Assembly (NCBI RefSeq): GCF_021504595.1
Contig: NZ_JACSGT010000001.1
Location: forward strand, 3,038,001-3,102,000
From: Chryseobacterium indicum
GTDB lineage: Bacteria > Bacteroidota > Bacteroidia > Flavobacteriales > Weeksellaceae
DNA: 64,000 bases
Direction of reading: 5' to 3'
Positions within the stretch are counted from its first letter, which is position 1. Every line of letters starts with the position of its first letter. Shown here one piece after another: positions 1 through 64,000 of this stretch. The notes below the pieces were generated by a model. It saw only the letters and a program-made list of their open reading frames with translations, did not search any database and had not been told where the DNA came from. The translations under genes were made by a program, and so were the position numbers.

Positions 1-1122
1 TTGTATCAATATTTGGAATATGAACCTTTGCAGCATGATCCAAGATATAAAAATATTACTGCCAGAATGATTCTTAGCCATACTTCTGGAATTGAAAATT
101 GGAGTTGGAACAATAAGAAAGACGTTTTGGAAATTGTAAGCAATCCGGGAGAGCAGTTTGTATATTCCGGAGAGGGATTTCAGTATTTGGCTAAAGTAAT
201 TGAGAAAATACTGAAGGAGCCTTATGAAAGCTATGTGAAACGAATGGTTATTACTCCATTTGAATTAAAAAATACATACTTAAAGTACAGAAAAGCAAAA
301 TCTTCTCTAAAGGAATCACCATCAGATTATGCGATAGGGTATACACAAATGAGAGATGAAGTTGAAAAATGGAAAAACTATGAAACCGTGCCGGCTTCAG
401 GAGCTCATACAACAGGAAAAGATTACGCCAGATTTATCATTTCAATGTTCGATAAGAAGAATCTTTCAAATGAAAGAATACAGGATATGATAAAGCCCAT
501 AAAAGTATTGGGTGATGATGAATCAACAGGATACATGGGAGAAGGTTTTTTTACAATTCCAAGTAAGAAAGATACGGTGGTTTCATTTAGTGGTAATAAT
601 GATGGTTTCAGATCAGAGTTGTTTTATTCTGTGAGCCATGGGAGAGGATTTGTATTTTTCACTAATAGCGACCAAGGTAAGCTAATTACAAAAGAAATTA
701 ATGAAATGACTTGTCACTTTAATGTTGAATTTTTATTTCAGGATAATTTTTTCAAATATTATCCAAGCAGTTCCATAAGTCTTCAAAAAATTTACAGAGA
801 TAAAGGGATTAAAGGATTGGAAAAAGGTATTGAAGACTTTAAAAAAGAAGGGAAACTGGATGAAAATACCCTAAATGAACTGGCAGAAATTTATAAAGAA
901 AAAGAACCAGATCTTCCATTGAAGTTATTGAATAACAATATTTCTGTTTTTCCTAAATCAGCAAATTCATATGGATTATTGGGGCGTATTTATATGGATA
1001 AAAAACAATATAAAGAAGCACTTTCCAACTTTACAAAAGCTAAAGAGTTAGGATTCGGATTATGGAATCTTGATGATGATATAAAGAATTGTGAAGAAAA
1101 CGTATACAAAAAAACTTTTTAA
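1..1122 (+). CDS. Serine hydrolase of the beta-lactamase (class C/S12) family with C-terminal TPR, 5' partial
   Basis: The window opens inside this gene, so the true start and the catalytic Ser-x-x-Lys motif lie upstream. The visible part fits the penicillin-binding/class C beta-lactamase fold: an LSHTSG stretch near residue 27, a YSG tyrosine motif near residue 56 (YxN position), and a GNNDGF segment where the third active-site motif is expected. Residues about 290-365 look like one or two TPR units. It ends 24 bases before the oxygenase gene on the same strand, so it probably belongs to the peptide operon. Such enzymes can be peptidases, esterases or deacylases, so a role in maturing the product or in self-protection is inference. 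Without the N-terminus I cannot say that it is catalytically complete. Confidence 0.8.
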   Translation: MYQYLEYEPLQHDPRYKNITARMILSHTSGIENWSWNNKKDVLEIVSNPGEQFVYSGEGFQYLAKVIEKILKEPYESYVKRMVITPFELKNTYLKYRKAKSSLKESPSDYAIGYTQMRDEVEKWKNYETVPASGAHTTGKDYARFIISMFDKKNLSNERIQDMIKPIKVLGDDESTGYMGEGFFTIPSKKDTVVSFSGNNDGFRSELFYSVSHGRGFVFFTNSDQGKLITKEINEMTCHFNVEFLFQDNFFKYYPSSSISLQKIYRDKGIKGLEKGIEDFKKEGKLDENTLNELAEIYKEKEPDLPLKLLNNNISVFPKSANSYGLLGRIYMDKKQYKEALSNFTKAKELGFGLWNLDDDIKNCEENVYKKTF

Positions 1123-1146
1123 ATACTAATCTAAAATATATTAAAA

Positions 1147-2094
1147 ATGAATAACCCAGTAATAGTAAATACACCGTTTATTATTGATCTTAATGAAATA
1201 AGCCCAAATGATTTTGTTGATTATTATTTGAGAAATAAAGAAAGTTTTGAAAACGATATTTTGAAACAGGGTGCCATAAAATTTAAAGGGATAGATATTG
1301 ATTCTCTTGAGACCTTTCAGCACATTGTAGATTCTATATCACAAAAATTTTTAAATTATATAGACGGAAACTCTCCACGAACTAAACTGACAGATCACGT
1401 ATATACATCCACAGAATATGATCAAACTCAGAAGATTACAATGCATAATGAGCTTTCATATTCAGCAAAATGGCCTAATAAATTATTCTTTAGCTGTTTA
1501 CAGGTTCCTGAAACAGGAGGGGAAACCCTTCTGGCCGACAGCAGAGAAATACTTAATGCAATGCCGGAAGAGATAAAATCAGAAGTTGAAGCCAAGGGAA
1601 TTATTTACATAAGAAACTTACATGGTGGAGATTTCGGCTTCGGAACATCATGGATAGATACTTTTGAAACAAATGACAAAAATAAAGTTGAAGAATATTG
1701 CAATGCATACAATATCAAATTTCAATGGACGGAGAACAATAGCCTGAGATTAGAACAGTTCAGTAAAGGAATTATAGAACACAGAATTACAGGTGAGAAA
1801 CTATGGTTCAATCAGATTGATCAGTTTCACCCCTGTCATTTAGGAGAAGATCTTTTCGAGTCTATGAAACTTCTTTATGATTCTCCGGAAAACTTTCCGC
1901 ATTATGTAAAATTTGGAGATGGCTCTGAAATAAGTGAAGCCATGGTAAAAGAAATCATTAAGACTATTGAAATGGTGACCGTTTTTCCGGAATGGTCTAA
2001 AAATGAACTTCTTATAATAGATAATGAGCTTGTAACTCACGGAAGAAATTCTTTTACAGGTAACAGACGTGTTATCGTAGCGATGTCAGAATAA
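1147..2094 (+). CDS. TauD/TfdA-like Fe(II)/2-oxoglutarate oxygenase (SyrP-like)
   Basis: A 315-residue protein of the TauD clavaminate-synthase-like fold. The metal site reads His100-x-Glu102 and His298, with Arg307/308 placed to bind 2-oxoglutarate; HxE in place of HxD occurs in this family. The WFNQ segment near 220 and the PETGGET segment near 121 are typical of the SyrP-type subgroup that hydroxylates amino acids, often carrier-bound, for nonribosomal peptides. It lies 24 bases after the hydrolase and 15 before the racemase gene, so it is co-transcribed. I infer beta-hydroxylation of an amino acid residue of the product; the sequence does not show which residue. Family assignment is firm, substrate is not. 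Confidence 0.85.
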   Translation: MNNPVIVNTPFIIDLNEISPNDFVDYYLRNKESFENDILKQGAIKFKGIDIDSLETFQHIVDSISQKFLNYIDGNSPRTKLTDHVYTSTEYDQTQKITMHNELSYSAKWPNKLFFSCLQVPETGGETLLADSREILNAMPEEIKSEVEAKGIIYIRNLHGGDFGFGTSWIDTFETNDKNKVEEYCNAYNIKFQWTENNSLRLEQFSKGIIEHRITGEKLWFNQIDQFHPCHLGEDLFESMKLLYDSPENFPHYVKFGDGSEISEAMVKEIIKTIEMVTVFPEWSKNELLIIDNELVTHGRNSFTGNRRVIVAMSE

Positions 2095-2109
2095 AAAATA
2101 AATTGAACA

Positions 2110-2901
2110 ATGGACATGACAATACATAATGATAATATTATCGGCATCGTTGGCGGAATGGGTCCGAAAGCAGGTCTCAATTTATTCGATAAGATTTTAA
2201 AATATACAGATGCTAAAACGGATCAAGATCATATTTCAGTTATTCTTGCATCATTACCCAAATATATTATCGACAGAACGAAGTTCCTGAAAGGAGAAAC
2301 AGATATTAATCCCGCACTTAATATTGTAAAAATCATCAGGAAGCTCGAAAACTCCGGAGCTAATATTATAGGATTAGCATGTAACACATCTTATGCTCCT
2401 GAAATATATAATGCCATTATACAAGAGCTCAGCGCAATAAAAAGCCGGATAAAACTTATCCATATGCCCGTAGAAACATGTAGATATCTAAAAGAGAACT
2501 ATCCCGATTTTTCAAAAATAGGATTAATGACCACAAACGGAACTTATAAATCTGGTCTTTATAAAGAACTGCTTGAAAACTCAGGATATGATGTGATTAT
2601 TCCGGATCATGAATTTCAGGATAATGTTATTCACCGCCTAATTTATGACAAGGAAATGGGTATTAAAGCTTATCCTGATACTAAAAGGCAAGAACAGAAT
2701 AAATTATTGGCTCATGCTATGGAATTTTTTAAGAAGCATAAAGCAGAAGCGATTATTATCGGATGTACAGAACTTTCAATTTTAATGAACGAGCAGTATA
2801 TGGAAAACATCTTAATTGTTGATCCTTCGGAAATTCTTGCGATGAAACTTATAAAAGAAGCTCGGAAATGTGAAGCTGAAAAGCAGAAAATTATTTCCTA
2901 A
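2110..2901 (+). CDS. Aspartate/glutamate racemase family protein
   Basis: A 263-residue cofactor-independent racemase of the Asp/Glu racemase superfamily. The N-terminal VGGMGP motif (residues 14-19) and the two catalytic cysteines expected of the two-base mechanism are visible: Cys91 in ACNTS and Cys219 in GCTEL. Length is normal for the family. It follows the oxygenase by 15 bases. No epimerization domain is visible in the NRPS proteins downstream, so this enzyme may supply a D-amino acid to the assembly line; that link is inference. Aspartate, glutamate or another amino acid could be the substrate. I chose the first Met (MDMT); the second Met, two codons later, is equally possible. Confidence 0.85.
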   Translation: MDMTIHNDNIIGIVGGMGPKAGLNLFDKILKYTDAKTDQDHISVILASLPKYIIDRTKFLKGETDINPALNIVKIIRKLENSGANIIGLACNTSYAPEIYNAIIQELSAIKSRIKLIHMPVETCRYLKENYPDFSKIGLMTTNGTYKSGLYKELLENSGYDVIIPDHEFQDNVIHRLIYDKEMGIKAYPDTKRQEQNKLLAHAMEFFKKHKAEAIIIGCTELSILMNEQYMENILIVDPSEILAMKLIKEARKCEAEKQKIIS

Positions 2902-2943
2902 AAATAATCCACATAAAAAAGTAATAAACAATATCATAAATAT

Positions 2944-5900
2944 ATGATGAAGAAATTTTTACAACAATTAATTTTAGTTTTTTCTATAATTATTATTCAT
3001 TTTTTCCACTCTCAGGTTAAAAATAAAGAGTCTGTAAGTGATTTTACAGATAAAGAAATTACAAAATTAATGCAAGAAGGAGATATTCCTGGGCTTAGTT
3101 TGGTCTTTATAAAAGACGGAAAACAGGTTATTAAAAATTATGGTTACGCAAATATAGAAAAACAGCAAAAAGTAGATAACAATACATTGTTCGAACTGGC
3201 TTCCTGCAGTAAAGCTTTTACAGGACTTGCTGTACAGACCTTTATAACCGAAAATAAGATCAATCCGAATAGTTACGTTTCAGATTATTTACCATGGTTT
3301 AAAGTATATTATAAAAATAAACCGGTCAACATAACCCTGAAACAATTAATGCATCATACTTCAGGAATTCCATGGCAGAGTATTTCAAGAATTCCAGAAA
3401 GCAGTAGTAAGGATGCGTTAGAAAAAACGGTGAGGAATGTTGTCGGTATTTCGCTTGATAATGCACCCGGTAAAGAATTCGAATATGCAACCATCAATTA
3501 TGATATTCTTGCTTTAATTATTCAGCAGAAAAGCGGAATTGCTTTTGAGGATTATATGAGGCAAAACATATTCAGACCATTGGGACTTACCAATACATTC
3601 ATAGGTAGTATTTCTCCTGAAAATAAAAATATGGCAGAAGGTTATAAGATTGGATATTTCGAAGCAAGACCGTATTCAGCACCGGCTTTTAGAGGTAATA
3701 ATGCCGCCGGATATGTAATTCAGAATGGTACTGATATGGCAAAGTGGCTTCAGTTTCAGCTCGGGATTGCACCATCAAGTCTTTCTTATGCTGCTAAAAA
3801 AACTCAACTTAGAGATGAAACAGTAGCTCCTCATGGCCTTTATTCCTATGCTACAGGATGGGAAGTCTCATTAAGTGGAAACGGCGAGCTGTCTCATTCG
3901 GGGCTAAATCCGAATTTTACATCATTTGTTTCATTAAATCCCGAAAAAAAGATAGCTGTGGCGGTTTTAGCAAATTCCAACAGTAATTATACAAATGTTA
4001 TCGGAGATAAATTGATGAAAATACTGTCAGCAGAAACTCTTAAAAAAGAATATAATCCCGGGGATGGTAATGATAAGCTTTATTCGATAATTTCTTTTGT
4101 TATGGGAATTTTTGTAATTGCTGCTTTGTTTCATCTCGCTATTCTTATCTATGAGATCATCAGAAAGGAAAGAAGTTTTGAAAAAATAACCTTGAGTAAA
4201 TTAAGAAATATTATATATTCTGTTCTATTCATCAGTCTGTTAGGATTGGGGATTTATCTTCTTCCTGCTACAATGGGAGGATTTAGCTGGAAATCTGCAG
4301 CAATCTGGATGCCGGTAAGTTTTAACGTAATGATTGCCTTATTTAGTTTAGCAATTGCATTAAGCTATCTTGCCTATTTTGCATCAATATTTTTTCCCGG
4401 AAACAGCTCTTTTAGACAAAAGCTTCCGAAGGTGATCTTAATCAGTATTTTTTCCGGATTATCCAATATGGCTGTAGTTATTATTATTACTTCGTCTATT
4501 GGCGGGGTGATAGAATTAAAATATCTGGCATTTTATTATTTTCTTACGCTTACAACATATATTGTTGGACGTAAGTATGTACAGCGAACTTTGATTTATT
4601 TCACCAGAGATCTTATTTATGCAAAAAGAATAAATCTCATTGAAAAAATATTATCAACTACCTATCAAAAGTTCGAAAAAATTAATAGAGGAAGAATTTA
4701 TTCAACCCTTAATGATGATGTAGGTACAATTGGTAACTCTGCCAATATCATTGTTGGTTTCGTTACCAGTTTCATTACTGTTGCAGGTGCTTTTTTATAT
4801 TTAGCTTCAAAAGAGTTTTTAGCAACAATGCTTATCATCGTTCTTATTCTGAGTATTTCTGCATTATATTTTTTTATCAGCAGAAAAGCGGAAGCTTATT
4901 TCGAAAAAGCAAGAGATACTCAAAACATCTTTATGGATCTTTTGAATGATCTTAGTGACGGATTCAAGGAAATAAGCCTGCAATACAGAAAGAAAATTGC
5001 ATTTAAAGAAGATATCACAGATACAGTAAAAGATTATACCAATAATACAACTACGGCTCATGTTAAATTTATTAATGGCTTTCTTGTTGGTGAAACTACT
5101 TTTATACTGATGTTGGGTGCTATTGCATTTGGAATTCCTAAGATTTTCCCTGAAATTGAAAATTCTACACTTATCAGTCTAATTGTTGTGCTGTTGTATC
5201 TGAACGGGCCTCTTGGTGCTATTTTCTCTTCCATACCAACACTTATGCAGGTGAAAATTTCATGGGAACGCATTCAGGGCTTCATTAAAGAGATTCCTGA
5301 AAGTATTGACCTGAAAAAAGTCCCTGTAACTCTTGATAAAAATACTATAGAATCTATAAAATTTGATAAAATGTCATTTAAATACAATAATGCAGATATC
5401 AAAGAGCAATTTGCTGTTTCGGGAGTAAATCTTGAAGTGAACAGAGGCGAAATTTTATTTATTATTGGAGGAAATGGTAGTGGTAAAACCACGTTGGCTA
5501 AGCTTATTCTAGGGCTGTATGAACCCATTTCCGGAAATATCTCTATAAACAATCAGCGAGTAAGTTCGTCTCAGCTGAGCGAATATTTCTCTGCGGTTTT
5601 TAGTCCGTGTCATTTATTCAGAAAACTATACAGTATAGATCTTGAGAACAGAGCTGAGGAAGTAAGCGAATATCTGAAAACTTTGGGATTAAATGAAAAG
5701 GTTGAGATCACGAATAATACATTCAGTACCATTAATCTCTCGGGCGGTCAGAGAAAAAGATTAGCATTATTGCAGTGTTATCTGGAAGATTCACCTATTT
5801 ATTTATTTGATGAATGGGCTGCGGATCAGGATCCCGAATACAGAAGATTTTTCTACAGAGAATTGCTTCCCGAAATGAAAAGACAGGGAAAGATAATAAT

Positions 5901-6015
5901 AGCCATTACGCATGATGATCATTATTTTGATATAGCAGATAAAATCTTGAAAATGAATATGGGCAAGGTAGAATATGTTTCCAATGATTATAAAGTAGAT
6001 GAAGTTTTAAACTAA
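2944..6015 (+). CDS. Serine hydrolase fused to a cyclic-peptide-type ABC exporter
   Basis: A 1023-residue fusion. Residues 1-23 form a signal anchor. Residues about 30-370 are a class C beta-lactamase-like domain with Ser87-x-x-Lys90, Tyr181 (YAT in place of YxN) and His318-Ser-Gly320. Several membrane helices follow between about 380 and 545, then a six-helix ABC permease region to about 765. The nucleotide-binding domain has a Walker A motif at 842-850 (GGNGSGKTT), signature LSGGQ at 932-936, Walker B ending LFDEW at 954-958 and His990. DEWAADQDP is typical of the SyrD/PvdE cyclic-peptide exporter family. I infer export of the peptide coupled to periplasmic trimming, comparable to prodrug-activating peptidases ClbP and XcnG. 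Whether it cuts an N-acyl group or another bond is unknown. It starts 42 bases after the racemase gene. Confidence 0.88.
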   Translation: MMKKFLQQLILVFSIIIIHFFHSQVKNKESVSDFTDKEITKLMQEGDIPGLSLVFIKDGKQVIKNYGYANIEKQQKVDNNTLFELASCSKAFTGLAVQTFITENKINPNSYVSDYLPWFKVYYKNKPVNITLKQLMHHTSGIPWQSISRIPESSSKDALEKTVRNVVGISLDNAPGKEFEYATINYDILALIIQQKSGIAFEDYMRQNIFRPLGLTNTFIGSISPENKNMAEGYKIGYFEARPYSAPAFRGNNAAGYVIQNGTDMAKWLQFQLGIAPSSLSYAAKKTQLRDETVAPHGLYSYATGWEVSLSGNGELSHSGLNPNFTSFVSLNPEKKIAVAVLANSNSNYTNVIGDKLMKILSAETLKKEYNPGDGNDKLYSIISFVMGIFVIAALFHLAILIYEIIRKERSFEKITLSKLRNIIYSVLFISLLGLGIYLLPATMGGFSWKSAAIWMPVSFNVMIALFSLAIALSYLAYFASIFFPGNSSFRQKLPKVILISIFSGLSNMAVVIIITSSIGGVIELKYLAFYYFLTLTTYIVGRKYVQRTLIYFTRDLIYAKRINLIEKILSTTYQKFEKINRGRIYSTLNDDVGTIGNSANIIVGFVTSFITVAGAFLYLASKEFLATMLIIVLILSISALYFFISRKAEAYFEKARDTQNIFMDLLNDLSDGFKEISLQYRKKIAFKEDITDTVKDYTNNTTTAHVKFINGFLVGETTFILMLGAIAFGIPKIFPEIENSTLISLIVVLLYLNGPLGAIFSSIPTLMQVKISWERIQGFIKEIPESIDLKKVPVTLDKNTIESIKFDKMSFKYNNADIKEQFAVSGVNLEVNRGEILFIIGGNGSGKTTLAKLILGLYEPISGNISINNQRVSSSQLSEYFSAVFSPCHLFRKLYSIDLENRAEEVSEYLKTLGLNEKVEITNNTFSTINLSGGQRKRLALLQCYLEDSPIYLFDEWAADQDPEYRRFFYRELLPEMKRQGKIIIAITHDDHYFDIADKILKMNMGKVEYVSNDYKVDEVLN

Positions 6016-6031
6016 CCAAAAAAATAAACTC

Positions 6032-7006
6032 ATGAAAGATCTTTTAGACAATACAGAAACACCAAAAAAATTTGACGGATTAGGAAATGATATGTTTTCA
6101 GTCATTCCCGGAATTCTTAACGCGCAAGATGCTCCTATTGTGGATGCAGGTTCTTTGGATCAGAAGACATTTTATAAAAACTGGGTTCTTCCCAACAAAG
6201 CTTGTCTTATTAAAGGGGCTGTAAAACACTGGCCGGCTATCCACAAATTCAAAGAACCTGAATATTGGTTGTCGGTGTGTGAAGATTTCGATATAACGGT
6301 TTATCCGCATATGAATTATAATATGATGGAAAGACAAAGCCAGGATTCTGAAGATATTTCATTTCATAGTGCTATCAAAAGATTATTTAGCAATGAAGAC
6401 TATATTTTAAGTATCCCTTCTGAGAAAGTGGAAGAAAATAATCATTTTTCAGAGCTGATTAAAGATACTCCGGGATTCTCTTTTCTTTCAGGGCTGATAA
6501 AACCGAGAATGTATGATCAGAGAAGATTTTTCATGTACAGAAGAGCTGCTACAGCTTGGCATTATCATAATATAGACGAAACATTGATGTGTCAGATTAG
6601 CGGAGACAAAAAAGTAGCTATACTGCCTCCGGATATTCCGGATCCAAAATATGTTAATGATTTTTTAATGAATGAACATTATCTGGAAGGCAAAAAATTA
6701 AAAGAAAATCTGGATTTAAAACCATTGATAGCATATGTTGAAGAAGGGGATGCTTTATATATCCCTCCTTATTGGTATCATACAGTAGTCCCGATGGATG
6801 GAAAGGTTGGTTTTACCTATGCATATTGCTGGAAAAGTCCTCTTTTTAAATTTGGAGAATTTTCTAATTATTTCGTCCGCAGATTATACAGAGATGGCTT
6901 CTGGCCTCTGAAAAACACATCAGTAATTATGCCTTTTTTAGGTCTTTATACAGGGCTTTTATACACAGTCACAAAAATAAAAAGATTATTTATACGGGCA
7001 GCTTGA
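6032..7006 (+). CDS. Cupin_8/JmjC-like oxygenase
   Basis: A 324-residue protein of the cupin_8 (JmjC-like) family. The double-stranded beta-helix carries WHYHN (His177, His179), a GDKKVAILPP strand (191-200) and a second metal-ligand segment ending in YWYH (His250). Canonical members have His-x-Asp at the first site; here it reads His-x-His, so the acidic iron ligand seems to be replaced. It lies 16 bases after the exporter gene and inside the peptide operon, which suggests a second tailoring oxygenase acting on the peptide or on a carrier-bound residue. The C-terminal 60 residues are basic and partly hydrophobic. Substrate and even activity remain open given the altered site. Confidence 0.75.
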   Translation: MKDLLDNTETPKKFDGLGNDMFSVIPGILNAQDAPIVDAGSLDQKTFYKNWVLPNKACLIKGAVKHWPAIHKFKEPEYWLSVCEDFDITVYPHMNYNMMERQSQDSEDISFHSAIKRLFSNEDYILSIPSEKVEENNHFSELIKDTPGFSFLSGLIKPRMYDQRRFFMYRRAATAWHYHNIDETLMCQISGDKKVAILPPDIPDPKYVNDFLMNEHYLEGKKLKENLDLKPLIAYVEEGDALYIPPYWYHTVVPMDGKVGFTYAYCWKSPLFKFGEFSNYFVRRLYRDGFWPLKNTSVIMPFLGLYTGLLYTVTKIKRLFIRAA

Positions 7007-7035
7007 TAATAAGCCTGAATTTAACATTAAATGCT

Positions 7036-8664
7036 ATGGAAGAATTACTATTAAAATTATATGAAAAAAATATCCAGGTAAGTGTAGATAATAACTACAA
7101 ACTGAATTTAAAAATTAATGGGAATAATGATATTAAGGATATTATAGAAGAAGTTAAAATAAATAAGCAACTGCTTATCGATTATATCCACTCTATCAAT
7201 GCCAAGAAGAGCGATACCAGCAATAGCTCAGATATACTTAAAGAAACCCTTTCACAGATAAAGCTGCAGGAAACTTATGACGCAACGCCTCAGCAGAAAA
7301 GCGAGTTTTTAAGACGTTTTTTTACAAAAAAATATGCTTTTAATATAGTTTTTACAGTTCAATTGCCTGGGAGTGATAATGAAATAATCAGAAAAGTAAT
7401 TTATAAGCTGATTGAAAGACATGAAATCCTACGGACAACATTTCTGATAAAAGATAAAGAAATTAGGCAGAAAGTACATCCTGAAATATCTGATGATTTT
7501 GAAATTGAATATATAAATCTTACACAATCGGATAACAAAGACGAAATATTATTCGAAGAATTTCAGGATCTGAAATCTAATGTATTCGATTTTGAAAACG
7601 GACCTATTATCGCAGTGAAAATAATTGAATATAATGCAGATAATAAAGGTGTTATTTTTTCAATGCATCATCTTATTTCTGATATTGTTTCGGCAGATAT
7701 TATAAAAAAAGAAATTAGCCTTCTTTATAATTATTTTACCAAAAAAGATCAGCAGCATTTACCGGAACTAAAGTTTCAGTCTAAAGAATACGCATCTTGG
7801 GTATACAATTATATAAAAAGTCCTTCAGGAAAAAATAAAATAAACAGATATAAGGAAAAAATATTAAATAGTTTAAAACAAGACTCAGCCATTAATAGCA
7901 ATCATAAAGACAGTTACACTACTAAGCTGGAAAAAGAACTGAACATTGCGTTGGGAAAAAAAGACAGAAAGGATCTTCCGGATGTTTTTGGTGATATCTA
8001 TAACATCTATCCGGATCCGGGAGCATTTTATCAGAATTTTATAGAAGAAGGCAGGGTAAAAAAACTTAATAAACTGGCAACTATTTATCAATCAAGTATA
8101 TTTAATATGTTGATAGCTATTTTTGCTATTACTTTTTATAACAAAAATAAAAACAAAAGTGTAAGAATCGCTACTCTGCATTCCGGTAGGTTACTGCAGG
8201 AATTCGAAAATATAATTGGGTGGTTTGCCTCAGAAATAATTTTGTGTTTATCTGTAAAAGAAGATCTCAGTATAAGAAAGTTTTTAGAAAATATTTCTGA
8301 TACGCTTTTAGAAACTTCACAATATTCATTCTATCCATATGAAAAAATAATGCATGATCTTGACCTTAATCTTGATACTCTGGCTCCGATATTTATCAAT
8401 TATCAGGTTCAGAATGAGCGTTACAATATGGAAATTGCTCCTTTGCACCGCAGCAGCGGATTCGGATACTTTGTATTCGGCTGTGATTTTATACAATATG
8501 ATAATTGTATCAAAATGATGATAAACTATAATATCAATCACTTTTCGGGTACAGAAGTTCAGCAGTTGGTAGAAGATTGTAATTTATTAATAGATCAATT
8601 AGTTGCACAACCCGAAATCCTTATTAACGACCTATTCGTAGAACATACCACAAACTTAGTATAA
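7036..8664 (+). CDS. Free-standing NRPS condensation-domain protein with TubC-like docking domain
   Basis: About 542 residues from the ATG at 7036. A TTG at 7003 would also open this frame, but the ATG places the docking-domain start MEELLLKL exactly at the N-terminus, as in the NRPS proteins downstream. Residues 1-50 resemble a TubC N-terminal docking domain. Residues about 75-535 are a condensation domain with RHEILRTTF (core C2) and a C3 motif HHLISDI: the catalytic His212 and Asp216 are present, but the usual Gly after Asp is Ile. There is no A or T domain. It may load a starter acyl group, add a residue in trans, or join the peptide to another carrier; I cannot choose. Its docking domain resembles that of the first NRPS protein more than those of the other two. 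Confidence 0.85.
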   Translation: MEELLLKLYEKNIQVSVDNNYKLNLKINGNNDIKDIIEEVKINKQLLIDYIHSINAKKSDTSNSSDILKETLSQIKLQETYDATPQQKSEFLRRFFTKKYAFNIVFTVQLPGSDNEIIRKVIYKLIERHEILRTTFLIKDKEIRQKVHPEISDDFEIEYINLTQSDNKDEILFEEFQDLKSNVFDFENGPIIAVKIIEYNADNKGVIFSMHHLISDIVSADIIKKEISLLYNYFTKKDQQHLPELKFQSKEYASWVYNYIKSPSGKNKINRYKEKILNSLKQDSAINSNHKDSYTTKLEKELNIALGKKDRKDLPDVFGDIYNIYPDPGAFYQNFIEEGRVKKLNKLATIYQSSIFNMLIAIFAITFYNKNKNKSVRIATLHSGRLLQEFENIIGWFASEIILCLSVKEDLSIRKFLENISDTLLETSQYSFYPYEKIMHDLDLNLDTLAPIFINYQVQNERYNMEIAPLHRSSGFGYFVFGCDFIQYDNCIKMMINYNINHFSGTEVQQLVEDCNLLIDQLVAQPEILINDLFVEHTTNLV

Positions 8665-8665
8665 T

Positions 8666-10654
8666 ATGAAAAAAGATTTAATGTACATTTCACACCAAAA
8701 AGATATCGAGAAAGTTCACATCGGTTTTTTTCCCGTAAAAGGAAGATATTTCAGAACCGAAATGAAAAGCAGAGGAAATGGTCTGTTTGAATTAACTACA
8801 GATTTACCCAAAGGACGATCTTTTTTCCATTATTTTTTAAATGAAAATTTTGAGAAGCCCCTGAATAATAATGGAACTATGATTTCTCAATATGATGCTC
8901 TTAAAAGATCACCTGTAGTTTTTGAAACTGAAATATTTTGTCCTCTTCAGTTTGAAAACAGTCCCGTGTTTTTTAGCCATATAATAAATGAAGAATGGGA
9001 AATAAGAGCTATTACGCATCAGCAATGGATAGAAAATGTAAGTGTAGTAATAGATGAGAATGAATTTAATATGTCCAAACAGTATTCTCATAAAAATAAA
9101 ATTTACTGGAGTTGCAGAATGCAGCTGAATGAAGATGAAATTGATTATTGTATCAAGATTTCAGGTTCTAAGCAAGTTAAATATCTGCATGAAAAAAACT
9201 TTTTAGAGGATAAAATTAATAATGAGAATCTGATGAAAATCAATTTGTCAGAACAGAAAAATTGTAATGCAAATCCCATATTAAATACAGGGTATCAGAT
9301 ATTTCCGGACAGATTTTTAAAGAAAGGGGATTGTCTTCCCAATGTCAATCTGAAAGAGTGGGGAGATTTGCCAGATTATACCTCTTTTTTTGGGGGAACT
9401 ATTCAGGGGATTATAGAAAAGCTTGATTATATTTCTAGCCTTGGTACTGATTTCATTTATGTGAATCCGATTTTTCTGTCTGGAAGTTATCACAGATATG
9501 ATTGTGTAGACTATATGAAAATTGATCCTTTACTGGGAACCGAAGAGGATTTTGCTTTGCTTATCGAGGAAATGGAGAAAAGAAATATGAAGCTGATTCT
9601 GGATATTTCGTTAAACCATTGCAACAGAGATTTTTTTGCATTTAAAGACATTTGTAAAAATGGAGAAAATTCTAAATATCTGGATTGGTTTGAAATCTAT
9701 AATCTTCCACTGAAACCGGAAGAAAAAAACCAGTACAGTTGTTGGCACGGATATCATGAGCTTCCACAGTTTAATCTGGCAAATCATGAAGTGAGAAGTT
9801 ATTTCAAAGATATTATTAGATATTGGATGAATAATTTCCAGATAAACGGATGGAGGCTGGATGTCTGCACAGAAATACCTGATGATTTTATAAAAATCTT
9901 TACAGATGAAGTAAAAGCAATTAATCCGCAGGCACTGATTATTGCCGAAAACTGGCATAATACCTCCTCCGTATTTTCTTCTGAATCTGGTATTGACGGA
10001 TTTACAAATTACTCGCTGTATCTGGATATTATGATTCCGTTTTTTGTACAGGAGAATCTGTCTCTTAAAACGATGTGCTCTAAGATATTAGAGATGAATT
10101 ACAGCAATTCTTCAAAAGTTAACCGTCTTTCATGGAATTTCCTTAGTAATCATGATCTGCCTAGATTCAGCTCTATTATTAAAGATGAAAAAAAGTATAA
10201 TATGGCATTCGCTTTATTATACTCCTTACCTGGAACACCAGTTATTTATTATGGAGAAGAAACAAAAATGCTTGGTTTAGGTGATCCGTTGAATAGAGGA
10301 TGTATGAAGTTTGCTTCGGATGCAGAAAACGAAGACTTTATAAAATTGTTGCAGGATCTCAATGATCTTAGAAAAGATTTTCATGATATTTTCAATTATG
10401 GAAGTTTCTTTTTTCCTGTCATTAACAACAAAGAAAAAAAACTTATAGTAAGAAGAAGTTTAGACGATAAGAACCTGGCTTTCTGTTTTAATTTTGATAA
10501 TATCTCTCATGAATTTATTTTGGATTCTGACAAAAAAAATGCAATTGTTGTAGAGGCAAAATCCTTTGAAGTAGTCTTTTACGAAAATTCTGTTTATCAT
10601 TTTAACAGTCTTATCTCTGGAACAAAGAAAAATAAACTTGCATTGCTAGTCTAG
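8666..10654 (+). CDS. GH13 alpha-amylase family glycoside hydrolase
   Basis: A 662-residue GH13 enzyme. An N-terminal region of about 190 residues, probably beta-sandwich like that of cyclomaltodextrinases, precedes the TIM barrel, which starts near GYQIFPDRF (209-217). Conserved regions include DISLNH (313-318), the nucleophile Asp399 in GWRLDV, the acid/base Glu428 in AENW and the stabilizer Asp497 in SNHD. All three catalytic acids are present, so hydrolysis or transglycosylation of alpha-glucans is expected. There is no signal peptide, so it should act in the cytoplasm. It starts one base after the condensation gene ends, so it is firmly embedded in the peptide operon. Why a glucan enzyme is there is unknown: possibilities are a sugar donor for a glycosylated product or a hitchhiking glycogen module. 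Confidence 0.88.
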   Translation: MKKDLMYISHQKDIEKVHIGFFPVKGRYFRTEMKSRGNGLFELTTDLPKGRSFFHYFLNENFEKPLNNNGTMISQYDALKRSPVVFETEIFCPLQFENSPVFFSHIINEEWEIRAITHQQWIENVSVVIDENEFNMSKQYSHKNKIYWSCRMQLNEDEIDYCIKISGSKQVKYLHEKNFLEDKINNENLMKINLSEQKNCNANPILNTGYQIFPDRFLKKGDCLPNVNLKEWGDLPDYTSFFGGTIQGIIEKLDYISSLGTDFIYVNPIFLSGSYHRYDCVDYMKIDPLLGTEEDFALLIEEMEKRNMKLILDISLNHCNRDFFAFKDICKNGENSKYLDWFEIYNLPLKPEEKNQYSCWHGYHELPQFNLANHEVRSYFKDIIRYWMNNFQINGWRLDVCTEIPDDFIKIFTDEVKAINPQALIIAENWHNTSSVFSSESGIDGFTNYSLYLDIMIPFFVQENLSLKTMCSKILEMNYSNSSKVNRLSWNFLSNHDLPRFSSIIKDEKKYNMAFALLYSLPGTPVIYYGEETKMLGLGDPLNRGCMKFASDAENEDFIKLLQDLNDLRKDFHDIFNYGSFFFPVINNKEKKLIVRRSLDDKNLAFCFNFDNISHEFILDSDKKNAIVVEAKSFEVVFYENSVYHFNSLISGTKKNKLALLV

Positions 10655-10681
10655 CGATGTATAAACTAATAAATACCAACT

Positions 10682-12232
10682 ATGATAGTACATTTAGCAT
10701 CCGAAGTTGCACCATTTTATAAGAGGGGAGGATTAGGAGATGTTTTAGGAACTCTTCCTAATTACTTATCTAAAGATCAGCCTAATACAGTGATTTCGTT
10801 CTATTATAAAAATAGAATGAAAGGAGAGGATCTCAATTTTTTAGGAAGTTTTGACGTAAAAATTCAGAATATAAAATATACGTTTCATTATTATCATGTC
10901 AATCAATCAGGAGTAGATTATTATTTTATTAATATGTCTGATAGTGATATTTTCAGTGATATGGAAACAGGCGAGAGCGATTCATCAGACGATGATGGAG
11001 AAATGCCGTATAAAGAAAATTTTCCTTATATCATCTATTTCTATTTTGCTAAAGCAGCCATTCAGCTCATCCAGAATCTTAACCTTTCACCAGAATTGAT
11101 TTTATTTCACGATTGGCATGTATGCGGTTGTCTTGCTTATACTGAAGATATTAAAAAATTGAATGTGAGGAAGTCCTGTAAAACAGTAGTTCTAATTCAT
11201 AATTATGAATTTCAGGGAGAGATTTTACCTGATCTTTTAGATTTTCTGGATCCGGAAGTTAAAACTGAACTGGACTCGATTTATAAGCAATATGGTACAG
11301 CTACATTTTTTGCATTGGCTTTTAAAAATGCAGACTATGTCGCAACAGTGAGTAAAACGTATGCTCAAGAACTTATTCATAAGTCGGCTCCTCATTCCGG
11401 ACTCAAGTTTCTGGATCTTATAGAAAAAGACATATTTTCTTTACCTAATGGAATAGATGATGTGCATTGGTCGCCAGAATTTAGTCCGTACCTGCAGAAT
11501 CATTATAACAAAAATACCTATAAAGAGAAAAAAAGGGAGAATAAGCAGGAATTAATAAAAGAAATGAAATTTGACGATATTTCAAAACCAATTGTTTTAA
11601 TGATGGCTCGTTTAACCGAGCAAAAAGGAATCAACCTGTTGGTAGATCTTTGGAGTTCCGAAGATGCAGCTATGGACAGTATAGAAAATATTCTGAACGA
11701 AGGAGTTAATTTAATAGTTTATGGTCGTCCTGCAGGTGGAGTAAAGGGAAATATCCACAAAAGATTAGTAAAAGCAGAAGAAAAATTTAAAGGACGATTT
11801 AGTTATATTTCTACTTACACAGAAGAAAAAGCTCATAGATTTTTAGCAGGATCCGATATGATTTTATGTCCTTCTCTTTTTGAACCATGCGGATTGGTAC
11901 AGCTTTACGGACTGGCTTTTGGTACAATTCCCGTGGTAAGACCTGTAGGGGGTCTAAAAGACACTGTAATTCCACATACTGAATCATCAGAATCAAGTAC
12001 AGGTTTTTATATTGATGAATTTAAAAATGAAAGCCTGAGAAACGCGATACGGCAAGCTTCAGATATCTATTATCATCATAAAGCCAACTGGGATGCGCTT
12101 ATTGAAAGAGCAATGAGCCAGAGCTTTTCTTGGGATATCACAGTTAATCAGTATTATAATTTTTTTGAATACATACAAGAAAATAACAAAGAACACAAGC
12201 CAAAAATAAATTATCGAGAAATTATGGTGTAA
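10682..12232 (+). CDS. GT5 glycogen/starch synthase-like glycosyltransferase
   Basis: A 516-residue GT-B enzyme of family GT5. The nucleotide-sugar loop KRGGLGD (residues 14-20), FHDWH (142-146), NGID (256-259) and the C-terminal CPSLFEPCGL (396-405, catalytic-site Glu401) match glycogen synthases. It is somewhat longer than the usual 480 residues because of an acidic insertion near 95-110 (SDSSDDDGE). It lies 27 bases after the GH13 gene and 57 before the first NRPS gene. Transfer of glucosyl units from ADP- or UDP-glucose is expected from the family. The normal partners of glycogen synthesis (glgB, glgC) are not in the window, so a specialised role beside the peptide is possible but unproven. 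I give no symbol because it may not be the housekeeping GlgA. Confidence 0.85.
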   Translation: MIVHLASEVAPFYKRGGLGDVLGTLPNYLSKDQPNTVISFYYKNRMKGEDLNFLGSFDVKIQNIKYTFHYYHVNQSGVDYYFINMSDSDIFSDMETGESDSSDDDGEMPYKENFPYIIYFYFAKAAIQLIQNLNLSPELILFHDWHVCGCLAYTEDIKKLNVRKSCKTVVLIHNYEFQGEILPDLLDFLDPEVKTELDSIYKQYGTATFFALAFKNADYVATVSKTYAQELIHKSAPHSGLKFLDLIEKDIFSLPNGIDDVHWSPEFSPYLQNHYNKNTYKEKKRENKQELIKEMKFDDISKPIVLMMARLTEQKGINLLVDLWSSEDAAMDSIENILNEGVNLIVYGRPAGGVKGNIHKRLVKAEEKFKGRFSYISTYTEEKAHRFLAGSDMILCPSLFEPCGLVQLYGLAFGTIPVVRPVGGLKDTVIPHTESSESSTGFYIDEFKNESLRNAIRQASDIYYHHKANWDALIERAMSQSFSWDITVNQYYNFFEYIQENNKEHKPKINYREIMV

Positions 12233-12289
12233 ATCTTTAAAATTCTATCATCAATTTTTAACAAAAAACTGTTGACAAAACAAATATCC

Positions 12290-15200
12290 ATGGAAAAACT
12301 TTTATTAAAAATTCTCGAGAAAAATGTCAAAATAGGTCTTATTGGCGATCAGTTGAAAATTAATTTCCCAAAAGATTTTCAGAGTGACACTTTGATAGAT
12401 GAGATCCGGGAGAATAAGGACGCATTGATTCGTCATATCCGTCATCTTTCACAGCAACATTCGGGTTATACCCCTATTCCATCTTCGCCGAAGAAGGATT
12501 ATTATGCCTTATCTTCCGTTCAGAAACGTCTGTATTTTATCTATAAATTCGACAGCAGTTCATTGGCTTACAACATGCCTCAGATAGTTCGATTGAAGGG
12601 GACTTTAGATTCAGCTCTTTTAGAGTCTGTTTTCCGTTCTCTGATCTCTCATTACGAAATATTGAGAACCCGTATCGGAGTTGTTTCTGAAATTCCTGTC
12701 CAGTATATTGATGATTATATAGACTTCAATATTGAGGAATATACATGTTCTGAATCTGAAATTGCAGGAATGCTTTCTTCCTTCATAAGACCTTTTGATC
12801 TTGAAAAAGGTCCCCTTTTGAGAGTCTGTGTTCTTCACCTTTCCGAGACAGAACATATTTTAGCTGTTGATATGCATCATATTATCACAGACGGGGTTTC
12901 CAACGGGATTTTACTCCATTCCTTCATGTTGTTATACCGAGGAGAACCATTACCTGCTCTATCAGTCCACTATAAAGATTATTCGGAGTGGCAGCAAAGT
13001 TCAGAACATCATTCTTCTCTTGAACTTCATAAAAATTTCTGGCTGGACCAGTTTAAGGGCGAACTCCCAGTCATCGACTTACCCACAGATTATTCACGTC
13101 CTTTGGTTAAAAGATACGAAGGAGATAAGGTTGGTTTTACATTAAGTTCGGAGCAGACAGAGCGATTAAAAAAGCTTTCGGGAAATGCAGGTGTAACGAT
13201 GTTCATGAGCACATTATCTTTGTATTATATCTTACTTAAAAAACTTACCGGGCAGGATGATTTGGTAATAGGTACTCCTGTTGCCGGCAGAGATCATGTT
13301 GATTTGGAACATCAGGTTGGAATGTTTGTTAATACTTTGGCATTACGAGCCAGCTGTAATGGAAACGAAAGCTATAGTGAATTTCTTAACCGCGTGAAAT
13401 CCATTACTCTCGATTGTTTTGGCAACCAGCTTTACCAGTATGAATCTCTGCTGGAGGATCTCAAAGTAGCAAGAGATACAGCAAGAAATCCTTTATTTGA
13501 TGTGATGTTCTCTTATCAGAATTTTGAGGAACCCGAGTTGTCGATGGGTAACCTTATGGTGAGTTCTTATTCTCATAATCATGTAGATGCAAAATTTGAT
13601 ATCAGTCTCACGGTATCTGAAGATAAAGATCAGCTTTTTTTGTCATTTGAATATTCAACGAATTTATTTAAAAGAGAAAGCATAGAACGCTTTGCGGAGT
13701 ATTTTCAGAATATTGTAGATGCTGTAACGGCAGATCCTGAGGTCATTATCAAAGAAATACAGATGCTGTCATCTTCAGAGAAGGATATTATTTTGTATGA
13801 ATTCAATGATACGGATGTTGATTATCAAAACGATAAAACAATACTGGAAATGTTTGAAAGACAGGTGAATATTAATGGGGATAATATCGCAATGATTTGT
13901 GAAAATCAATCATTAAATTATCTTCAATTAAATAAAAGAGTAAATCAGCTTTCGAATTACCTTATTCATTCAAAAAAAATAAATAAAGGAGATATTGTAG
14001 GAGTTCATTTTGAAAGAGGCATGGATATGATTGTATCCTTACTTGCCATATTAAAAATTGGAGCTGTATATGTAGCATTAGATCCGGAATATCCTGTCGA
14101 AAGAATCAACACAATTATCGAGGAGTCTGAAATGAAGACTGTCATTACCAATTTATCTCATAAGATTAGTCAACATATTCGAACGGGCTTAACAGATATC
14201 ATCGCTGAAAAAAGTATGATAGCAATAGAATCTGATCAGTCTCCTGAGATTCAGGTTTCAGGAGAAGGTTCTGCATATATTGTCTATACTTCGGGAAGTA
14301 CTGGAGTTCCTAAAGGTATTGTTATTGCGCATGATTCTCTTTTAGATTATAGTTTAACATTCAGAGATTACTTTTCCATTAGTGAAAAAGATAGAGTAAT
14401 ACAGCAGTCATCATTAACTTTTGATACATCAGTTGAAGAGATATTTCCTGCTTTGATTTCCGGAGGAACCATTATTATTGTATCTTCTGGAGGCCGGGAT
14501 GCTGAGAACCTTATTCATAATATAAATGTGCATCAGGCAACAATACTAAGTACAACTCCTTTAGTATTAAACGAAATCAACAGTAGTGTTCATCTTCTCG
14601 GGAAAAGTCTTCGGGCTATTATCAGTGGCGGAGATAATTTATCAGCAAACCATATAGACGCTCTTATTAAAGTATTTCCTGTTTACAATACTTATGGACC
14701 TTCAGAATCTACCGTTTGTATTACATATTACAGACTGGAAGATCTGTCGCAAATATCTGTTATAGGAAAACCTATTGCCAATAGAAAAATATACATTTTG
14801 GATCAGTATGGTGAGCCTTGCCCTTTAGGAGTAATCGGAGAAATCTATGTAGCAGGAAAAGGTTTGGCAAAAGGATATCTTAATAATAGAGCTTTAACGC
14901 ATGAAAAGTTTACTGAGAATAAAAATATAAAAGGACAGCGTATCTATTCTACCGGAGATATGGGAAAATGGCTTTCTGACGGAAATATTCGGTTTGCAGG
15001 AAGAAGAGATAATCAGCTTAAAATAAGAGGGTACAGAGTTGAATTAGAAGAAATAGAAAACAGACTTTTAGATCATCCTGATATCAGCGAGGCAATTGTA
15101 ATATGTAAAGAAAAAAACAATCATAAATATCTTCTCGCTTTTTATAAATCAGAAAAGACGCTTGATGATAAGGAAATTAAAGCCTTTCTTTCTGTATCAT

Positions 15201-15628
15201 TACCTGATTATATGGTGCCGGTTTCCTATTGCATTATACAGAATATTCCAATGCTAGTAAACGGTAAACCCGACAGAAAAAAATTAACCTCTTTAGAAAT
15301 TGAAATAGAATTAATACATCTTGAGCCGGAAAATGAAATTGAAGAAAAACTTATCCATATTTGGTCGGAAATTCTTCATATTGATCCCGAACTGATTAGT
15401 ACAAATGCTAGTTTCTTTGAATTGGGAGGACATTCTCTAAAAGCCGTTTCCTTAGTTAATAAAATCGAAAAACTCTGGAATGCAAAAATTTCTCTTCAGG
15501 AGATTTTTTATAACACCACCGTTCAGCTTATCGCTAAAATAATAGAAAGCCAAATATGGATCTGCCATACAGCAGATGAATCAGATGACCAACACACAAA
15601 AAATAATATAAAAAAAATAATAATATAA
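12290..15628 (+). CDS. NRPS module C-A-T with TubC-like docking domain (module 1)
   Basis: I chose the ATG at 12290 rather than the TTG at 12272, because it places the docking domain (MEKLLLKILEKN) at the N-terminus; length is then about 1112 residues. Order: docking 1-50, condensation about 70-500 with intact HHIITDG (196-202), adenylation about 525-1000 with A3 near 664-676 and FDTS near 710, and carrier domain with GGHS serine near 1049. By-eye alignment to the GrsA Phe domain gives the pocket code D-T-E-S-I-G-T-V-C, close to a reported lysine code, so a basic residue is my guess. No epimerization domain. The C terminus ends NIKKIII, a possible docking tail. The condensation domain is almost identical to that of the next protein, whereas the A domain is different. 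Confidence 0.92.
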   Translation: MEKLLLKILEKNVKIGLIGDQLKINFPKDFQSDTLIDEIRENKDALIRHIRHLSQQHSGYTPIPSSPKKDYYALSSVQKRLYFIYKFDSSSLAYNMPQIVRLKGTLDSALLESVFRSLISHYEILRTRIGVVSEIPVQYIDDYIDFNIEEYTCSESEIAGMLSSFIRPFDLEKGPLLRVCVLHLSETEHILAVDMHHIITDGVSNGILLHSFMLLYRGEPLPALSVHYKDYSEWQQSSEHHSSLELHKNFWLDQFKGELPVIDLPTDYSRPLVKRYEGDKVGFTLSSEQTERLKKLSGNAGVTMFMSTLSLYYILLKKLTGQDDLVIGTPVAGRDHVDLEHQVGMFVNTLALRASCNGNESYSEFLNRVKSITLDCFGNQLYQYESLLEDLKVARDTARNPLFDVMFSYQNFEEPELSMGNLMVSSYSHNHVDAKFDISLTVSEDKDQLFLSFEYSTNLFKRESIERFAEYFQNIVDAVTADPEVIIKEIQMLSSSEKDIILYEFNDTDVDYQNDKTILEMFERQVNINGDNIAMICENQSLNYLQLNKRVNQLSNYLIHSKKINKGDIVGVHFERGMDMIVSLLAILKIGAVYVALDPEYPVERINTIIEESEMKTVITNLSHKISQHIRTGLTDIIAEKSMIAIESDQSPEIQVSGEGSAYIVYTSGSTGVPKGIVIAHDSLLDYSLTFRDYFSISEKDRVIQQSSLTFDTSVEEIFPALISGGTIIIVSSGGRDAENLIHNINVHQATILSTTPLVLNEINSSVHLLGKSLRAIISGGDNLSANHIDALIKVFPVYNTYGPSESTVCITYYRLEDLSQISVIGKPIANRKIYILDQYGEPCPLGVIGEIYVAGKGLAKGYLNNRALTHEKFTENKNIKGQRIYSTGDMGKWLSDGNIRFAGRRDNQLKIRGYRVELEEIENRLLDHPDISEAIVICKEKNNHKYLLAFYKSEKTLDDKEIKAFLSVSLPDYMVPVSYCIIQNIPMLVNGKPDRKKLTSLEIEIELIHLEPENEIEEKLIHIWSEILHIDPELISTNASFFELGGHSLKAVSLVNKIEKLWNAKISLQEIFYNTTVQLIAKIIESQIWICHTADESDDQHTKNNIKKIII
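12364..13810 (+). repeat. Copy 1 of 1.45-kb near-identical condensation-domain repeat
   Basis: This stretch matches 15705-17151 at a constant offset of 3341 bases with no indel seen at the points checked, and only about ten amino-acid differences. It runs from inside the docking domain to just after the condensation domain, then identity stops abruptly. The pattern fits recent duplication or gene conversion. Confidence 0.9.
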
Positions 15629-15630
15629 TC

Positions 15631-18600
15631 ATGTATGAACTAATTAGTAAACTAAAGCAAAATAATATTAAAATAGCTCTGTCAGAAGATAATTTAGAGT
15701 TAAGTTTCCCAAAAGATTTTCAGAGTGACACTTTGATAGATGAGATCCGGGAGAATAAGGACGCATTGATTCGTCATATCCGTCATCTTTCACAGCAACA
15801 TTCGGGTTATATCCCTATTCCATCTGCGCCGAAGAAGGATTATTATGCCTTATCTTCCGTTCAGAAACGTTTGTATTTTATCTATAAATTCGACAGCAGT
15901 TCATTGGCTTACAACATGCCTCAGATAGTTCGATTGAAGGGGATTTTAGATTCAGCTCTTTTAGAGTCTGTTTTCCGTTCTCTGATCTCTCATTACGAAA
16001 TATTGAGAACCCGTATCGGAGTTGTTTCTGAAGTTCCTGTCCAGTATATTGATGATTATATAGACTTCAATATTGAGGAATATACATGTTCTGAATCTGA
16101 AATTGCAGGAATGCTTTCTTCCTTCATAAGACCCTTTGATCTTGAAAAAGGCCCCCTTTTAAGAGTCTGTGTTCTTCACCTTTCCGAGACAGAACATATT
16201 TTAGCTGTTGATATGCATCATATTATCACAGACGGGGTTTCCAACGGTATTTTACTCCATTCCTTCATGTCGTTATACCGAGGAGAATCATTACCGGCTC
16301 TATCAGTCCACTATAAAGATTATTCTGAGTGGCAGCAAAGTTCAGAACATCATTCTTATCTTGAACTTCATAAAAATTTCTGGCTGGACCAGTTTAAGGG
16401 CGAACTCCCAGTCATCGACTTACCCACAGATTATTCACGTCCTTTGGTTAAAAGATACGAAGGAGATAAGGTTGGTTTTGCATTAAGTTCGGAGCAGACA
16501 GATCGATTAAAAAAGCTTTCGGGAAATGCAGGTGTAACGATGTTCATGAGCACATTATCTTTGTATTATATCTTACTTAAAAAACTTACCGGGCAGGATG
16601 ATTTGGTAATTGGTACTCCTGTTGCCGGCAGAGATCATGTTGATTTGGAACATCAGGTTGGAATGTTTGTTAATACTTTGGCATTACGAGCCAGCTGTAA
16701 TGGAAACGAAAGCTATAGTGAATTTCTTAACCGCTTGAAATCCATTACTCTCGATTGTTTTGGCAACCAGCTTTACCAGTATGAATCTCTGCTGGAGGAT
16801 CTCAAAGTAGCAAGAGATACAGCAAGAAATCCTTTATTTGATGTGATGTTCTCTTATCAGAATTTTGAGGAACCCGAGTTGTCGATGGGTAACCTTATGG
16901 TGAGTTCTTATTCTCATAATCATGTAGATGCAAAATTTGATATCAGTCTCACGGTATCTGAAGATAAAGATCAGCTTTTTTTGTCATTTGAATATTCAAC
17001 GAATTTATTTAAAAGAGAAAGCATAGAACGCTTTGCGGAGTATTTTCAGAATATTGTAGATGCTGTAACGGCAGATCCTGAGGTCATTATCAAAGAAATA
17101 CAGATGCTTTCATCTTCAGAGAAGGATATTATATTGCATGATTTCAATGATAGTTTTTATCCATTCACTGGTCATTCAACCGTTTTGGATTTGTTGTCGG
17201 ACCGAGTTTCCGAATTTTCGGAATCAACTGCTTTAATTTTTGGCGAATCAGAGATGAGCTATTCTGCATTCTGGGATTCTTCGCTTCGTTACGGCAATTA
17301 TCTACGCACGGAACATGGATTAAATAGAGGCGATCTTGTGGGTGTTCTTTTGGAACGCAGTGAAGAGATGGTTTTGAGTTTGTATGGTATTCTTTGTTCA
17401 GGGTGTGCTTATGTTCCGATCGATATAAATCTTCCGGCTTCCCGTATTGAAAAGATCATTGAGGATTCCGGAATCAGGGTTTTGGTGAGTCGCGGAAGGT
17501 ATGTTCAGGACTCTTTGTCCGATCTATGCAAGTTAATTGATCTGGATGAAGTTTCAGATTCTATCAATTCTTATCCTGTTGTTTCTCCGGTATCTGTTGA
17601 AGGTAGTGACCTTGCGTATGTGATCTACACATCAGGATCCACAGGTAATCCTAAAGGAGTTATGATAGAGCACGGTTCATTATTGAATCTTGTTCAAAGC
17701 ATGGATCATCGTTATCCTCTGGAAAAAGGTGATCGTTATCTTTTAAAGACTCTGTATTCTTTTGATGTTTCTGTTGCGGAACTTTTCGGTTGGTTCCACC
17801 GTGGAGGAAGTCTTGTCATTCTGGGTCAGGACATGGAGAAGAATTCTGTTGAGCTTGTTCGGGCAGTTCGTGATTATGAAATCAGCCACATCAATTTCGT
17901 TCCATCGATGTTCGGAGTGTTTATGGATACATTTGAGGATATTGGAAAAGACTCTGTAAACAGCTTGCAGTATATCTTTTTGGCAGGTGAGGTTTTTCCG
18001 TTAGAAATGCTTCATAAGTTCAAATCTTATAATCTGCCTGCTAAAATCCAAAATCTTTATGGTCCAACAGAAACAACAGTTTACAGCTGTGGTTACAACA
18101 CAGATAAATGGTCTTCCTTGAATGTCCGTATTCCGATCGGCCGTGCTTTGGATAATATGGGGATGTATGTTCTGGACAGTCATCATCATCTTCAGCCGAT
18201 TGGTATTTGGGGAGAGCTTTGTGTAGGCGGTTTGGGTGTTGCGAGAGGTTATCTTAACAACAGTTCTCTGAGTACTGAGAAATTTATTACGGTTGATTGG
18301 TTAGATTCAGGACGTTTGTACAAGACAGGAGATATCGGGCGCTGGCTTTCAAACGGAACGCTTGAGATCATGGGAAGACTCGATCATCAGGTAAAACTTA
18401 GGGGCTTCCGAATTGAGTTGGGAGAGATCGAGTCTAAAATTCTTGGTTATCCGGGTGTTAGTGGCAGTGTGGTTGTTTTAAAGGAAATAGGAGGAGATGC
18501 CCATCTTGTTGGTTATTACACTTCAGAGGAAGCAATTTCTTTCACTTCTCTGCGAGAATATCTTCAGAGTGAGCTTCCTGAATATATGGTTCCACAGTAT

Positions 18601-18993
18601 TATGTTCATCTGGATAGTTTCCCATTAACTTCGAGCGGAAAGATTTCAAGAAATGGTTTACCCGATGTAGATATGAGCAGTCATGATCCTCATGTAGATG
18701 TTTCGAATGAAATTGAAGAGAAATTATTGGCTATCTGGAGTGATGTTTTGGGAATCTCTGGTGAGAACATCAGTGCTACGAAAAGCTTTTTTGAGCTGGG
18801 AGGACATTCTTTGAAAGCCATGATGCTGATTAATAAAATTAATAAACAAATTGGTATTGAGATTTCTTTAAAAGATGTTTTTCATAATACAAATATCCAA
18901 CTACTGGCTAAAGTAATTGAGAGTCAACAATGGCTGAGAAATATGGAAGAAGTTAAAAATGAGAATGTTAAATCAAATAAAATAATCATATAA
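15631..18993 (+). CDS. NRPS module C-A-T with TubC-like docking domain (module 2)
   Basis: A 1120-residue module starting two bases after the stop of module 1. Order: docking 1-50 (MYELISKLKQNN), condensation about 70-500 with HHIITDG, adenylation about 520-1010 with A3 (YTSGSTGNPKG) near 665, NLYGPTETT, and carrier domain with the GGHS serine near 1060. The by-eye pocket code is D-V-A-N-F-A-L-V-Y, for which I know no close match, so the substrate is not predicted. Bases in the A-domain half (about 17160-18700) look richer in G and C than the A domain of module 1, and the two A domains are only distantly related, while the C domains are nearly identical. The C terminus ends VKSNKIII, echoing the tail of module 1. 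Confidence 0.92.
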   Translation: MYELISKLKQNNIKIALSEDNLELSFPKDFQSDTLIDEIRENKDALIRHIRHLSQQHSGYIPIPSAPKKDYYALSSVQKRLYFIYKFDSSSLAYNMPQIVRLKGILDSALLESVFRSLISHYEILRTRIGVVSEVPVQYIDDYIDFNIEEYTCSESEIAGMLSSFIRPFDLEKGPLLRVCVLHLSETEHILAVDMHHIITDGVSNGILLHSFMSLYRGESLPALSVHYKDYSEWQQSSEHHSYLELHKNFWLDQFKGELPVIDLPTDYSRPLVKRYEGDKVGFALSSEQTDRLKKLSGNAGVTMFMSTLSLYYILLKKLTGQDDLVIGTPVAGRDHVDLEHQVGMFVNTLALRASCNGNESYSEFLNRLKSITLDCFGNQLYQYESLLEDLKVARDTARNPLFDVMFSYQNFEEPELSMGNLMVSSYSHNHVDAKFDISLTVSEDKDQLFLSFEYSTNLFKRESIERFAEYFQNIVDAVTADPEVIIKEIQMLSSSEKDIILHDFNDSFYPFTGHSTVLDLLSDRVSEFSESTALIFGESEMSYSAFWDSSLRYGNYLRTEHGLNRGDLVGVLLERSEEMVLSLYGILCSGCAYVPIDINLPASRIEKIIEDSGIRVLVSRGRYVQDSLSDLCKLIDLDEVSDSINSYPVVSPVSVEGSDLAYVIYTSGSTGNPKGVMIEHGSLLNLVQSMDHRYPLEKGDRYLLKTLYSFDVSVAELFGWFHRGGSLVILGQDMEKNSVELVRAVRDYEISHINFVPSMFGVFMDTFEDIGKDSVNSLQYIFLAGEVFPLEMLHKFKSYNLPAKIQNLYGPTETTVYSCGYNTDKWSSLNVRIPIGRALDNMGMYVLDSHHHLQPIGIWGELCVGGLGVARGYLNNSSLSTEKFITVDWLDSGRLYKTGDIGRWLSNGTLEIMGRLDHQVKLRGFRIELGEIESKILGYPGVSGSVVVLKEIGGDAHLVGYYTSEEAISFTSLREYLQSELPEYMVPQYYVHLDSFPLTSSGKISRNGLPDVDMSSHDPHVDVSNEIEEKLLAIWSDVLGISGENISATKSFFELGGHSLKAMMLINKINKQIGIEISLKDVFHNTNIQLLAKVIESQQWLRNMEEVKNENVKSNKIII
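15705..17151 (+). repeat. Copy 2 of 1.45-kb near-identical condensation-domain repeat
   Basis: Second copy of the repeat at 12364-13810. The sequence before it (first 25 codons of the docking domain) and after it (adenylation domain) differs clearly from the flanks of copy 1. Confidence 0.9.
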
Positions 18994-18995
18994 CC

Positions 18996-21900
18996 ATGTA
19001 TAAATTGATTAATAAGCTTAAGCAAAATAATATAAAAGTATCCGCAGTAGGTGAAAATCTAGAATTGGATTTTCCGGAAAATTTTAATGCTGATTCCATT
19101 ATAAATGAAATTAAAGAAAATAAAGAGGCACTGATTTCTTATATCGGAAAAGCCAGTCAGATGCAAAAGGAGATACCTAAAATTAAGGAACAGAAATATT
19201 ATCCATTGTCTCATGCCCAGAGAAGACTCTGGATCATAGATCAGCTGGCTGATGATAAAAGAATGTACAATGTTCCTATGATTCATTCATTTAAGACATT
19301 GAATGTGGAGGCTTTTGAAAGAGCTTTATTAGGAATATTGAAGAGACACGAAATTTTGCGTACCACCATTAATGTTATAGAGGGGAAACCACAGCAATTT
19401 ATTTGTAAAATCGAAGATTTTCCGTTTGAGTTAATTAGAATTACTGCAGAGAATGATGATACTGATGCAATTATCTCGAAAGAGCTTTCTTATCAGTTTG
19501 ATCTGACAAAATCATCAGTTAGAGCGTCATTAATTCAGTATTTAGACGGAAGTTTTGATTTCATATTCCTCATTCATCATATTGTTACGGATGCATGGTC
19601 TATGAATGTTCTCCAAAAGGATTTTCTTGCTTTATATGAATATTATTCAGAAGAAAAGCCTTTACAGTTGCCAGATCTTAGAATTCAGTATAAGGATTAT
19701 ACTTTATGGCAGCATGAGCAGCTTCAGCAGGGTCATTTCAGCCATTCACGTGAATACTGGCTTAATCAATTTAGTGGAGAAATACCTTCTGTAAAATTAC
19801 CTATAGACTTTAGAAGGGAAGATTCGGGAGAAGGTCTGGGGGAAGAACTATCTGTATGTTTGCCTCCTTCAATGGTAAAAAATCTTGAGGCAGTTGCACA
19901 TGATTGTGGAGCTTCGTTTTTTATGGTAATGGTAGCGGTGGCCAATGTTTTACTGCATAGATATACAGGGCAGGAAGATCTTGTGATGGGAACTCCTGTT
20001 AGCGGAAGAAACCATCCAGAACTGGAAAGTCAGGTAGGATTTTACAGCAATACAATTGCGCTAAGATCTTCAGTATCAGGAAATGAAAGCTTTCGAGAAA
20101 TTCTTTCCAGAGTATGCTCTGTAATGTTGGAAAGCTATGAGCATCAATTTTATCCGTATGACCTTTTGGTAGATGAGTTAAAGTTGGGAAAAGATATGAA
20201 TAAAAACCCTCTTTTTGATATCATGATCTCCTTAAATGAAGATCAAAGTACAGAAAACGGTGAAGCAAGTTATTTTGAAGGAGTCCGAATTATAAATTCA
20301 GGGTTAGCAAAGTTTGATCTTAGTTTTGCTTTTAAAAGAATGAATGATAATGGTTTATATATCCATGTTGATTATAATACAGACCTTTTTAAAAGGGAGA
20401 AAATATTAAGAATGGTCGGGCATTTAAGAAATTTAATTGTAGAAATATCGAAAGATTCTGATAAACCTGTTTCAGAGATTGAATATCTGTCTCAGGAAGA
20501 GAAATATCAGATTCTTAATGTTTTTAATAATACAAAAGAAGACTATAATCTTTCTACAAGCATTAAAGATCTCATAGAAGAACAGGTCGCCAAATCTCCG
20601 GATGATATTTGTCTGTTTTCACACGAATATAATTTAACATTCAGAGAGTTAAACAGTATTTCAAATCAGTTAGCAAGATATCTGAGTGAAAACTATAGCA
20701 TAAAAAAAGGAGACCATATAGGCATGAATATGGATATAGGTGTCGACAGAATCATCGTCTTAATAGCGGTTGTAAAACTCGGAGCAGTATATGTTCCTAT
20801 AGATCCGTCATATCCGAAAGAAAGAAAACAGTACATTATTGATGACACCAGACTTACCGTTCTTATCACAGAAGATATTAATGATAAATCTGATCAATAT
20901 TCAATGATAATGATGAATGATATAAGAGGATTATTAAATAATTATTCAAATGAAAATCTTAATGTAGATATCAGTGCGGATGATATATTTACGATTTTGT
21001 ATACTTCAGGATCTACAGGTAATCCTAAAGGTGTGCTCATCAAAAATATCGGACTTGTCAACAGAATGCAATGGTTATGGAATACTTATAAATTTAGTAA
21101 AGAAGATGTTATCTATCAAAAAACTCCTTTTATATTTGATGTATCTATAGGTGAATTTTTCATGCCGCTTTGCTTCGGAGCTAAGCTTTTGGTAGCAGCA
21201 AGTGACACTGCCAAGGAAATCATTTCTAATGTTCTGCAATTTAAGGTTACTTATATTCATTTCTCACCAACGATGTTAAATATTTTTCTGGAATTCAATC
21301 CGGAAGATGTAGAAAAATTACATTCAATAAGATATGTTTTTGCCAGTGGAGAAGAGCTTCTTAAAGAAACCGTAAAAAGATTTTATACAAAACTTGATAT
21401 TCCATTAATCAACTTATACGGACCAACGGAAGCTTCAATTGAAGCAAGTGGCTACGAAACTAAAAAAGGAGATGAAATTATACCTATAGGAAAACCAATA
21501 GCCAATGTTAACCTTTACATATTGGATAGTAATTACAAACTTTTACCGATCGGAATACCCGGCGAAATAGGAATTGCAGGAATCGGACTTGCAAAAGGAT
21601 ATCTTAATCAGGAAGAGATGACAGCCGAAAGATTTATCAATAATTCATACAAACATGACGGGTATGACAAGATCTATAAAACTGGGGATATTGGAGTTTG
21701 GAACGAAAAGGGAGAAATAGAATTTTTAGGGAGAAAAGATAACCAGATCAGAATTGGCGGATCAAGAATTGAACCTGGAGAAATAGAGAGTAAAATTCTT
21801 GAGCATCATGGTGTGCAGGAAGCTGCGGTTGTGGTTAATCAGGATAACTTTAAGAATTATCATTTGATTGCTTATTATGTAAAAAGACAGGAAGCTAATT

Positions 21901-24578
21901 CTATCGAAGAGATTACCACATCTGCAAAAGCAGAAATTACAACTAAGAATGTTGGCGCATATCAAAAGCACGAATTAGCAGAGGTAAGTTCAGGTGTAAA
22001 AGTACAAGAATGGTTTGAAAGAACTGCTGAAGAAAATCCGGACAGAATAGCATTAGTTTCTGAAAATAAAAAAATGACTTACAGAGAACTTAATAATAAG
22101 GCAAATAAATTGGCTTTATTGTTAAAATCCGATTACAATATTAAGTCACAAGATTTTGTCGGAATCGTCATGGAAAGATCAGAGAAGATGATTATTTCTA
22201 TTTTTGCAATTTTAAAAGCAGGAGCAGCATATGTTCCGATAGATAAGGAATACCCCGATTCCAGAATACAGACAATCCTTCAAGATGCTGCCGTAAAAGT
22301 GATCATATCAGACTTTAACAACAAGACTAGAAATATTTTTGATGATAAGAATACTATTATATTTGATGAAATTCAAGAAGAGCTGAATACCGAATCTGGA
22401 ATTGAAAATATTAAAAGCACTGAAGCCAATGATTTATGTTATATATGTTACACATCAGGTTCTACAGGAAGACCTAAAGGTGTGATGATACGTCATGATT
22501 CAGTTTCGGATTATGTGAATACTTTTAAAAATTATTTTAAATTAACGGAAGAAGATGTTGTTATTCAGCAGTCGTCTATATCATTTGATACTTCTGTAGA
22601 AGAGATCTTCCCGATTCTTTGCTGTGGAGGAAAACTTATTATTGTACCAGAAGGAGGAAGAGATATTAATGCCATTATTAAAGCTGTAAACAATCATAAA
22701 GTAACGGTAATAAGCGTAACACCTTTAGTTATAAATGAGATAAACATGAGATATAATGATCTTACACATATTCCAAAACTAATGATTAGCGGAGGAGAAG
22801 AATTAAGAGCATCTTATATTGATAAACTTATCAATTTAACAAATATTTATAATACTTATGGACCTACAGAAACTACGGTTTGTGCGACTTTCGCTAAAGT
22901 AGAAAATACATCTAAATGTAATGTCATTGGTCATGCTATTGATAATCATAAAGTTTATCTTCTGGATGATAATATGCAGGAAGTAAAACATGGAGAGACT
23001 GGAGAAATTTTTATTGCAGGAGCTGGTCTTGCTAAAGGCTACCTGAACAGACAGGATGAAACTGACAAAAATTTTCTGAATAACCCTATTGATGGAGGAT
23101 TGTTTTACAAAACGGGAGATATGGCGAGATATAATAATGATGGTCTTCTTGAATTTTGCGGAAGAAAAGATCACCAAGTAAAAATCCGTGGTTATAGAGT
23201 TGAACCCGCAGAAGTAGATCTTATTCTTGAAAATTTCAGTGGTGTTATCAACTGTATTACGATTCCTAAAGCTGATGCAGATGGAAATAAACATCTTATT
23301 GCATATTATACTGCAATTGAAGAACTGGATAGTGATCAAATACGTAAATTTTTAAATGATCAATTGCCTCATTATATGGTTCCTGATTATTTTATGAAGG
23401 TAGATGGCTTTGAACAGACTATTAACGGAAAAATTAAAACAAACAGTTTGCCAGTACCATATGCCTTAACACTTGATAAAAAACTTGAAATAGAATTAAG
23501 GGATTTTCTTCGAAAAAAACTTCCGCTTTATATGATTCCTACTCATTTTATGAATCTTGATAAGTTACCTGTAACGGCGACAGGGAAGGTTGACAGAAAA
23601 ATGCTTGAGAAGAAAAACCCTTTATTTAGTGAAAAACAAGTTGTGGTACCGCCTAAAAACATGGTGGAAACAAAAATTCTTGAAATATGGGAAGAATGTC
23701 TCAAATATCCGGTAAAAAGCACTCATGTTAATTTCTTTGAAGTTGGAGGAAACTCTATAAAAGCTACGCAAATTTTAACCATGTTATTCAAAGAGTTTAA
23801 TTGTGATATTACACTGAAGGATATATTCAATAATTCTACTGTGGCTGATCTTGCAGAAGTATTAACAAATAAAACCTCGGATAAAAGTCTTATTGTTAAG
23901 CTGAATACAATTAAGGCAGATTTTCCGGATATGTATTTAATCCCTCCGGTTATAGGATCTTCAACTATATTTAAAAACTTAGGAACTGCATTCAATCAAG
24001 CATATAATGTATATGGTATTCAGTATAAGGGATTCGATTATGATGTTGCCTTCGATAAGAGTATTGAAGAAATGGCCGAAACTTGTGTTGCAGAGATTCT
24101 GAAAGTAATAGATGACAAAAAACTATTTCTTTTAGGATACTCAATGGGGGTTCCTATTGCTTTTGAAGCTGCAAAAAGACTGGAGGGTATGGGATATGAA
24201 GTTAGTCTGATTCTTGTTGATAGAGGAGCACAGGACGAAACATCCTATCATAGCCTAAGTAAAGAAAATATTAGTGAAATTCTTAAGAATGAACTTTATG
24301 ACTGGACGAAGGATATCCTTGATAAAGACATAGAGAGAATTGAAAATATGGTGCTTAATAACTTAAATGTACTTGATAAATACAGAATATCAGGAAAAGT
24401 TAACGCTAATGTTATTACTATAGAAGCTTCGGAAAACGGAAACGGAACAGATATGATGACCTGGAAAAACTTTACATCGGGAAATTTCAATCATTCTTTT
24501 ATTTTTGCAAATCATTACAGTATTTTTAACGCAGAAAATTGTGCAGAATTTGTAAACTTAATAAACAGGCAAGCCTGA
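18996..24578 (+). CDS. Terminal NRPS: C-A1[A2 inserted]-T-TE
   Basis: A 1860-residue protein two bases after module 2. Docking 1-50; condensation about 66-495 with HHIVTDA (194-200, Gly replaced by Ala). A1 begins near 515: A3 at 669-679, FDVS at 714-717, NLYGPTE at 806-812, A8 ending EPGEIES at 926-932. A1 stops near 962 without A9/A10. A second A domain follows at about 1000-1485 with its own A3, A4, A5, A8, A9 (LPHYMVP, 1457-1463) and A10 (INGK). A second A9/A10 segment comes next (1498-1537: LPLYMIP, TGKVDRKML), which reads as the missing end of A1. Then carrier domain (Ser1587) and thioesterase (Ser1716 in GYSMG, Asp1742, His1840). Pocket codes by eye: A1 D-V-G-H-F-S-L-I-E, serine-like; A2 D-T-E-S-I-G-T-V-C, the same as module 1. 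Confidence 0.92.
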   Translation: MYKLINKLKQNNIKVSAVGENLELDFPENFNADSIINEIKENKEALISYIGKASQMQKEIPKIKEQKYYPLSHAQRRLWIIDQLADDKRMYNVPMIHSFKTLNVEAFERALLGILKRHEILRTTINVIEGKPQQFICKIEDFPFELIRITAENDDTDAIISKELSYQFDLTKSSVRASLIQYLDGSFDFIFLIHHIVTDAWSMNVLQKDFLALYEYYSEEKPLQLPDLRIQYKDYTLWQHEQLQQGHFSHSREYWLNQFSGEIPSVKLPIDFRREDSGEGLGEELSVCLPPSMVKNLEAVAHDCGASFFMVMVAVANVLLHRYTGQEDLVMGTPVSGRNHPELESQVGFYSNTIALRSSVSGNESFREILSRVCSVMLESYEHQFYPYDLLVDELKLGKDMNKNPLFDIMISLNEDQSTENGEASYFEGVRIINSGLAKFDLSFAFKRMNDNGLYIHVDYNTDLFKREKILRMVGHLRNLIVEISKDSDKPVSEIEYLSQEEKYQILNVFNNTKEDYNLSTSIKDLIEEQVAKSPDDICLFSHEYNLTFRELNSISNQLARYLSENYSIKKGDHIGMNMDIGVDRIIVLIAVVKLGAVYVPIDPSYPKERKQYIIDDTRLTVLITEDINDKSDQYSMIMMNDIRGLLNNYSNENLNVDISADDIFTILYTSGSTGNPKGVLIKNIGLVNRMQWLWNTYKFSKEDVIYQKTPFIFDVSIGEFFMPLCFGAKLLVAASDTAKEIISNVLQFKVTYIHFSPTMLNIFLEFNPEDVEKLHSIRYVFASGEELLKETVKRFYTKLDIPLINLYGPTEASIEASGYETKKGDEIIPIGKPIANVNLYILDSNYKLLPIGIPGEIGIAGIGLAKGYLNQEEMTAERFINNSYKHDGYDKIYKTGDIGVWNEKGEIEFLGRKDNQIRIGGSRIEPGEIESKILEHHGVQEAAVVVNQDNFKNYHLIAYYVKRQEANSIEEITTSAKAEITTKNVGAYQKHELAEVSSGVKVQEWFERTAEENPDRIALVSENKKMTYRELNNKANKLALLLKSDYNIKSQDFVGIVMERSEKMIISIFAILKAGAAYVPIDKEYPDSRIQTILQDAAVKVIISDFNNKTRNIFDDKNTIIFDEIQEELNTESGIENIKSTEANDLCYICYTSGSTGRPKGVMIRHDSVSDYVNTFKNYFKLTEEDVVIQQSSISFDTSVEEIFPILCCGGKLIIVPEGGRDINAIIKAVNNHKVTVISVTPLVINEINMRYNDLTHIPKLMISGGEELRASYIDKLINLTNIYNTYGPTETTVCATFAKVENTSKCNVIGHAIDNHKVYLLDDNMQEVKHGETGEIFIAGAGLAKGYLNRQDETDKNFLNNPIDGGLFYKTGDMARYNNDGLLEFCGRKDHQVKIRGYRVEPAEVDLILENFSGVINCITIPKADADGNKHLIAYYTAIEELDSDQIRKFLNDQLPHYMVPDYFMKVDGFEQTINGKIKTNSLPVPYALTLDKKLEIELRDFLRKKLPLYMIPTHFMNLDKLPVTATGKVDRKMLEKKNPLFSEKQVVVPPKNMVETKILEIWEECLKYPVKSTHVNFFEVGGNSIKATQILTMLFKEFNCDITLKDIFNNSTVADLAEVLTNKTSDKSLIVKLNTIKADFPDMYLIPPVIGSSTIFKNLGTAFNQAYNVYGIQYKGFDYDVAFDKSIEEMAETCVAEILKVIDDKKLFLLGYSMGVPIAFEAAKRLEGMGYEVSLILVDRGAQDETSYHSLSKENISEILKNELYDWTKDILDKDIERIENMVLNNLNVLDKYRISGKVNANVITIEASENGNGTDMMTWKNFTSGNFNHSFIFANHYSIFNAENCAEFVNLINRQA
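21993..23454 (+). other. Adenylation domain apparently nested inside another adenylation domain
   Basis: This segment encodes residues about 1000-1487 of the terminal NRPS. It starts with a typical A-domain N-terminus (VQEWFERTAEENPDRIAL), has all core motifs through A10, and ends just before ELRDFLRKKLPLYMIP, which is where the interrupted first A domain resumes. Upstream, A1 breaks off after HLIAYYVKRQ, the strand that normally precedes that same segment. The insertion point lies between A8 and A9, the site used by methyltransferase insertions in other NRPSs. No condensation or carrier domain separates the two A domains. Confidence 0.75.
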
Positions 24579-24617
24579 TTATTAATAAGAACAAGAAAAT
24601 TAAATAATATATTATCT

Positions 24618-25322
24618 ATGAAAATTAATTTATATAGTATACCATATGCAGGAGGATCCTCTGTAGTCTACAATAAATGGTCAGAAAATCTGGAATCTTC
24701 TGTCAATATTAAGCCTGTTGAGCTTTCGGGAAGAGGAAAACGTTTTAATGAGCCATTATATAAAGACATTCATGAAGCCGTTGAAGATATTTTTAATAAT
24801 ATTAAAAAAGAAATTACAGAAACACCATATGCTTTATTCGGACACAGCATGGGGGCATTAATTGCCTTTGAGCTTGCACAGCGTATTCGGAAAGCAGGCT
24901 TACCTTCACCTATTCATATTTTTATCTCAGGACGCAGTGCTCCGCACGTAAATAAAACAGGAGAGAAAATGTACAGCAGAATGGAAGATGCAAAATTCAG
25001 ACAGGAAGTTTTAAATCTTGGTGGTACACCTAAAGAGTTTTTTAGCCATCCGGAACTTCTGGAACTTTTTCTTCCAGTCTTAAAAAATGATTTTAGGCTT
25101 GTAGAAAACTATTCTTACAATTATAATTACCAGCCTCTAAATGTTGATATGACCGTACTTTTGGGAAAAGATGACGATTTAACTGAAACAGAAGGCGAAA
25201 GTTGGTCAGAATATACCACCGAATCTTGCGAAATTAATTACTTGGACGGTGGACATTTCTTTATTAATGAGCAGAGGCTGAATATTACTCAAATAATTAA
25301 TGATTCCTTAAAAATTACATAA
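24618..25322 (+). CDS. Type II thioesterase (GrsT-like alpha/beta hydrolase)
   Basis: A 234-residue stand-alone thioesterase of the kind that accompanies NRPS operons and clears misprimed or stalled acyl groups from carrier domains. The nucleophile Ser77 sits in GHSMG (75-79), Asp186 lies in LLGKDDD and His213 in GGHFF, giving a complete triad. The N-terminal IPYAGGSS motif is typical. It starts 39 bases after the terminal NRPS and is the last gene of the tightly packed operon. Cytoplasmic. Confident family call; the exact group it clears is not visible. Confidence 0.92.
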   Translation: MKINLYSIPYAGGSSVVYNKWSENLESSVNIKPVELSGRGKRFNEPLYKDIHEAVEDIFNNIKKEITETPYALFGHSMGALIAFELAQRIRKAGLPSPIHIFISGRSAPHVNKTGEKMYSRMEDAKFRQEVLNLGGTPKEFFSHPELLELFLPVLKNDFRLVENYSYNYNYQPLNVDMTVLLGKDDDLTETEGESWSEYTTESCEINYLDGGHFFINEQRLNITQIINDSLKIT

Positions 25323-25518
25323 TAAACTTTCGGATTTTTCAATTCTATATATTGTAACGTTTATAAATCATAAATTTAATCAGTCTTATTGAAAATATTT
25401 AAAAAAATGTTGCGGAAAAATAGTAAGAACTTGTATTTTTAAAATAGTACGAAATTTCCAAAATACAAATACACGTTAAAAACAATTTGGTAAAATAGTT
25501 TACGAAGCAATTTAATTC

Positions 25519-25582
25519 ATGGTTCTTACTTAAAGACAATAATGAAAGATAAGATTATAGTCTTAATGAACCATTTTTATTT
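25519..25582 (+). terminator. Imperfect hairpin followed by T-rich run, between thioesterase and PPTase genes
   Basis: ATGGTTC at 25519 pairs with GAACCAT ending near 25574, with additional imperfect pairing of the inner AAGAC/GTCTT parts, followed by TTTTTATTTT. It could end the NRPS transcript or attenuate reading into the PPTase gene, which starts about 26 bases further on. The remaining gap, 25323-25518, shows nothing else I can name. Confidence 0.45.
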
Positions 25583-25607
25583 TGGACCACGGAAAAATTA
25601 AATTGAG

Positions 25608-26252
25608 ATGGTAATTTTATATACATTTATCGAGCAAGACAAACATAAATATTTATTAGATAAATACTCAAGTATTTGGTCTGAAGACTTTGATACAAGA
25701 ATTCTAAAATATAGAAGATGGCAGGATGCTCAGTCATCAATACTTGGAAGAATACTTTTGCAATATGGTTTAAATAAATATTTTGGAATAAAAGATTATG
25801 AAATAGATCAGACATCTAATCATAAACCTTTTTTGAAAAATCTGGAAGTATGTTTTAATATATCACATGCCGGAAATCTTGTGATTTGTGGAATCAGCAA
25901 ACTACCAATAGGAGTTGACATAGAATATATAGATAATAAAATAAATCTTATTGACTTTAAATCTCAAATGACTTCAAATGAGTTCCATAAAATACAAAAT
26001 TCACAAGATAAGATTAAAAGCTTTTTTGTTTATTGGACGGAAAAAGAAGCCGCTATTAAAGCTCATGGAAAAGGACTGCTAATTCCTTTAAAGTCATTTG
26101 AAATTTTTCAAAATCAAACTATAATTGAAAATGAAAAATTTTATTTAAAACAAATATTTATTCACGAAGAGTATCAATGTTGCGTTGCTTCGATTAATGA
26201 CATTAAGCTTGAAGACCTAGAAATAGAAAAAGTTAACATAAATTTATTATAA
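25608..26252 (+). CDS. Sfp-type 4'-phosphopantetheinyl transferase
   Basis: A 214-residue Sfp-family transferase that moves the phosphopantetheine arm of coenzyme A to the serine of carrier domains, here presumably those of the three NRPS modules. Visible motifs are NISHAG (84-89), GVDIE (102-106, Mg-binding Asp104 and Glu106) and WTEKEAAIK (143-151). Length is normal. It is separated from the thioesterase gene by 285 bases with a hairpin, so it may be expressed partly on its own. Base composition is AT-rich like the A1 part of the terminal NRPS. Family call is firm. Confidence 0.93.
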   Translation: MVILYTFIEQDKHKYLLDKYSSIWSEDFDTRILKYRRWQDAQSSILGRILLQYGLNKYFGIKDYEIDQTSNHKPFLKNLEVCFNISHAGNLVICGISKLPIGVDIEYIDNKINLIDFKSQMTSNEFHKIQNSQDKIKSFFVYWTEKEAAIKAHGKGLLIPLKSFEIFQNQTIIENEKFYLKQIFIHEEYQCCVASINDIKLEDLEIEKVNINLL

Positions 26253-26402
26253 AAAGCTAAAGAAAGTTTCAAAAATACCGATGACTAAAATTTATCGGCT
26301 CATTATACAAAATAAAATAGCTCGCGAATCGTAAATGATATTCTGAATATTTCTCTTATAAAACATTATCTCTGTAATAACTTTCAATGTATTAAAACAA
26401 TT

Positions 26403-26730
26403 AATACTAACCAAAATAATCAATGATAAAACAGCAATTGATTTTCAAGCTTAATATTGAGAGTTTACACGGTGAAAACAGATGCCGGTGAGAAGAATGT
26501 AAAATTGTGAAAGTGGTCAAAAGATAATCTTCATTAATGATAGACACGTGATGATTGTCTATCTTGGTTCTTAATAAATAAAGGCTATCCGTAGGACAGC
26601 CTTTATTAAATTCTAACTGCTGGAATTTATGAAAATAGTAATATTTCATAAGCACAAAAAGTATCCTTTTATGCTGTGTTTTTAGAATTATTTCTTTTTA
26701 AACTTCGTCGCCAGAATGAATTGTGTAAAA
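26403..26730. pseudogene. Decayed duplicate of RCC1-gene 3' end, terminator and DUF3276 3' end
   Basis: The stretch aligns by eye with 30388-30726. It keeps the end of a type IX secretion sorting domain on the plus strand (GAGTTTACACGGTGAAAA and the AAAAGATAAT stop region), then the convergent terminator (about 26580-26607), then on the minus strand the last codons of a DUF3276-like gene (reading H-S-G-D-E-V-stop against D-S-D-D-E-V-stop in the intact gene). Frameshifts and substitutions make both ends non-coding. It is a remnant, not a working gene. Confidence 0.75.
26580..26607. terminator. Bidirectional terminator hairpin (remnant copy)
   Basis: AAAGGCTATCC and GGACAGCCTTT pair around a short loop, followed by TATT. 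It corresponds to the intact terminator at 30572-30597. Confidence 0.6.
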
Positions 26731-26753
26731 TTTCTCGTATTTACAACATAATC

Positions 26754-26828
26754 ATGAAAAATAATATAATTTTCATATTAACTATTCTATTAATTTATAT
26801 GGTATCATCATCGCAGTCCTGCCAATGA
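26754..26828 (+). pseudogene. 24-codon signal-peptide-like reading frame
   Basis: ATG at 26754 opens 24 codons with a hydrophobic core (IIFILTILLIYM) followed by SSSQSC and a stop. This looks like the signal peptide of a lost secreted or lipoprotein gene next to the decayed duplicate. A real micro-protein cannot be excluded. Confidence 0.3.
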
Positions 26829-26868
26829 AAATAAGAGTAATTTTATCCTCAAATAGTTTGTCCTCGAG

Positions 26869-26886
26869 TGTGGACTTAAGTCCACA
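26869..26886. promoter_or_regulatory. Perfect 18-base palindrome
   Basis: TGTGGACTTAAGTCCACA is fully self-complementary. It may be an operator or a cruciform. No gene adjoins it closely, so its role is unknown. Confidence 0.35.
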
Positions 26887-27150
26887 AATCAAATCTACGG
26901 TATTGAATTCCATGTGGTTTATTTACCGCAAAAATATGTAAGCAACTATATGATTTCATAAATTTTTTTGTAGATTTTTTTCTACAATATTTTTATAATC
27001 AATTTACTGCTCGTATTATTTTTTTTAAATGGTAAGCAGCGTAGAAAATTTTAAAGATTAGACTTTATTTTATAAAAGAAAATTATATTAAAAAAGTAAT
27101 TATGTTAAAAGACGAACGTTAATAATTTTCTAATTAAAAATTATATTAAT

Positions 27151-27158
27151 TATATTTG
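27151..27158 (+). promoter_or_regulatory. TAnnTTTG promoter box (TATATTTG)
   Basis: Matches the Bacteroidota -7 consensus TAnnTTTG. The predicted start of transcription lies just before the micro-ORF at 27174. No clear -33 TTTG was seen. Confidence 0.55.
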
Positions 27159-27173
27159 CAGAAACTTATAAAC

Positions 27174-27254
27174 ATGAAAATCGTTACCTACACTAACTTT
27201 CTTAAAGTTCGCAACGAAGGAAACTTCGTTAATTTTTTATCTAATATCTTCTAA
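27174..27254 (+). CDS. 26-codon micro-ORF with internal terminator-like hairpin
   Basis: ATG at 27174 follows the promoter box by 16 bases and opens 26 codons starting MKIVTYTNFLKV and ending NFLSNIF, then TAA. Within it, AACGAAG (27213-27219) and CTTCGTT (27224-27230) form a perfect 7-bp stem with a GAAA loop, followed by six T (27233-27238). An alternative stem from AAGTT and AACTT could compete. The layout resembles a leader peptide with attenuator ahead of the secreted-protein genes, or a small RNA with its terminator. Protein expression is unproven. Confidence 0.35.
   Translation: MKIVTYTNFLKVRNEGNFVNFLSNIF
27213..27238 (+). terminator. GAAA-loop hairpin with T-run
   Basis: Perfect 7-bp stem, tetraloop GAAA, then AATTTTTT. 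Intrinsic terminator or attenuator about 240 bases before the gene at 27481. Confidence 0.5.
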
Positions 27255-27480
27255 AAGGGTCAATATAAAATTCTTAATATTTCCTAATTTAAATAAAGAT
27301 ATATTACGGCATTGATAATTATGCGTGTTTAAATCTTTTTTACTATTTATGAAATTATACAAATTTTAACGAGTTTGAGCTGGAATAAACTGCCAGATCT
27401 CTAATTTTTTATTATAAATCGATAATTTTTTAATAAACACTTTTACTTTAAATATTTTAACTATTAATTTTTATACAATT

Positions 27481-28656
27481 ATGACAAAACAATTATTTAT
27501 TGTTGTATTGATGAGTCTATTCACCACAAAAGCTTTTGCTGCAGATTTGTATGTTAGAAATGGAGGAGCAGGAGGAGCTTATTCTACTGTAACAGCTGCT
27601 ATTAATGCGGCGGCAGAAGGAGATCGTATCATTATTCAGCCGAAAACCAATGGTTCTGCTTACGTTGAAAACCTTACGATAAACAAATCTTTAACATTTG
27701 TTTCCGAAACCGCCTATAATAGATATTTTATACAGGGAACAATTACTATTACTCCTGCTGCAGGAAGAGTTGTAACCATCAGCAGCTTAAGCTCGGGTAA
27801 CTTTACTATTTATAATATAGTGGCTGGTGGAGCAACAACAGGAGGCAGAACGACGATCAATCTTCTTAACTGTTACCTGAATAATGTGAATACTAACCAA
27901 GCTAATACAACTACAAATATTTCTGGATGTACCGTTTCTGGGGCAATTGCGTTTTCACATGGAAGATGCACCGCAAACAAAGCCCAAAATATCATTATAA
28001 ATTCTTCAGCCTCAGATACCAGTCTCGCCACTTCGGATGTAGAAGTTTATGGGAATATATCTAGTTTTGGTATTACACATTCACAATCCAATTACATTTT
28101 TAAGTTCTACAATAACTTTTTAAGCGCAATAACGGTGCTTGCAATTAAAACGGGTAGCTCCAATGAGATTATCAATAATACCGTTTATAATCCTAATGGA
28201 ACTGATGTGGCTCCATTCTACATCAATTTAAACAATGGAAATACAGGAAATATTGCCATCATGAATAATGCATCTTCCTTCGTATCTGGTGTGACAAATA
28301 CCTGTATTTATAATAACAATAACGCAACAGTAACGGCAACATATAATATGTTTACTAATGCATTTTTAACAGAGGGTAATGTAACGCAAAGTAACAATAC
28401 AGGGTCTGCTAACATGAATTTTAGTAATGTTAACTATACTGTAACAGGAATGAATGTAAATGCAGGAAATACCGATTTAGATTATACCGATTTAGATTTA
28501 ACAAGAAATGATATTGGGCACTATGGAGGTTCAAACAGTTGGTCTAATTATTGGCCGATAGATAATGCCGGCAAACCACAGGTTAATTATCTTTTAACTC
28601 CTAGATCTGTTTCTGGTGGTACCTTAAATATTAGTGGATCAGCATTTTCCAGATAA
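27481..28656 (+). CDS. Secreted beta-helix-like protein, function unknown
   Basis: A 391-residue protein with a clear signal peptide (residues 1-20, cleavage near AFA-AD). The mature part begins LYVRNGGAGGAYSTV and is rich in Asn, Thr, Gly and short repeated strands (INNTVYNPNG, GNIAIMNNA), which is typical of right-handed parallel beta-helix proteins. I see no catalytic motif. The last residues (SGGTLNISGSAF) do not form a complete type IX sorting domain. It is followed after 18 bases by the RCC1-repeat protein gene, so the two are probably co-transcribed. A polysaccharide-binding or adhesive surface role is a guess. Confidence 0.7.
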   Translation: MTKQLFIVVLMSLFTTKAFAADLYVRNGGAGGAYSTVTAAINAAAEGDRIIIQPKTNGSAYVENLTINKSLTFVSETAYNRYFIQGTITITPAAGRVVTISSLSSGNFTIYNIVAGGATTGGRTTINLLNCYLNNVNTNQANTTTNISGCTVSGAIAFSHGRCTANKAQNIIINSSASDTSLATSDVEVYGNISSFGITHSQSNYIFKFYNNFLSAITVLAIKTGSSNEIINNTVYNPNGTDVAPFYINLNNGNTGNIAIMNNASSFVSGVTNTCIYNNNNATVTATYNMFTNAFLTEGNVTQSNNTGSANMNFSNVNYTVTGMNVNAGNTDLDYTDLDLTRNDIGHYGGSNSWSNYWPIDNAGKPQVNYLLTPRSVSGGTLNISGSAFSR

Positions 28657-28674
28657 TTCTTAAGTATATAAAGT

Positions 28675-30519
28675 ATGAGAAAATATATTTACAGTATTAT
28701 TGCTTTGCTTATGGTAACATTGTGTTCTGCGCAATTATATGTAAGTCAGGCAGAGTATTTTTGGGATACCGACCCAGGAACAGGAAATGGAACTCCGGTT
28801 TTGGCAACAGACGGAAATCTCAATAGTGCCTTTGAATATTTAACGAAAACAGGCATTGCAACACCTGGAAATGGATTACATAAATTATGTCTCCGTGTTA
28901 AAGATAATACGGGAGTCTGGGGACCGGTTTTTACTAATATTATTAATGTTCAGCAAAATAATACATCCACAATAATGGCTGTTTCACAAGCCGAATACTT
29001 TTGGGATACAGATCCCGGAACAGGAAACGGAACTCAGGTTTTAGCAACTGACGGGAATTTTGACAGCACTTATGAACAACTAACCAAAACAGGAATCAAC
29101 TTACCATCTGCGGGATTACATGTTTTTAATATTCGTGTTAAAGATAATTCAGGAGTTTGGGGCCCAGTCTTTAAAAATGTAATTAATATTCAGTCAGCCA
29201 CTGTTTCAGGTTGTTGGAAAATGATAAGTGCAGGTAATACTCATTCGATGGGAATTAAAACAGATGGAACTCTTTGGGGTTGGGGAGAGAATTCTTTAGG
29301 ACAGCTTGGCGACGGAACAAGTATTTCTAGAAATGTTCCGGTACAAATTGGAACTGCGAATAATTGGCAAAAGATTTTTGCTGGTCAGCAATATTCTGTT
29401 GGGATTAAAACTGACGGAACACTTTGGGCATGGGGTTATAATAATATAGGACAATTAGGAGATGGTACCTTTGTCAATAGAATCGTCCCTGTGCAAATCG
29501 GAAATTCTACAGATTGGATAAATGTTTCCGTTGGAAATGGATCAAATCTGGCAATTAAGTCTAACGGTACCCTTTGGGGGTGGGGGAATAATTTTAAAGG
29601 TCAACTTGGAGATGGTACAACCGTTGACAAAAATGTTCCTACTCAAATAGGTACAGCCACAAATTGGAAAACGGTTGATATAGGAGAAGGTTTTTCTTTA
29701 GCTATAAAAAATAATGGAACGCTTTGGACTTGGGGATATAATGACTATGGACAACTAGGTGATGGTACTACATCAAATCGACTTTTACCAGGACAAATCG
29801 GAACAGATGTTGATTGGGCTGACGTAGCAGCAGGATATTCACATAGTGTTGCAAGAAAAGGAAATGGTATTCTATATACATGGGGAAACAATAGTTCTGG
29901 GCAATTGGGTGATGGAACGAATATAAACAGATATACACCAATAGCTGTACATGATGGTATTCAAAGTATTGATGCTGGTTGGTATAATACAATTGGAGTA
30001 AGTATGTTTGGAAATATGTTTTCTTGCGGACATAATCTTTTTGGTCAATTGGGAGATGGTACCAATAATAATAGAAACTGGATTTCTGTAGGAAATGCAA
30101 CTAATCATAAATCAGTTTCGGCGGGAGCTTTTCATACTTTATCTTTAGATACAAATAATAATCTGAAATCTTGCGGAATTAATGAACAGGGAAGATTAGG
30201 TGATGGTACCCTAATTAATAAAAATACTCTTACAGCAATTGCATGTCCTATAAGTAACCTTGCTGTTGATGAATTCATACCTACAGTAGAGAATTTAAAA
30301 GTTTTTCCAAATCCGGTAAATGATATATTGAATATCTCTTCTGATCAAAAAATAATCTCGATAACAGTTTTCAATGCATCAGGACAATTAATAATATCCA
30401 AAGTAATCAATGATAAAAAAACAGCCATTGATGTTTCTGGCTTATTATCGGGAGTTTACACGGTGAAAATAGATGCCGGTGATAAAAATGTGAAAACAGT
30501 GAAAGTGATTAAAAGATAA
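28675..30519 (+). CDS. RCC1-repeat secreted protein with type IX secretion sorting domain
   Basis: A 614-residue protein. Signal peptide at 1-19. Two tandem copies of an about 80-residue unit follow (AEYFWDTDPGTGNG near 27 and again near 106). Then come seven or eight RCC1-like blades of about 50 residues, each with a GTLWGWG..QLGDGT core, between about 175 and 525, likely a beta-propeller. The last 75 residues (from LKVFPNPVNDIL to KVIKR) form a type A C-terminal sorting domain, so it should cross the outer membrane by the type IX system and be attached or released. Binding partner unknown. A convergent terminator follows. Confidence 0.88.
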   Translation: MRKYIYSIIALLMVTLCSAQLYVSQAEYFWDTDPGTGNGTPVLATDGNLNSAFEYLTKTGIATPGNGLHKLCLRVKDNTGVWGPVFTNIINVQQNNTSTIMAVSQAEYFWDTDPGTGNGTQVLATDGNFDSTYEQLTKTGINLPSAGLHVFNIRVKDNSGVWGPVFKNVINIQSATVSGCWKMISAGNTHSMGIKTDGTLWGWGENSLGQLGDGTSISRNVPVQIGTANNWQKIFAGQQYSVGIKTDGTLWAWGYNNIGQLGDGTFVNRIVPVQIGNSTDWINVSVGNGSNLAIKSNGTLWGWGNNFKGQLGDGTTVDKNVPTQIGTATNWKTVDIGEGFSLAIKNNGTLWTWGYNDYGQLGDGTTSNRLLPGQIGTDVDWADVAAGYSHSVARKGNGILYTWGNNSSGQLGDGTNINRYTPIAVHDGIQSIDAGWYNTIGVSMFGNMFSCGHNLFGQLGDGTNNNRNWISVGNATNHKSVSAGAFHTLSLDTNNNLKSCGINEQGRLGDGTLINKNTLTAIACPISNLAVDEFIPTVENLKVFPNPVNDILNISSDQKIISITVFNASGQLIISKVINDKKTAIDVSGLLSGVYTVKIDAGDKNVKTVKVIKR

Positions 30520-30571
30520 TTTTCACCAATAATAGACACGTGATGATTACCTATTTTGGTTCTTAATAAAT

Positions 30572-30600
30572 AAAGGCTGTTCTTCGGGGCAGCCTTTGTT
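30572..30600. terminator. Convergent terminator between RCC1 gene and DUF3276 gene
   Basis: AAAGGCTG (30572-30579) pairs with CAGCCTTT (30590-30597) around a TTCTTCGGGG loop, with a T-rich flank on both strands. Confidence 0.7.
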
Positions 30601-30644
30601 ATTTACATTTTAGAATTAAAATGATATTATTTTTTCATAACCAC

Positions 30645-30672
30645 AAAAAAAGCACCCTTTTTCAGATGCTTG
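30645..30672 (-). terminator. Terminator of the DUF3276 gene
   Basis: On the minus strand AAGCA and TGCTT pair across a loop and are followed by seven T, shortly after the stop at 30694. Confidence 0.5.
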
Positions 30673-30693
30673 TGTTTTTAGAATTATTCTTTT

Positions 30694-31029
30694 TTAAACT
30701 TCGTCGTCAGAATCGATGGTGTAAGATCTGCTTTTGAAGTCTTTGTCGTGTTTTTCTGATATTACATCCTCACCCTTCTCGTTAATGATGAAATCTGTGG
30801 ACTCATTAAACATCTCCTGAAAACTCTTAAAATCTTCCTTGTAAAGGTAAATTTTATGCTTCTCGAATGTAGCTTCTCCATTCTCTCCGAAATTCTTCTT
30901 ACTTTCTGTAATCGTAAGATAATAATCTCCTGCTTTCGTCTCGCGCACATCAAAGAAATAAGTTCTTCTCCCTGCTTTTAACACCTTCGTGAAAATTTCA
31001 TTTTCATGGCGTTCCTTGTATTCACTCAT
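30694..31029 (-). CDS. DUF3276 (PUR-alpha-like) family protein
   Basis: A 111-residue Bacteroidota protein of the DUF3276 family, structurally a PUR-type nucleic-acid-binding domain. The N-terminal half has the TYFFDVRETKAGDYYLTI strand pair typical of the family and the C terminus is acidic (DSDDEV). It probably binds single-stranded DNA or RNA; no specific role is known to me. It has its own promoter at 31059-31088. A 3'-end remnant of a second copy lies at 26.7 kb. Confidence 0.88.
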   Translation of the reverse strand: MSEYKERHENEIFTKVLKAGRRTYFFDVRETKAGDYYLTITESKKNFGENGEATFEKHKIYLYKEDFKSFQEMFNESTDFIINEKGEDVISEKHDKDFKSRSYTIDSDDEV

Positions 31030-31058
31030 TGTTAGATATTTTTTAATCTTGTTAAGAA

Positions 31059-31088
31059 CAAATATAAAAGTTTTCTTTTAATCACAAA
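31059..31088 (-). promoter_or_regulatory. Promoter of the DUF3276 gene
   Basis: Minus-strand TATATTTG (31059-31066) with TTTG (31085-31088) 18 bases upstream matches the Bacteroidota -33/-7 pattern well. Confidence 0.7.
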
Positions 31089-31128
31089 ATTTTTTTTATG
31101 ATTTATTTAACATTTGTGAACGATTCTG

Positions 31129-32790
31129 CTATGCTGTTACGGAATTGTTAATTTCGGTTAAGTTGAGGATTTTGTCGGCTCTCTGTGCGCTAGACTCTCT
31201 GTGTGTGATGATTATAGAAGTTGCATTACGGATTTTTCGGTCTATATTTTCAAGAATGTTCTGTTCTGTTTCAGTGTCCAGAGCAGAGAGAGAATCATCA
31301 AAAATAATGATGTTCGGATCTTTAATCAGCGCTCTGGCAATACAGATTCGCTGTTTCTGACCTCCGGAAAGCATGACGCCACGCTCTCCAACCATGGTTT
31401 GGTACTGTTCTTTGAATTCAACAATATTTTTGTCGACATCAGCAATTTTAGCGTATTCCACCACTTTTTCGTGGGAAGATCTGTCGATGGCAAAACCGAT
31501 GTTATTTTCAATAGAATCCGAAAAAAGATAACTTTCCTGAGGAATATATCCGATGAAATTTCTGTAGTTTTCTAAATTATGTTCCTTTAAATTTTTACCG
31601 TCAATTAAAATTTCACCTTCCGTAGGATCAATCAAACGGCAGAGAAGCAAGGCAATCGTAGATTTTCCGCTTCCTGTTTTTCCCATGATGGCTAGAGATT
31701 CTCCGGCTTTAAGAGTAAAACTTAAATTATCCAGAGCTCTGATTCCCGTATTCGGATAAACATAAGAAACATTTCGGAACTCAATATCGCCTTTAATTTC
31801 ATAATTGTCGAAGTTCTTATTAACGATTTCAGATTTTTTATCCATGAATTCGTTAATTCTCTGCATGGAAGCTTCTGCTCTCTGATTCACGGAGGTAACC
31901 CAGCCAACCATTGAGAAAGGGAAAATAAGCGTATTGATGTACATGAAAAAATCAGCAATTTTCCCAATGCTTAATTCTCCTGCAATATATTTCTGTCCTC
32001 CGATCCAGATAATGGCAACATTCAGCAAACCAATAACGAATAAAATAATCGTAAAGAAATAAGCTTCCGTTTTTGCCAGATCCAATGCTTTGTTCTGATA
32101 GTCGGTTACCTTCGTACCATAATTTTTTTTGATATAATTTTCCCTTGCAAAAAATTTCACCACGCGGATTCCCGAAAAACTATCCTGTACAAAAGTAGAA
32201 ATTGCCGACTGGCTTTTCTGCATGATCTTCGATTTCTGATTGATAATTGAGCTTACCTTGTAAATAGCAAAGGATAAAATCGGAAGGGGTAGTAAAGTCC
32301 AGAGTGTCATCGAGACATCCGTAGTAAGCATATAAATTGCTGTGATTACCACAAGAACAATTAAATTGGCAACATACATCACTCCCGGACCGAGATACAT
32401 CCTTACTGCAACCACATCTTCACTTAAACGGTTCATTAAATCTCCGATCGTGGTTTGCTTATAATCCGTTAAAGATAGATCCTGATAATGTCTGTAGATT
32501 TTATTTTTAAGTTCATATTCTATTCTTCTTGAAGCCACAATAATCGTCTGTCGCATCATAAAGGTGAAAAATCCGGTGAGTAAAGAACAGCCGACAATAA
32601 TGGCAACATAGATTAAAACCTGTCTGTTGAATCCTAAATTCCCGTTTTTCGTAAGCTCGTCCACAGATTTTCCTACAAACTGAACCTTATATATGTTGAA
32701 AAAATTACTTGCAATGATGAATAATACTCCCCAGAACAACAATATTTTGTGCTTCCAGAAATAGGGGTTTAATGTTTTTAGCGCTTTCAT
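31129..32790 (-). CDS. ABC exporter, fused permease and ATPase (MsbA/LmrA type)
   Basis: A 553-residue half-transporter. Six membrane helices lie between about 15 and 300. The nucleotide-binding domain has Walker A GKTGSGKST near 370, signature LSGGQ, Walker B IIIFDDS and the D-loop SALD, with His in ITHRES. The residue after the Walker B Asp is Asp instead of the usual catalytic Glu, which occurs in some exporters and can weaken hydrolysis. It would act as a homo- or heterodimer in the inner membrane, exporting lipid or drug-like substrates. A TAATTTTG promoter box is at 32800-32807. It points away from nusB. Substrate unknown. Confidence 0.88.
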   Translation of the reverse strand: MKALKTLNPYFWKHKILLFWGVLFIIASNFFNIYKVQFVGKSVDELTKNGNLGFNRQVLIYVAIIVGCSLLTGFFTFMMRQTIIVASRRIEYELKNKIYRHYQDLSLTDYKQTTIGDLMNRLSEDVVAVRMYLGPGVMYVANLIVLVVITAIYMLTTDVSMTLWTLLPLPILSFAIYKVSSIINQKSKIMQKSQSAISTFVQDSFSGIRVVKFFARENYIKKNYGTKVTDYQNKALDLAKTEAYFFTIILFVIGLLNVAIIWIGGQKYIAGELSIGKIADFFMYINTLIFPFSMVGWVTSVNQRAEASMQRINEFMDKKSEIVNKNFDNYEIKGDIEFRNVSYVYPNTGIRALDNLSFTLKAGESLAIMGKTGSGKSTIALLLCRLIDPTEGEILIDGKNLKEHNLENYRNFIGYIPQESYLFSDSIENNIGFAIDRSSHEKVVEYAKIADVDKNIVEFKEQYQTMVGERGVMLSGGQKQRICIARALIKDPNIIIFDDSLSALDTETEQNILENIDRKIRNATSIIITHRESSAQRADKILNLTEINNSVTA

Positions 32791-32799
32791 AAAGTTTCA

Positions 32800-32807
32800 C
32801 AAAATTA
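32800..32807 (-). promoter_or_regulatory. TAnnTTTG promoter box of the ABC exporter gene
   Basis: Minus-strand TAATTTTG, 10 bases before the start codon. Confidence 0.5.
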
Positions 32808-32851
32808 CAAAAATCACCTCAGACTACGAATTTCATAAATTTTAAATTTCG

Positions 32852-32859
32852 TATCTTTG
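32852..32859 (+). promoter_or_regulatory. TAnnTTTG promoter box of nusB
   Basis: TATCTTTG, 22 bases before the nusB start codon. Confidence 0.6.
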
Positions 32860-32881
32860 CACCCATTAAAAAGCTCTTTGA

Positions 32882-33787
32882 ATGTTAGGAAGACGACAAA
32901 TCCGTGAAAAAGTAGTACAGACTGTGTATTCTTATTACCAGAATCCTGTAAAGTTTGATGTATTAGAGAAAAATATGTTCGCCGGAATAGAGAAAATCTA
33001 TCATCTCTACATCTACCAGTTGAACTTTTTGGTTGCGCTGAAAGAACTGGCAGAAAATCAGATTGAGATCGGTAAAAACAAATACATCAAAACCGATGCT
33101 GACATTAATCCTAACCAAAAATTCATCAACAATCAAGTTTTAATTAAATTGGAAGAAAATCCTGAGAGATTATTTTTCACAGGACAGCACAAACAATTGA
33201 AATGGGATCTGCATGATGATCTTTTGGTAAAAACTTTCCAGAGAATGTCTGCCGGAAAGCGTTATCAGGATTTTATGAAAGAAGAAGGATATTCTTTTGA
33301 GGAAGATCAGAAGTTTATCGGGAAATTATTCTTAAGATACATTGCTGAAAACGATGATTTTCATGATTATCTTGGTGATAAAGAACTTTCATGGTATGAT
33401 GATATCCACATCGCGAATTCAATGGTTCAGAAGACCATCGGTTTCCTGAAAGAAGATGAAGAAAGCCGTACTTTAATTAAAATGATTAAAGATGAAGATG
33501 ATAAAACTTTCGCGATGAAACTTCTGAGAAACACGTTGGACAGTTGGGAAAACAACGAAAAGAAACTGGAAGAAAGACTGGAAAACTGGGATCTTGAAAG
33601 AGTTTCTCTCATGGATAAAGTCATTTTATCGACGGCAATGGCGGAGCTGGACAATTTTCCTTTTACCCCTTCAAGAGTTATCATTAATGAATATATCGAG
33701 ATCGCTAAAGTTTTCGCAACAGACCGCTCCAATATTTTCATTAACGGAATTTTAGATAAATATTGTAAAGATTTAAACAGAATATAA
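32882..33787 (+). CDS. nusB: Transcription antitermination factor NusB
   Basis: A 301-residue NusB of the long Bacteroidota type. The N-terminus (MLGRRQIREKVVQTVYSYYQ) and the C-terminal all-helical NusB domain (about 190-298, with DKVILSTAMAEL and NIFINGILDKY) are characteristic; the central helical region is the lineage-specific extension. NusB joins the NusE (S10)-containing complex that binds boxA in rRNA leaders. It is followed after 11 bases by a DUF1573 lipoprotein gene and then yajC, an arrangement I have seen described for flavobacteria. Start is ATG, 22 bases after a promoter box. Confidence 0.93.
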   Translation: MLGRRQIREKVVQTVYSYYQNPVKFDVLEKNMFAGIEKIYHLYIYQLNFLVALKELAENQIEIGKNKYIKTDADINPNQKFINNQVLIKLEENPERLFFTGQHKQLKWDLHDDLLVKTFQRMSAGKRYQDFMKEEGYSFEEDQKFIGKLFLRYIAENDDFHDYLGDKELSWYDDIHIANSMVQKTIGFLKEDEESRTLIKMIKDEDDKTFAMKLLRNTLDSWENNEKKLEERLENWDLERVSLMDKVILSTAMAELDNFPFTPSRVIINEYIEIAKVFATDRSNIFINGILDKYCKDLNRI

Positions 33788-33798
33788 ATTATCTTCAT

Positions 33799-34296
33799 AT
33801 GAAAAAGACATTATCCATCATTGCTTTGTCTGTCATAGGCTTTGGATTCGTTTCCTGCAAAAAAGAAAATAAAGAAGTTACAGGAACTGAAACTGCTGCT
33901 TCAACGCCTGCAGCAAAGGGAGACTCTGCTGCTGTAGCTCCGGTTTCAGGAGAAACAACTGCGGCTCCGGCTTCCAATCAGCCACTCACTACGGTTGCAC
34001 TTTCTGAAAACAATTTTGATTTCGGAAAAATTAAAAAAGGTGATAAAGTAGAGCACGTTTACGAAATTACCAATACCGGAACAAATCCTTTGGTTATCTC
34101 TAAAGTAAAGCCCGGATGCGGATGTACAGCTCCTGATTTTACAAAAGACCCGATTATGCCGGGTAAAAAAGGAAAAATTACTTTGCGCTTCGATTCCACA
34201 AACTTCGACGGAAATGTTAACAAATTTGCTGATGTTTTCGCAAACGTAGAAAAAGCTCCGATCCGAATCAATTTCACAGCTAATATTCAACCATAA
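33799..34296 (+). CDS. DUF1573 lipoprotein
   Basis: A 165-residue lipoprotein. Signal peptide with lipobox ending FVSC (Cys20), a low-complexity Ala/Thr/Ser linker to about residue 65, then a DUF1573 domain with FDFGKIKKGD, an immunoglobulin-like fold and the conserved GCGCTAPD motif. Likely anchored to a membrane and facing the periplasm or surface. Function of the family is unknown. Co-transcribed with nusB (11 bases upstream) and yajC (4 bases downstream). Confidence 0.85.
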   Translation: MKKTLSIIALSVIGFGFVSCKKENKEVTGTETAASTPAAKGDSAAVAPVSGETTAAPASNQPLTTVALSENNFDFGKIKKGDKVEHVYEITNTGTNPLVISKVKPGCGCTAPDFTKDPIMPGKKGKITLRFDSTNFDGNVNKFADVFANVEKAPIRINFTANIQP

Positions 34297-34300
34297 GATC

Positions 34301-34669
34301 ATGAATTTATTATCCATATTTTTACAGACACAGCCACAAGGCGGCGGAGGAATGATGATGATCATGATGGGGGTGATGGTGGTAGGTTTCTACTTCCTGA
34401 TGATCAGACCTCAGATGAGAAAGCAGAAGCAGGAAAAAAACTTCCAGGAAACTCTTAAAGTGGGGACAAGAGTGGTTCTTACTTCCGGACTTCACGGAAG
34501 AATTGCTCAGGTTCAGGAGGATGGTTTCGTTATTGAAACATTATCAGGAAAGCTGAAATTCGAAAAAGCTGCGGTTTCCAGAGAGTTTACGGAAGCGCGT
34601 TTCGGAGATAAATCCAAGACTTCTGATAAAGCGGAAGACAAAAAAGAAATCGAAACTGAGAAAAAATAA
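34301..34669 (+). CDS. yajC: Preprotein translocase subunit YajC
   Basis: A 122-residue single-span membrane protein. A Gly-rich start, one helix (about residues 17-37), then the conserved FYFLMIRPQ motif and a cytosolic domain with GTRVVLTSGLHGRIA. YajC associates with SecDF-YidC in Sec export. It starts 4 bases after the DUF1573 gene and is followed by a strong terminator, so it ends the nusB operon. Confidence 0.93.
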   Translation: MNLLSIFLQTQPQGGGGMMMIMMGVMVVGFYFLMIRPQMRKQKQEKNFQETLKVGTRVVLTSGLHGRIAQVQEDGFVIETLSGKLKFEKAAVSREFTEARFGDKSKTSDKAEDKKEIETEKK

Positions 34670-34692
34670 TTTTTCAGTTTTTAAAATATTTC

Positions 34693-34735
34693 GTTTCGGC
34701 GGGGTGAGCAAAGCTCACCCCGCCGAAACTTTTTT
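34693..34735 (+). terminator. Strong terminator of the nusB-yajC operon
   Basis: A perfect 17-bp GC-rich stem (34693-34709 with 34713-34729) with an AAA loop and a T-run. Confidence 0.9.
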
Positions 34736-34817
34736 ATATGAATACTTTTCGATTTTAATATATGGAAAGGTTATCCTTCGTAGGAATTTAACCTACAATT
34801 ATTCTTGACGTAGGATT

Positions 34818-34925
34818 GTCATTCTGACTGCAGCGAAGCGAAGAGAAGAATCCAACTTAATAATCTTAACTCCTCAACTGAATCTTAACGGTTTAAAAAT
34901 AGATTTCTCCTAACGTCGAAATGAC
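34818..34925. repeat. MITE/REP-like element with GTCATT ... AATGAC ends
   Basis: GTCATTCTGAC with GCAGCGAAGCGAAGAGAAG on the left and GTCGAAATGAC on the right form inverted ends. Similar extragenic elements are common in Bacteroidota. It overlaps the first unit of the tandem repeat that follows. Confidence 0.5.
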
Positions 34926-35260
34926 AAAATACGTTAAACATATTTGTCGGTATTCGTGAAAAAAACATTCGTGCAATTCGTGTTTAAAAAAAATCTCTGA
35001 AATATTAAAAGCGAAGCTTCTACCTTAATAATCTTAACTCCTCAACTCAATCTTAACGGTTTAAAAAATAGATTTTTCCTTCGTCGAAATGACAGGAGAG
35101 CATTTAGCAATTGTGTTTATTCGTGAAAACCATTTGTGCAATTCGTGTTTAAAAAAAATCTCTGAAATATTAAAAGCGAAGCTTCTACCTTAATAATCTT
35201 AACTCCTCAACTAAAATCTTAACGGTTTAAAAATAGATTTCTCCTCCTTCGAAATAACAA
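34856..35260. repeat. Tandem repeat, about 2.4 units of 165-168 bases
   Basis: CTTAATAATCTTAACTCCTC recurs at 34856, 35024 and 35189, each followed by AATCTTAACGGTTTAAAA, ATAGATTT and a GAAATGAC- or GAAATAAC-type end. Two full units carry TTCGTGCAATTCGTG-like text and GCGAAGCTTCTAC before the next unit. There is no reading frame across it; it fills the gene-free stretch between yajC and the SDR gene. Confidence 0.85.
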
Positions 35261-35295
35261 AAATTGCGGTAAATCTTTGTGCCATTATTGAAAAT

Positions 35296-35327
35296 CTTTG
35301 TGTTATTTGTGGTTTAAGTTATCTTTG
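35296..35327 (+). promoter_or_regulatory. Promoter of the SDR gene, nearly leaderless
   Basis: TTTG at 35296-35299 and TATCTTTG at 35320-35327 are 20 bases apart. The ATG follows after 4 bases, so transcription would start at or near the start codon. Confidence 0.6.
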
Positions 35328-35331
35328 CTCC

Positions 35332-36063
35332 ATGAATCAAAACACAAACAAAACCGTTCTCATTTTAGGCGCGAATTCCGATGTTGCAAAACAGGCAGCG
35401 AAACAATACGTCGAAAAAGGATTTTCCGTTATTGCCGCTTCCCGAAATACAAAATCTTTAGAACAATTTGTTTCAGAACATAATCTGAATTCCAAAGTGA
35501 AGGTTTTATCTTTTGATGCTGTTGATTTTGATTCTCACCAGAAATTTTATAATGAACTTCCTGTAAAACCTCATATTGTGGTCTATGCTGCAGGTTTTTT
35601 AGTGGATAATGAAACCGCTTTGATAGACTTCAAAGGCACTCAGCAAATGATGCTGGTCAATTATATGGGAGCCGTTTCTATTCTGAATATTATTGCAACG
35701 GATAAAAACAATAAAAATCTCGAAAGAATTGTCGGTTTATCTTCGCTTTCGGGAGTTCGCGGGAGAAAAAGCAATTTTGTTTACGGCAGTACAAAAGCTG
35801 CTTTTACTACGTATTTAGCTGGCTTAAGACAGGAATTGGCTTCAAGAAATATAAAAGTCAATGCTTTGGTGATTGGCTACATTCGTACAAAAATCAATGA
35901 AGGTTTACAGTTGAATGAATCTTTAATGATGGAACCTGATTATGTAGCAAAACATATCGTAAACGCAGGAAATTCTTTCACTATTGTTCCGAATTTTAAA
36001 TGGAAAATCATTTATCTGATTTTGAAAATGCTGCCTGAAAGTCTGGTGGCGAAACTTCCTTAA
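35332..36063 (+). CDS. Short-chain dehydrogenase/reductase
   Basis: A 243-residue classical SDR. The nucleotide-binding start reads LILGANSDVAKQ (GAxSDxA variant of the Gly-rich loop), followed by an NAAG-like YAAG, a catalytic Ser in SSLSG and the YGSTK active-site Tyr/Lys. NAD(P)H-dependent reduction or oxidation of a small alcohol/ketone is expected; the substrate is not visible. The GANSDVA loop resembles reductases of sugar-lipid metabolism, but that is weak evidence. It is followed by a small hypothetical gene after 8 bases. Confidence 0.85.
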   Translation: MNQNTNKTVLILGANSDVAKQAAKQYVEKGFSVIAASRNTKSLEQFVSEHNLNSKVKVLSFDAVDFDSHQKFYNELPVKPHIVVYAAGFLVDNETALIDFKGTQQMMLVNYMGAVSILNIIATDKNNKNLERIVGLSSLSGVRGRKSNFVYGSTKAAFTTYLAGLRQELASRNIKVNALVIGYIRTKINEGLQLNESLMMEPDYVAKHIVNAGNSFTIVPNFKWKIIYLILKMLPESLVAKLP

Positions 36064-36071
36064 CTCATACT

Positions 36072-36533
36072 ATGAATGATCAGTTATTAGAAATTAAAAC
36101 TTATATTGACAATATAAGCTCTTATGACAGTTCGGAAAGTTTTGAATATGATCATTTTCCGTACCTTAAAAATATTTTAGATCATTTTACAGCAAAACAG
36201 CATGATGATTTTATAGAAGAAGTTTTTAAATGGGAAGATCATCAATTATATTTTGTTGCAGATTTTTTAGATTTTACACAATTTATATTAAAAGGAAAAT
36301 ATGATTCATCCTACGTTTTCTGCGAGTGTTTTTCAAAAATTAATAATGTTGAATATCTGAGATATATTTATATTAATTTGGAAATGTACTTAATGCAGAG
36401 AAAATTTTTTAACGATGATTTAATTTTATCTGTTGATGATATTGTTAACAATTTATACCTACTCATCAATCATTTAAGAGATGAAAATAGCATCGATTTT
36501 TGCTTAAAAATGATTGAAAATTTAAAGCATTAA
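36072..36533 (+). CDS. Hypothetical protein, helical, acidic
   Basis: A 153-residue acidic protein without signal peptide or membrane span. Predicted mainly helical, rich in Asp, Tyr and Phe, in the style of small flavobacterial immunity-like or HEAT-like proteins. I do not recognise the family. It starts 8 bases after the SDR gene and converges with ligD, whose stop lies 2 bases beyond its own. Possibly co-transcribed with the SDR. Confidence 0.6.
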   Translation: MNDQLLEIKTYIDNISSYDSSESFEYDHFPYLKNILDHFTAKQHDDFIEEVFKWEDHQLYFVADFLDFTQFILKGKYDSSYVFCECFSKINNVEYLRYIYINLEMYLMQRKFFNDDLILSVDDIVNNLYLLINHLRDENSIDFCLKMIENLKH

Positions 36534-36535
36534 TT

Positions 36536-38416
36536 TCATTCAGCATCTCCCAACAATTCCAGCGCCTCCATCATATCAATTCCCTTTCCCAGAACAGGCT
36601 TAAAGAAATCTCCCTTTTCTTTAATTCTTTCCAACGCATTATGGATATTGAAATCTGTAGGTTGTAAGCCTTTTTTCAGTTCTTCCCATTCCAGAGGCAT
36701 CGAAACGGCAGCTCCTTCTTTTGGACGCAAACTGTAAGCACTTGCTAAAGTCTGCCCGGTTCTGTTTTGAAGATAATCGAGGTAGATTTTTTTGTTGTCA
36801 CGCTTTTGTAAGCTTCTTTCCAGTGTCGTGAGTTTCGGCAATTTTTCATTGACTTGTTTCATTAAAAGGTGCGCAAAGTCTTTTACCTGATCAAATTCGT
36901 ATTTTCCACCCATCGGAATGTAGATATGAATTCCCGTGCTTCCGGAAGTTTTGCAGTATCCGTGGATTTTTACAGATTCTAAAACTTCATTCACCTGCAA
37001 AGCGGTTTCAATAACCTCATCAAACGTATTCTTTTTCGAAGGATCGAGGTCTAAAACCAAGAAGTCAGGATGATCAAGATCGGGAAGTGAAGAATTCCAC
37101 GGATTCATATCAATACAGCCCAAATTGTTTAAATAAGCCAAAGTAGCTTTGTCGTTACAATAAATATAATCAATGTCTTTATCATTCGATTCCGAATAAA
37201 CCTGTGTTGTTTTTATCCAGTCCGGAATACTGTCACCTGCGTCTTTCTGATAAAAATTCTGCTCTTCTATCCCGTTCGGAAAGCGGTTTAGCGAAAGCGG
37301 ACGGTTTTTAAGATGTGGTAAAATATACGCTGCAACCGACTGGTAATATTCGATGACATCGCCTTTTGTAATGCCATCTTTTGGGAAATATATTTTGTCC
37401 TGATTGGTCAGTTTTACCTTATGTCGGTTTAGGGTAATTTCTTGTTCGTTTTCAGACGATTTTATCTTTTTTGGAATTGTCATTGTCGTTGTTTTTGGTT
37501 GGGAAACAGTTTCATAATCTTCAGAAGAATTTCTAACCTCTTCAGGTTCTTTATCTTCTCTCAATGCCACAAAAACAGGGTGGCGAAAAATTCCGTCTTT
37601 CGTAATTTCTGAATATTTTATTTCGCACACCAGTTCAGGTTTTGTCCATGTTACAGGCATATTGGTTTTAGGTTTTATTTCGAAAGGTGATTTTGCGACA
37701 GTAATTTTTTCTAATTTCTGAAGAATTTCCTGAATCAGTTCACGGTTAAATCCCGTTCCCGTATGTCCGCTGTACGTTAGCTTTCCGTCAATATATTTTC
37801 CTAAAATCAAAGCTCCGAAACCTTCTCTCGAACCGCGAGGTTCTGTAAATCCGCAAATAATGGCTTCTTCAGTATTGGTAAATTTGATTTTCAGCCAGTC
37901 GGAACTCCGATGATTTTCTACATAAATGCTGTTGGCTTTTTTAGCGATCATCCCTTCGAGTTTCATCTTTTTCATCTGACTGAAAAATGCAGTACCTTTT
38001 TCCGGAACGTGATCACAGTATTTGATGACATCGGTTTCAATGAGTGCTTCTTTTAACAGTTCTTTGCGCTGAATTAACGGCAGTTCTTCCGTAGAATGAC
38101 CATTCAGCCATAAAATATCAAAAACCTGATAGGTGAGAGCCAGGTCCGGATTGTCACCGATCTGCTGAAGCCATTGGAAATTAGGTTTTCCGTTTTCATC
38201 GTAGGCAACAATTTCACCATCAAGAATCATATGATGAATCTGATTTTCAAAATCCCGCGATATTTTTTCAAATTTTGAAAGGAAAGAAATTCCGTTTCTG
38301 GAGTAGAAGAGAGGTTGATCGGTGCTTAAATCGGCAATGGCACGATAACCGTCCCATTTGATTTCAAAAATCCAGTCTTCATCATCAAAAGCCTCATCGT
38401 GAGGTTTTGCCAGCAT
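36536..38416 (-). CDS. ligD: DNA ligase D, ligase and polymerase domains (3' part of split ligD)
   Basis: A 626-residue protein counted from the first Met. Residues 1-290 are an ATP-dependent ligase with the nucleophile Lys20 in EIKWDGYR, and the oligonucleotide-binding part. Residues about 335-626 are the archaeo-eukaryotic primase-like polymerase domain with LDLDPS and SGSTGIHIYIP. It serves non-homologous end joining with Ku. In most bacteria with this layout the 3'-phosphoesterase domain is fused in front; here that domain is the preceding reading frame (38494-39096). The frame is open upstream of the Met back to an A-run at 38501-38508, so this part most likely reads on from that domain after a -1 frameshift rather than starting here. 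See the separate finding. Confidence 0.88.
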   Translation of the reverse strand: MLAKPHDEAFDDEDWIFEIKWDGYRAIADLSTDQPLFYSRNGISFLSKFEKISRDFENQIHHMILDGEIVAYDENGKPNFQWLQQIGDNPDLALTYQVFDILWLNGHSTEELPLIQRKELLKEALIETDVIKYCDHVPEKGTAFFSQMKKMKLEGMIAKKANSIYVENHRSSDWLKIKFTNTEEAIICGFTEPRGSREGFGALILGKYIDGKLTYSGHTGTGFNRELIQEILQKLEKITVAKSPFEIKPKTNMPVTWTKPELVCEIKYSEITKDGIFRHPVFVALREDKEPEEVRNSSEDYETVSQPKTTTMTIPKKIKSSENEQEITLNRHKVKLTNQDKIYFPKDGITKGDVIEYYQSVAAYILPHLKNRPLSLNRFPNGIEEQNFYQKDAGDSIPDWIKTTQVYSESNDKDIDYIYCNDKATLAYLNNLGCIDMNPWNSSLPDLDHPDFLVLDLDPSKKNTFDEVIETALQVNEVLESVKIHGYCKTSGSTGIHIYIPMGGKYEFDQVKDFAHLLMKQVNEKLPKLTTLERSLQKRDNKKIYLDYLQNRTGQTLASAYSLRPKEGAAVSMPLEWEELKKGLQPTDFNIHNALERIKEKGDFFKPVLGKGIDMMEALELLGDAE

Positions 38417-38493
38417 GGGTTTGATGAAGTTTTCAATTTTCTTTTCGTCAACTAAAGAATTGTATCGTTTGAATTTGGGCTTTATTTCTGAGG

Positions 38494-39096
38494 TTATGAC
38501 TTTTTTTTGCTGCTTTTGAGGCTTTTTTTTTCCTCTAAAAATTTTGTGACCTGAGAATTTTTTGCAGTGTTTTCCTCTGCATCATAATCACTTTCGGCGA
38601 AGTCATCTTTATGTTTGATTAAGAGCCATGAATTTTCTTCCGTATTTTTCATTTTTACCAAAGCAAATTCGCCTTTTAGCTTTTTTCCATGGAGGATAAA
38701 TTTCAAAGATCCGGCGTGAAGCTCTTTTAGCAGCTCTTTTTCATCTGAAAGTTTGGAATGGTTGTCGAGAGGTTCATAAGTTCCGCTGTCCCAGATTTCA
38801 ACCTGTCCGGCTCCGTAATTTCCTTCCGGAATATTTCCTTCAAAATCTTTGTAATCGTAGGGATGATCTTCCACCATCATCGCAAGACGTTTGTCTTTAG
38901 GGTCTAATGACGGTCCTTTTGGAACTGCCCAGCTTTTCAGCACACCATCCATTTCGAGACGAAAATCATAATGCAGTCGTGATGCAGCGTGTCGCTGAAT
39001 CACAAAAATAAGCTGATCTTTGCTCTTTTTTGTTTTTCCTTTCGGTTCGCTGGTTTCGTCGAATTTCCGCTTTTCGTTGTAATCTTTCAGAGCCAT
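38494..39096 (-). CDS. ligD: DNA ligase D, 3'-phosphoesterase domain (5' part of split ligD)
   Basis: A 200-residue phosphoesterase domain of the LigD family, which trims 3' ends before joining. The family core is clear: RHAASRLHYDFRLE with the metal-binding His and Asp, SWAVPKGPSLDP, and VEDHPYDY with PEGNYGAG. It ends in a Lys/Ser-rich tail SLKSSKKKS directly at the A-run, and its stop codon lies two codons after that run. Its ATG shares one base with the stop codon of ku, which suggests translational coupling. A free phosphoesterase domain protein is possible, but the neighbouring in-frame ligase part suggests one split gene. Confidence 0.9.
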   Translation of the reverse strand: MALKDYNEKRKFDETSEPKGKTKKSKDQLIFVIQRHAASRLHYDFRLEMDGVLKSWAVPKGPSLDPKDKRLAMMVEDHPYDYKDFEGNIPEGNYGAGQVEIWDSGTYEPLDNHSKLSDEKELLKELHAGSLKFILHGKKLKGEFALVKMKNTEENSWLLIKHKDDFAESDYDAEENTAKNSQVTKFLEEKKSLKSSKKKS

Positions 39097-39881
39097 TATG
39101 ATGCGTTTTTAGATTTGGTATTCTGTAAACTGGCTTTTAGCTGCGCCATCAGATCAATTACTTTTCCTTCTTTTGCGGGTTCCGCTTTTTTCGTTTTGAT
39201 GTTTTTACCTTTTGCTTTCTGCTTAATGATCTTCATTAAAGCTTCAGAATACGTGTCTTTGTACATTTCAGGATCAAATTCCTGTGAAAGCTGTTCGATG
39301 AGGTTTACTGCCATTTTTAATTCAGCAGGTTTCGGAGCTTTCGCTGCCGGAATTTTAAGATCTCCGTAATCCCTGATTTCCTGTGCGAATCTCAATCGGT
39401 TTAAAACTAACACTTCATTGTTATAAGGGCGGATCATTCCGATGGCTTCACTTTCGCGCAGAACAAATGTTCCTACTCCCACCATTTCTGTTTTTGCTAA
39501 TGCTTTCAGCAAAAGACGATAAGCATTTTCACCATTTTTCTGTGGTTCGAGATAGTACGGATTTTCGAAGTAAACAGAATCTACTTCACTTTCTTTTACA
39601 AACTGATCGATGGAAAGGATTTTGGATTTTTCGGGACTTGCGGCTTCATAATCTTCTTCATCCAGAATAATGTATTTGTCGTCCATGAGGTATCCTTTTA
39701 CAATATTTTCCCATTTCACTTCCTTGCCTGTATTTTCGTTCACTCTTTTAAATCTGATATTCGAAAAATCAGACTTATCCAGCATATCCAAATCCAGTTT
39801 GGTAGTTTCGGTAGCAGAGTAGATTTTGACAGGAATATTGACTAATCCAAAGCCAATGGCGCCGTTCCAGATTGCTTTCAT
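39096..39881 (-). CDS. ku: Ku protein (non-homologous end joining)
   Basis: A 261-residue bacterial Ku. The start MKAIWNGAIGFGLVNIPVKIY and the segments YILDEEDYEAASPEKS and GMIRPYNNEVLVLNRLR are hallmark Ku core motifs. The C terminus is Lys-rich (IIKQKAKGKNIKTKK), as in other bacterial Ku proteins that contact DNA and recruit LigD. It homodimerises around DNA ends. It is the first gene of the ku-ligD operon and its stop overlaps the ligD start. The upstream 197-base gap to the divergent regulator gene shows no clear promoter box. Confidence 0.95.
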   Translation of the reverse strand: MKAIWNGAIGFGLVNIPVKIYSATETTKLDLDMLDKSDFSNIRFKRVNENTGKEVKWENIVKGYLMDDKYIILDEEDYEAASPEKSKILSIDQFVKESEVDSVYFENPYYLEPQKNGENAYRLLLKALAKTEMVGVGTFVLRESEAIGMIRPYNNEVLVLNRLRFAQEIRDYGDLKIPAAKAPKPAELKMAVNLIEQLSQEFDPEMYKDTYSEALMKIIKQKAKGKNIKTKKAEPAKEGKVIDLMAQLKASLQNTKSKNAS

Positions 39882-40078
39882 CGTACTTTATTTTCAGTAA
39901 AACGTACAATGATTGTGCCGTGTAATTATTTTGTGGTATCTTAAATAATTACAATTGAGTTATTTATGTTTTTTTAGGAACAGGTTATGTAAGAAATACT
40001 CCGTAAGAATCCGGAAGTATAATATTACCTTTACCGTAACATTTATTTAATCACAGCAAGATATATCGGTAAAATTCT

Positions 40079-41752
40079 ATGAAATTTAAAATTATCACAG
40101 TATTTTTTTTATTCTTATTTCAGACGTTGCTTTTAGCACAGAACGAAAAAGCAATTGATATTTTTAACAACAGAAACGAAGATTTAAACAAAGCAGTAAA
40201 AGATTTATCTGTATTAAAAAAATCTGCGAAATCTAATGAGAGCCAATTGCTTCTGAATTCTTTACTGGCATTAACCTACATTACCAGAAAAGATTACGAA
40301 TCTGCAAAAAAGTATATTACGGAAGCTGAAAAATTTTCCGGTAAGAATGGGAGTTCTTCAGGAGAAGCCTATTACAATTTCGCAATTGGAAAGCTATACA
40401 TGATTCTGGAGATTAATGACCAGTCAATTAATTATTTTTTAAAGAGTTTCAGGCTTTTCAAGCTGAATGAAAATTTTGCAATGGCAAGTGATGCTGGAGT
40501 TTCTATTTTCTATATTTCCAATTATAAGGATGTGAAAATTTTGAATGAATCTCTTGAACTGGCGGATCAAAGCAAAGATGTGGGAGCAATTATTAATGCC
40601 AGATGCGGATTTGCCAATTATATGAAGAATGATTTTAATAATAACAAGACTTCAAAATACAATTCAGAGCAGTTGTTAAAATATCTAAAGGAAACGGTAG
40701 ATCTGGTAAAGAATGAAAATGAAACCACTCAGAAATTTGCTTTGGCTTCATTATATTTTAATTACGGATATAATTTGCTTTTTTATAAGAAAAATCCGGA
40801 AGGCGATGTTTATCTTAATAAAGCATTAAAGCTTGCTAAAAAGTATAACTATCTGTCTATATACAGGAATTATTATGGCGCAAAAGGAGATATTCTGCTG
40901 GAAGATAAGAGAATAGAAGAAGCCAAAGCTTTTTTCCATCGTGGATTGAAGGAGGCGCAGGCAATGCCTTATCCGGATGCTGTCACAGAACTTTTATTTT
41001 ATGATGATCTGAAGAAAATCGCAGCTACGCAAAAAGATTGGGAAGAATTCTACAGGATCGACCAGCTTTTTCAGGCTGCAAGTAAGAAAGCAAACGATGA
41101 AAGTGTAAACAAAGCGATACAAAACAGCATTATAAAATATGAAATGAAAGAGAAGGAAGAAAAAATAGAAACTCTGACTTCTAAAAATTTCAACCAGAGA
41201 ATCTACATCCTGATCATGATTGTTGTGATTGTATTAATGCTGATCATCTGGTTTCAGTATCAGAAGAATAATAAGCTGAAAATGCATCTTATTTCGGAGA
41301 AGAATAAGCAATTAGAGATTGAGAGAAATCAGGTTCGTAAAGAATTGATCGGCAGTGTGCTTCATCTTGAAAAGAAAAATGAAATTTTGAATAATCTTAA
41401 AGAAAAACTGATGGAAAAAAAATCTGCCGCGCCTTCTGTCATAGATCATCAGATTTTTAAAGCAATAGATGAGGGGATTCTGGTAGATGATGATTTTGAA
41501 AAGTTCAGATCTAATTTCAATACCATTTATCCTGAATTTTTCAATAAATTATTGGATAAAGCCAACCAGAATCTTACACAGCTGGATTTAAAATATTGTG
41601 GTTTTATTTTGATGAAACTTTCCACAAAAGAAATTGCATCCCAGATGAATGTAGAGCCAAAAAGTATAAGAATGGCGCGTTACAGAATAAAACAGAAGCT
41701 TAATCTGGGGAAAGACGAAGATCTGGATCAATTTATACAGCATCTTTCTTAG
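40079..41752 (+). CDS. Membrane TPR protein with C-terminal LuxR-like helix-turn-helix
   Basis: A 557-residue protein. Signal peptide 1-20; several TPR-like helix pairs from about 30 to 345 in the periplasm; one membrane span near 371-391; a cytosolic coiled coil (about 395-445); and a C-terminal helix-turn-helix (about 500-557, with LSTKEIASQMNVEPKSIRMARYRIKQKLNL). This is a flavobacterial one-component regulator layout: external TPR sensor, internal DNA-binding end. Target genes unknown. The neighbour downstream (41921) is a small membrane protein and could be a target. Confidence 0.8.
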   Translation: MKFKIITVFFLFLFQTLLLAQNEKAIDIFNNRNEDLNKAVKDLSVLKKSAKSNESQLLLNSLLALTYITRKDYESAKKYITEAEKFSGKNGSSSGEAYYNFAIGKLYMILEINDQSINYFLKSFRLFKLNENFAMASDAGVSIFYISNYKDVKILNESLELADQSKDVGAIINARCGFANYMKNDFNNNKTSKYNSEQLLKYLKETVDLVKNENETTQKFALASLYFNYGYNLLFYKKNPEGDVYLNKALKLAKKYNYLSIYRNYYGAKGDILLEDKRIEEAKAFFHRGLKEAQAMPYPDAVTELLFYDDLKKIAATQKDWEEFYRIDQLFQAASKKANDESVNKAIQNSIIKYEMKEKEEKIETLTSKNFNQRIYILIMIVVIVLMLIIWFQYQKNNKLKMHLISEKNKQLEIERNQVRKELIGSVLHLEKKNEILNNLKEKLMEKKSAAPSVIDHQIFKAIDEGILVDDDFEKFRSNFNTIYPEFFNKLLDKANQNLTQLDLKYCGFILMKLSTKEIASQMNVEPKSIRMARYRIKQKLNLGKDEDLDQFIQHLS

Positions 41753-41920
41753 TTGTAATTGGTTTAAAATAAGCGGTTAAATTTATTGTATACGCTTTGT
41801 AGACGGTTTTAATTTCCTCATAGACACTTTATAGACACTCAAAATTGCTGTTGTTGATTTGCCGATAATATCTTTGCCGGGTTGAAAATAATCTTATTCA
41901 GAAATTTAAAAACTCAAAAC

Positions 41921-42247
41921 ATGAACAACAAAGTTTTAGCAATTATTTCGTATATCACCCTTGTCGGATGGCTTATCGCATTTTTTTTAAGAAACAAATC
42001 GCAAAAAGACAGGCTGGTTAATTTTCATCTCAGCCAGAGTTTGGGATTGGCAATTGTTTCCACGTTATTTAATATTGCGCTGACGATAGTCGCTGCTATT
42101 GTTCCGTCATTGCACTTTTTAGGTTACATTGGCTATTTATTCTTTATTTTAATGATTTTGGGGATAATAAACGCCGCAAATGAAAAAGAAACTCCACTAC
42201 CGCTTATCGGTAATATGTTTGTAAATAAATTTTCTTTTATCAATTAA
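41921..42247 (+). CDS. Small membrane protein, DUF4870-like
   Basis: About 108 residues from the ATG at 41921; a TTG at 41882 would add 13 residues, but the ATG fits the family start (MNNKVLAIISYITLVGWLIA). Three hydrophobic segments (about 5-22, 44-66, 70-88) with FFLRNKS and VNFHLSQSLGLAIV between them resemble DUF4870/Tic20-like membrane proteins. Function unknown. It sits 168 bases after the TPR/HTH regulator and is followed by a hairpin. Confidence 0.7.
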   Translation: MNNKVLAIISYITLVGWLIAFFLRNKSQKDRLVNFHLSQSLGLAIVSTLFNIALTIVAAIVPSLHFLGYIGYLFFILMILGIINAANEKETPLPLIGNMFVNKFSFIN

Positions 42248-42399
42248 AAATTCATTTCTTCACAAAGACTGACAAATCTTTTTATTCTCTATAAAAAGAT
42301 TTTCAGTTTTTGCAAAAGCTTTCTTATCACGGTTTAAGATACACCCATTACATCAACATAAAAATCATCCTCATAAATAAGCGGAGAAAAAAACAATAG

Positions 42400-42430
42400 A
42401 GGTCGGAAGAAATTCAGACCTTTTTATTTT
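42400..42430 (+). terminator. Hairpin with T-run after the DUF4870-like gene
   Basis: AGGTC pairs with GACCT across a 13-base loop, followed by TTTTATTTTT. Short stem, moderate support. Confidence 0.45.
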
Positions 42431-42528
42431 TATTGATTAGCAGTAATGTTGAAGGAGTTAAATTGTTCCTTTTTATATTGATTTTGGTTGTCTGTAAGAG
42501 ATGTATTGTTTGATGAATATTTGATGGT

Positions 42529-44694
42529 TTATTTTGAATTTATTTCTCTGTAAACAAGAACTTTATCAATGTAGTAGCCATAATTGAATGAAACAATCTT
42601 GGAATGCTCTTTTCTAAGTAGTTTTTTATCTTTTAAATATTTTCGCCATTCCCAAGCCCGGTCAGAAGGTGGACAAATGTACATTCCTGCAGAATTACAA
42701 AGTTTATCCGGATAACCTAATGTAGTATTTTGATCTAATTCTAAAAGTTTAATAACAGCACCAACTTCATTTTCAAGTTCCTGACTGCCAGTGAAAGGTG
42801 TCACAATATTGAATTTCAGAATTTCATAAATTTTATCGTAATCTAAACTTTCATCCTGATTTTTATAATCAATTCCTGCAAGATCAAGATAATATTTATA
42901 AAGCTCTTTTTCCGTATGCGATTGATAAACGGATAAAAATCCGTCTCTTACTTTTTTATCTTTCCAGTTTTCAATTACAAAAAAACCGAAATCTCTTTCA
43001 AACATTGAATATTTGTTATTGTAGCTATTTTCTTTGAAATTTAATTTTTCTAAAATCTGTAGTGCTTCAGGAATCTGTGAATACCCCACTTTTGAAAAAA
43101 GTTTTAAAATTTTATATTCAAAATCATCACTGTCTTTTGCTGTAACTTTTATTTTTTCAGTCTCATCTTTCAGATCAACTTTTTCACTGTTAAAGTTTCC
43201 ATCGGATATTTTTTGAGGTGAAATGGGATAGTCAAAACTTTTCAGACACATTTTTTTCGCATTTTCTATTTGAAAAACAATATCGGGATCTTCTGATTTA
43301 ATTTTATCTAAAAGTTTTATCACATCATTTCCGTTTCCTGTGAATTTAAAAAGATAATAATTAACATTTCCGTTAATGCCAATTCTTCCGTATAATAAAG
43401 ATTTTTTTAGATACAATTCTAACTGCTTTTCATCATTGAGAATTGTATCCCAGTTTTTCGTATAATAAATGTCTAAAATTCGTGAAACAGATTCTGATAA
43501 TTTTGGTCTTTTTTCATAAATCAATGACCAATATTCTAATGGAGTGAGATCCTGTAAAGTAAGATGGTCTATTAAATAGTTTTCGTACTCCCTTCTTTCT
43601 TTTAAAGAAATCTTCGAACTTAATTTTTCAATATACGTATGAAGATCTTTTGTTCCCTGAAAATCGATATGGTTTTGTCTATAATACAATGTAAGAAGGG
43701 ATAGCTGGCTAAGAAATCTATAGGGAAACATTGGAATAATAGGATTAGTACTGCTAAGAATGTTTCTTTCCTTTTCTGTACTAATTTCGTTTACTCTTTT
43801 AGTGTCGCTTTGCGAAAGCTTAATGAATGTATTTAAAGCAATGGAGTCATTATCATTGGAGAGTTCTTCAAAAAGATTCGCGACATCGTCTATTTGTTTA
43901 GATTTCAAAGACTTATTAATGAAACAATGTGATGAATTGTCCCAAACAAAATTTTTGTAGTTTTTTGAGAAATAAATAAGCAAATTAAGGATTGCATTGT
44001 TATCAAAATTAGAATCATCAGTATCCCATACTCTGTAATCATTTCTTCCGACAGAACCAATATCTTTATGAATCAGCAATTTTAAAAGCTCCGGAAAATC
44101 TTCCTGATCTCTATTGAAAAAGTTGAATTTATCTCTTAAACGATAAAATTCTTCACAAATTTTTACAAGAGATTCGGGATTGTTCTGGCGTATTAAAACA
44201 TCAATTCCTCTTGCTTTTATCCAATCTTTAGTGATGATTTCAGAGCGTCTTTTAATAAGTTTCTGTAGTTTTGCAATCGGCAGCTCCCGAAATTCTATGA
44301 AATCTTTTCTGTCTTTGAGAGGGGTAATATAAAATGTTTCTAATTCTGGAGAATACTTAATTTTGTTTTCGTTCTTTTTAAAGAAATCAGAATAAGTATC
44401 AGAATTTTTTATTTCTTCAAGATTAATTGCCTGCTCAGGAAAAATGAAATTTTCTTCAATAACTCTTTTTGCAAGATAGAATTCTTCAGTTTCATGATAA
44501 TGATGTCCAAGATATTCTGCCAGTTTTTTAGAGCTGTCAAAATAAGGCGTTAGTTCATAGAGCGCTTTTTTGTCACCTTTCTCAATTCTTAATTTTAGTT
44601 TATAAATTTCACTTTCATAATATTGTCCTTCTGCATATTGGCAATTGAACAAATGGGTAAAAAATAAAAACAGTAGTGGTATTAGTTTGTTCAT
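42529..44694 (-). CDS. Large hypothetical secreted protein
   Basis: A 721-residue protein with a signal peptide (residues 1-19; the end LFNC could be a lipobox). The rest is mainly helical with many Asp, Lys, Tyr and Leu; repeated helical stretches suggest an HEAT/TPR-like solenoid, though I cannot define units. I do not recognise the family. It is followed on the same strand downstream by nothing close, and preceded by a smaller secreted hypothetical gene 46 bases upstream, so the two may form an operon. Confidence 0.6.
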   Translation of the reverse strand: MNKLIPLLFLFFTHLFNCQYAEGQYYESEIYKLKLRIEKGDKKALYELTPYFDSSKKLAEYLGHHYHETEEFYLAKRVIEENFIFPEQAINLEEIKNSDTYSDFFKKNENKIKYSPELETFYITPLKDRKDFIEFRELPIAKLQKLIKRRSEIITKDWIKARGIDVLIRQNNPESLVKICEEFYRLRDKFNFFNRDQEDFPELLKLLIHKDIGSVGRNDYRVWDTDDSNFDNNAILNLLIYFSKNYKNFVWDNSSHCFINKSLKSKQIDDVANLFEELSNDNDSIALNTFIKLSQSDTKRVNEISTEKERNILSSTNPIIPMFPYRFLSQLSLLTLYYRQNHIDFQGTKDLHTYIEKLSSKISLKERREYENYLIDHLTLQDLTPLEYWSLIYEKRPKLSESVSRILDIYYTKNWDTILNDEKQLELYLKKSLLYGRIGINGNVNYYLFKFTGNGNDVIKLLDKIKSEDPDIVFQIENAKKMCLKSFDYPISPQKISDGNFNSEKVDLKDETEKIKVTAKDSDDFEYKILKLFSKVGYSQIPEALQILEKLNFKENSYNNKYSMFERDFGFFVIENWKDKKVRDGFLSVYQSHTEKELYKYYLDLAGIDYKNQDESLDYDKIYEILKFNIVTPFTGSQELENEVGAVIKLLELDQNTTLGYPDKLCNSAGMYICPPSDRAWEWRKYLKDKKLLRKEHSKIVSFNYGYYIDKVLVYREINSK

Positions 44695-44740
44695 GACAAA
44701 AAGAAATGGTTCTTTTATTAACGAGATGTATGTTTAAAAA

Positions 44741-45133
44741 TTATTGAATACTATCAATCTGCTTTTTTAAATAATCAAACTTATCCGTGTTGATGTCTCC
44801 AATGGTAGATTCTACGCTGTATTGTTTAGAAATAATAATATATCTGTTCTTTTCATAGCAATGCTTTATAATTTCTACAGAAATCGATTCGTTGTTATCC
44901 AGATTAATAATTCCGCTAAAGCTTTCGCACCTGTAACGTCCTTCATCATTTTCGAAATGATCAAAAATGCCTTTCATATCCTCCTGACTGAAAAATATGT
45001 TTTCAATATCTGCTGAAACAATAGTGTGTTTTCTCAACGTTCTTTTAAAATCATATTCTACAATTTCTTTAGCTACCCCAAAGCAGGTTGAGCTAAATAC
45101 AAGCAATAATCCTGAAATGTAAGAGAGCTTCAT
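44741..45133 (-). CDS. Small hypothetical secreted protein
   Basis: A 130-residue protein with a signal peptide (1-20, cleavage near CFG-VAK). The mature part is acidic and mixed alpha/beta, with two cysteines (RYRCES and KHCYEK). No family recognised. It lies 46 bases upstream of the large secreted hypothetical gene on the same strand and may be expressed with it. Confidence 0.55.
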   Translation of the reverse strand: MKLSYISGLLLVFSSTCFGVAKEIVEYDFKRTLRKHTIVSADIENIFFSQEDMKGIFDHFENDEGRYRCESFSGIINLDNNESISVEIIKHCYEKNRYIIISKQYSVESTIGDINTDKFDYLKKQIDSIQ

Positions 45134-45169
45134 TATTTCTTCGTAAGCTTTTTCTTTTACGTTCGGAGG

Positions 45170-45271
45170 TTAATAAAGTATTTTCTTTATAAATATGAGT
45201 ATGAAATAAACTGCACAGGCTATTCCAGAAATATATCCTAAAGTGGCTATTAGAGAAATTAGTGTTTTCAT
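45170..45271 (-). CDS. 33-residue single-span membrane protein
   Basis: ATG at 45271 on the minus strand opens 33 codons: MKTLISLIATLGYISG, then IACAVYFILIFI and a basic end KKILY, stop TAA at 45170-45172. It would be one membrane helix with a positive C-terminus. It lies between aspS and the secreted hypothetical pair, just after the aspS terminator. Too short to assign; coding status rests on composition only. Confidence 0.4.
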   Translation of the reverse strand: MKTLISLIATLGYISGIACAVYFILIFIKKILY

Positions 45272-45272
45272 A

Positions 45273-45300
45273 AAAAAAGCGGAGAAAAATTCCCCGCTTC
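45273..45300 (-). terminator. Terminator of aspS
   Basis: On the minus strand AAGCGGGG and the CTCCGCTT arm pair around an AATTTTT loop and are followed by a T-run. It lies directly after the aspS stop. Confidence 0.7.
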
Positions 45301-45304
45301 TAAT

Positions 45305-47059
45305 TTATGCTTTTAAATTTAATTTCAGTTCCAGTTCATCGAGCTGTTCATCAGCAATCGAAGAAGGCGCATCGATCATCACATCACGTCCTGAATTATT
45401 TTTAGGGAAAGCGATATAATCTCTGATGACCTCATTTCCGTCCAGAATTGCTACCAAACGGTCAAACCCGAAAGCCAGTCCACCGTGAGGCGGCGCTCCG
45501 TATTTGAAGGCATTCATTAAGAAACCAAATTGTGCTTCTGCTTCTTCTTTGGAGAATCCTAAAAGATCGAACATTTTAGACTGAAGATCTTTATCGAAAA
45601 TTCTGATGGAACCACCGCCGATTTCGTTTCCGTTCAACACCATATCGTAAGCGTTTGCTCTGGCTTTTCCCGGATCTGTTTCCAGCAAATGAATATCTTC
45701 CGGTTTGGGAGAAGTGAAAGGGTGGTGCATTGCATGATAACGTCCGCTTTCTTCATCAAATTCCAAAAGAGGGAAATCAACTACCCAAAGTGGCGCGAAC
45801 TCGTTTCCTTTTCTTAATCCTAAACGGTTTCCAAGCTCCATTCTTAAAGCTGAAAGCTGCGTTCTTACCTTATTTTCGTTTCCGGAAAGAATCAACATTA
45901 AATCGCCTTCTTTAGCTCCGAATTTCTCGATAATTTTTGCTAAATCTTCCTCGCTGTAAAATTTATTTACCGAAGAAGTTTTTACCCCGTCATTCTGGAA
46001 TTTCACCCAAACCATTCCTGAAGCTCCGATTTGTGGTCTTTTTACCCAGTCAACAAGCTCGTCAATCTGTTTTCTTGTATAGTCTGCACAACCTTCAACA
46101 TTGATTCCGACAACCAGTTCTGCATCGTCAAATATTTTGAAATCTTTTCCTTTTACTAAATCATTCAGTTCCACGAATTCCATTCCGAAACGGATGTCCG
46201 GTTTGTCGTTTCCGTATTTCTGCATTGCATCAGCGAAAGTCATTCTCGGGAAATCTCCGAATTCCTGACCGGTAATATCTTTCAATAAAGTTTTCGTCAT
46301 TCCTTCAAAAACATTCATCACATCTTCCTGCTCTACGAAAGCCATTTCGCAGTCGATTTGTGTAAATTCCGGCTGTCTGTCGGCTCTCAAATCCTCGTCA
46401 CGGAAACATTTCACGATCTGGAAATATTTATCCATTCCGCCAACCATCAATAATTGTTTGAAAGTCTGTGGAGACTGCGGCAATGCGTAAAACTGTCCCG
46501 GATTCATTCTGCTCGGAACCACGAAATCTCTCGCTCCTTCCGGAGTGGATTTAATTAAAACCGGAGTTTCAACCTCAATAAATCCGTTGTCTGAAAGATA
46601 GTTTCTCACTTTCTGTGCCATTTTATGACGGAAAACCAATTTGTCTTTTACAGGATTTCTTCTGATATCCAGATAACGGTATTTCATTCTCAATTCTTCG
46701 CCACCGTCCGTTTCGTCTTCAATGGTGAAAGGCGGAAGCTGAGATTCATTAAGAACTGTTAATTTCTCTACTAAAATTTCAATTTCTCCTGTCGGAATAT
46801 TAGGGTTTTTGCTTACTCTTTCGATAACTTCTCCGGTAACCTGAATCACAAATTCACGTCCCAGTTTTTTAGCATTTTCCATCAGTTCTGCCGTAGAACG
46901 GTCCTGGTCGAAAACAAGCTGCGTAATTCCGTAACGATCCCGAAGATCTATCCAAATCATAAATCCTTTATCACGGATAGTCTGTACCCATCCTGAAAGT
47001 GTAACTTCTTCATTAAGATTTTTAAGAGATAATTCTCCGTTTGTGTGCGATCGAAACAT
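45305..47059 (-). CDS. aspS: Aspartate--tRNA ligase
   Basis: About 584 residues from the ATG at 47059; a TTG 21 bases earlier is open but the ATG gives the normal start [15 protein letters not shown]-terminal OB-fold anticodon domain (1-110), then the class II catalytic core of bacterial AspRS with the motif 2 region [16 protein letters not shown], the bacterial GAD insertion domain and motif 3 GLAFGFDRL. It charges tRNA(Asp) with aspartate in the cytoplasm. A promoter box TATCTTTG lies at 47120-47127 and a terminator follows. Essential housekeeping gene. Confidence 0.97.
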
Positions 47060-47119
47060 AATTATTTGTTTAAAGTTCAATGTTTAAGGCTCAGATCCGA
47101 ACCTTGAATTTTCCGCTGG

Positions 47120-47127
47120 CAAAGATA
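47120..47127 (-). promoter_or_regulatory. TAnnTTTG promoter box of aspS
   Basis: Minus-strand TATCTTTG, about 60 bases before the chosen start codon. Confidence 0.6.
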
Positions 47128-47152
47128 AGATTTTTGCAGGTTTTAAAAACAA

Positions 47153-47176
47153 AAAAACTTCCCGAAGGAAGTTTTA
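47153..47176 (-). terminator. Terminator of the ankyrin gene
   Basis: Minus-strand AAACTTCC and GGAAGTTT form an 8-bp stem closed by a TTCG loop, followed by a T-run. Confidence 0.8.
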
Positions 47177-47197
47177 AATTATTTATCTCTAAAAAAA

Positions 47198-47629
47198 TTA
47201 AAGAACCATTGCCATTGCAGACTGTTTATTTTTAACAGCGTAGTCTTTTGCCGTTTTGCCTTTGCTGTCTTTTGCCTCTTTTTTAGCCCCGAATTTCATC
47301 AGCATTTTTGCTGCATCCATGTTTCCGGAAGCTGCTGCGTTCATCAAAGGAGTAACATCGCTGCAGGATTTATTTACGTCAGTTTTACTCACCAGATAAT
47401 TGAAGACATTTTTTTTGTTTTCTTTTACGCTCAGAGAAAGTAGATCTGTCTTTGTACCATTTACGGTATAGCATTTTGAAAAATCTTCCTGACTGAAAGC
47501 TTTCTGGAAACTTTCCAGATTATCGGTGCGGAAGGTTTTCAACTGGTCTGCTGATAATTCCTGTGCAAATAATCCGTTGGCAAAAACAGAAAGTCCGAAT
47601 AGCAAAGTTGCTGTAATTATTTTTTTCAT
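47198..47629 (-). CDS. Secreted ankyrin-repeat protein
   Basis: A 143-residue protein with a signal peptide (1-22, cleavage near LFA-QE) and about two ankyrin repeats in the C-terminal half (TPLMNAAASGNMDAAKMLMKFGA, followed by the shorter unit starting KEAKDSKGKTAKDYA). Probably a periplasmic protein-binding module; partner unknown. Promoter box at 47656-47663 and a TTCG-loop terminator after it make it a single-gene unit. Confidence 0.8.
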   Translation of the reverse strand: MKKIITATLLFGLSVFANGLFAQELSADQLKTFRTDNLESFQKAFSQEDFSKCYTVNGTKTDLLSLSVKENKKNVFNYLVSKTDVNKSCSDVTPLMNAAASGNMDAAKMLMKFGAKKEAKDSKGKTAKDYAVKNKQSAMAMVL

Positions 47630-47655
47630 AAAACTTGATTTATCTAAAGAATATA

Positions 47656-47663
47656 CAAAGCTA
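47656..47663 (-). promoter_or_regulatory. TAnnTTTG promoter box of the ankyrin gene
   Basis: Minus-strand TAGCTTTG, 27 bases before the start codon. Confidence 0.55.
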
Positions 47664-47687
47664 AATAAAATTTTTCGATCAATGTTG

Positions 47688-49868
47688 CTAATTATTAATC
47701 CATTTCGTTGCTTTTTCCAAAACTTCGTCCTTATTGTTTTTAATTCCGTCTATTGTAGGTTTTACTTCCACATCGGGAACAATTCCTATTCTCTGGGTTT
47801 CTTTTCCGTCGGGATAATAAATGCCGATTCCGCTGATCATGGTCGAAATATTTCCCGGGAGTTTTATATCAGAAACATTTCCATCGGCTCCTGCCGTTGT
47901 AGAACCGAAAACTTTTGCATTCGGTGCGGTTCTGAAAGCCATGGTGTGATATTCTGCACTGCTTTGCGTGGTTTCATTAATTAATATGGCAATTTTGCCC
48001 TCATAATATTTTTTTCCGGTTCCCTGAGTTTTTAAACTTGGTGTAAAAGTGAAAAGTCCCGGCTGACTGTTGCTTGTATTCGTGAATTTTACGAAATCCG
48101 AGGATTCCGGTTTTAATAATTTTCCCATTTTAAAAACCACAAAATCTGAAGGATAGCTTCTGAAATCGATAACCAAACCTTTTGTGTTTTTAATTTTTTC
48201 AAAAACTTCAGGAAGAAGATCGGCATTTACGCTTCCCATATAAACATAAGCAATGTTTCCATCGAGCATTTTAAAAAACTCTTTCGGCTCTTTTTTTATT
48301 TTAATGTCTGAATAAGCATAGGTTTTGATGGTTTTTTCTTCCGTTTTTCCGTCTCTTAAAATGGTAAGATTGATGGTTTCTGCATTGCTTCGCAACAATT
48401 TTCTCGAAATGTCCCGAAGTTGAGTAGGATAATTAGAAGCAGGAAGATATTTCAGACTTTTTTTAATGATGGTATCTACATTTTCTCCGTTAATTTCTGT
48501 AATCACATCTCCCTTTTTCAATCCGGTCTGTGTTCCTAAATTTTCGTCATAGAAATCTTCAACCACAGGTTTATTTTCTGCAAAAGTTAATTGTACCGGA
48601 GAATACCTTTCGCCAAAATATTTTTCAAGCGATTTGCTGTTTCCCCAAATGTTGGCATGAGTGTCGTGAATTCTTCCAATCAGTTCCAGAGAAGCGAGAT
48701 TGTATTCCGTTTCGTCTTTAGCGTTGATGAATTTTGGGATAAATTCTTTGAGCACGCCTTTCCAGTCTTCTTCGATGAGGTTTTTGTAAGGAAAATAATA
48801 CTGAATCATGTTCCAGTATCTGTAGAGAGAAAGCAGTCTGAATCCTTCATCGGGATATTTCATCTCTCTGTACGGATTTTCATGGCTGAAATCAGGATTT
48901 CCTACATTCGGAAAGAAATCGACGTAATAATTTACCTTTGGTCTTTTAGCATCTTTTAATTGTAAAAGCAGCTCTGTAAGTTCTTTAGAGAAGCCGGAAC
49001 TGGTTATCCAGTCGAGATCCGGTTTAATTTTTACATTTTTCGGCTCAGAATTTTTTACTGTCTGGAATTTGCCTAAACCTTTGATCCAGTCTGTTAAGAT
49101 CTGATCTCTCTGTTCAGCAGAAACATTTTCAAGCTTATGATAAATTCTGAAAAGTTCGTAATCCCAATTGTAATTTCCCTCGGCAACATTTGGATGATAA
49201 TATTTCAGATAACCCCAGATTAACCCCAGTTTTTTAAGATTTTCAATATTATTCTGATCGAGGTTGATATTGGAAATTGTAGAACCTTTATCAAATTCTT
49301 TATCAAGCTCAACCTTCGTTAATTTTTTTTCGAAAATTTTAGCATTATCAATGTCTTTTCCGTCGATGGAAACTTTCAGATTATCTACCCAGATTTTTCC
49401 TTTTCCGGAAAGTAACGCACCGATAACGATTTGCTGTGTGTTTTCGGGAGACATATTAAGCGTAATTTCGTACTTTTTCCAGTCGTTTGTGCCTTTCAGA
49501 CCAACGTTTTGCATATTGTTAAAAGCAACTTCAGGATCAATTCTCATCCATAATCCTGCAAATCCATCCGTTACATTTTCTGTTTTGAGATATCCGGAAA
49601 GCGTAATTTTTCTTCCTGCATAATTGTTGGGAAGTGTGTACATGATTGCTCTGAAGCCTTCTGTACCTTCAGATTCTATCACTGCAGATGCCTTTCCCTG
49701 CTGTTTTTCATTAAAATCGGAAAATACTTTTGCAGAATTATTTCCCATTAATTTCCATAATGCAGGAGAATTGTTTTCCGAGGTTTCAAAATCGAGATTT
49801 TCAATTTTTTGCTGGGCAAAAGAAGTCATTCCCCATAGAAGAAATGGGACGATGAAATATTTTTTCAT
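47688..49868 (-). CDS. S41-family (C-terminal-processing-like) peptidase
   Basis: About 726 residues from the ATG at 49868 (the upstream alternative start only adds MTKNLIT before a normal signal peptide MKKYFIVPFLLWG). After the signal peptide comes a beta-sandwich region (about 20-160, NLDFETSE..WVDNLKVSI), a helical segment, a PDZ-like part (GLKKGDVITEINGENVD) and the S41 catalytic domain with NETTQSSAEYH, carrying the likely nucleophile Ser, and GSTTAGADGNV. It should be a periplasmic or surface protease. Substrate unknown. Promoter box at 49887-49894. Confidence 0.88.
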   Translation of the reverse strand: MKKYFIVPFLLWGMTSFAQQKIENLDFETSENNSPALWKLMGNNSAKVFSDFNEKQQGKASAVIESEGTEGFRAIMYTLPNNYAGRKITLSGYLKTENVTDGFAGLWMRIDPEVAFNNMQNVGLKGTNDWKKYEITLNMSPENTQQIVIGALLSGKGKIWVDNLKVSIDGKDIDNAKIFEKKLTKVELDKEFDKGSTISNINLDQNNIENLKKLGLIWGYLKYYHPNVAEGNYNWDYELFRIYHKLENVSAEQRDQILTDWIKGLGKFQTVKNSEPKNVKIKPDLDWITSSGFSKELTELLLQLKDAKRPKVNYYVDFFPNVGNPDFSHENPYREMKYPDEGFRLLSLYRYWNMIQYYFPYKNLIEEDWKGVLKEFIPKFINAKDETEYNLASLELIGRIHDTHANIWGNSKSLEKYFGERYSPVQLTFAENKPVVEDFYDENLGTQTGLKKGDVITEINGENVDTIIKKSLKYLPASNYPTQLRDISRKLLRSNAETINLTILRDGKTEEKTIKTYAYSDIKIKKEPKEFFKMLDGNIAYVYMGSVNADLLPEVFEKIKNTKGLVIDFRSYPSDFVVFKMGKLLKPESSDFVKFTNTSNSQPGLFTFTPSLKTQGTGKKYYEGKIAILINETTQSSAEYHTMAFRTAPNAKVFGSTTAGADGNVSDIKLPGNISTMISGIGIYYPDGKETQRIGIVPDVEVKPTIDGIKNNKDEVLEKATKWINN

Positions 49869-49886
49869 AGTGATTAAATTTTTTGT

Positions 49887-49894
49887 CAAATCTA
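49887..49894 (-). promoter_or_regulatory. TAnnTTTG promoter box of the S41 peptidase gene
   Basis: Minus-strand TAGATTTG, 18 bases before the chosen start, which supports that start. Confidence 0.55.
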
Positions 49895-50000
49895 AAAAGT
49901 AAGATCTGATATTATTGTTTGTGAATATTGGTTTTAAGGAAGTTTGTGAGGTTTGGGAATACTTTTAACGGATTTTTTAGTTTTAAAATCTTAAAGAATA

Positions 50001-50207
50001 TTAATCTTTTACATATTCCAGGATGTCTCCGGGTTGGCAATCCAGTGCTTTGCAGATGGCTTCCAGTGTTGAAAGCTTTACCGCTTTGGCTTTTCCGGTT
50101 TTAAGAATGGAAAGATTAGCCTGAGTAATGCCAATTTTTTCGGCAAGTTCCTGAGACTGCATTTTCCTTTTCGCCAACATGACGTCTACGTTGATGATTA
50201 TTGGCAT
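50001..50207 (-). CDS. Small Xre/YozG-like helix-turn-helix regulator
   Basis: A 68-residue DNA-binding protein consisting of one Cro/C1-type helix-turn-helix (MLAKRKMQSQELAEKIGITQ, then NLSILKTGKAKAVKLSTLEA) and the typical end CQPGDILEYV. It lies 3 bases after the DUF2975 gene, a pairing common in many bacteria where the two probably form a regulator/membrane-protein unit. Likely autoregulates the pair; the signal is unknown. Confidence 0.88.
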   Translation of the reverse strand: MPIIINVDVMLAKRKMQSQELAEKIGITQANLSILKTGKAKAVKLSTLEAICKALDCQPGDILEYVKD

Positions 50208-50210
50208 AAA

Positions 50211-50807
50211 TTAAATTGTTAAATCTGCTTGTTCCTGAAGTTCTAACCCTTTTTTGAAAAATTCTACAATGAATAATATTAAGGCTCCGAAAAATAAGAA
50301 TATTACAACAGAGTACATAACCGCAAAGAAACTTTTTACCGTAAAAGGAACGATAGCCAATGTAATGGCTGTATAAATAATATTAAGCCAGCCGAACCTT
50401 TTCAGCCAAAGTAAAGCATCGGCATTGAATACATTTTCTTTGCTGATTTCTCGTAAAAATTTATAACTGATGAAAAAAAGCAAGGTTATAAAAATTTCGT
50501 TGAAAATATTGCTTAGCACATTTCCCGGATTAAACAGTCCTGTAAGAAGATTCTGTTCGGTGAAAGGAATAAAGAACTTAAATTTCATCAGATATTCCAT
50601 TGGTTGTGTCCATTCATTTTTAGACCAGCCTACATCGGTTCCGATGATAAAAAAGTCTGAAAGAATATTATCGCCTGTCTTGAAATTATAAAAAGAAACA
50701 GCAAAACCAATGACAATGTAAATAAGCTGAAGAGCAAAAAAAGCTGCCAGCAACAAAAGCAGATAACTGATGTATTGTGAAAGAGAATTTTTACCGATGA
50801 TTTTCAT
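50211..50807 (-). CDS. DUF2975 membrane protein
   Basis: A 198-residue integral membrane protein with four hydrophobic segments (about 13-35, 87-110, 132-150, 160-185), matching the DUF2975 layout. It is paired with a small YozG-like regulator 3 bases downstream. Function unknown; it probably modulates or senses for the regulator. Promoter box at 50829-50836. Confidence 0.82.
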   Translation of the reverse strand: MKIIGKNSLSQYISYLLLLLAAFFALQLIYIVIGFAVSFYNFKTGDNILSDFFIIGTDVGWSKNEWTQPMEYLMKFKFFIPFTEQNLLTGLFNPGNVLSNIFNEIFITLLFFISYKFLREISKENVFNADALLWLKRFGWLNIIYTAITLAIVPFTVKSFFAVMYSVVIFLFFGALILFIVEFFKKGLELQEQADLTI

Positions 50808-50828
50808 GGTTATTCATTTTTATTATTG

Positions 50829-50836
50829 CAAATATA
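50829..50836 (-). promoter_or_regulatory. TAnnTTTG promoter box of the DUF2975/HTH pair
   Basis: Minus-strand TATATTTG, 21 bases before the start codon. Confidence 0.6.
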
Positions 50837-50978
50837 TAATTATTTATTGTTTTACGATAATTAATTATTGAAATTTTTGATCTTAAAATTTTAACATCCT
50901 ATAAATAACTTTTATTTCTTTAGTTGGATATTTTCAGAAAACTTTTCATAAGCCAAGTTATAATCATTTTCGAATCTA

Positions 50979-50986
50979 TATTTTTG
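50979..50986 (+). promoter_or_regulatory. TAnnTTTG promoter box of the MATE gene
   Basis: TATTTTTG, 20 bases before the start codon. Confidence 0.5.
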
Positions 50987-51006
50987 CGGAATATAAAACC
51001 GAATCC

Positions 51007-52401
51007 ATGTCAAAATATTTCAATTTTCTGAAGAAAGCTTTAAGCGGTGAAGAAGTAGATTACACTAAAGCAACGATACGAAGTGCGGTTCTTCTTCTCG
51101 CCATTCCCATGATGCTGGAAATGGCAATGGAATCTGTATTTGCATTGGTGGATCTGTATTTTGTAGGTCATCTTAAAGAAAGCGGATTTGCAATACAGAC
51201 AGTGGGATTAACAGAATCTGTACTTTCCGTGATGTACTCCATCGCAATCGGGATGAGTATGGCGGCAACAGCTGTGGTGGCAAGAAGAGTGGGGGAGAAA
51301 AATCCCGAACAGGCTTCCAGAAGTGCAGCGCAGGTTTTGTTGGTCTCTTTTGTTATTACTTTTCTATTGAGTCTGCTTGGAGTGATCTACGCGGAAGAAA
51401 TTTTAATTCTGATGGGTTCAAAGCCCGAAGCAGCAGCGTACGGAAAAGAATTCACAAGAATTATGATGGGAAGCAGCGTCATCATCATGCTTTTATTCTT
51501 AATCAACGGAATTTTTCGCGGCGCAGGAAATGCTGCCATCGCAATGAAGTCTCTCTGGATCGCCAACATTGCGAATATAATTTTATGTCCGCTTTTAATC
51601 AAAGGTTTTGGTCCGGTTCCGGCAATGGGATTAACGGGAGCGGCTCTGGCTACTACCATCGGAAGAAGTATTGGAGTGATCTATCAATTATATCATCTTC
51701 TGATTGCAGATACGCAGATCAGAATTCAGTCAAAATATTTTAAACCTGATGTTGAAATCATTAAGTCTGTCATTAAAATTGCAACTCCCGGAATCTTTCA
51801 GTTTGTAATTGCTTCCTGCAGCTGGATTTTTCTGGCTCAGCTGGTCGCAACAACCGGCGGTGAAAATGCTTCCGCAGGTTATCAGACGGCTCTGCGTTTA
51901 ATGATGTTCTTTTTGCTTCCAGCTTGGGGATTGAGTAATGCAGCATCAACGTTAGTGGGACAAAATATGGGAGCCAACGAAATGCTGAGAGCGGAACAGT
52001 CTGTTATGAAAACCGTGAAATATAATGTGATCTTTATGGTAACTGTAAGTATTATTTTCTTTTTTCTGGGTGATTTTTTAGTAGGATTTTTTACCAATGA
52101 AACTGAAATTAAAACTATTGCCACGAATGCTTTACATATTATGGCGGTAGGATTTATTTTCTACGGAATAGGAATGGTGATGATTAATGCTTTTAACGGA
52201 GCAGGAGATACCTGGACTCCGACTTGGGTGAATTTGTGCGGATTCTGGCTGTTCCAGATTCCTTTAGCCTATTTTCTATCCAAATATTTCGGAATGGGAC
52301 CGAAAGGGGTCTTTATATCGATTCCCGTAACCGAAACTTTAATCACTATCGTTGCTTTTATACTGTTTAAAAAAGGAAAATGGAAAACGGTAAAAGTGTA
52401 A
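51007..52401 (+). CDS. MATE-family multidrug efflux transporter
   Basis: A 464-residue inner-membrane transporter with about twelve helices in two MATE bundles. The first bundle begins LLLAIPMMLEMAMESVF and contains DLYFVGHL; the second contains GYQTALRLMMFFLLPAWGLS and GQNMGA. It would export cationic drugs in exchange for Na+ or H+. Single-gene unit with its own promoter box; no link to the peptide cluster is visible. Substrate range unknown. Confidence 0.92.
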   Translation: MSKYFNFLKKALSGEEVDYTKATIRSAVLLLAIPMMLEMAMESVFALVDLYFVGHLKESGFAIQTVGLTESVLSVMYSIAIGMSMAATAVVARRVGEKNPEQASRSAAQVLLVSFVITFLLSLLGVIYAEEILILMGSKPEAAAYGKEFTRIMMGSSVIIMLLFLINGIFRGAGNAAIAMKSLWIANIANIILCPLLIKGFGPVPAMGLTGAALATTIGRSIGVIYQLYHLLIADTQIRIQSKYFKPDVEIIKSVIKIATPGIFQFVIASCSWIFLAQLVATTGGENASAGYQTALRLMMFFLLPAWGLSNAASTLVGQNMGANEMLRAEQSVMKTVKYNVIFMVTVSIIFFFLGDFLVGFFTNETEIKTIATNALHIMAVGFIFYGIGMVMINAFNGAGDTWTPTWVNLCGFWLFQIPLAYFLSKYFGMGPKGVFISIPVTETLITIVAFILFKKGKWKTVKV

Positions 52402-52589
52402 AAGTATGGATGATGGAAGATGGAGGCTAAAGGTTTTTAGCATAGGTCGATTTGCATTTCAATAAAAAAACTTTCAACACCTGTATCTCAACTTCCCACT
52501 ACAGAATTATAAAAATTTTAACAGCTTCAATCTTTGATTTTTACAGGGTATTTTTTAATTTCGTAGTCAATCAACTAAAATTTATTTCT

Positions 52590-52709
52590 ATGGGAAAAGG
52601 AGACAAAAAATCTAGAAGAGGTAAGATCAACAATGGAAGCTATGGAAAAAGAAGACCGAGAAAAGCTTCGAAAACAGTTGCTGCTTCAGAAGAAAAAACT
52701 AAAAATTAA
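52590..52709 (+). CDS. 30S ribosomal protein bTHX
   Basis: A 39-residue basic protein from the ATG at 52590. The N-terminal MGKGDKKSRRGKINNGSYGK and the following RRPRK are characteristic of bTHX, which sits in the head of the small ribosomal subunit. Reading frames open further upstream but have no such similarity, so this ATG is preferred. It is followed by a strong hairpin terminator. Confidence 0.9.
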   Translation: MGKGDKKSRRGKINNGSYGKRRPRKASKTVAASEEKTKN

Positions 52710-52713
52710 AATA

Positions 52714-52748
52714 AAAAGACCGGAGATTATTGTTCTCCGGTCTTTTTT
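52714..52748. terminator. Bidirectional terminator between bTHX and DUF937 genes
   Basis: AAAAGACCGGAGA and TCTCCGGTCTTTT form a 13-bp perfect stem with a 7-base loop; T-rich tails lie on both strands. Confidence 0.88.
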
Positions 52749-52764
52749 ATGTAACAAAATTAAA

Positions 52765-53418
52765 TTATTTTCCGAAAAATCCGCCAAGGATATCTCCCAA
52801 ACCGCCTCCGCCTTGCTGCTTCTGCTGATTGCCTCCTCCAAGAACACTTCCCAGAATGTCATTCAAAGGGTTTCCGGACTGAGAATTTCCACCGCCTAAA
52901 ACGCTTCCTAAAATATCATTCAATGGATTAGACTGCTGTTGTTGAGCCTGATTGGATGCATTCCCAAGAATTCCCCCCAAAAGATCTCCTAAACCTCCTG
53001 CTCCTACATTGTTCTGCTGCTTTTCTCTGCCGATGTAGCCCATAATTACCGGAGCCAGCATCGCTAAAACAGGACCCACTTTATCAATGGAAATGCCTGT
53101 ATTCTGTGAAAGTTGATTTTCTACATTAGATTTATCTCCACCAAAAATATGGCTTAATATAGAACCTCCTTCAGCCTGTCTCGCATCTGCCTGAGAAACA
53201 TCATCCAGAATGCTTCCGTCATGATCTTTATCCAAAGCATTGTTCAACGCTTCAGCTTCTTTTGCGTCCTGAGATTTGTTTCTGAGATAAGAAATAATTA
53301 ATGGTGCAGCGACTGCCAGTAAAGCAATAACCTGCGTTTTGCTGATCCCGAATTTGTTTTCAGCCTGTTCAGCAACCTGGTTGCCAGTGTTCCCTGTAAG
53401 TAGGTCGATTAAACTCAT
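52765..53418 (-). CDS. DUF937 family protein
   Basis: A 217-residue DUF937 protein. The N-terminal helical domain has SLIDLLTGNTGNQVAEQAEN and an Asp-rich DKDHDGSILDD. The C-terminal 80 residues are Gly/Asn/Gln-rich and contain the direct repeat GNPLNDILGSVLGGGN twice, encoded by near-identical DNA. No signal peptide. Function of the family is unknown. Promoter box at 53449-53456. Confidence 0.85.
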   Translation of the reverse strand: MSLIDLLTGNTGNQVAEQAENKFGISKTQVIALLAVAAPLIISYLRNKSQDAKEAEALNNALDKDHDGSILDDVSQADARQAEGGSILSHIFGGDKSNVENQLSQNTGISIDKVGPVLAMLAPVIMGYIGREKQQNNVGAGGLGDLLGGILGNASNQAQQQQSNPLNDILGSVLGGGNSQSGNPLNDILGSVLGGGNQQKQQGGGGLGDILGGFFGK

Positions 53419-53448
53419 AGTTTGTGTTTATTTTATTATTAAGTAAAC

Positions 53449-53456
53449 CAAAGTTA
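53449..53456 (-). promoter_or_regulatory. TAnnTTTG promoter box of the DUF937 gene
   Basis: Minus-strand TAACTTTG, 30 bases before the start codon. Confidence 0.55.
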
Positions 53457-53541
53457 TCAAAAAATATTCCCCAAAGATTTTTTTTAATTAAAATTTGAGA
53501 TTAATTTTTATAATTTGTTTTAAGTTGTTGATTATTAGGGT

Positions 53542-54051
53542 TTAATTTTTTAAAATCGGAACATTGGAACACGCTTCTCCAAACATCAGCGACTTTACAA
53601 TCGGCTGCAGTTGTTCAACCAGTTCGATGTAGGCGTTTTCAGGGATTTCTTTATCTGAACATCCTTTTACCAGCACTCTTTTTCCGCGCATTTCATCAAA
53701 ATCATGACTTTGAATGGCGTTGTGCATCAGAATAACTTCCAGATCCTCACGGTTTCCGAAAACTATTTTTTTGGTTACCCCTGTCAGCTTTGCTGTGATT
53801 AAAAAATACGCCCAAAGCGGAACAATCGCATCCGCAGAATTGTAAACGTACACATAAGCATCACGATATTCTTCAACATTAATAGCCGCCACTTTTTCGC
53901 GAAAGTCTTTTTCCTTTAAGATCATTTCCATGAAAAGAAAATCTTTAAGATCAATTCCTTTTCTGGCTCCCTTGGGAACGAGATCCGTAAGATCAAAATT
54001 GATTAAACCGCTTTCCGCAACTTTATTCCGTATTTCAAATTCTTCTGACAT
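53542..54051 (-). CDS. DUF2480 family protein
   Basis: A 169-residue cytosolic protein of the Bacteroidota-restricted DUF2480 family, recognised by IRNKVAESGLINFDL, WAYFLI and the C-terminal KGCSDKEIPENAY. Three Cys could bind metal but no motif is clear. Function unknown. It diverges from lpxB; the promoters of the two genes overlap at 54062-54079. Confidence 0.85.
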   Translation of the reverse strand: MSEEFEIRNKVAESGLINFDLTDLVPKGARKGIDLKDFLFMEMILKEKDFREKVAAINVEEYRDAYVYVYNSADAIVPLWAYFLITAKLTGVTKKIVFGNREDLEVILMHNAIQSHDFDEMRGKRVLVKGCSDKEIPENAYIELVEQLQPIVKSLMFGEACSNVPILKN

Positions 54052-54061
54052 TTTTTATCAT

Positions 54062-54079
54062 TATCTTTGAACAAATTTA
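54062..54079. promoter_or_regulatory. Overlapping divergent promoter boxes for lpxB (+) and the DUF2480 gene (-)
   Basis: Plus-strand TATCTTTG at 54062-54069 points to lpxB; minus-strand TAAATTTG at 54072-54079 points to the DUF2480 gene. Confidence 0.55.
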
Positions 54080-54129
54080 CAAATTAAGATCGTACAACGT
54101 CTTATTTGTTCTCTATTCTGATTATAGAA

Positions 54130-55233
54130 ATGAAATATTACATCATCGCAGGAGAGGCTTCCGGAGATTTACATGGAAGCAATTTAATGAAGGCTTTAAA
54201 GCAGAAAGATCCCCATTCGGAATTCAGATTCTGGGGGGGAGATTTAATGGCAAAACAAGGCGGAACTTTAGTGAAGCACTATCGTGATTTAGCTTTCATG
54301 GGATTTCTGGAAGTAGCCAGAAATCTTCGGACGATTCTCAATAATATTAAATTCTGCAAGGAAGACATCCGAAATAACAGACCGGATGTTTTAATTCTGG
54401 TGGATTATCCCGGATTCAATTTAAGGATTGCGAAATTTGCCAAAGAACTGGGCATTAAAGTCGTTTACTATATTTCTCCGCAGCTTTGGGCATGGAAAGA
54501 AAGCAGGGTAGAGATCATCAAAAAATATGTCGATGAAATGATGGTCATTCTTCCTTTTGAAGAAGATTTTTACAAAAAACACGGGGTACATTCGCATTTT
54601 GTAGGTCATCCTTTGTTGGATGCGATTTCAACGCTTCAAAATATTGACGTTGAAGATTTTAAAAAGGAAAATAATTTAAACGAAAAAGAAATTATTGCGC
54701 TATTGCCGGGTTCCAGAAAACAGGAAGTGGAAAAAATGCTGGAAATGATGCTTTCTGTGAGACCTTATTTTAAAGAATATCAGTTTGTTATCGCAGGAGC
54801 GCCGAGTTTGCCGAAAGAATTTTATCAGAGCTACGTAGACGAAAATGTACATTTTGTTTCCAATAAAACGTATGATTTGCTGAGGTGCTCGAAAGCAGCT
54901 TTGGTAACATCGGGAACCGCAACTTTGGAGACTGCTTTACTGAATGTTCCGGAAGTGGTTTGCTACCGTGGAAGCAAAATTTCTTATGCAATTGCGAAAA
55001 GGCTCGTTAAAAACATCAAGTATATTTCTCTGGTGAATTTGATTATGGATCGTGAAGTTGTTAAAGAACTGATTCAGAATGACCTTAACACGAAGAATCT
55101 GGTGGAAGAACTAAAAAAGATTTTAGAAACCGATAAAAGAGCACAGCTTTTAAGAGATTACGATTTGCTGAGAGAAAAGCTAGGCGGAAAAGGAGCAAGT
55201 GAAAATGCGGCTGATGTCATTTTAAAGGTTTAA
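54130..55233 (+). CDS. lpxB: Lipid-A-disaccharide synthase
   Basis: About 367 residues from the ATG at 54130; a TTG at 54106 would add eight residues, but MKYYIIAGEASGDLHGS is the normal LpxB start. Family motifs visible: GEASGDLHG, VDYPGFNLRIAK, YYISPQLWAWK, HFVGHPLLD and LLPGSRKQEV. This GT19 enzyme condenses UDP-diacylglucosamine with lipid X to form the lipid A disaccharide on the inner membrane. Followed by a hairpin terminator and by comEC. Confidence 0.96.
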   Translation: MKYYIIAGEASGDLHGSNLMKALKQKDPHSEFRFWGGDLMAKQGGTLVKHYRDLAFMGFLEVARNLRTILNNIKFCKEDIRNNRPDVLILVDYPGFNLRIAKFAKELGIKVVYYISPQLWAWKESRVEIIKKYVDEMMVILPFEEDFYKKHGVHSHFVGHPLLDAISTLQNIDVEDFKKENNLNEKEIIALLPGSRKQEVEKMLEMMLSVRPYFKEYQFVIAGAPSLPKEFYQSYVDENVHFVSNKTYDLLRCSKAALVTSGTATLETALLNVPEVVCYRGSKISYAIAKRLVKNIKYISLVNLIMDREVVKELIQNDLNTKNLVEELKKILETDKRAQLLRDYDLLREKLGGKGASENAADVILKV

Positions 55234-55250
55234 AAAATCAAACAAACCAT

Positions 55251-55283
55251 AAAAAATCGTAGAAAATTTTTCTGCGATTTTTC
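55251..55283 (+). terminator. Terminator after lpxB
   Basis: AAAAAATCGTAGAAAA pairs imperfectly with TTTTTCTGCGATTTTT, ending in a T-run. Confidence 0.75.
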
Positions 55284-55375
55284 TTTTATATCATGAATTG
55301 AGGTCAAAATTTAAGATTTTAAAATTTTGATTTGCCGATTGTTATTCAATTAAATATTTTTGAGAAGCACAAATT

Positions 55376-57151
55376 TTGAAATTGAATCAACAGCCGATTT
55401 TAATTCTTGCCATCTTGTTTATTTTGGGTATTTTTATTCAGGACTTTTTTTCTCTGGATGAAAATTTTGTTTACTTCATTATCATTATTTGTGCTTTCAT
55501 TTTAGCCATCACTTTTCTTAAAAATTACTACCTCCATAAAGCGAAACCTTATTTTCTCGGTTTTATGTTTTTCGGGATCGGAATCATTCTGCATTTTTTC
55601 AATGCTTTTGCCTCCGGAAATGTTTCGGTTTCTAAAAATGAAACCATTGTTTTTAAAATAGCTAAAAAACTGAATTCCAGTGATAAAAATCGGAAGTATG
55701 AAGGCGTGATACAAGGCGGAAAGCAAACTTTCAATGCTGTTATTTACATCCCGAAAAGCGAAAAGGAACTTGATTTCTTACATTATTATCAGGCTAAGGC
55801 TTACATTTCAAAGCCGAAGCCGCCACAATATGATTTTCAGTTTGATTATTCGGAATATCTTTTAAGGAAAAATATTGAATACCAGTGTTATATCAGTGAT
55901 GAAATTGCGGAAGCGGAAAGAAAAGATTTAAGCTTCACGGAGAAATTTTCTCAAAAAAGACTCGAAGTTTTACAAAGAATAGACGAGGCCGGAATGTCTT
56001 CAAAGTCGAAAGAATTTTTAAAAGGAATTATTCTTGCTGACCGAACGGAAATGGATGCGCAGACGGTTCAGGATTTTAACCGTTCCGGACTGGTGCATTT
56101 TCTTGCGATTTCGGGAACTCATATTGTCGTCATCTTCGGATTGTTCTATTTTTTGCTGATTAAGATTTTACCTTTAAGTTTTAGAAAACATGCGGTTGTT
56201 TTCAGTTTAATTTTTATCTGGTTGTTTATAATTTTTATCGGGTTTGGAAGCTCCGTCTTGCGTTCAGGTTTAATGCTGAGCATTTATTTTATTTATGTTT
56301 TACTTCAGAGAAAACCCGATCTGCTGCATTCACTTTCCCTGTCTGCTTTTATTATTTTAATATTTGATACTCAGCAGCTTTTTGATGTCGGTTTTCAGTT
56401 GAGCTTTTGTGCGGTTTTGGGAATTTACTGGCTGAATCAGCCGATTTTAAATTATTTTCCGATACAGGATAATTGGTTGAAAAAGTTAATCTTTAATACC
56501 GTTTCCATTTCTGTTTCTGCCCAGTTGGCAACGCTTCCTCTGGTTCTGTACTATTTTCATCAGTTTTCATTTATTTCAATTATTGCCAACTTTTTCATTG
56601 TTCCTTTTTCTGAAGCAATCATTGTTTTTTCATTTTTAATGACCATTTTCATTGCTTTAAATCTTGATTTTAATCTGATGAATGTTGCGTATGATTTTAT
56701 TATTAAGATTTTACTTACAATCATTCATTGGTTTGCAGATTTCAGTCATTTATTCATCGAAAATATTCCCATGAATCTAATCGAGGTTTTTGCTTTATTT
56801 CTGATCATTTATTTTCTGAGATTTTTCATTTTAAAACCAAAACTGAAAAACCTGACAATAGTATTGATGACAGTTTTTATTTTTTACGTTTTAAGAACAG
56901 GTTGTAATTTTTATGAAAGTCGGCGTGATGAAATTTTGTTCCATGATTTTTCTAAAGCGAGAATGATATCGGTAAAAAAGGGAAGCAAAGCCTGTTTCTG
57001 GATTGAAGAAGCTTCCGACAAAAGAAAAATTATTCAGTTTGTTATTAATCCATACTGCTCTGCAAGACGCATCCGTAATTACCAGATTAAAACCTACCCG
57101 AAAGAAGTAACAAAAGTAGTTTATAATGGCAAAATTTATAACTTTAATTAA
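55376..57151 (+). CDS. comEC: ComEC/Rec2-family DNA-uptake membrane protein
   Basis: A 591-residue membrane protein. No ATG lies near the start; the TTG at 55376 gives MKLNQQPILILAILFILG, the usual Bacteroidota ComEC N-terminus, so TTG is preferred. Two or three N-terminal helices, an OB-like DUF4131 region (about 60-190), then the Competence domain (about 210-480) with HFLAISGTHIVVIFGL and about eight helices. The long C-terminal metallo-beta-lactamase part of Gram-positive ComEC is absent, only a short soluble end (about 515-591) remains. It forms the inner-membrane channel for single-stranded DNA. A transposase gene lies just downstream. Confidence 0.9.
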   Translation: MKLNQQPILILAILFILGIFIQDFFSLDENFVYFIIIICAFILAITFLKNYYLHKAKPYFLGFMFFGIGIILHFFNAFASGNVSVSKNETIVFKIAKKLNSSDKNRKYEGVIQGGKQTFNAVIYIPKSEKELDFLHYYQAKAYISKPKPPQYDFQFDYSEYLLRKNIEYQCYISDEIAEAERKDLSFTEKFSQKRLEVLQRIDEAGMSSKSKEFLKGIILADRTEMDAQTVQDFNRSGLVHFLAISGTHIVVIFGLFYFLLIKILPLSFRKHAVVFSLIFIWLFIIFIGFGSSVLRSGLMLSIYFIYVLLQRKPDLLHSLSLSAFIILIFDTQQLFDVGFQLSFCAVLGIYWLNQPILNYFPIQDNWLKKLIFNTVSISVSAQLATLPLVLYYFHQFSFISIIANFFIVPFSEAIIVFSFLMTIFIALNLDFNLMNVAYDFIIKILLTIIHWFADFSHLFIENIPMNLIEVFALFLIIYFLRFFILKPKLKNLTIVLMTVFIFYVLRTGCNFYESRRDEILFHDFSKARMISVKKGSKACFWIEEASDKRKIIQFVINPYCSARRIRNYQIKTYPKEVTKVVYNGKIYNFN

Positions 57152-57260
57152 TCATTATGTTTTCTGTTTTTTCAATTTATGATCAATATGTTCATGATCT
57201 AATTACTTAAATATTGTTCAATGGAAATGCTTTTCAAAAGTCTCGATCAAAAACAGTAGA

Positions 57261-58553
57261 ATGCAGAAATACAAAAAGTATCACACTGATATTAAAACCT
57301 GCTTTGCGTTAGGAATTCAGAATGAGGTTCTTCCCAAAAGATTCATCAGGGAAATACCGAGTTCTACTTCCCATTATTGGAAAAATGAAAATCCTGAAAA
57401 ATATGTTGGAGGAGAATTTTCTAAAAGCATTCAGAACAATTTAGAGGATGCTAAAGTATTTCTTGATTGCCGATTGTATTTCAGCCGAAAAGCATTCATT
57501 CAATTTGCCAAAATATACATTGCTTTGATTACTCTTCTTGGAAAAGACAATATCCGAAAAATCATTAAAACCAATCGAAATGTTTTTGTAGCTTTCATTG
57601 AAAATCTTTCTGAGGATTTTCCTATCCATAAAAAAGATTTGCTTCGTTTTTTGATGATTTCAAAAAGGCAATATTCATTTTGGTTAAGCGATAGAAAATT
57701 TGCTTGTAACACGTCTTTGGTTGGACAATGTTTCAAACGAAGACCCAAGCAGATTTCCAACAGAGAAATTTCCATCCTCAAAAAGTATATGAATCTGAAC
57801 AAATACAAAACGTGGTGCATCCGTTCCATCTGGGGAAAGGCAATTCGTGATGGAGTAGTATCGATGGCAGAATCAACTTGGTACAAATACGCTAGAAAAT
57901 TCGGATATTCAGAAGTCAGAAAACCAAAGAAAAAACCAAGAAAGAAAAATTCTTATCATGCAAAACGACCGAATGAGACTTGGCATATGGATATTTCGCA
58001 ATATAAAACTTTGGATAATATTACCTTCTATATTTATACTGTGGTCGACAACTTTTCTCGAAAGATTCTGTCTTGGGATATTTCTACCAAGAAATGCTCG
58101 AAAATCAGAACTGAAAACATAAAGCAAGCCATTAAAAATGAATTTGATGTAGATTTAAAAGATCAAAATCTTGAACTTATTGTCGATGGAGGATCTGAAA
58201 ATAACAACAAAACAATTGATGAATTTATCAAAAATTGCCATGTCAATATCAGCAAGAAGATTGCTCTGAAAGATGTTACTTTTTCTAATTCTATTGTGGA
58301 GGGACCTTACAAGATTATGAAATCCTATTACTTCCGTTCCAAAGAAATATTGTCTTCCACAATTTATCAGGAACTGAAATTCTTTATTGAAGATTATAAC
58401 AATAATCGGCCTTGTTACAAGCATAAAATTTACACTCCAAACGAAGTTCATAATAATCCTGAACTCGCAAATTTCAAAATGGTTTTAGAAAATTCTAATC
58501 AGAGGCTGGAAGAAAACCGCAATTTCTGCTGTAAGATTCTGCCTAAGAAATAA
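57261..58553 (+). mobile_element. DDE (rve-type) transposase gene
   Basis: A 430-residue transposase. The N-terminal half is helical with helix-turn-helix character (FLMISKRQYSFWLSD); residues about 165-235 are basic (RKPKKKPRKK); the catalytic rve domain has Asp244 (WHMDIS), Asp309 (LIVDGGSEN) and Glu347 (SIVEGPYK), a complete DDE set, followed by EDYNNNRPCYKH, typical of IS3/IS481-like integrase cores. No orfA-like partner or clear terminal inverted repeats were seen by eye, so element borders are not given. It lies between comEC and the RHS array. Confidence 0.85.
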
Positions 58554-58715
58554 AGAACCAAGATTCAATTCAAAATCTCATTACATTTTTCTTATCTCTA
58601 TTTTTCTAAAATATCAAGGATCATTTTCTCTTTTGAAACCTTTTGAAAAAATCAGATATTCAAATATACTTTTCTTATAAATTCTTTCTGAAAAGAATTA
58701 TTTGAATTCTACAAA

Positions 58716-58741
58716 AAGCCATTCGAATTTTCGAATGGCTT
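58716..58741 (-). terminator. Terminator after the last RHS tail
   Basis: A perfect 12-bp stem (AAGCCATTCGAA with its complement) and on the minus strand a T-run. It follows the RHS fragment ending at 58829. Confidence 0.8.
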
Positions 58742-58828
58742 GATGAAGAGTTACTTATATTATTTTATGTTTTATAACTATCTTCTTTTCAGAAGCTTGG
58801 TTGTTTCTCAAAGCCCTATATTTTTTTA

Positions 58829-59488
58829 TTAAGTTAATAGAGGGAGCCTACTAGCATCATGTTTATCATTATCAAAATAAGAAACCAAATCTTTCCCTGC
58901 ATCCCCGCCATTTTCTAAAGCTTGAAGCCCTGCTACAATACCTATAACATTATCAGATAATTTTACATTCTTATCTATTGCAACCCACTTTCCATCTACT
59001 TGATGCTGGGTTTGTCCGTTAGAATAGCGATATTGATTATCTCCATCTGTAATACTAATCCACATTCCATCGGGATCAATAAATCTTATTGGATTATTGA
59101 TTGCATAATTGTAAGGAGAAAAATTATGTCCTTTTTCACTTAAAGGATCTACGACGCCCCACCTTCCGATGTCAGGCATATAAAACCTTGCGCCGTAATC
59201 ATACATGCCACTTTCCTGCAACTCTTTTCCGTTGTATTTATAATTCTTATACGAACTTGATCCAAAGAAAGAATTTCCACTTTTTAGGTGATTCATTCCG
59301 AAAGGATAATAATCATTAGCATCTACAATTTCAAGAGCGCCTGCGCTGTTTCTTCCGAAACTTACCCTCGTATTTCCCAAGTGATCTTTATACTGGTAAA
59401 TATATTGATTATTTCCGCAAAATGTATTAACATAAAAAATAATGCTTACTGCTAAAAATTTAAAGATCTCTAATAAGATGTCGTTGCA
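58829..59488 (-). pseudogene. RHS tail fragment: partial core plus C-terminal tip
   Basis: The RHS frame is open from 59488 to 58829 but has no ATG at its head; an ATG at 59380 would give 183 residues starting MGNTRVSF. The core part carries [42 protein letters not shown] and [11 protein letters not shown], the classical RHS core end. After DPDGM follows a tip of about 75 residues ([16 protein letters not shown] ... [14 protein letters not shown]) that vaguely resembles the start of M91-type metallopeptidase tips but lacks any catalytic motif and looks cut short. There is no N-terminal part, so this is a displaced tail that needs recombination to be used. No immunity gene follows it. Confidence 0.75.
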
Positions 59489-59502
59489 TTATAACACAAA
59501 AC

Positions 59503-59519
59503 CCACCGCAAAACGGTGG
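59503..59519 (-). terminator. Hairpin after the immunity-like lipoprotein gene
   Basis: CCACCG and CGGTGG pair around a 5-base loop; on the minus strand a GTTTTG tail follows. Confidence 0.55.
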
Positions 59520-59527
59520 ATTCCTTA

Positions 59528-59554
59528 TTATTGCTCACGGATTACAAATCCGCG
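59528..59554. repeat. Inter-cassette repeat, copy 1
   Basis: Contains TTGCTCACGGATTACAAATC then CGCG; the inner CGGATT-ACA-AATCCG is palindromic. The same text occurs at 60408-60443 and 61950-61985, always just after the stop of an immunity-like gene. Confidence 0.85.
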
Positions 59555-59568
59555 TCATCGGGAGAATT

Positions 59569-60105
59569 TTACCTCGAACAATCTGGAGAAGGATTAGAAA
59601 ATTTAATATCTTCATATGAATCGGAAAACTTTAATTTTTTACCTATTAAAATAGACTTTATACATTCTGAAATTGGAATAGGAGATAGAAAGGTTATTTC
59701 ATTCTTCTTATTTAAAACAATATGCCAGTTTTTGAAGTCGTGAGTAATTATTGTTTTCTTTTGATTAAAATTTTCATATTTGACTTTTTGGAACATCTTC
59801 TCAATATCTTTACATTTGTTATCGGGTAATATAAGTTTATAACCTTCAAATATATAAACGTCCTTATATCGAATGTTTTCCATAAATTCGGGTTCAAAAA
59901 AAGCAACATCGATTGAATATTCACCTTTTTCTTTTATTTGATCATGAACCACTACTGCTAATATTTCGCTATTTCTGTCAGTACTTCTCATTTTTGAAAT
60001 ATATTCGATATATCCCCTAATGATATTATGCAAATCTTGTTTTTTAATACTAGCTTTATTACATGTAAAAAAGAAGATAAGAACTATTAAAAGTGTTTTT
60101 TTCAT
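59569..60105 (-). CDS. Putative immunity lipoprotein of an RHS cassette
   Basis: A 178-residue protein with a signal peptide ending in a lipobox-like FFTC (Cys15), so probably a membrane-anchored lipoprotein. The mature part is mixed alpha/beta with many Lys and Asp; no family recognised. It lies 15 bases after the degraded RHS tail at 60121-60303 on the same strand and just before an inter-cassette repeat, the place where cognate immunity genes sit. The immunity role is inferred from position only. Confidence 0.6.
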   Translation of the reverse strand: MKKTLLIVLIFFFTCNKASIKKQDLHNIIRGYIEYISKMRSTDRNSEILAVVVHDQIKEKGEYSIDVAFFEPEFMENIRYKDVYIFEGYKLILPDNKCKDIEKMFQKVKYENFNQKKTIITHDFKNWHIVLNKKNEITFLSPIPISECIKSILIGKKLKFSDSYEDIKFSNPSPDCSR

Positions 60106-60120
60106 AAATTTTGAATTAAA

Positions 60121-60335
60121 TTATTTTTTACCTGTGTAAACTGCTTCATTATAATTATATTTAACATATCCGCCGTTTGCTGTATTCCTTTTTAACCATG
60201 TGCTGTACACATATTTAGATATTGCTTTATTGAACTCTCGTATTTCCCAAATAGTCTTTATACTTGTAAATATATTAATTCTTTCCGCAAAATGTATTAA
60301 CATAAAAAATAATGCTCACCGTTAAAAATTTAAAG
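60121..60335 (-). pseudogene. Degraded RHS tail with internal deletion
   Basis: The DNA at about 60235-60335 matches the RHS core start at 59390-59470 (the stretch encoding FYVNTFCG, then the [16 protein letters not shown] part) but carries a stop and frame changes. The core then breaks off after GNTR, and a new sequence follows. One reading frame of 60 codons (60121-60303) runs through the core remnant out of frame and ends EFNKAISKYVYSTWLKRN ... AVYTGKK, probably the leftover of a toxin tip. Not expected to be functional as it stands. Confidence 0.6.
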
Positions 60336-60373
60336 ACTTCTTCAATAAAAACGCAGCTACGCTATAAAACGCA

Positions 60374-60403
60374 AACCCACCGCAATTTAGACTGCAGTGG
60401 GTT
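60374..60403 (-). terminator. Hairpin after the immunity-like gene of the JAB cassette
   Basis: AACCCAC and GTGGGTT with additional inner CGC/GCA pairing form a stem; a T-rich stretch follows on the minus strand. Confidence 0.6.
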
Positions 60404-60407
60404 ATTT

Positions 60408-60443
60408 ATTATTGCTCACGGATTACAAATCCGCGAGATCAGG
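60408..60443. repeat. Inter-cassette repeat, copy 2
   Basis: ATTATTGCTCACGGATTACA continuing AATCCGCGAGATCAGG; matches 61950-61985 along its whole length. A partial second GGTTACAAATCCGC follows immediately. Confidence 0.85.
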
Positions 60444-60465
60444 TTACAAATCCGCTTGATAAGAT

Positions 60466-61254
60466 TTAGTAAATAATTTTTCTTTCCTCAATGAGAGTTT
60501 GAACTTTATTATCAATCTTGTATACTTGTACTAAATTTCCTTTTGAATCAAATTTTTTAATTTTTTTGTCAAAATTAAAACTTGCATCTTCCTGAGTATT
60601 ATTAATAAAAAGATTTCCTTTAAAAGACTCTATATCACCGTATTTATTAATCTCATATCGTCCAATTACTTTTTGCTTTGGATATGAAAATTGTAATTTT
60701 TCATAATCATAAGCTGTTCCATCAGAATTCCATTTAAATTTTTCAATTTCTGAAATTAATATATCATTAGGCATATAAAAAGATAAAATGGATTCTACTT
60801 TCTTCCTTTTATTGTCTAATAAAATAATCTCTTTAGAGATGATTTCATTTTTACTATTATAAGAAGTTATTTGTATATTATCCTTATCAATTAAAACTTT
60901 TTTCTTTAATTCATATTGCTTAATTATAAATTTATCTCCTTCTAATACATTTCCTTTAAATATATCTCTTAATTCAGTTATGTTCCCATTTGCATCTATT
61001 TTAACATTTGTCTGAAGAAAATTTTCTTTTTTATTAGCACTATAATCATAGATAATGATTTCGTTATTAATTTTTTCATACATATATTTTTTGTCTAAAA
61101 CTAAACTGCCATTTTTAGAAACTATAATTTCCATTGACTTAAAGTTTGTAGCAATCAATCTTTTTATACAATCATTAAATTGAATAATATCATTTGTCTG
61201 AGAAAATGACAGTATTGAAAAAAAAATGGCTATAAAGGTTATAATATTTTTCAT
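60466..61254 (-). CDS. Putative immunity protein of the JAB-tip cassette
   Basis: A 262-residue protein with a signal peptide (1-19, cleavage near SFS-QT), so periplasmic. The mature part is a run of beta-strand-like stretches with repeated GNITEL, GDIESFKG and GNLVQVY turns, suggestive of a MORN/YD-like antiparallel repeat sheet. It starts 3 bases after the JAB-tip reading frame, which suggests coupled expression and an immunity role. No family recognised; role by position. Confidence 0.6.
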   Translation of the reverse strand: MKNIITFIAIFFSILSFSQTNDIIQFNDCIKRLIATNFKSMEIIVSKNGSLVLDKKYMYEKINNEIIIYDYSANKKENFLQTNVKIDANGNITELRDIFKGNVLEGDKFIIKQYELKKKVLIDKDNIQITSYNSKNEIISKEIILLDNKRKKVESILSFYMPNDILISEIEKFKWNSDGTAYDYEKLQFSYPKQKVIGRYEINKYGDIESFKGNLFINNTQEDASFNFDKKIKKFDSKGNLVQVYKIDNKVQTLIEERKIIY

Positions 61255-61257
61255 TTT

Positions 61258-61935
61258 CTATTTCTTATATAAATTATAAACTCCTCCACTGTAAACACCC
61301 ATTTTAGGAATGGGAATTGTATCATTTTGACCAGAATTTATATCAGCAGGTGAAGGAATCGGATTAATTCCTTCGTTAGGATGTGAATGGTAAAATTCAC
61401 TTTTCATCAAACTAATTCCAGATGTAGTTTTTAACATATTTGAATAATAGCCTAAGCTAACAGTGGGTAGAAATGCTCCAAAAGTTCCATCCTTTTCAAA
61501 TCTAGGTAGAAAACTAAACTGTAATGTCCTTCCTACCATTCCTTTGTCTTGACCATTTTGAGTATACTGTAATAAATCAAATTCATTTCCTGCGTTCGAG
61601 TTTTTTTCTAAAAACTCGAAAAATGATTTTGCATTATTCTGGTTTTCAAAAGAAAAAATTTCAAAAGGAATTTCTTTAGTTGTTTCAATACGCTTACCAT
61701 CTACTCTAGGAGTGTAAATTACAGAATCTGAAGAAGTTACCCTCTCTTCTATTTGTTCATCCCTTTCCATTGTAAACTTCACCTGATTACCTGCAGAATC
61801 TGTTTTCCTATTTCCTTTATTATCTACTATGTATAGTTCATCTACTTTGTCATTCTCTTCAACTTTAGTAAGATTACCATTATCAGAATTTAATTCCCAT
61901 ACATCTGCATTCCTTCCATCAGGATCAATAAACAT
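61258..61935 (-). pseudogene. Displaced RHS toxin tip with JAMM/JAB metalloprotease motif
   Basis: A 225-residue frame that begins MFIDPDGRN, exactly the last residues of the RHS core (FIDPDGR in the full-length protein), with no core before it; upstream is only the inter-cassette repeat. The C-terminal part holds His183-x-His185-Pro, Ser195 and Asp198 (HSHPNEGINPIPSPAD), the JAMM/MPN zinc site of Tox-JAB domains, which cleave isopeptide or peptide bonds. The tip is therefore an orphan toxin module that could join a core by recombination. It might also be translated on its own from the Met. Its likely immunity gene follows after 3 bases. Confidence 0.75.
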
Positions 61936-61949
61936 AATCGGAGTTATCT

Positions 61950-61985
61950 ATTATTGCTCACGGATTACAAATCCGCGAGATCAGG
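61950..61985. repeat. Inter-cassette repeat, copy 3
   Basis: Same 36-base text as 60408-60443. It lies between the stop of the first immunity-like gene and the start of the orphan JAB tip. Confidence 0.85.
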
Positions 61986-61987
61986 AT

Positions 61988-62515
61988 TTATTTAACATAT
62001 TTATAATCTTGTAAAACTAAAACACTATATCCTTTGTAACCATAAATATCAGAATAATTAATTTTTATTATTAAAAATTTCTGACTCTTTTCCAATATTT
62101 CTATCGACTTAATTCTTTCAAAATGGCTTGGATATGATCCAGTTGATGACACAGCCTCAAAAAGCCTATCATTTTTTTTAATTAAATTAAAAGATCTAAA
62201 AACACCAAAATTATTTTTAGTAGAAACAATTTCTTTATTCTTTTTATTCAAAAATAAAAATGGTTTATATGAATTAGATTCAGAATCATATAAATTTATT
62301 GCATTCGAATCTGAACTGTACTTTAGAACTTCCTTTCGCATCTTGTTAAAATCTGGATTAAAATAATCTACTATTGCCTGATTATTCATCTCTCCATTAA
62401 TCATTATTGATTTAATATCACTGATTAAAATTGGTGTAAAAAGTTTTAAATCTTGAGCTTTAACAAAATTCATACATATTAGTACTAAGAAAAATAGAAT
62501 TTTATTTTTTTGCAT
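61988..62515 (-). CDS. Putative immunity protein of the full-length RHS gene
   Basis: About 175 residues from the ATG at 62515 (an upstream ATG at 62530 would add five residues). Signal peptide MQKNKILFFLVLICMNFVKA, so exported. The mature part is mixed alpha/beta (SDIKSIMINGEMNNQAI, LIIKINYSDIYGYKGYSVLV); no family recognised. Its start overlaps the end of the RHS gene by 14 bases, which implies translational coupling with the toxin and supports an immunity function by position. Confidence 0.65.
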   Translation of the reverse strand: MQKNKILFFLVLICMNFVKAQDLKLFTPILISDIKSIMINGEMNNQAIVDYFNPDFNKMRKEVLKYSSDSNAINLYDSESNSYKPFLFLNKKNKEIVSTKNNFGVFRSFNLIKKNDRLFEAVSSTGSYPSHFERIKSIEILEKSQKFLIIKINYSDIYGYKGYSVLVLQDYKYVK

Positions 62516-64000
62516 TATATTTTTTTTCATTTAGAGTTCTAACAACTTTAATTAACTGTTTTTCAAATATATCCATAGGGGAATTTGGTCTTATATATCC
62601 TTTGAAGGAAGATTCTCCAAATTTCTTGTGATCCTTATCGGCATCTCCTGTTCTATCTTCGATATGTGCTTTAAATTCATGATAAACAATTTTTGTTAAG
62701 TCTGATAAATCATACTGTGATGTTAATGTTTTTCCTGAAGATGTTACTTCTGATTTCGAATAAGTATCTGATGCTTTATTTGGAAAAAAAGATTCATTAA
62801 TTGCCATCAAATGAACCTGTTTATCTCCTGATTTTGATATATCAACTCCATCAAAACTTTCCATTGCTGAATAAGTTTTTCCAATATCATTTATTTTACC
62901 ATCTTTAACAAAACTTTCATCACCTGTCAAACTATATGTTTCTGCACCAGTTCTCGAATCTTCAGAAGAAAAAGTACTTGATTTTATGTAAACATCATCC
63001 GTTTTACTAGTTCCATACTTATCCCATATTCTTTTTCCCTCTTCTGTTTTATACATCAAATCTTTTGAAGCTTTAAAAGAACCATTTTCGGTTAAAATAA
63101 TAATATCTTTTCCAGATCTTCCGTCTGGGTCGATAAAACGGATGGGATTATTGACAGCATAGTTATAAGGACTAAACCTTGTTGATTTCTCCGCGAGCGG
63201 ATCTACGACGCCCCAACGTCCGATGTCTGCCATATAAAACCTTGCACCGTAATCATACAATCCGGATTCCGTCTGCAATTCTTTTCCATTGTAACTGTAT
63301 TTGTATACAGGATTTCCCGGTAAAACATTATAGGCTTCATGCTTCATTCCAAACGGATAATAATTATTTTCTTCAAGAACTTCTGCGCCGCTTCCATTGT
63401 TGAAATAACTTAAACGGATATTTCCCAAATGGTCTGTGTAGTTGTAAATATACTTATTATTTTCGAAATTATAATACCCTTCGGAAGTTGGAACAAATTT
63501 AAGCAACTCATTGGTATATTGAAAACCATCCAGATAATCCGTCCTTTCGTTGAAAAGATGGGTTATATTACTGGAATTTTTATAGGAATATTGTTTCCCC
63601 ACTTTTACTCCATCTGCCCTGTAAGTATATGCTGTATTAACGTATATTTTTCCGGCACGAGTTGTTATGAAATTATCGAACTTAATGTATTTCGGAAGAT
63701 TTAAAAAATTATAATCAATTTGCAAAATTCCCTTATCTCTGTGAGAAATCATATTTCCGTTGCTATCATAACGAATTGGATTTCCTGAGGTATCCGGATA
63801 ACCTCTGTAATCTGTGGAGGAATCGGTAACGGAAGTCAGCCTGTTTCCGGTATAAATATATCCAAGATCATCAATATTAAATGCAGAAGCACCTTGCTGA
63901 GATTGCGCCGATCTTTTCAGGTTTGAAATATTTCCGTTAAGATCATATTCCATCTTTTCATCGTAGAAAAAATGCTTACCAATAAAAAGTTTAAAGATTT
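62502..64000 (-). CDS. RHS-repeat polymorphic toxin, C-terminal part (5' end beyond the window)
   Basis: The frame stays open to the window edge (reading FIGKHFFYDEKMEYDLNGNI before the first internal Met at 63953), so the large N-terminal part lies beyond 64000. It contains YD/RHS repeats, then the core end with [47 protein letters not shown] and FIDPDGR at about 63120. The variable tip of about 200 residues follows. Near its end it carries VYHEFKAHIED (about 62650-62690) and DKDHKKFGE, which may form an active or metal site, though it is not a canonical HExxH. Such proteins deliver the tip as a toxin to neighbouring cells. The next gene is its likely immunity gene. Confidence 0.85.
   Translation of the reverse strand, partial: IFKLFIGKHFFYDEKMEYDLNGNISNLKRSAQSQQGASAFNIDDLGYIYTGNRLTSVTDSSTDYRGYPDTSGNPIRYDSNGNMISHRDKGILQIDYNFLNLPKYIKFDNFITTRAGKIYVNTAYTYRADGVKVGKQYSYKNSSNITHLFNERTDYLDGFQYTNELLKFVPTSEGYYNFENNKYIYNYTDHLGNIRLSYFNNGSGAEVLEENNYYPFGMKHEAYNVLPGNPVYKYSYNGKELQTESGLYDYGARFYMADIGRWGVVDPLAEKSTRFSPYNYAVNNPIRFIDPDGRSGKDIIILTENGSFKASKDLMYKTEEGKRIWDKYGTSKTDDVYIKSSTFSSEDSRTGAETYSLTGDESFVKDGKINDIGKTYSAMESFDGVDISKSGDKQVHLMAINESFFPNKASDTYSKSEVTSSGKTLTSQYDLSDLTKIVYHEFKAHIEDRTGDADKDHKKFGESSFKGYIRPNSPMDIFEKQLIKVVRTLNEKKYNAKK

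Follow-up and report, generated by a model that had tools for sequence, protein, structure and literature searches.

How two adenylation (A) domains, one inserted in the other, can work with a single condensation (C) domain and a single carrier (T) domain is the question raised by a non-ribosomal peptide synthetase (NRPS) gene at 18996-24578 (plus strand) of the window, i.e. the 64,000-nucleotide stretch of the Chryseobacterium indicum genome that was analyzed in the present study. The gene is one unbroken reading frame of 1860 amino acids and encodes, in order, a C domain, motifs A1-A8 of an outer A domain, a complete inner A domain, motifs A9-A10 of the outer domain, a T domain and a thioesterase (TE) domain. 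Pfam placed Condensation at residues 66-507, two AMP-binding stretches, the inner of which matched at 1007-1350 and has its own A9 and A10, PP-binding at 1560-1622 and Thioesterase at 1647-1855. A motif scan found P-loops at residues 670 and 1153, A5 at 808 and 1288, A7 at 894 and 1371 and A8 at 912 and 1389, then A9 twice in succession (1457 and 1509) and A10 twice (NGKIK at 1477 and TGKVD at 1529), and downstream of both A10 motifs lies one T domain (GGNS at 1584) followed by TE. Our own profiles returned the same arrangement as core 516-962, core 1000-1438, Asub (the A9/A10 piece) 1448-1488, Asub 1500-1538, T and TE. The order core-core-Asub-Asub, with A8 before the insert and A9/A10 after it, is formally that of an interrupted adenylation domain, and the insert has A3, the A4 aspartate, A5, A7, the A8 hinge and the A10 lysine, all features by which an NRPS adenylation domain is recognized.

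All parts of the gene lie on the plus strand. A TubC_N-like docking domain at 19002-19142 is a sub-threshold Pfam match (21.6 bits against 26) and precedes the C domain (19191-20516, HHIVTD, by Pfam and motifs). The outer core with motifs A1-A8 and pocket DVGHFSLIE(K) occupies 20541-21881 (motifs, own profiles and pocket code) and is joined by a linker at 21882-22004 to the inner core with its own A1-A8 and pocket DTESMSTVC(K) at 22005-23309 (Pfam, own profiles and pocket code). According to own profiles and motif counts, the inner A9-A10 piece at 23337-23459 carries K1479 (23430-23432) and is followed by LPVP, and the outer A9-A10 piece at 23493-23609 carries K1531 (23586-23588) and lacks LPxP. 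The single T domain (GGNS) at 23667-23855 and the TE domain (GYSMG) at 23925-24560 were both found by Pfam, motifs and own profiles. An earlier note on this DNA, made from the letters alone, had proposed one A domain nested in another at the A8/A9 junction, both with intact ATP-binding motifs and A10 lysine, with only one C and one T domain between them; motif order and own profiles bear out the nesting and motif order the insertion point, the motifs agree for both domains, and Pfam and the motif scan found just one C and one T.

A motif-order search was run on 209 different proteins, obtained from two homologue searches by taking the 120 best matches of each, and on the query. Scanning these listed homologues and the query with our own profiles gave core-core-Asub-Asub in at least 41 proteins (the query and 40 clusters at 90% identity, counting P0127, in which the outer core is a 130-residue fragment) as against 417 ordinary core-Asub units. 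In one listing each nested protein outscored the first ordinary one among the matches listed (last nested 1004, 841 and 765 bits; ordinary 747). The A-in-A arrangement is a conserved NRPS module, usually terminal: of the 41 listed nests, 37 have the layout C-A[A]A-T-TE. Another two are followed by C-A-T-TE, which makes the terminal position a rule with exceptions, and the other two stop at T; one of the latter is P0126, whose sequence is labelled partial. Between the inner core and inner Asub there are 9-13 residues in 40 listed family members (P0127 left out), and the median of the corresponding gap in 416 ordinary domains is 11. A 90% identical nest gene occurs in Chryseobacterium taeanense, and source names among the listed nests, many clusters being unlabelled, include uncultured Chryseobacterium, Aquimarina, Fulvivirga, Flavobacterium cupreum and Tenacibaculum mesophilum, all of them Bacteroidota. 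In genome searches with E cut-offs of 1e-100 to 1e-85 and overlapping genome sets, a match reaching the outer A9/A10 end was found in 2 of 320 genomes of the family (the same 2 among 395 of the order), 1 of 395 of the phylum, 3 of 398 of one genus of a neighbouring family and 0 of 397 of the neighbouring family; a genome labelled as the same species had no match at 1e-100.

For a FastTree phylogeny of A cores, 552 of 569 rows were kept after identical rows and those with fewer than 250 columns were dropped. All 42 outer cores formed one clade (support 0.996), with 3 tips (0.88) and then 8 more (0.999) as neighbours, all ordinary A domains and mostly with the code DVWH..L[IV][DE], which we take to be that of serine. 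The outer domain thus appears to descend from a serine-code A domain. For the inner cores, 42 of 43 formed one clade (0.82; P0126 left out of the clade test) among ordinary A domains of DTES.STVC type, presumably Lys-like. The inner domain of P0126 has the code DVGELLSID and falls in the tree among domains whose code we assume to be of ornithine type, as if the insert of this protein had been exchanged for another A domain. Outer and inner distances were correlated in 40 proteins (Mantel, r 0.80, 0 of 2000 permutations as high; P0126 and P0020 left out), suggesting that the pair has mostly been inherited together.

The pocket code was DTE[ST].[STN]T[VI]CK in the inner domain of 40 of the 41 listed nests and DVGH.SL[IV]EK in the outer domain of 33, the other outer pockets being DVAGVAQIYK (1), DVIHFSVIDK (1) and DV[GS]WFSQIDK (4); the remaining two nests are P0020, with an eroded outer domain, and P0127, with a fragment. 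Pocket positions were placed by hand following GrsA numbering, since the alignment shifts two of them in the rows for the outer domain. The codes differ as the earlier note had claimed, presumably serine-like versus basic-like; a literature search for these pocket codes found none. Comparison with the C. taeanense gene, a single pair, gave dN/dS of 0.092 for the outer core, 0.155 for the inner core, 0.068 for C, 0.115 for TE and 0.58 for the fast-evolving linker. By this measure both A domains look constrained, and because the value for the outer core is below that for the inner, the inner is not marked as the more essential of the two.

The asymmetry between the two domains concerns the lysine of motif A8, to which we take K443 of luciferase to be equivalent, and the LPxP motif. 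The A8 lysine was scored as five residues before a conserved arginine, R439 in PMC11253843. In that paper, K517 of A10 is described as stabilizing adenylation and K434 of A8 as stabilizing thiolation (PMC11253843), and another places LPxP at the A-T junction in contact with Asub and reports that LPxP mutations in EntF severely impaired enterobactin production (PMC8097286). For luciferase, K443A is reported to have kept adenylation with the second half-reaction suppressed, and a screen for adenylation-only donors, run with H245E as background, also yielded K443R (PMC8631863).

Among the listed nests, adenylation motifs are intact in 39 of 41 outer domains, the exceptions being P0020, eroded, and P0127, mostly missing (the inner domain of both is intact), and in 40 of 41 inner domains, where the sole exception is P0038 with an altered P-loop. 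The A10 lysine is likewise kept in 40 of 41 outer and 41 of 41 inner domains. At the A8 position lysine is present in all 41 inner domains, K1396 (23181-23183) in the window by the family residue count, but in only 1 of 40 outer domains (P0127 left out), which otherwise have serine (27), arginine (6) or asparagine (6); the only outer domain with the lysine is the eroded P0020. The earlier note makes no mention of this absence. An earlier tally of 43 outer rows contained the P0127 fragment, and the 40-row count is used here. The outer domain of the window has arginine at this position (residue 919, 21750-21752, by the family residue count), a milder change that may still work. LPxP follows the outer Asub in 1 of 41 listed nests and the inner Asub in 28, being absent in 13 of 41 inner domains, but among ordinary A domains, too, it is often absent (present in 64 of 98 serine-code and 14 of 32 DTES-code domains). 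The outer domain therefore lacks the usual T-loading trait insofar as the A8 lysine (1/40) and LPxP (1/41), a sequence proxy only, can stand for it. Both A9/A10 pieces scored closer in Asub similarity to the serine-code group, which is the larger. One comparison used 33 homologues and the query, with P0004 and P0010 cut at 1900 residues.

Ordinary A cores had the A8 lysine in 458 of 471 rows, a count that includes related rows, and the three nearest serine-code tree neighbours of the outer domain keep it. Of the 13 without it, two resemble acyl-ligase-type loading domains, three represent a single module found in three related genomes and two are both A domains of P0186; given these 13 the lysine is not indispensable, and since the outer domains form a single clade its loss there may have been one historical event. 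Insertion at the A8/A9 site is not a general cause of the loss, because control A domains in which 299-498 residues are inserted there had the lysine in 124 of 124 cases and LPxP in 119 of 125, and uninterrupted A domains of the same protein set had the lysine in 114 of 114. The control set was drawn from one methyltransferase-interrupted query, its named members are largely cyanobacterial and three domains were unparsed; 121 of the 125 inserts (91 proteins) carry GxGxG, a motif typical of SAM methyltransferases. Taken together, the domain adjoining T has lost two features connected with the loading of T, both of which have mostly been kept by the inserted domain.

These patterns are consistent with a division of labor in which the inner domain probably loads the single T domain and the outer domain probably adenylates without normal transfer. 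In this proposal the inner domain would be the fully equipped one, activating a basic amino acid (presumably Lys-like, and Orn-like in one relative), which it would load onto T. The outer domain, which keeps the residues for forming an aminoacyl-adenylate but is without the A8 lysine and LPxP, is predicted to adenylate a substrate of its own with no normal hand-over to T. We consider the odds on this proposal as a whole to be even. A possible use for the outer adenylate, suggested only by the loss of thiolation features, would be acylation of an amine of the T-bound residue. In its most specific and rather improbable form the outer domain would be a built-in ligase: having adenylated an acid, serine-derived or larger, it would pass this directly to an amine of the T-bound diamino acid (Lys- or Orn-like) loaded by the inner domain. 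If true, one C-T unit would incorporate two building blocks, with no need for an additional condensation or carrier domain.

An alternative explanation could be that the two A domains each supply a different amino acid to the single T domain, so that the module either makes alternative products or iterates to add two residues in turn. This would account for the retention of adenylation motifs and A10 lysine in both domains of nearly all members, the low dN/dS in both cores, the arginine rather than serine or asparagine at the A8 position of the window and also the pattern of pocket changes, since the outer code has changed in six members with the inner constant and the reverse has occurred in P0126, as expected if both domains are used. 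It would not account for the loss from the outer domain of the A8 lysine and LPxP that insert-bearing controls keep; moreover, there is a single C domain to serve serine-like and basic acceptors, which are dissimilar, and the inner code belongs to one type in 40 of 41 nests, with no sign of loose choice. We regard this reading as somewhat unlikely. For the choice of substrate put forward in the earlier note, two equal domains sharing a single T would not be the preferred interpretation, because the outer domain is without the A8 lysine and LPxP.

A further possibility is that only the inner domain is used and the outer is a scaffold or relic serving folding or placement of T. The degenerate outer domain of P0020 and its deletion for the most part in P0127, both with the inner domain intact, fit such a role, as does the missing A8 lysine in 39 of 40 outer domains. 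Against it stand a full set of adenylation motifs in 39 of 41, a dN/dS of 0.09, the pocket DVGH.SL[IV]EK in 33 of 41 and coherent-looking codes in six more, and we think this explanation improbable. For the same reasons of intact motifs and low dN/dS, the idea in the earlier note of one silent domain fits badly. That note had also raised a carrier loaded in trans, and loading by the inner domain of a separate carrier protein would suit its normal A-domain motifs and its position not directly beside T, but an orphan NRPS carrier domain was absent from the 22 cluster genes scanned and from the parts of three other nest clusters that were covered, making this very unlikely. Finally, an artefact of assembly or recombination in which a T-C segment was lost, including the misassembly between 21880 and 23620 for which the earlier note had allowed, has nothing in its favour and practically no probability because 40 other listed clusters share the layout with near-constant spacing, another species has a 90% identical gene and dN/dS is low.

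The surroundings of the nest also bear on how the module is used. Downstream are a stand-alone (type II) thioesterase (24618-25322, plus strand) and a phosphopantetheinyl transferase (25608-26252, plus strand), and in three other genomes (G1416, G1638 and G1591) the nest is directly followed by a homologue of the thioesterase and, one gene later, by a homologue of the phosphopantetheinyl transferase. In those genomes the nest ends a different stretch, consisting of NRPS modules only as far as covered, whereas the cluster of the window, which starts upstream near G000:C1:2983862 (window start 3038001), mixes NRPS and polyketide synthase genes. Because the stretches it ends differ, the nested module appears to serve as a closing unit in more than one kind of assembly line. 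In G1416 an ornithine-carbamoyltransferase homologue (OTCace, L041:8122-9057) lies between the thioesterase and the phosphopantetheinyl transferase and may supply a carbamoylated building block. In the window, an ordinary C-A-T module at 12272-15628 (plus strand) has an A domain with the pocket DTESISTVC, the same code type as the inner domain by pocket code and alignment; this A domain is 43% identical to the inner domain over 479 residues.

Several other features of the cluster were observed. A stand-alone condensation-domain protein at 7003-8664, with HHLISD, without A or T domain and with an N-terminus that by eye is docking-like and has no Pfam match, was considered as supplier of the "missing" condensation and dropped, there being none in the stretches of the three other nest clusters. 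Upstream of the window, at G000:C1:3010242-3016361 (L027:242-6361), is a second interrupted A domain of the cluster, in which a luciferase-like monooxygenase (PF00296) splits the core at about profile position 223 of 450, estimated to be between A4 and A5. A Beta-lactamase-family peptidase fused to an ABC ATPase is encoded at 2944-6015, presumably resembling the prodrug-activating peptidases of other NRPS clusters, and a second beta-lactamase-family gene, with TPR, is at the left window edge (1-1122). TauD-type oxygenases occur at 1147-2094 and at L017:14354-15307, both in the cluster, as is an Asp/Glu racemase at 2110-2901. An alpha-amylase-family gene and a starch/glycogen synthase gene (8666-12232) form part of the NRPS operon, separated by very short gaps. 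Two neighbouring NRPS genes share 98.4% identity over 1453 bases in their start and C domain (12360-13811 and 15700-17152), which is, to judge by the sequence, a recent duplication or gene conversion.

The A-in-A module is a new form of interrupted A domain, although its absence from print is not proven. According to three sources, A8/A9 is the usual insertion site of interrupted A domains (PMC8949500, PMC11355689, PMC8097286), and the inserts named in the literature covered are methyltransferase, oxidase, monooxygenase, reductase/ketoreductase and epimerase (PchE). An A domain inside an A domain was not found in the literature searched, the scope of which included PMC8341994 and PMC12565237 besides the papers cited on single points, with a dedicated 2020 survey of interrupted A domains outside that scope. 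The A8/A9 site can thus accommodate another A domain in full, an arrangement that selection has maintained across divergent Bacteroidota. Nature may in this way separate adenylation from thiolation within one module, which bears on the coupling of A-domain half-reactions through domain alternation, and the arrangement is a natural scaffold for module engineering.

Among the closest known systems, ordinary DTES.STVC domains share the code type of the inner domain and are adjacent to it in the tree, but are found in normal modules. Firefly luciferase K443 mutants and ANL amide bond synthetases, in which adenylation is uncoupled or followed by amide formation (PMC8631863, PMC10804368), may offer a parallel, although these are stand-alone enzymes and the analogy would extend to the outer domain only. 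The serial A-A-T proteins P0115 and P0186 have, like the nest, two A domains before one T, but each A domain completes its own A9/A10 before the next begins; with the A8 lysine missing from both of its A domains, P0186 may be another way to separate adenylation from loading. A further group is that of the A8/A9-type interrupted A domains (A-M-A, as in TioS, KtzH and McyA), which likewise have a second catalytic domain between A8 and A9. Unlike these, the insert of the nest is a complete A domain rather than an auxiliary tailoring domain such as a methyltransferase or oxidase, and its outer domain is without the A8 lysine and LPxP that the insert-bearing control domains keep.
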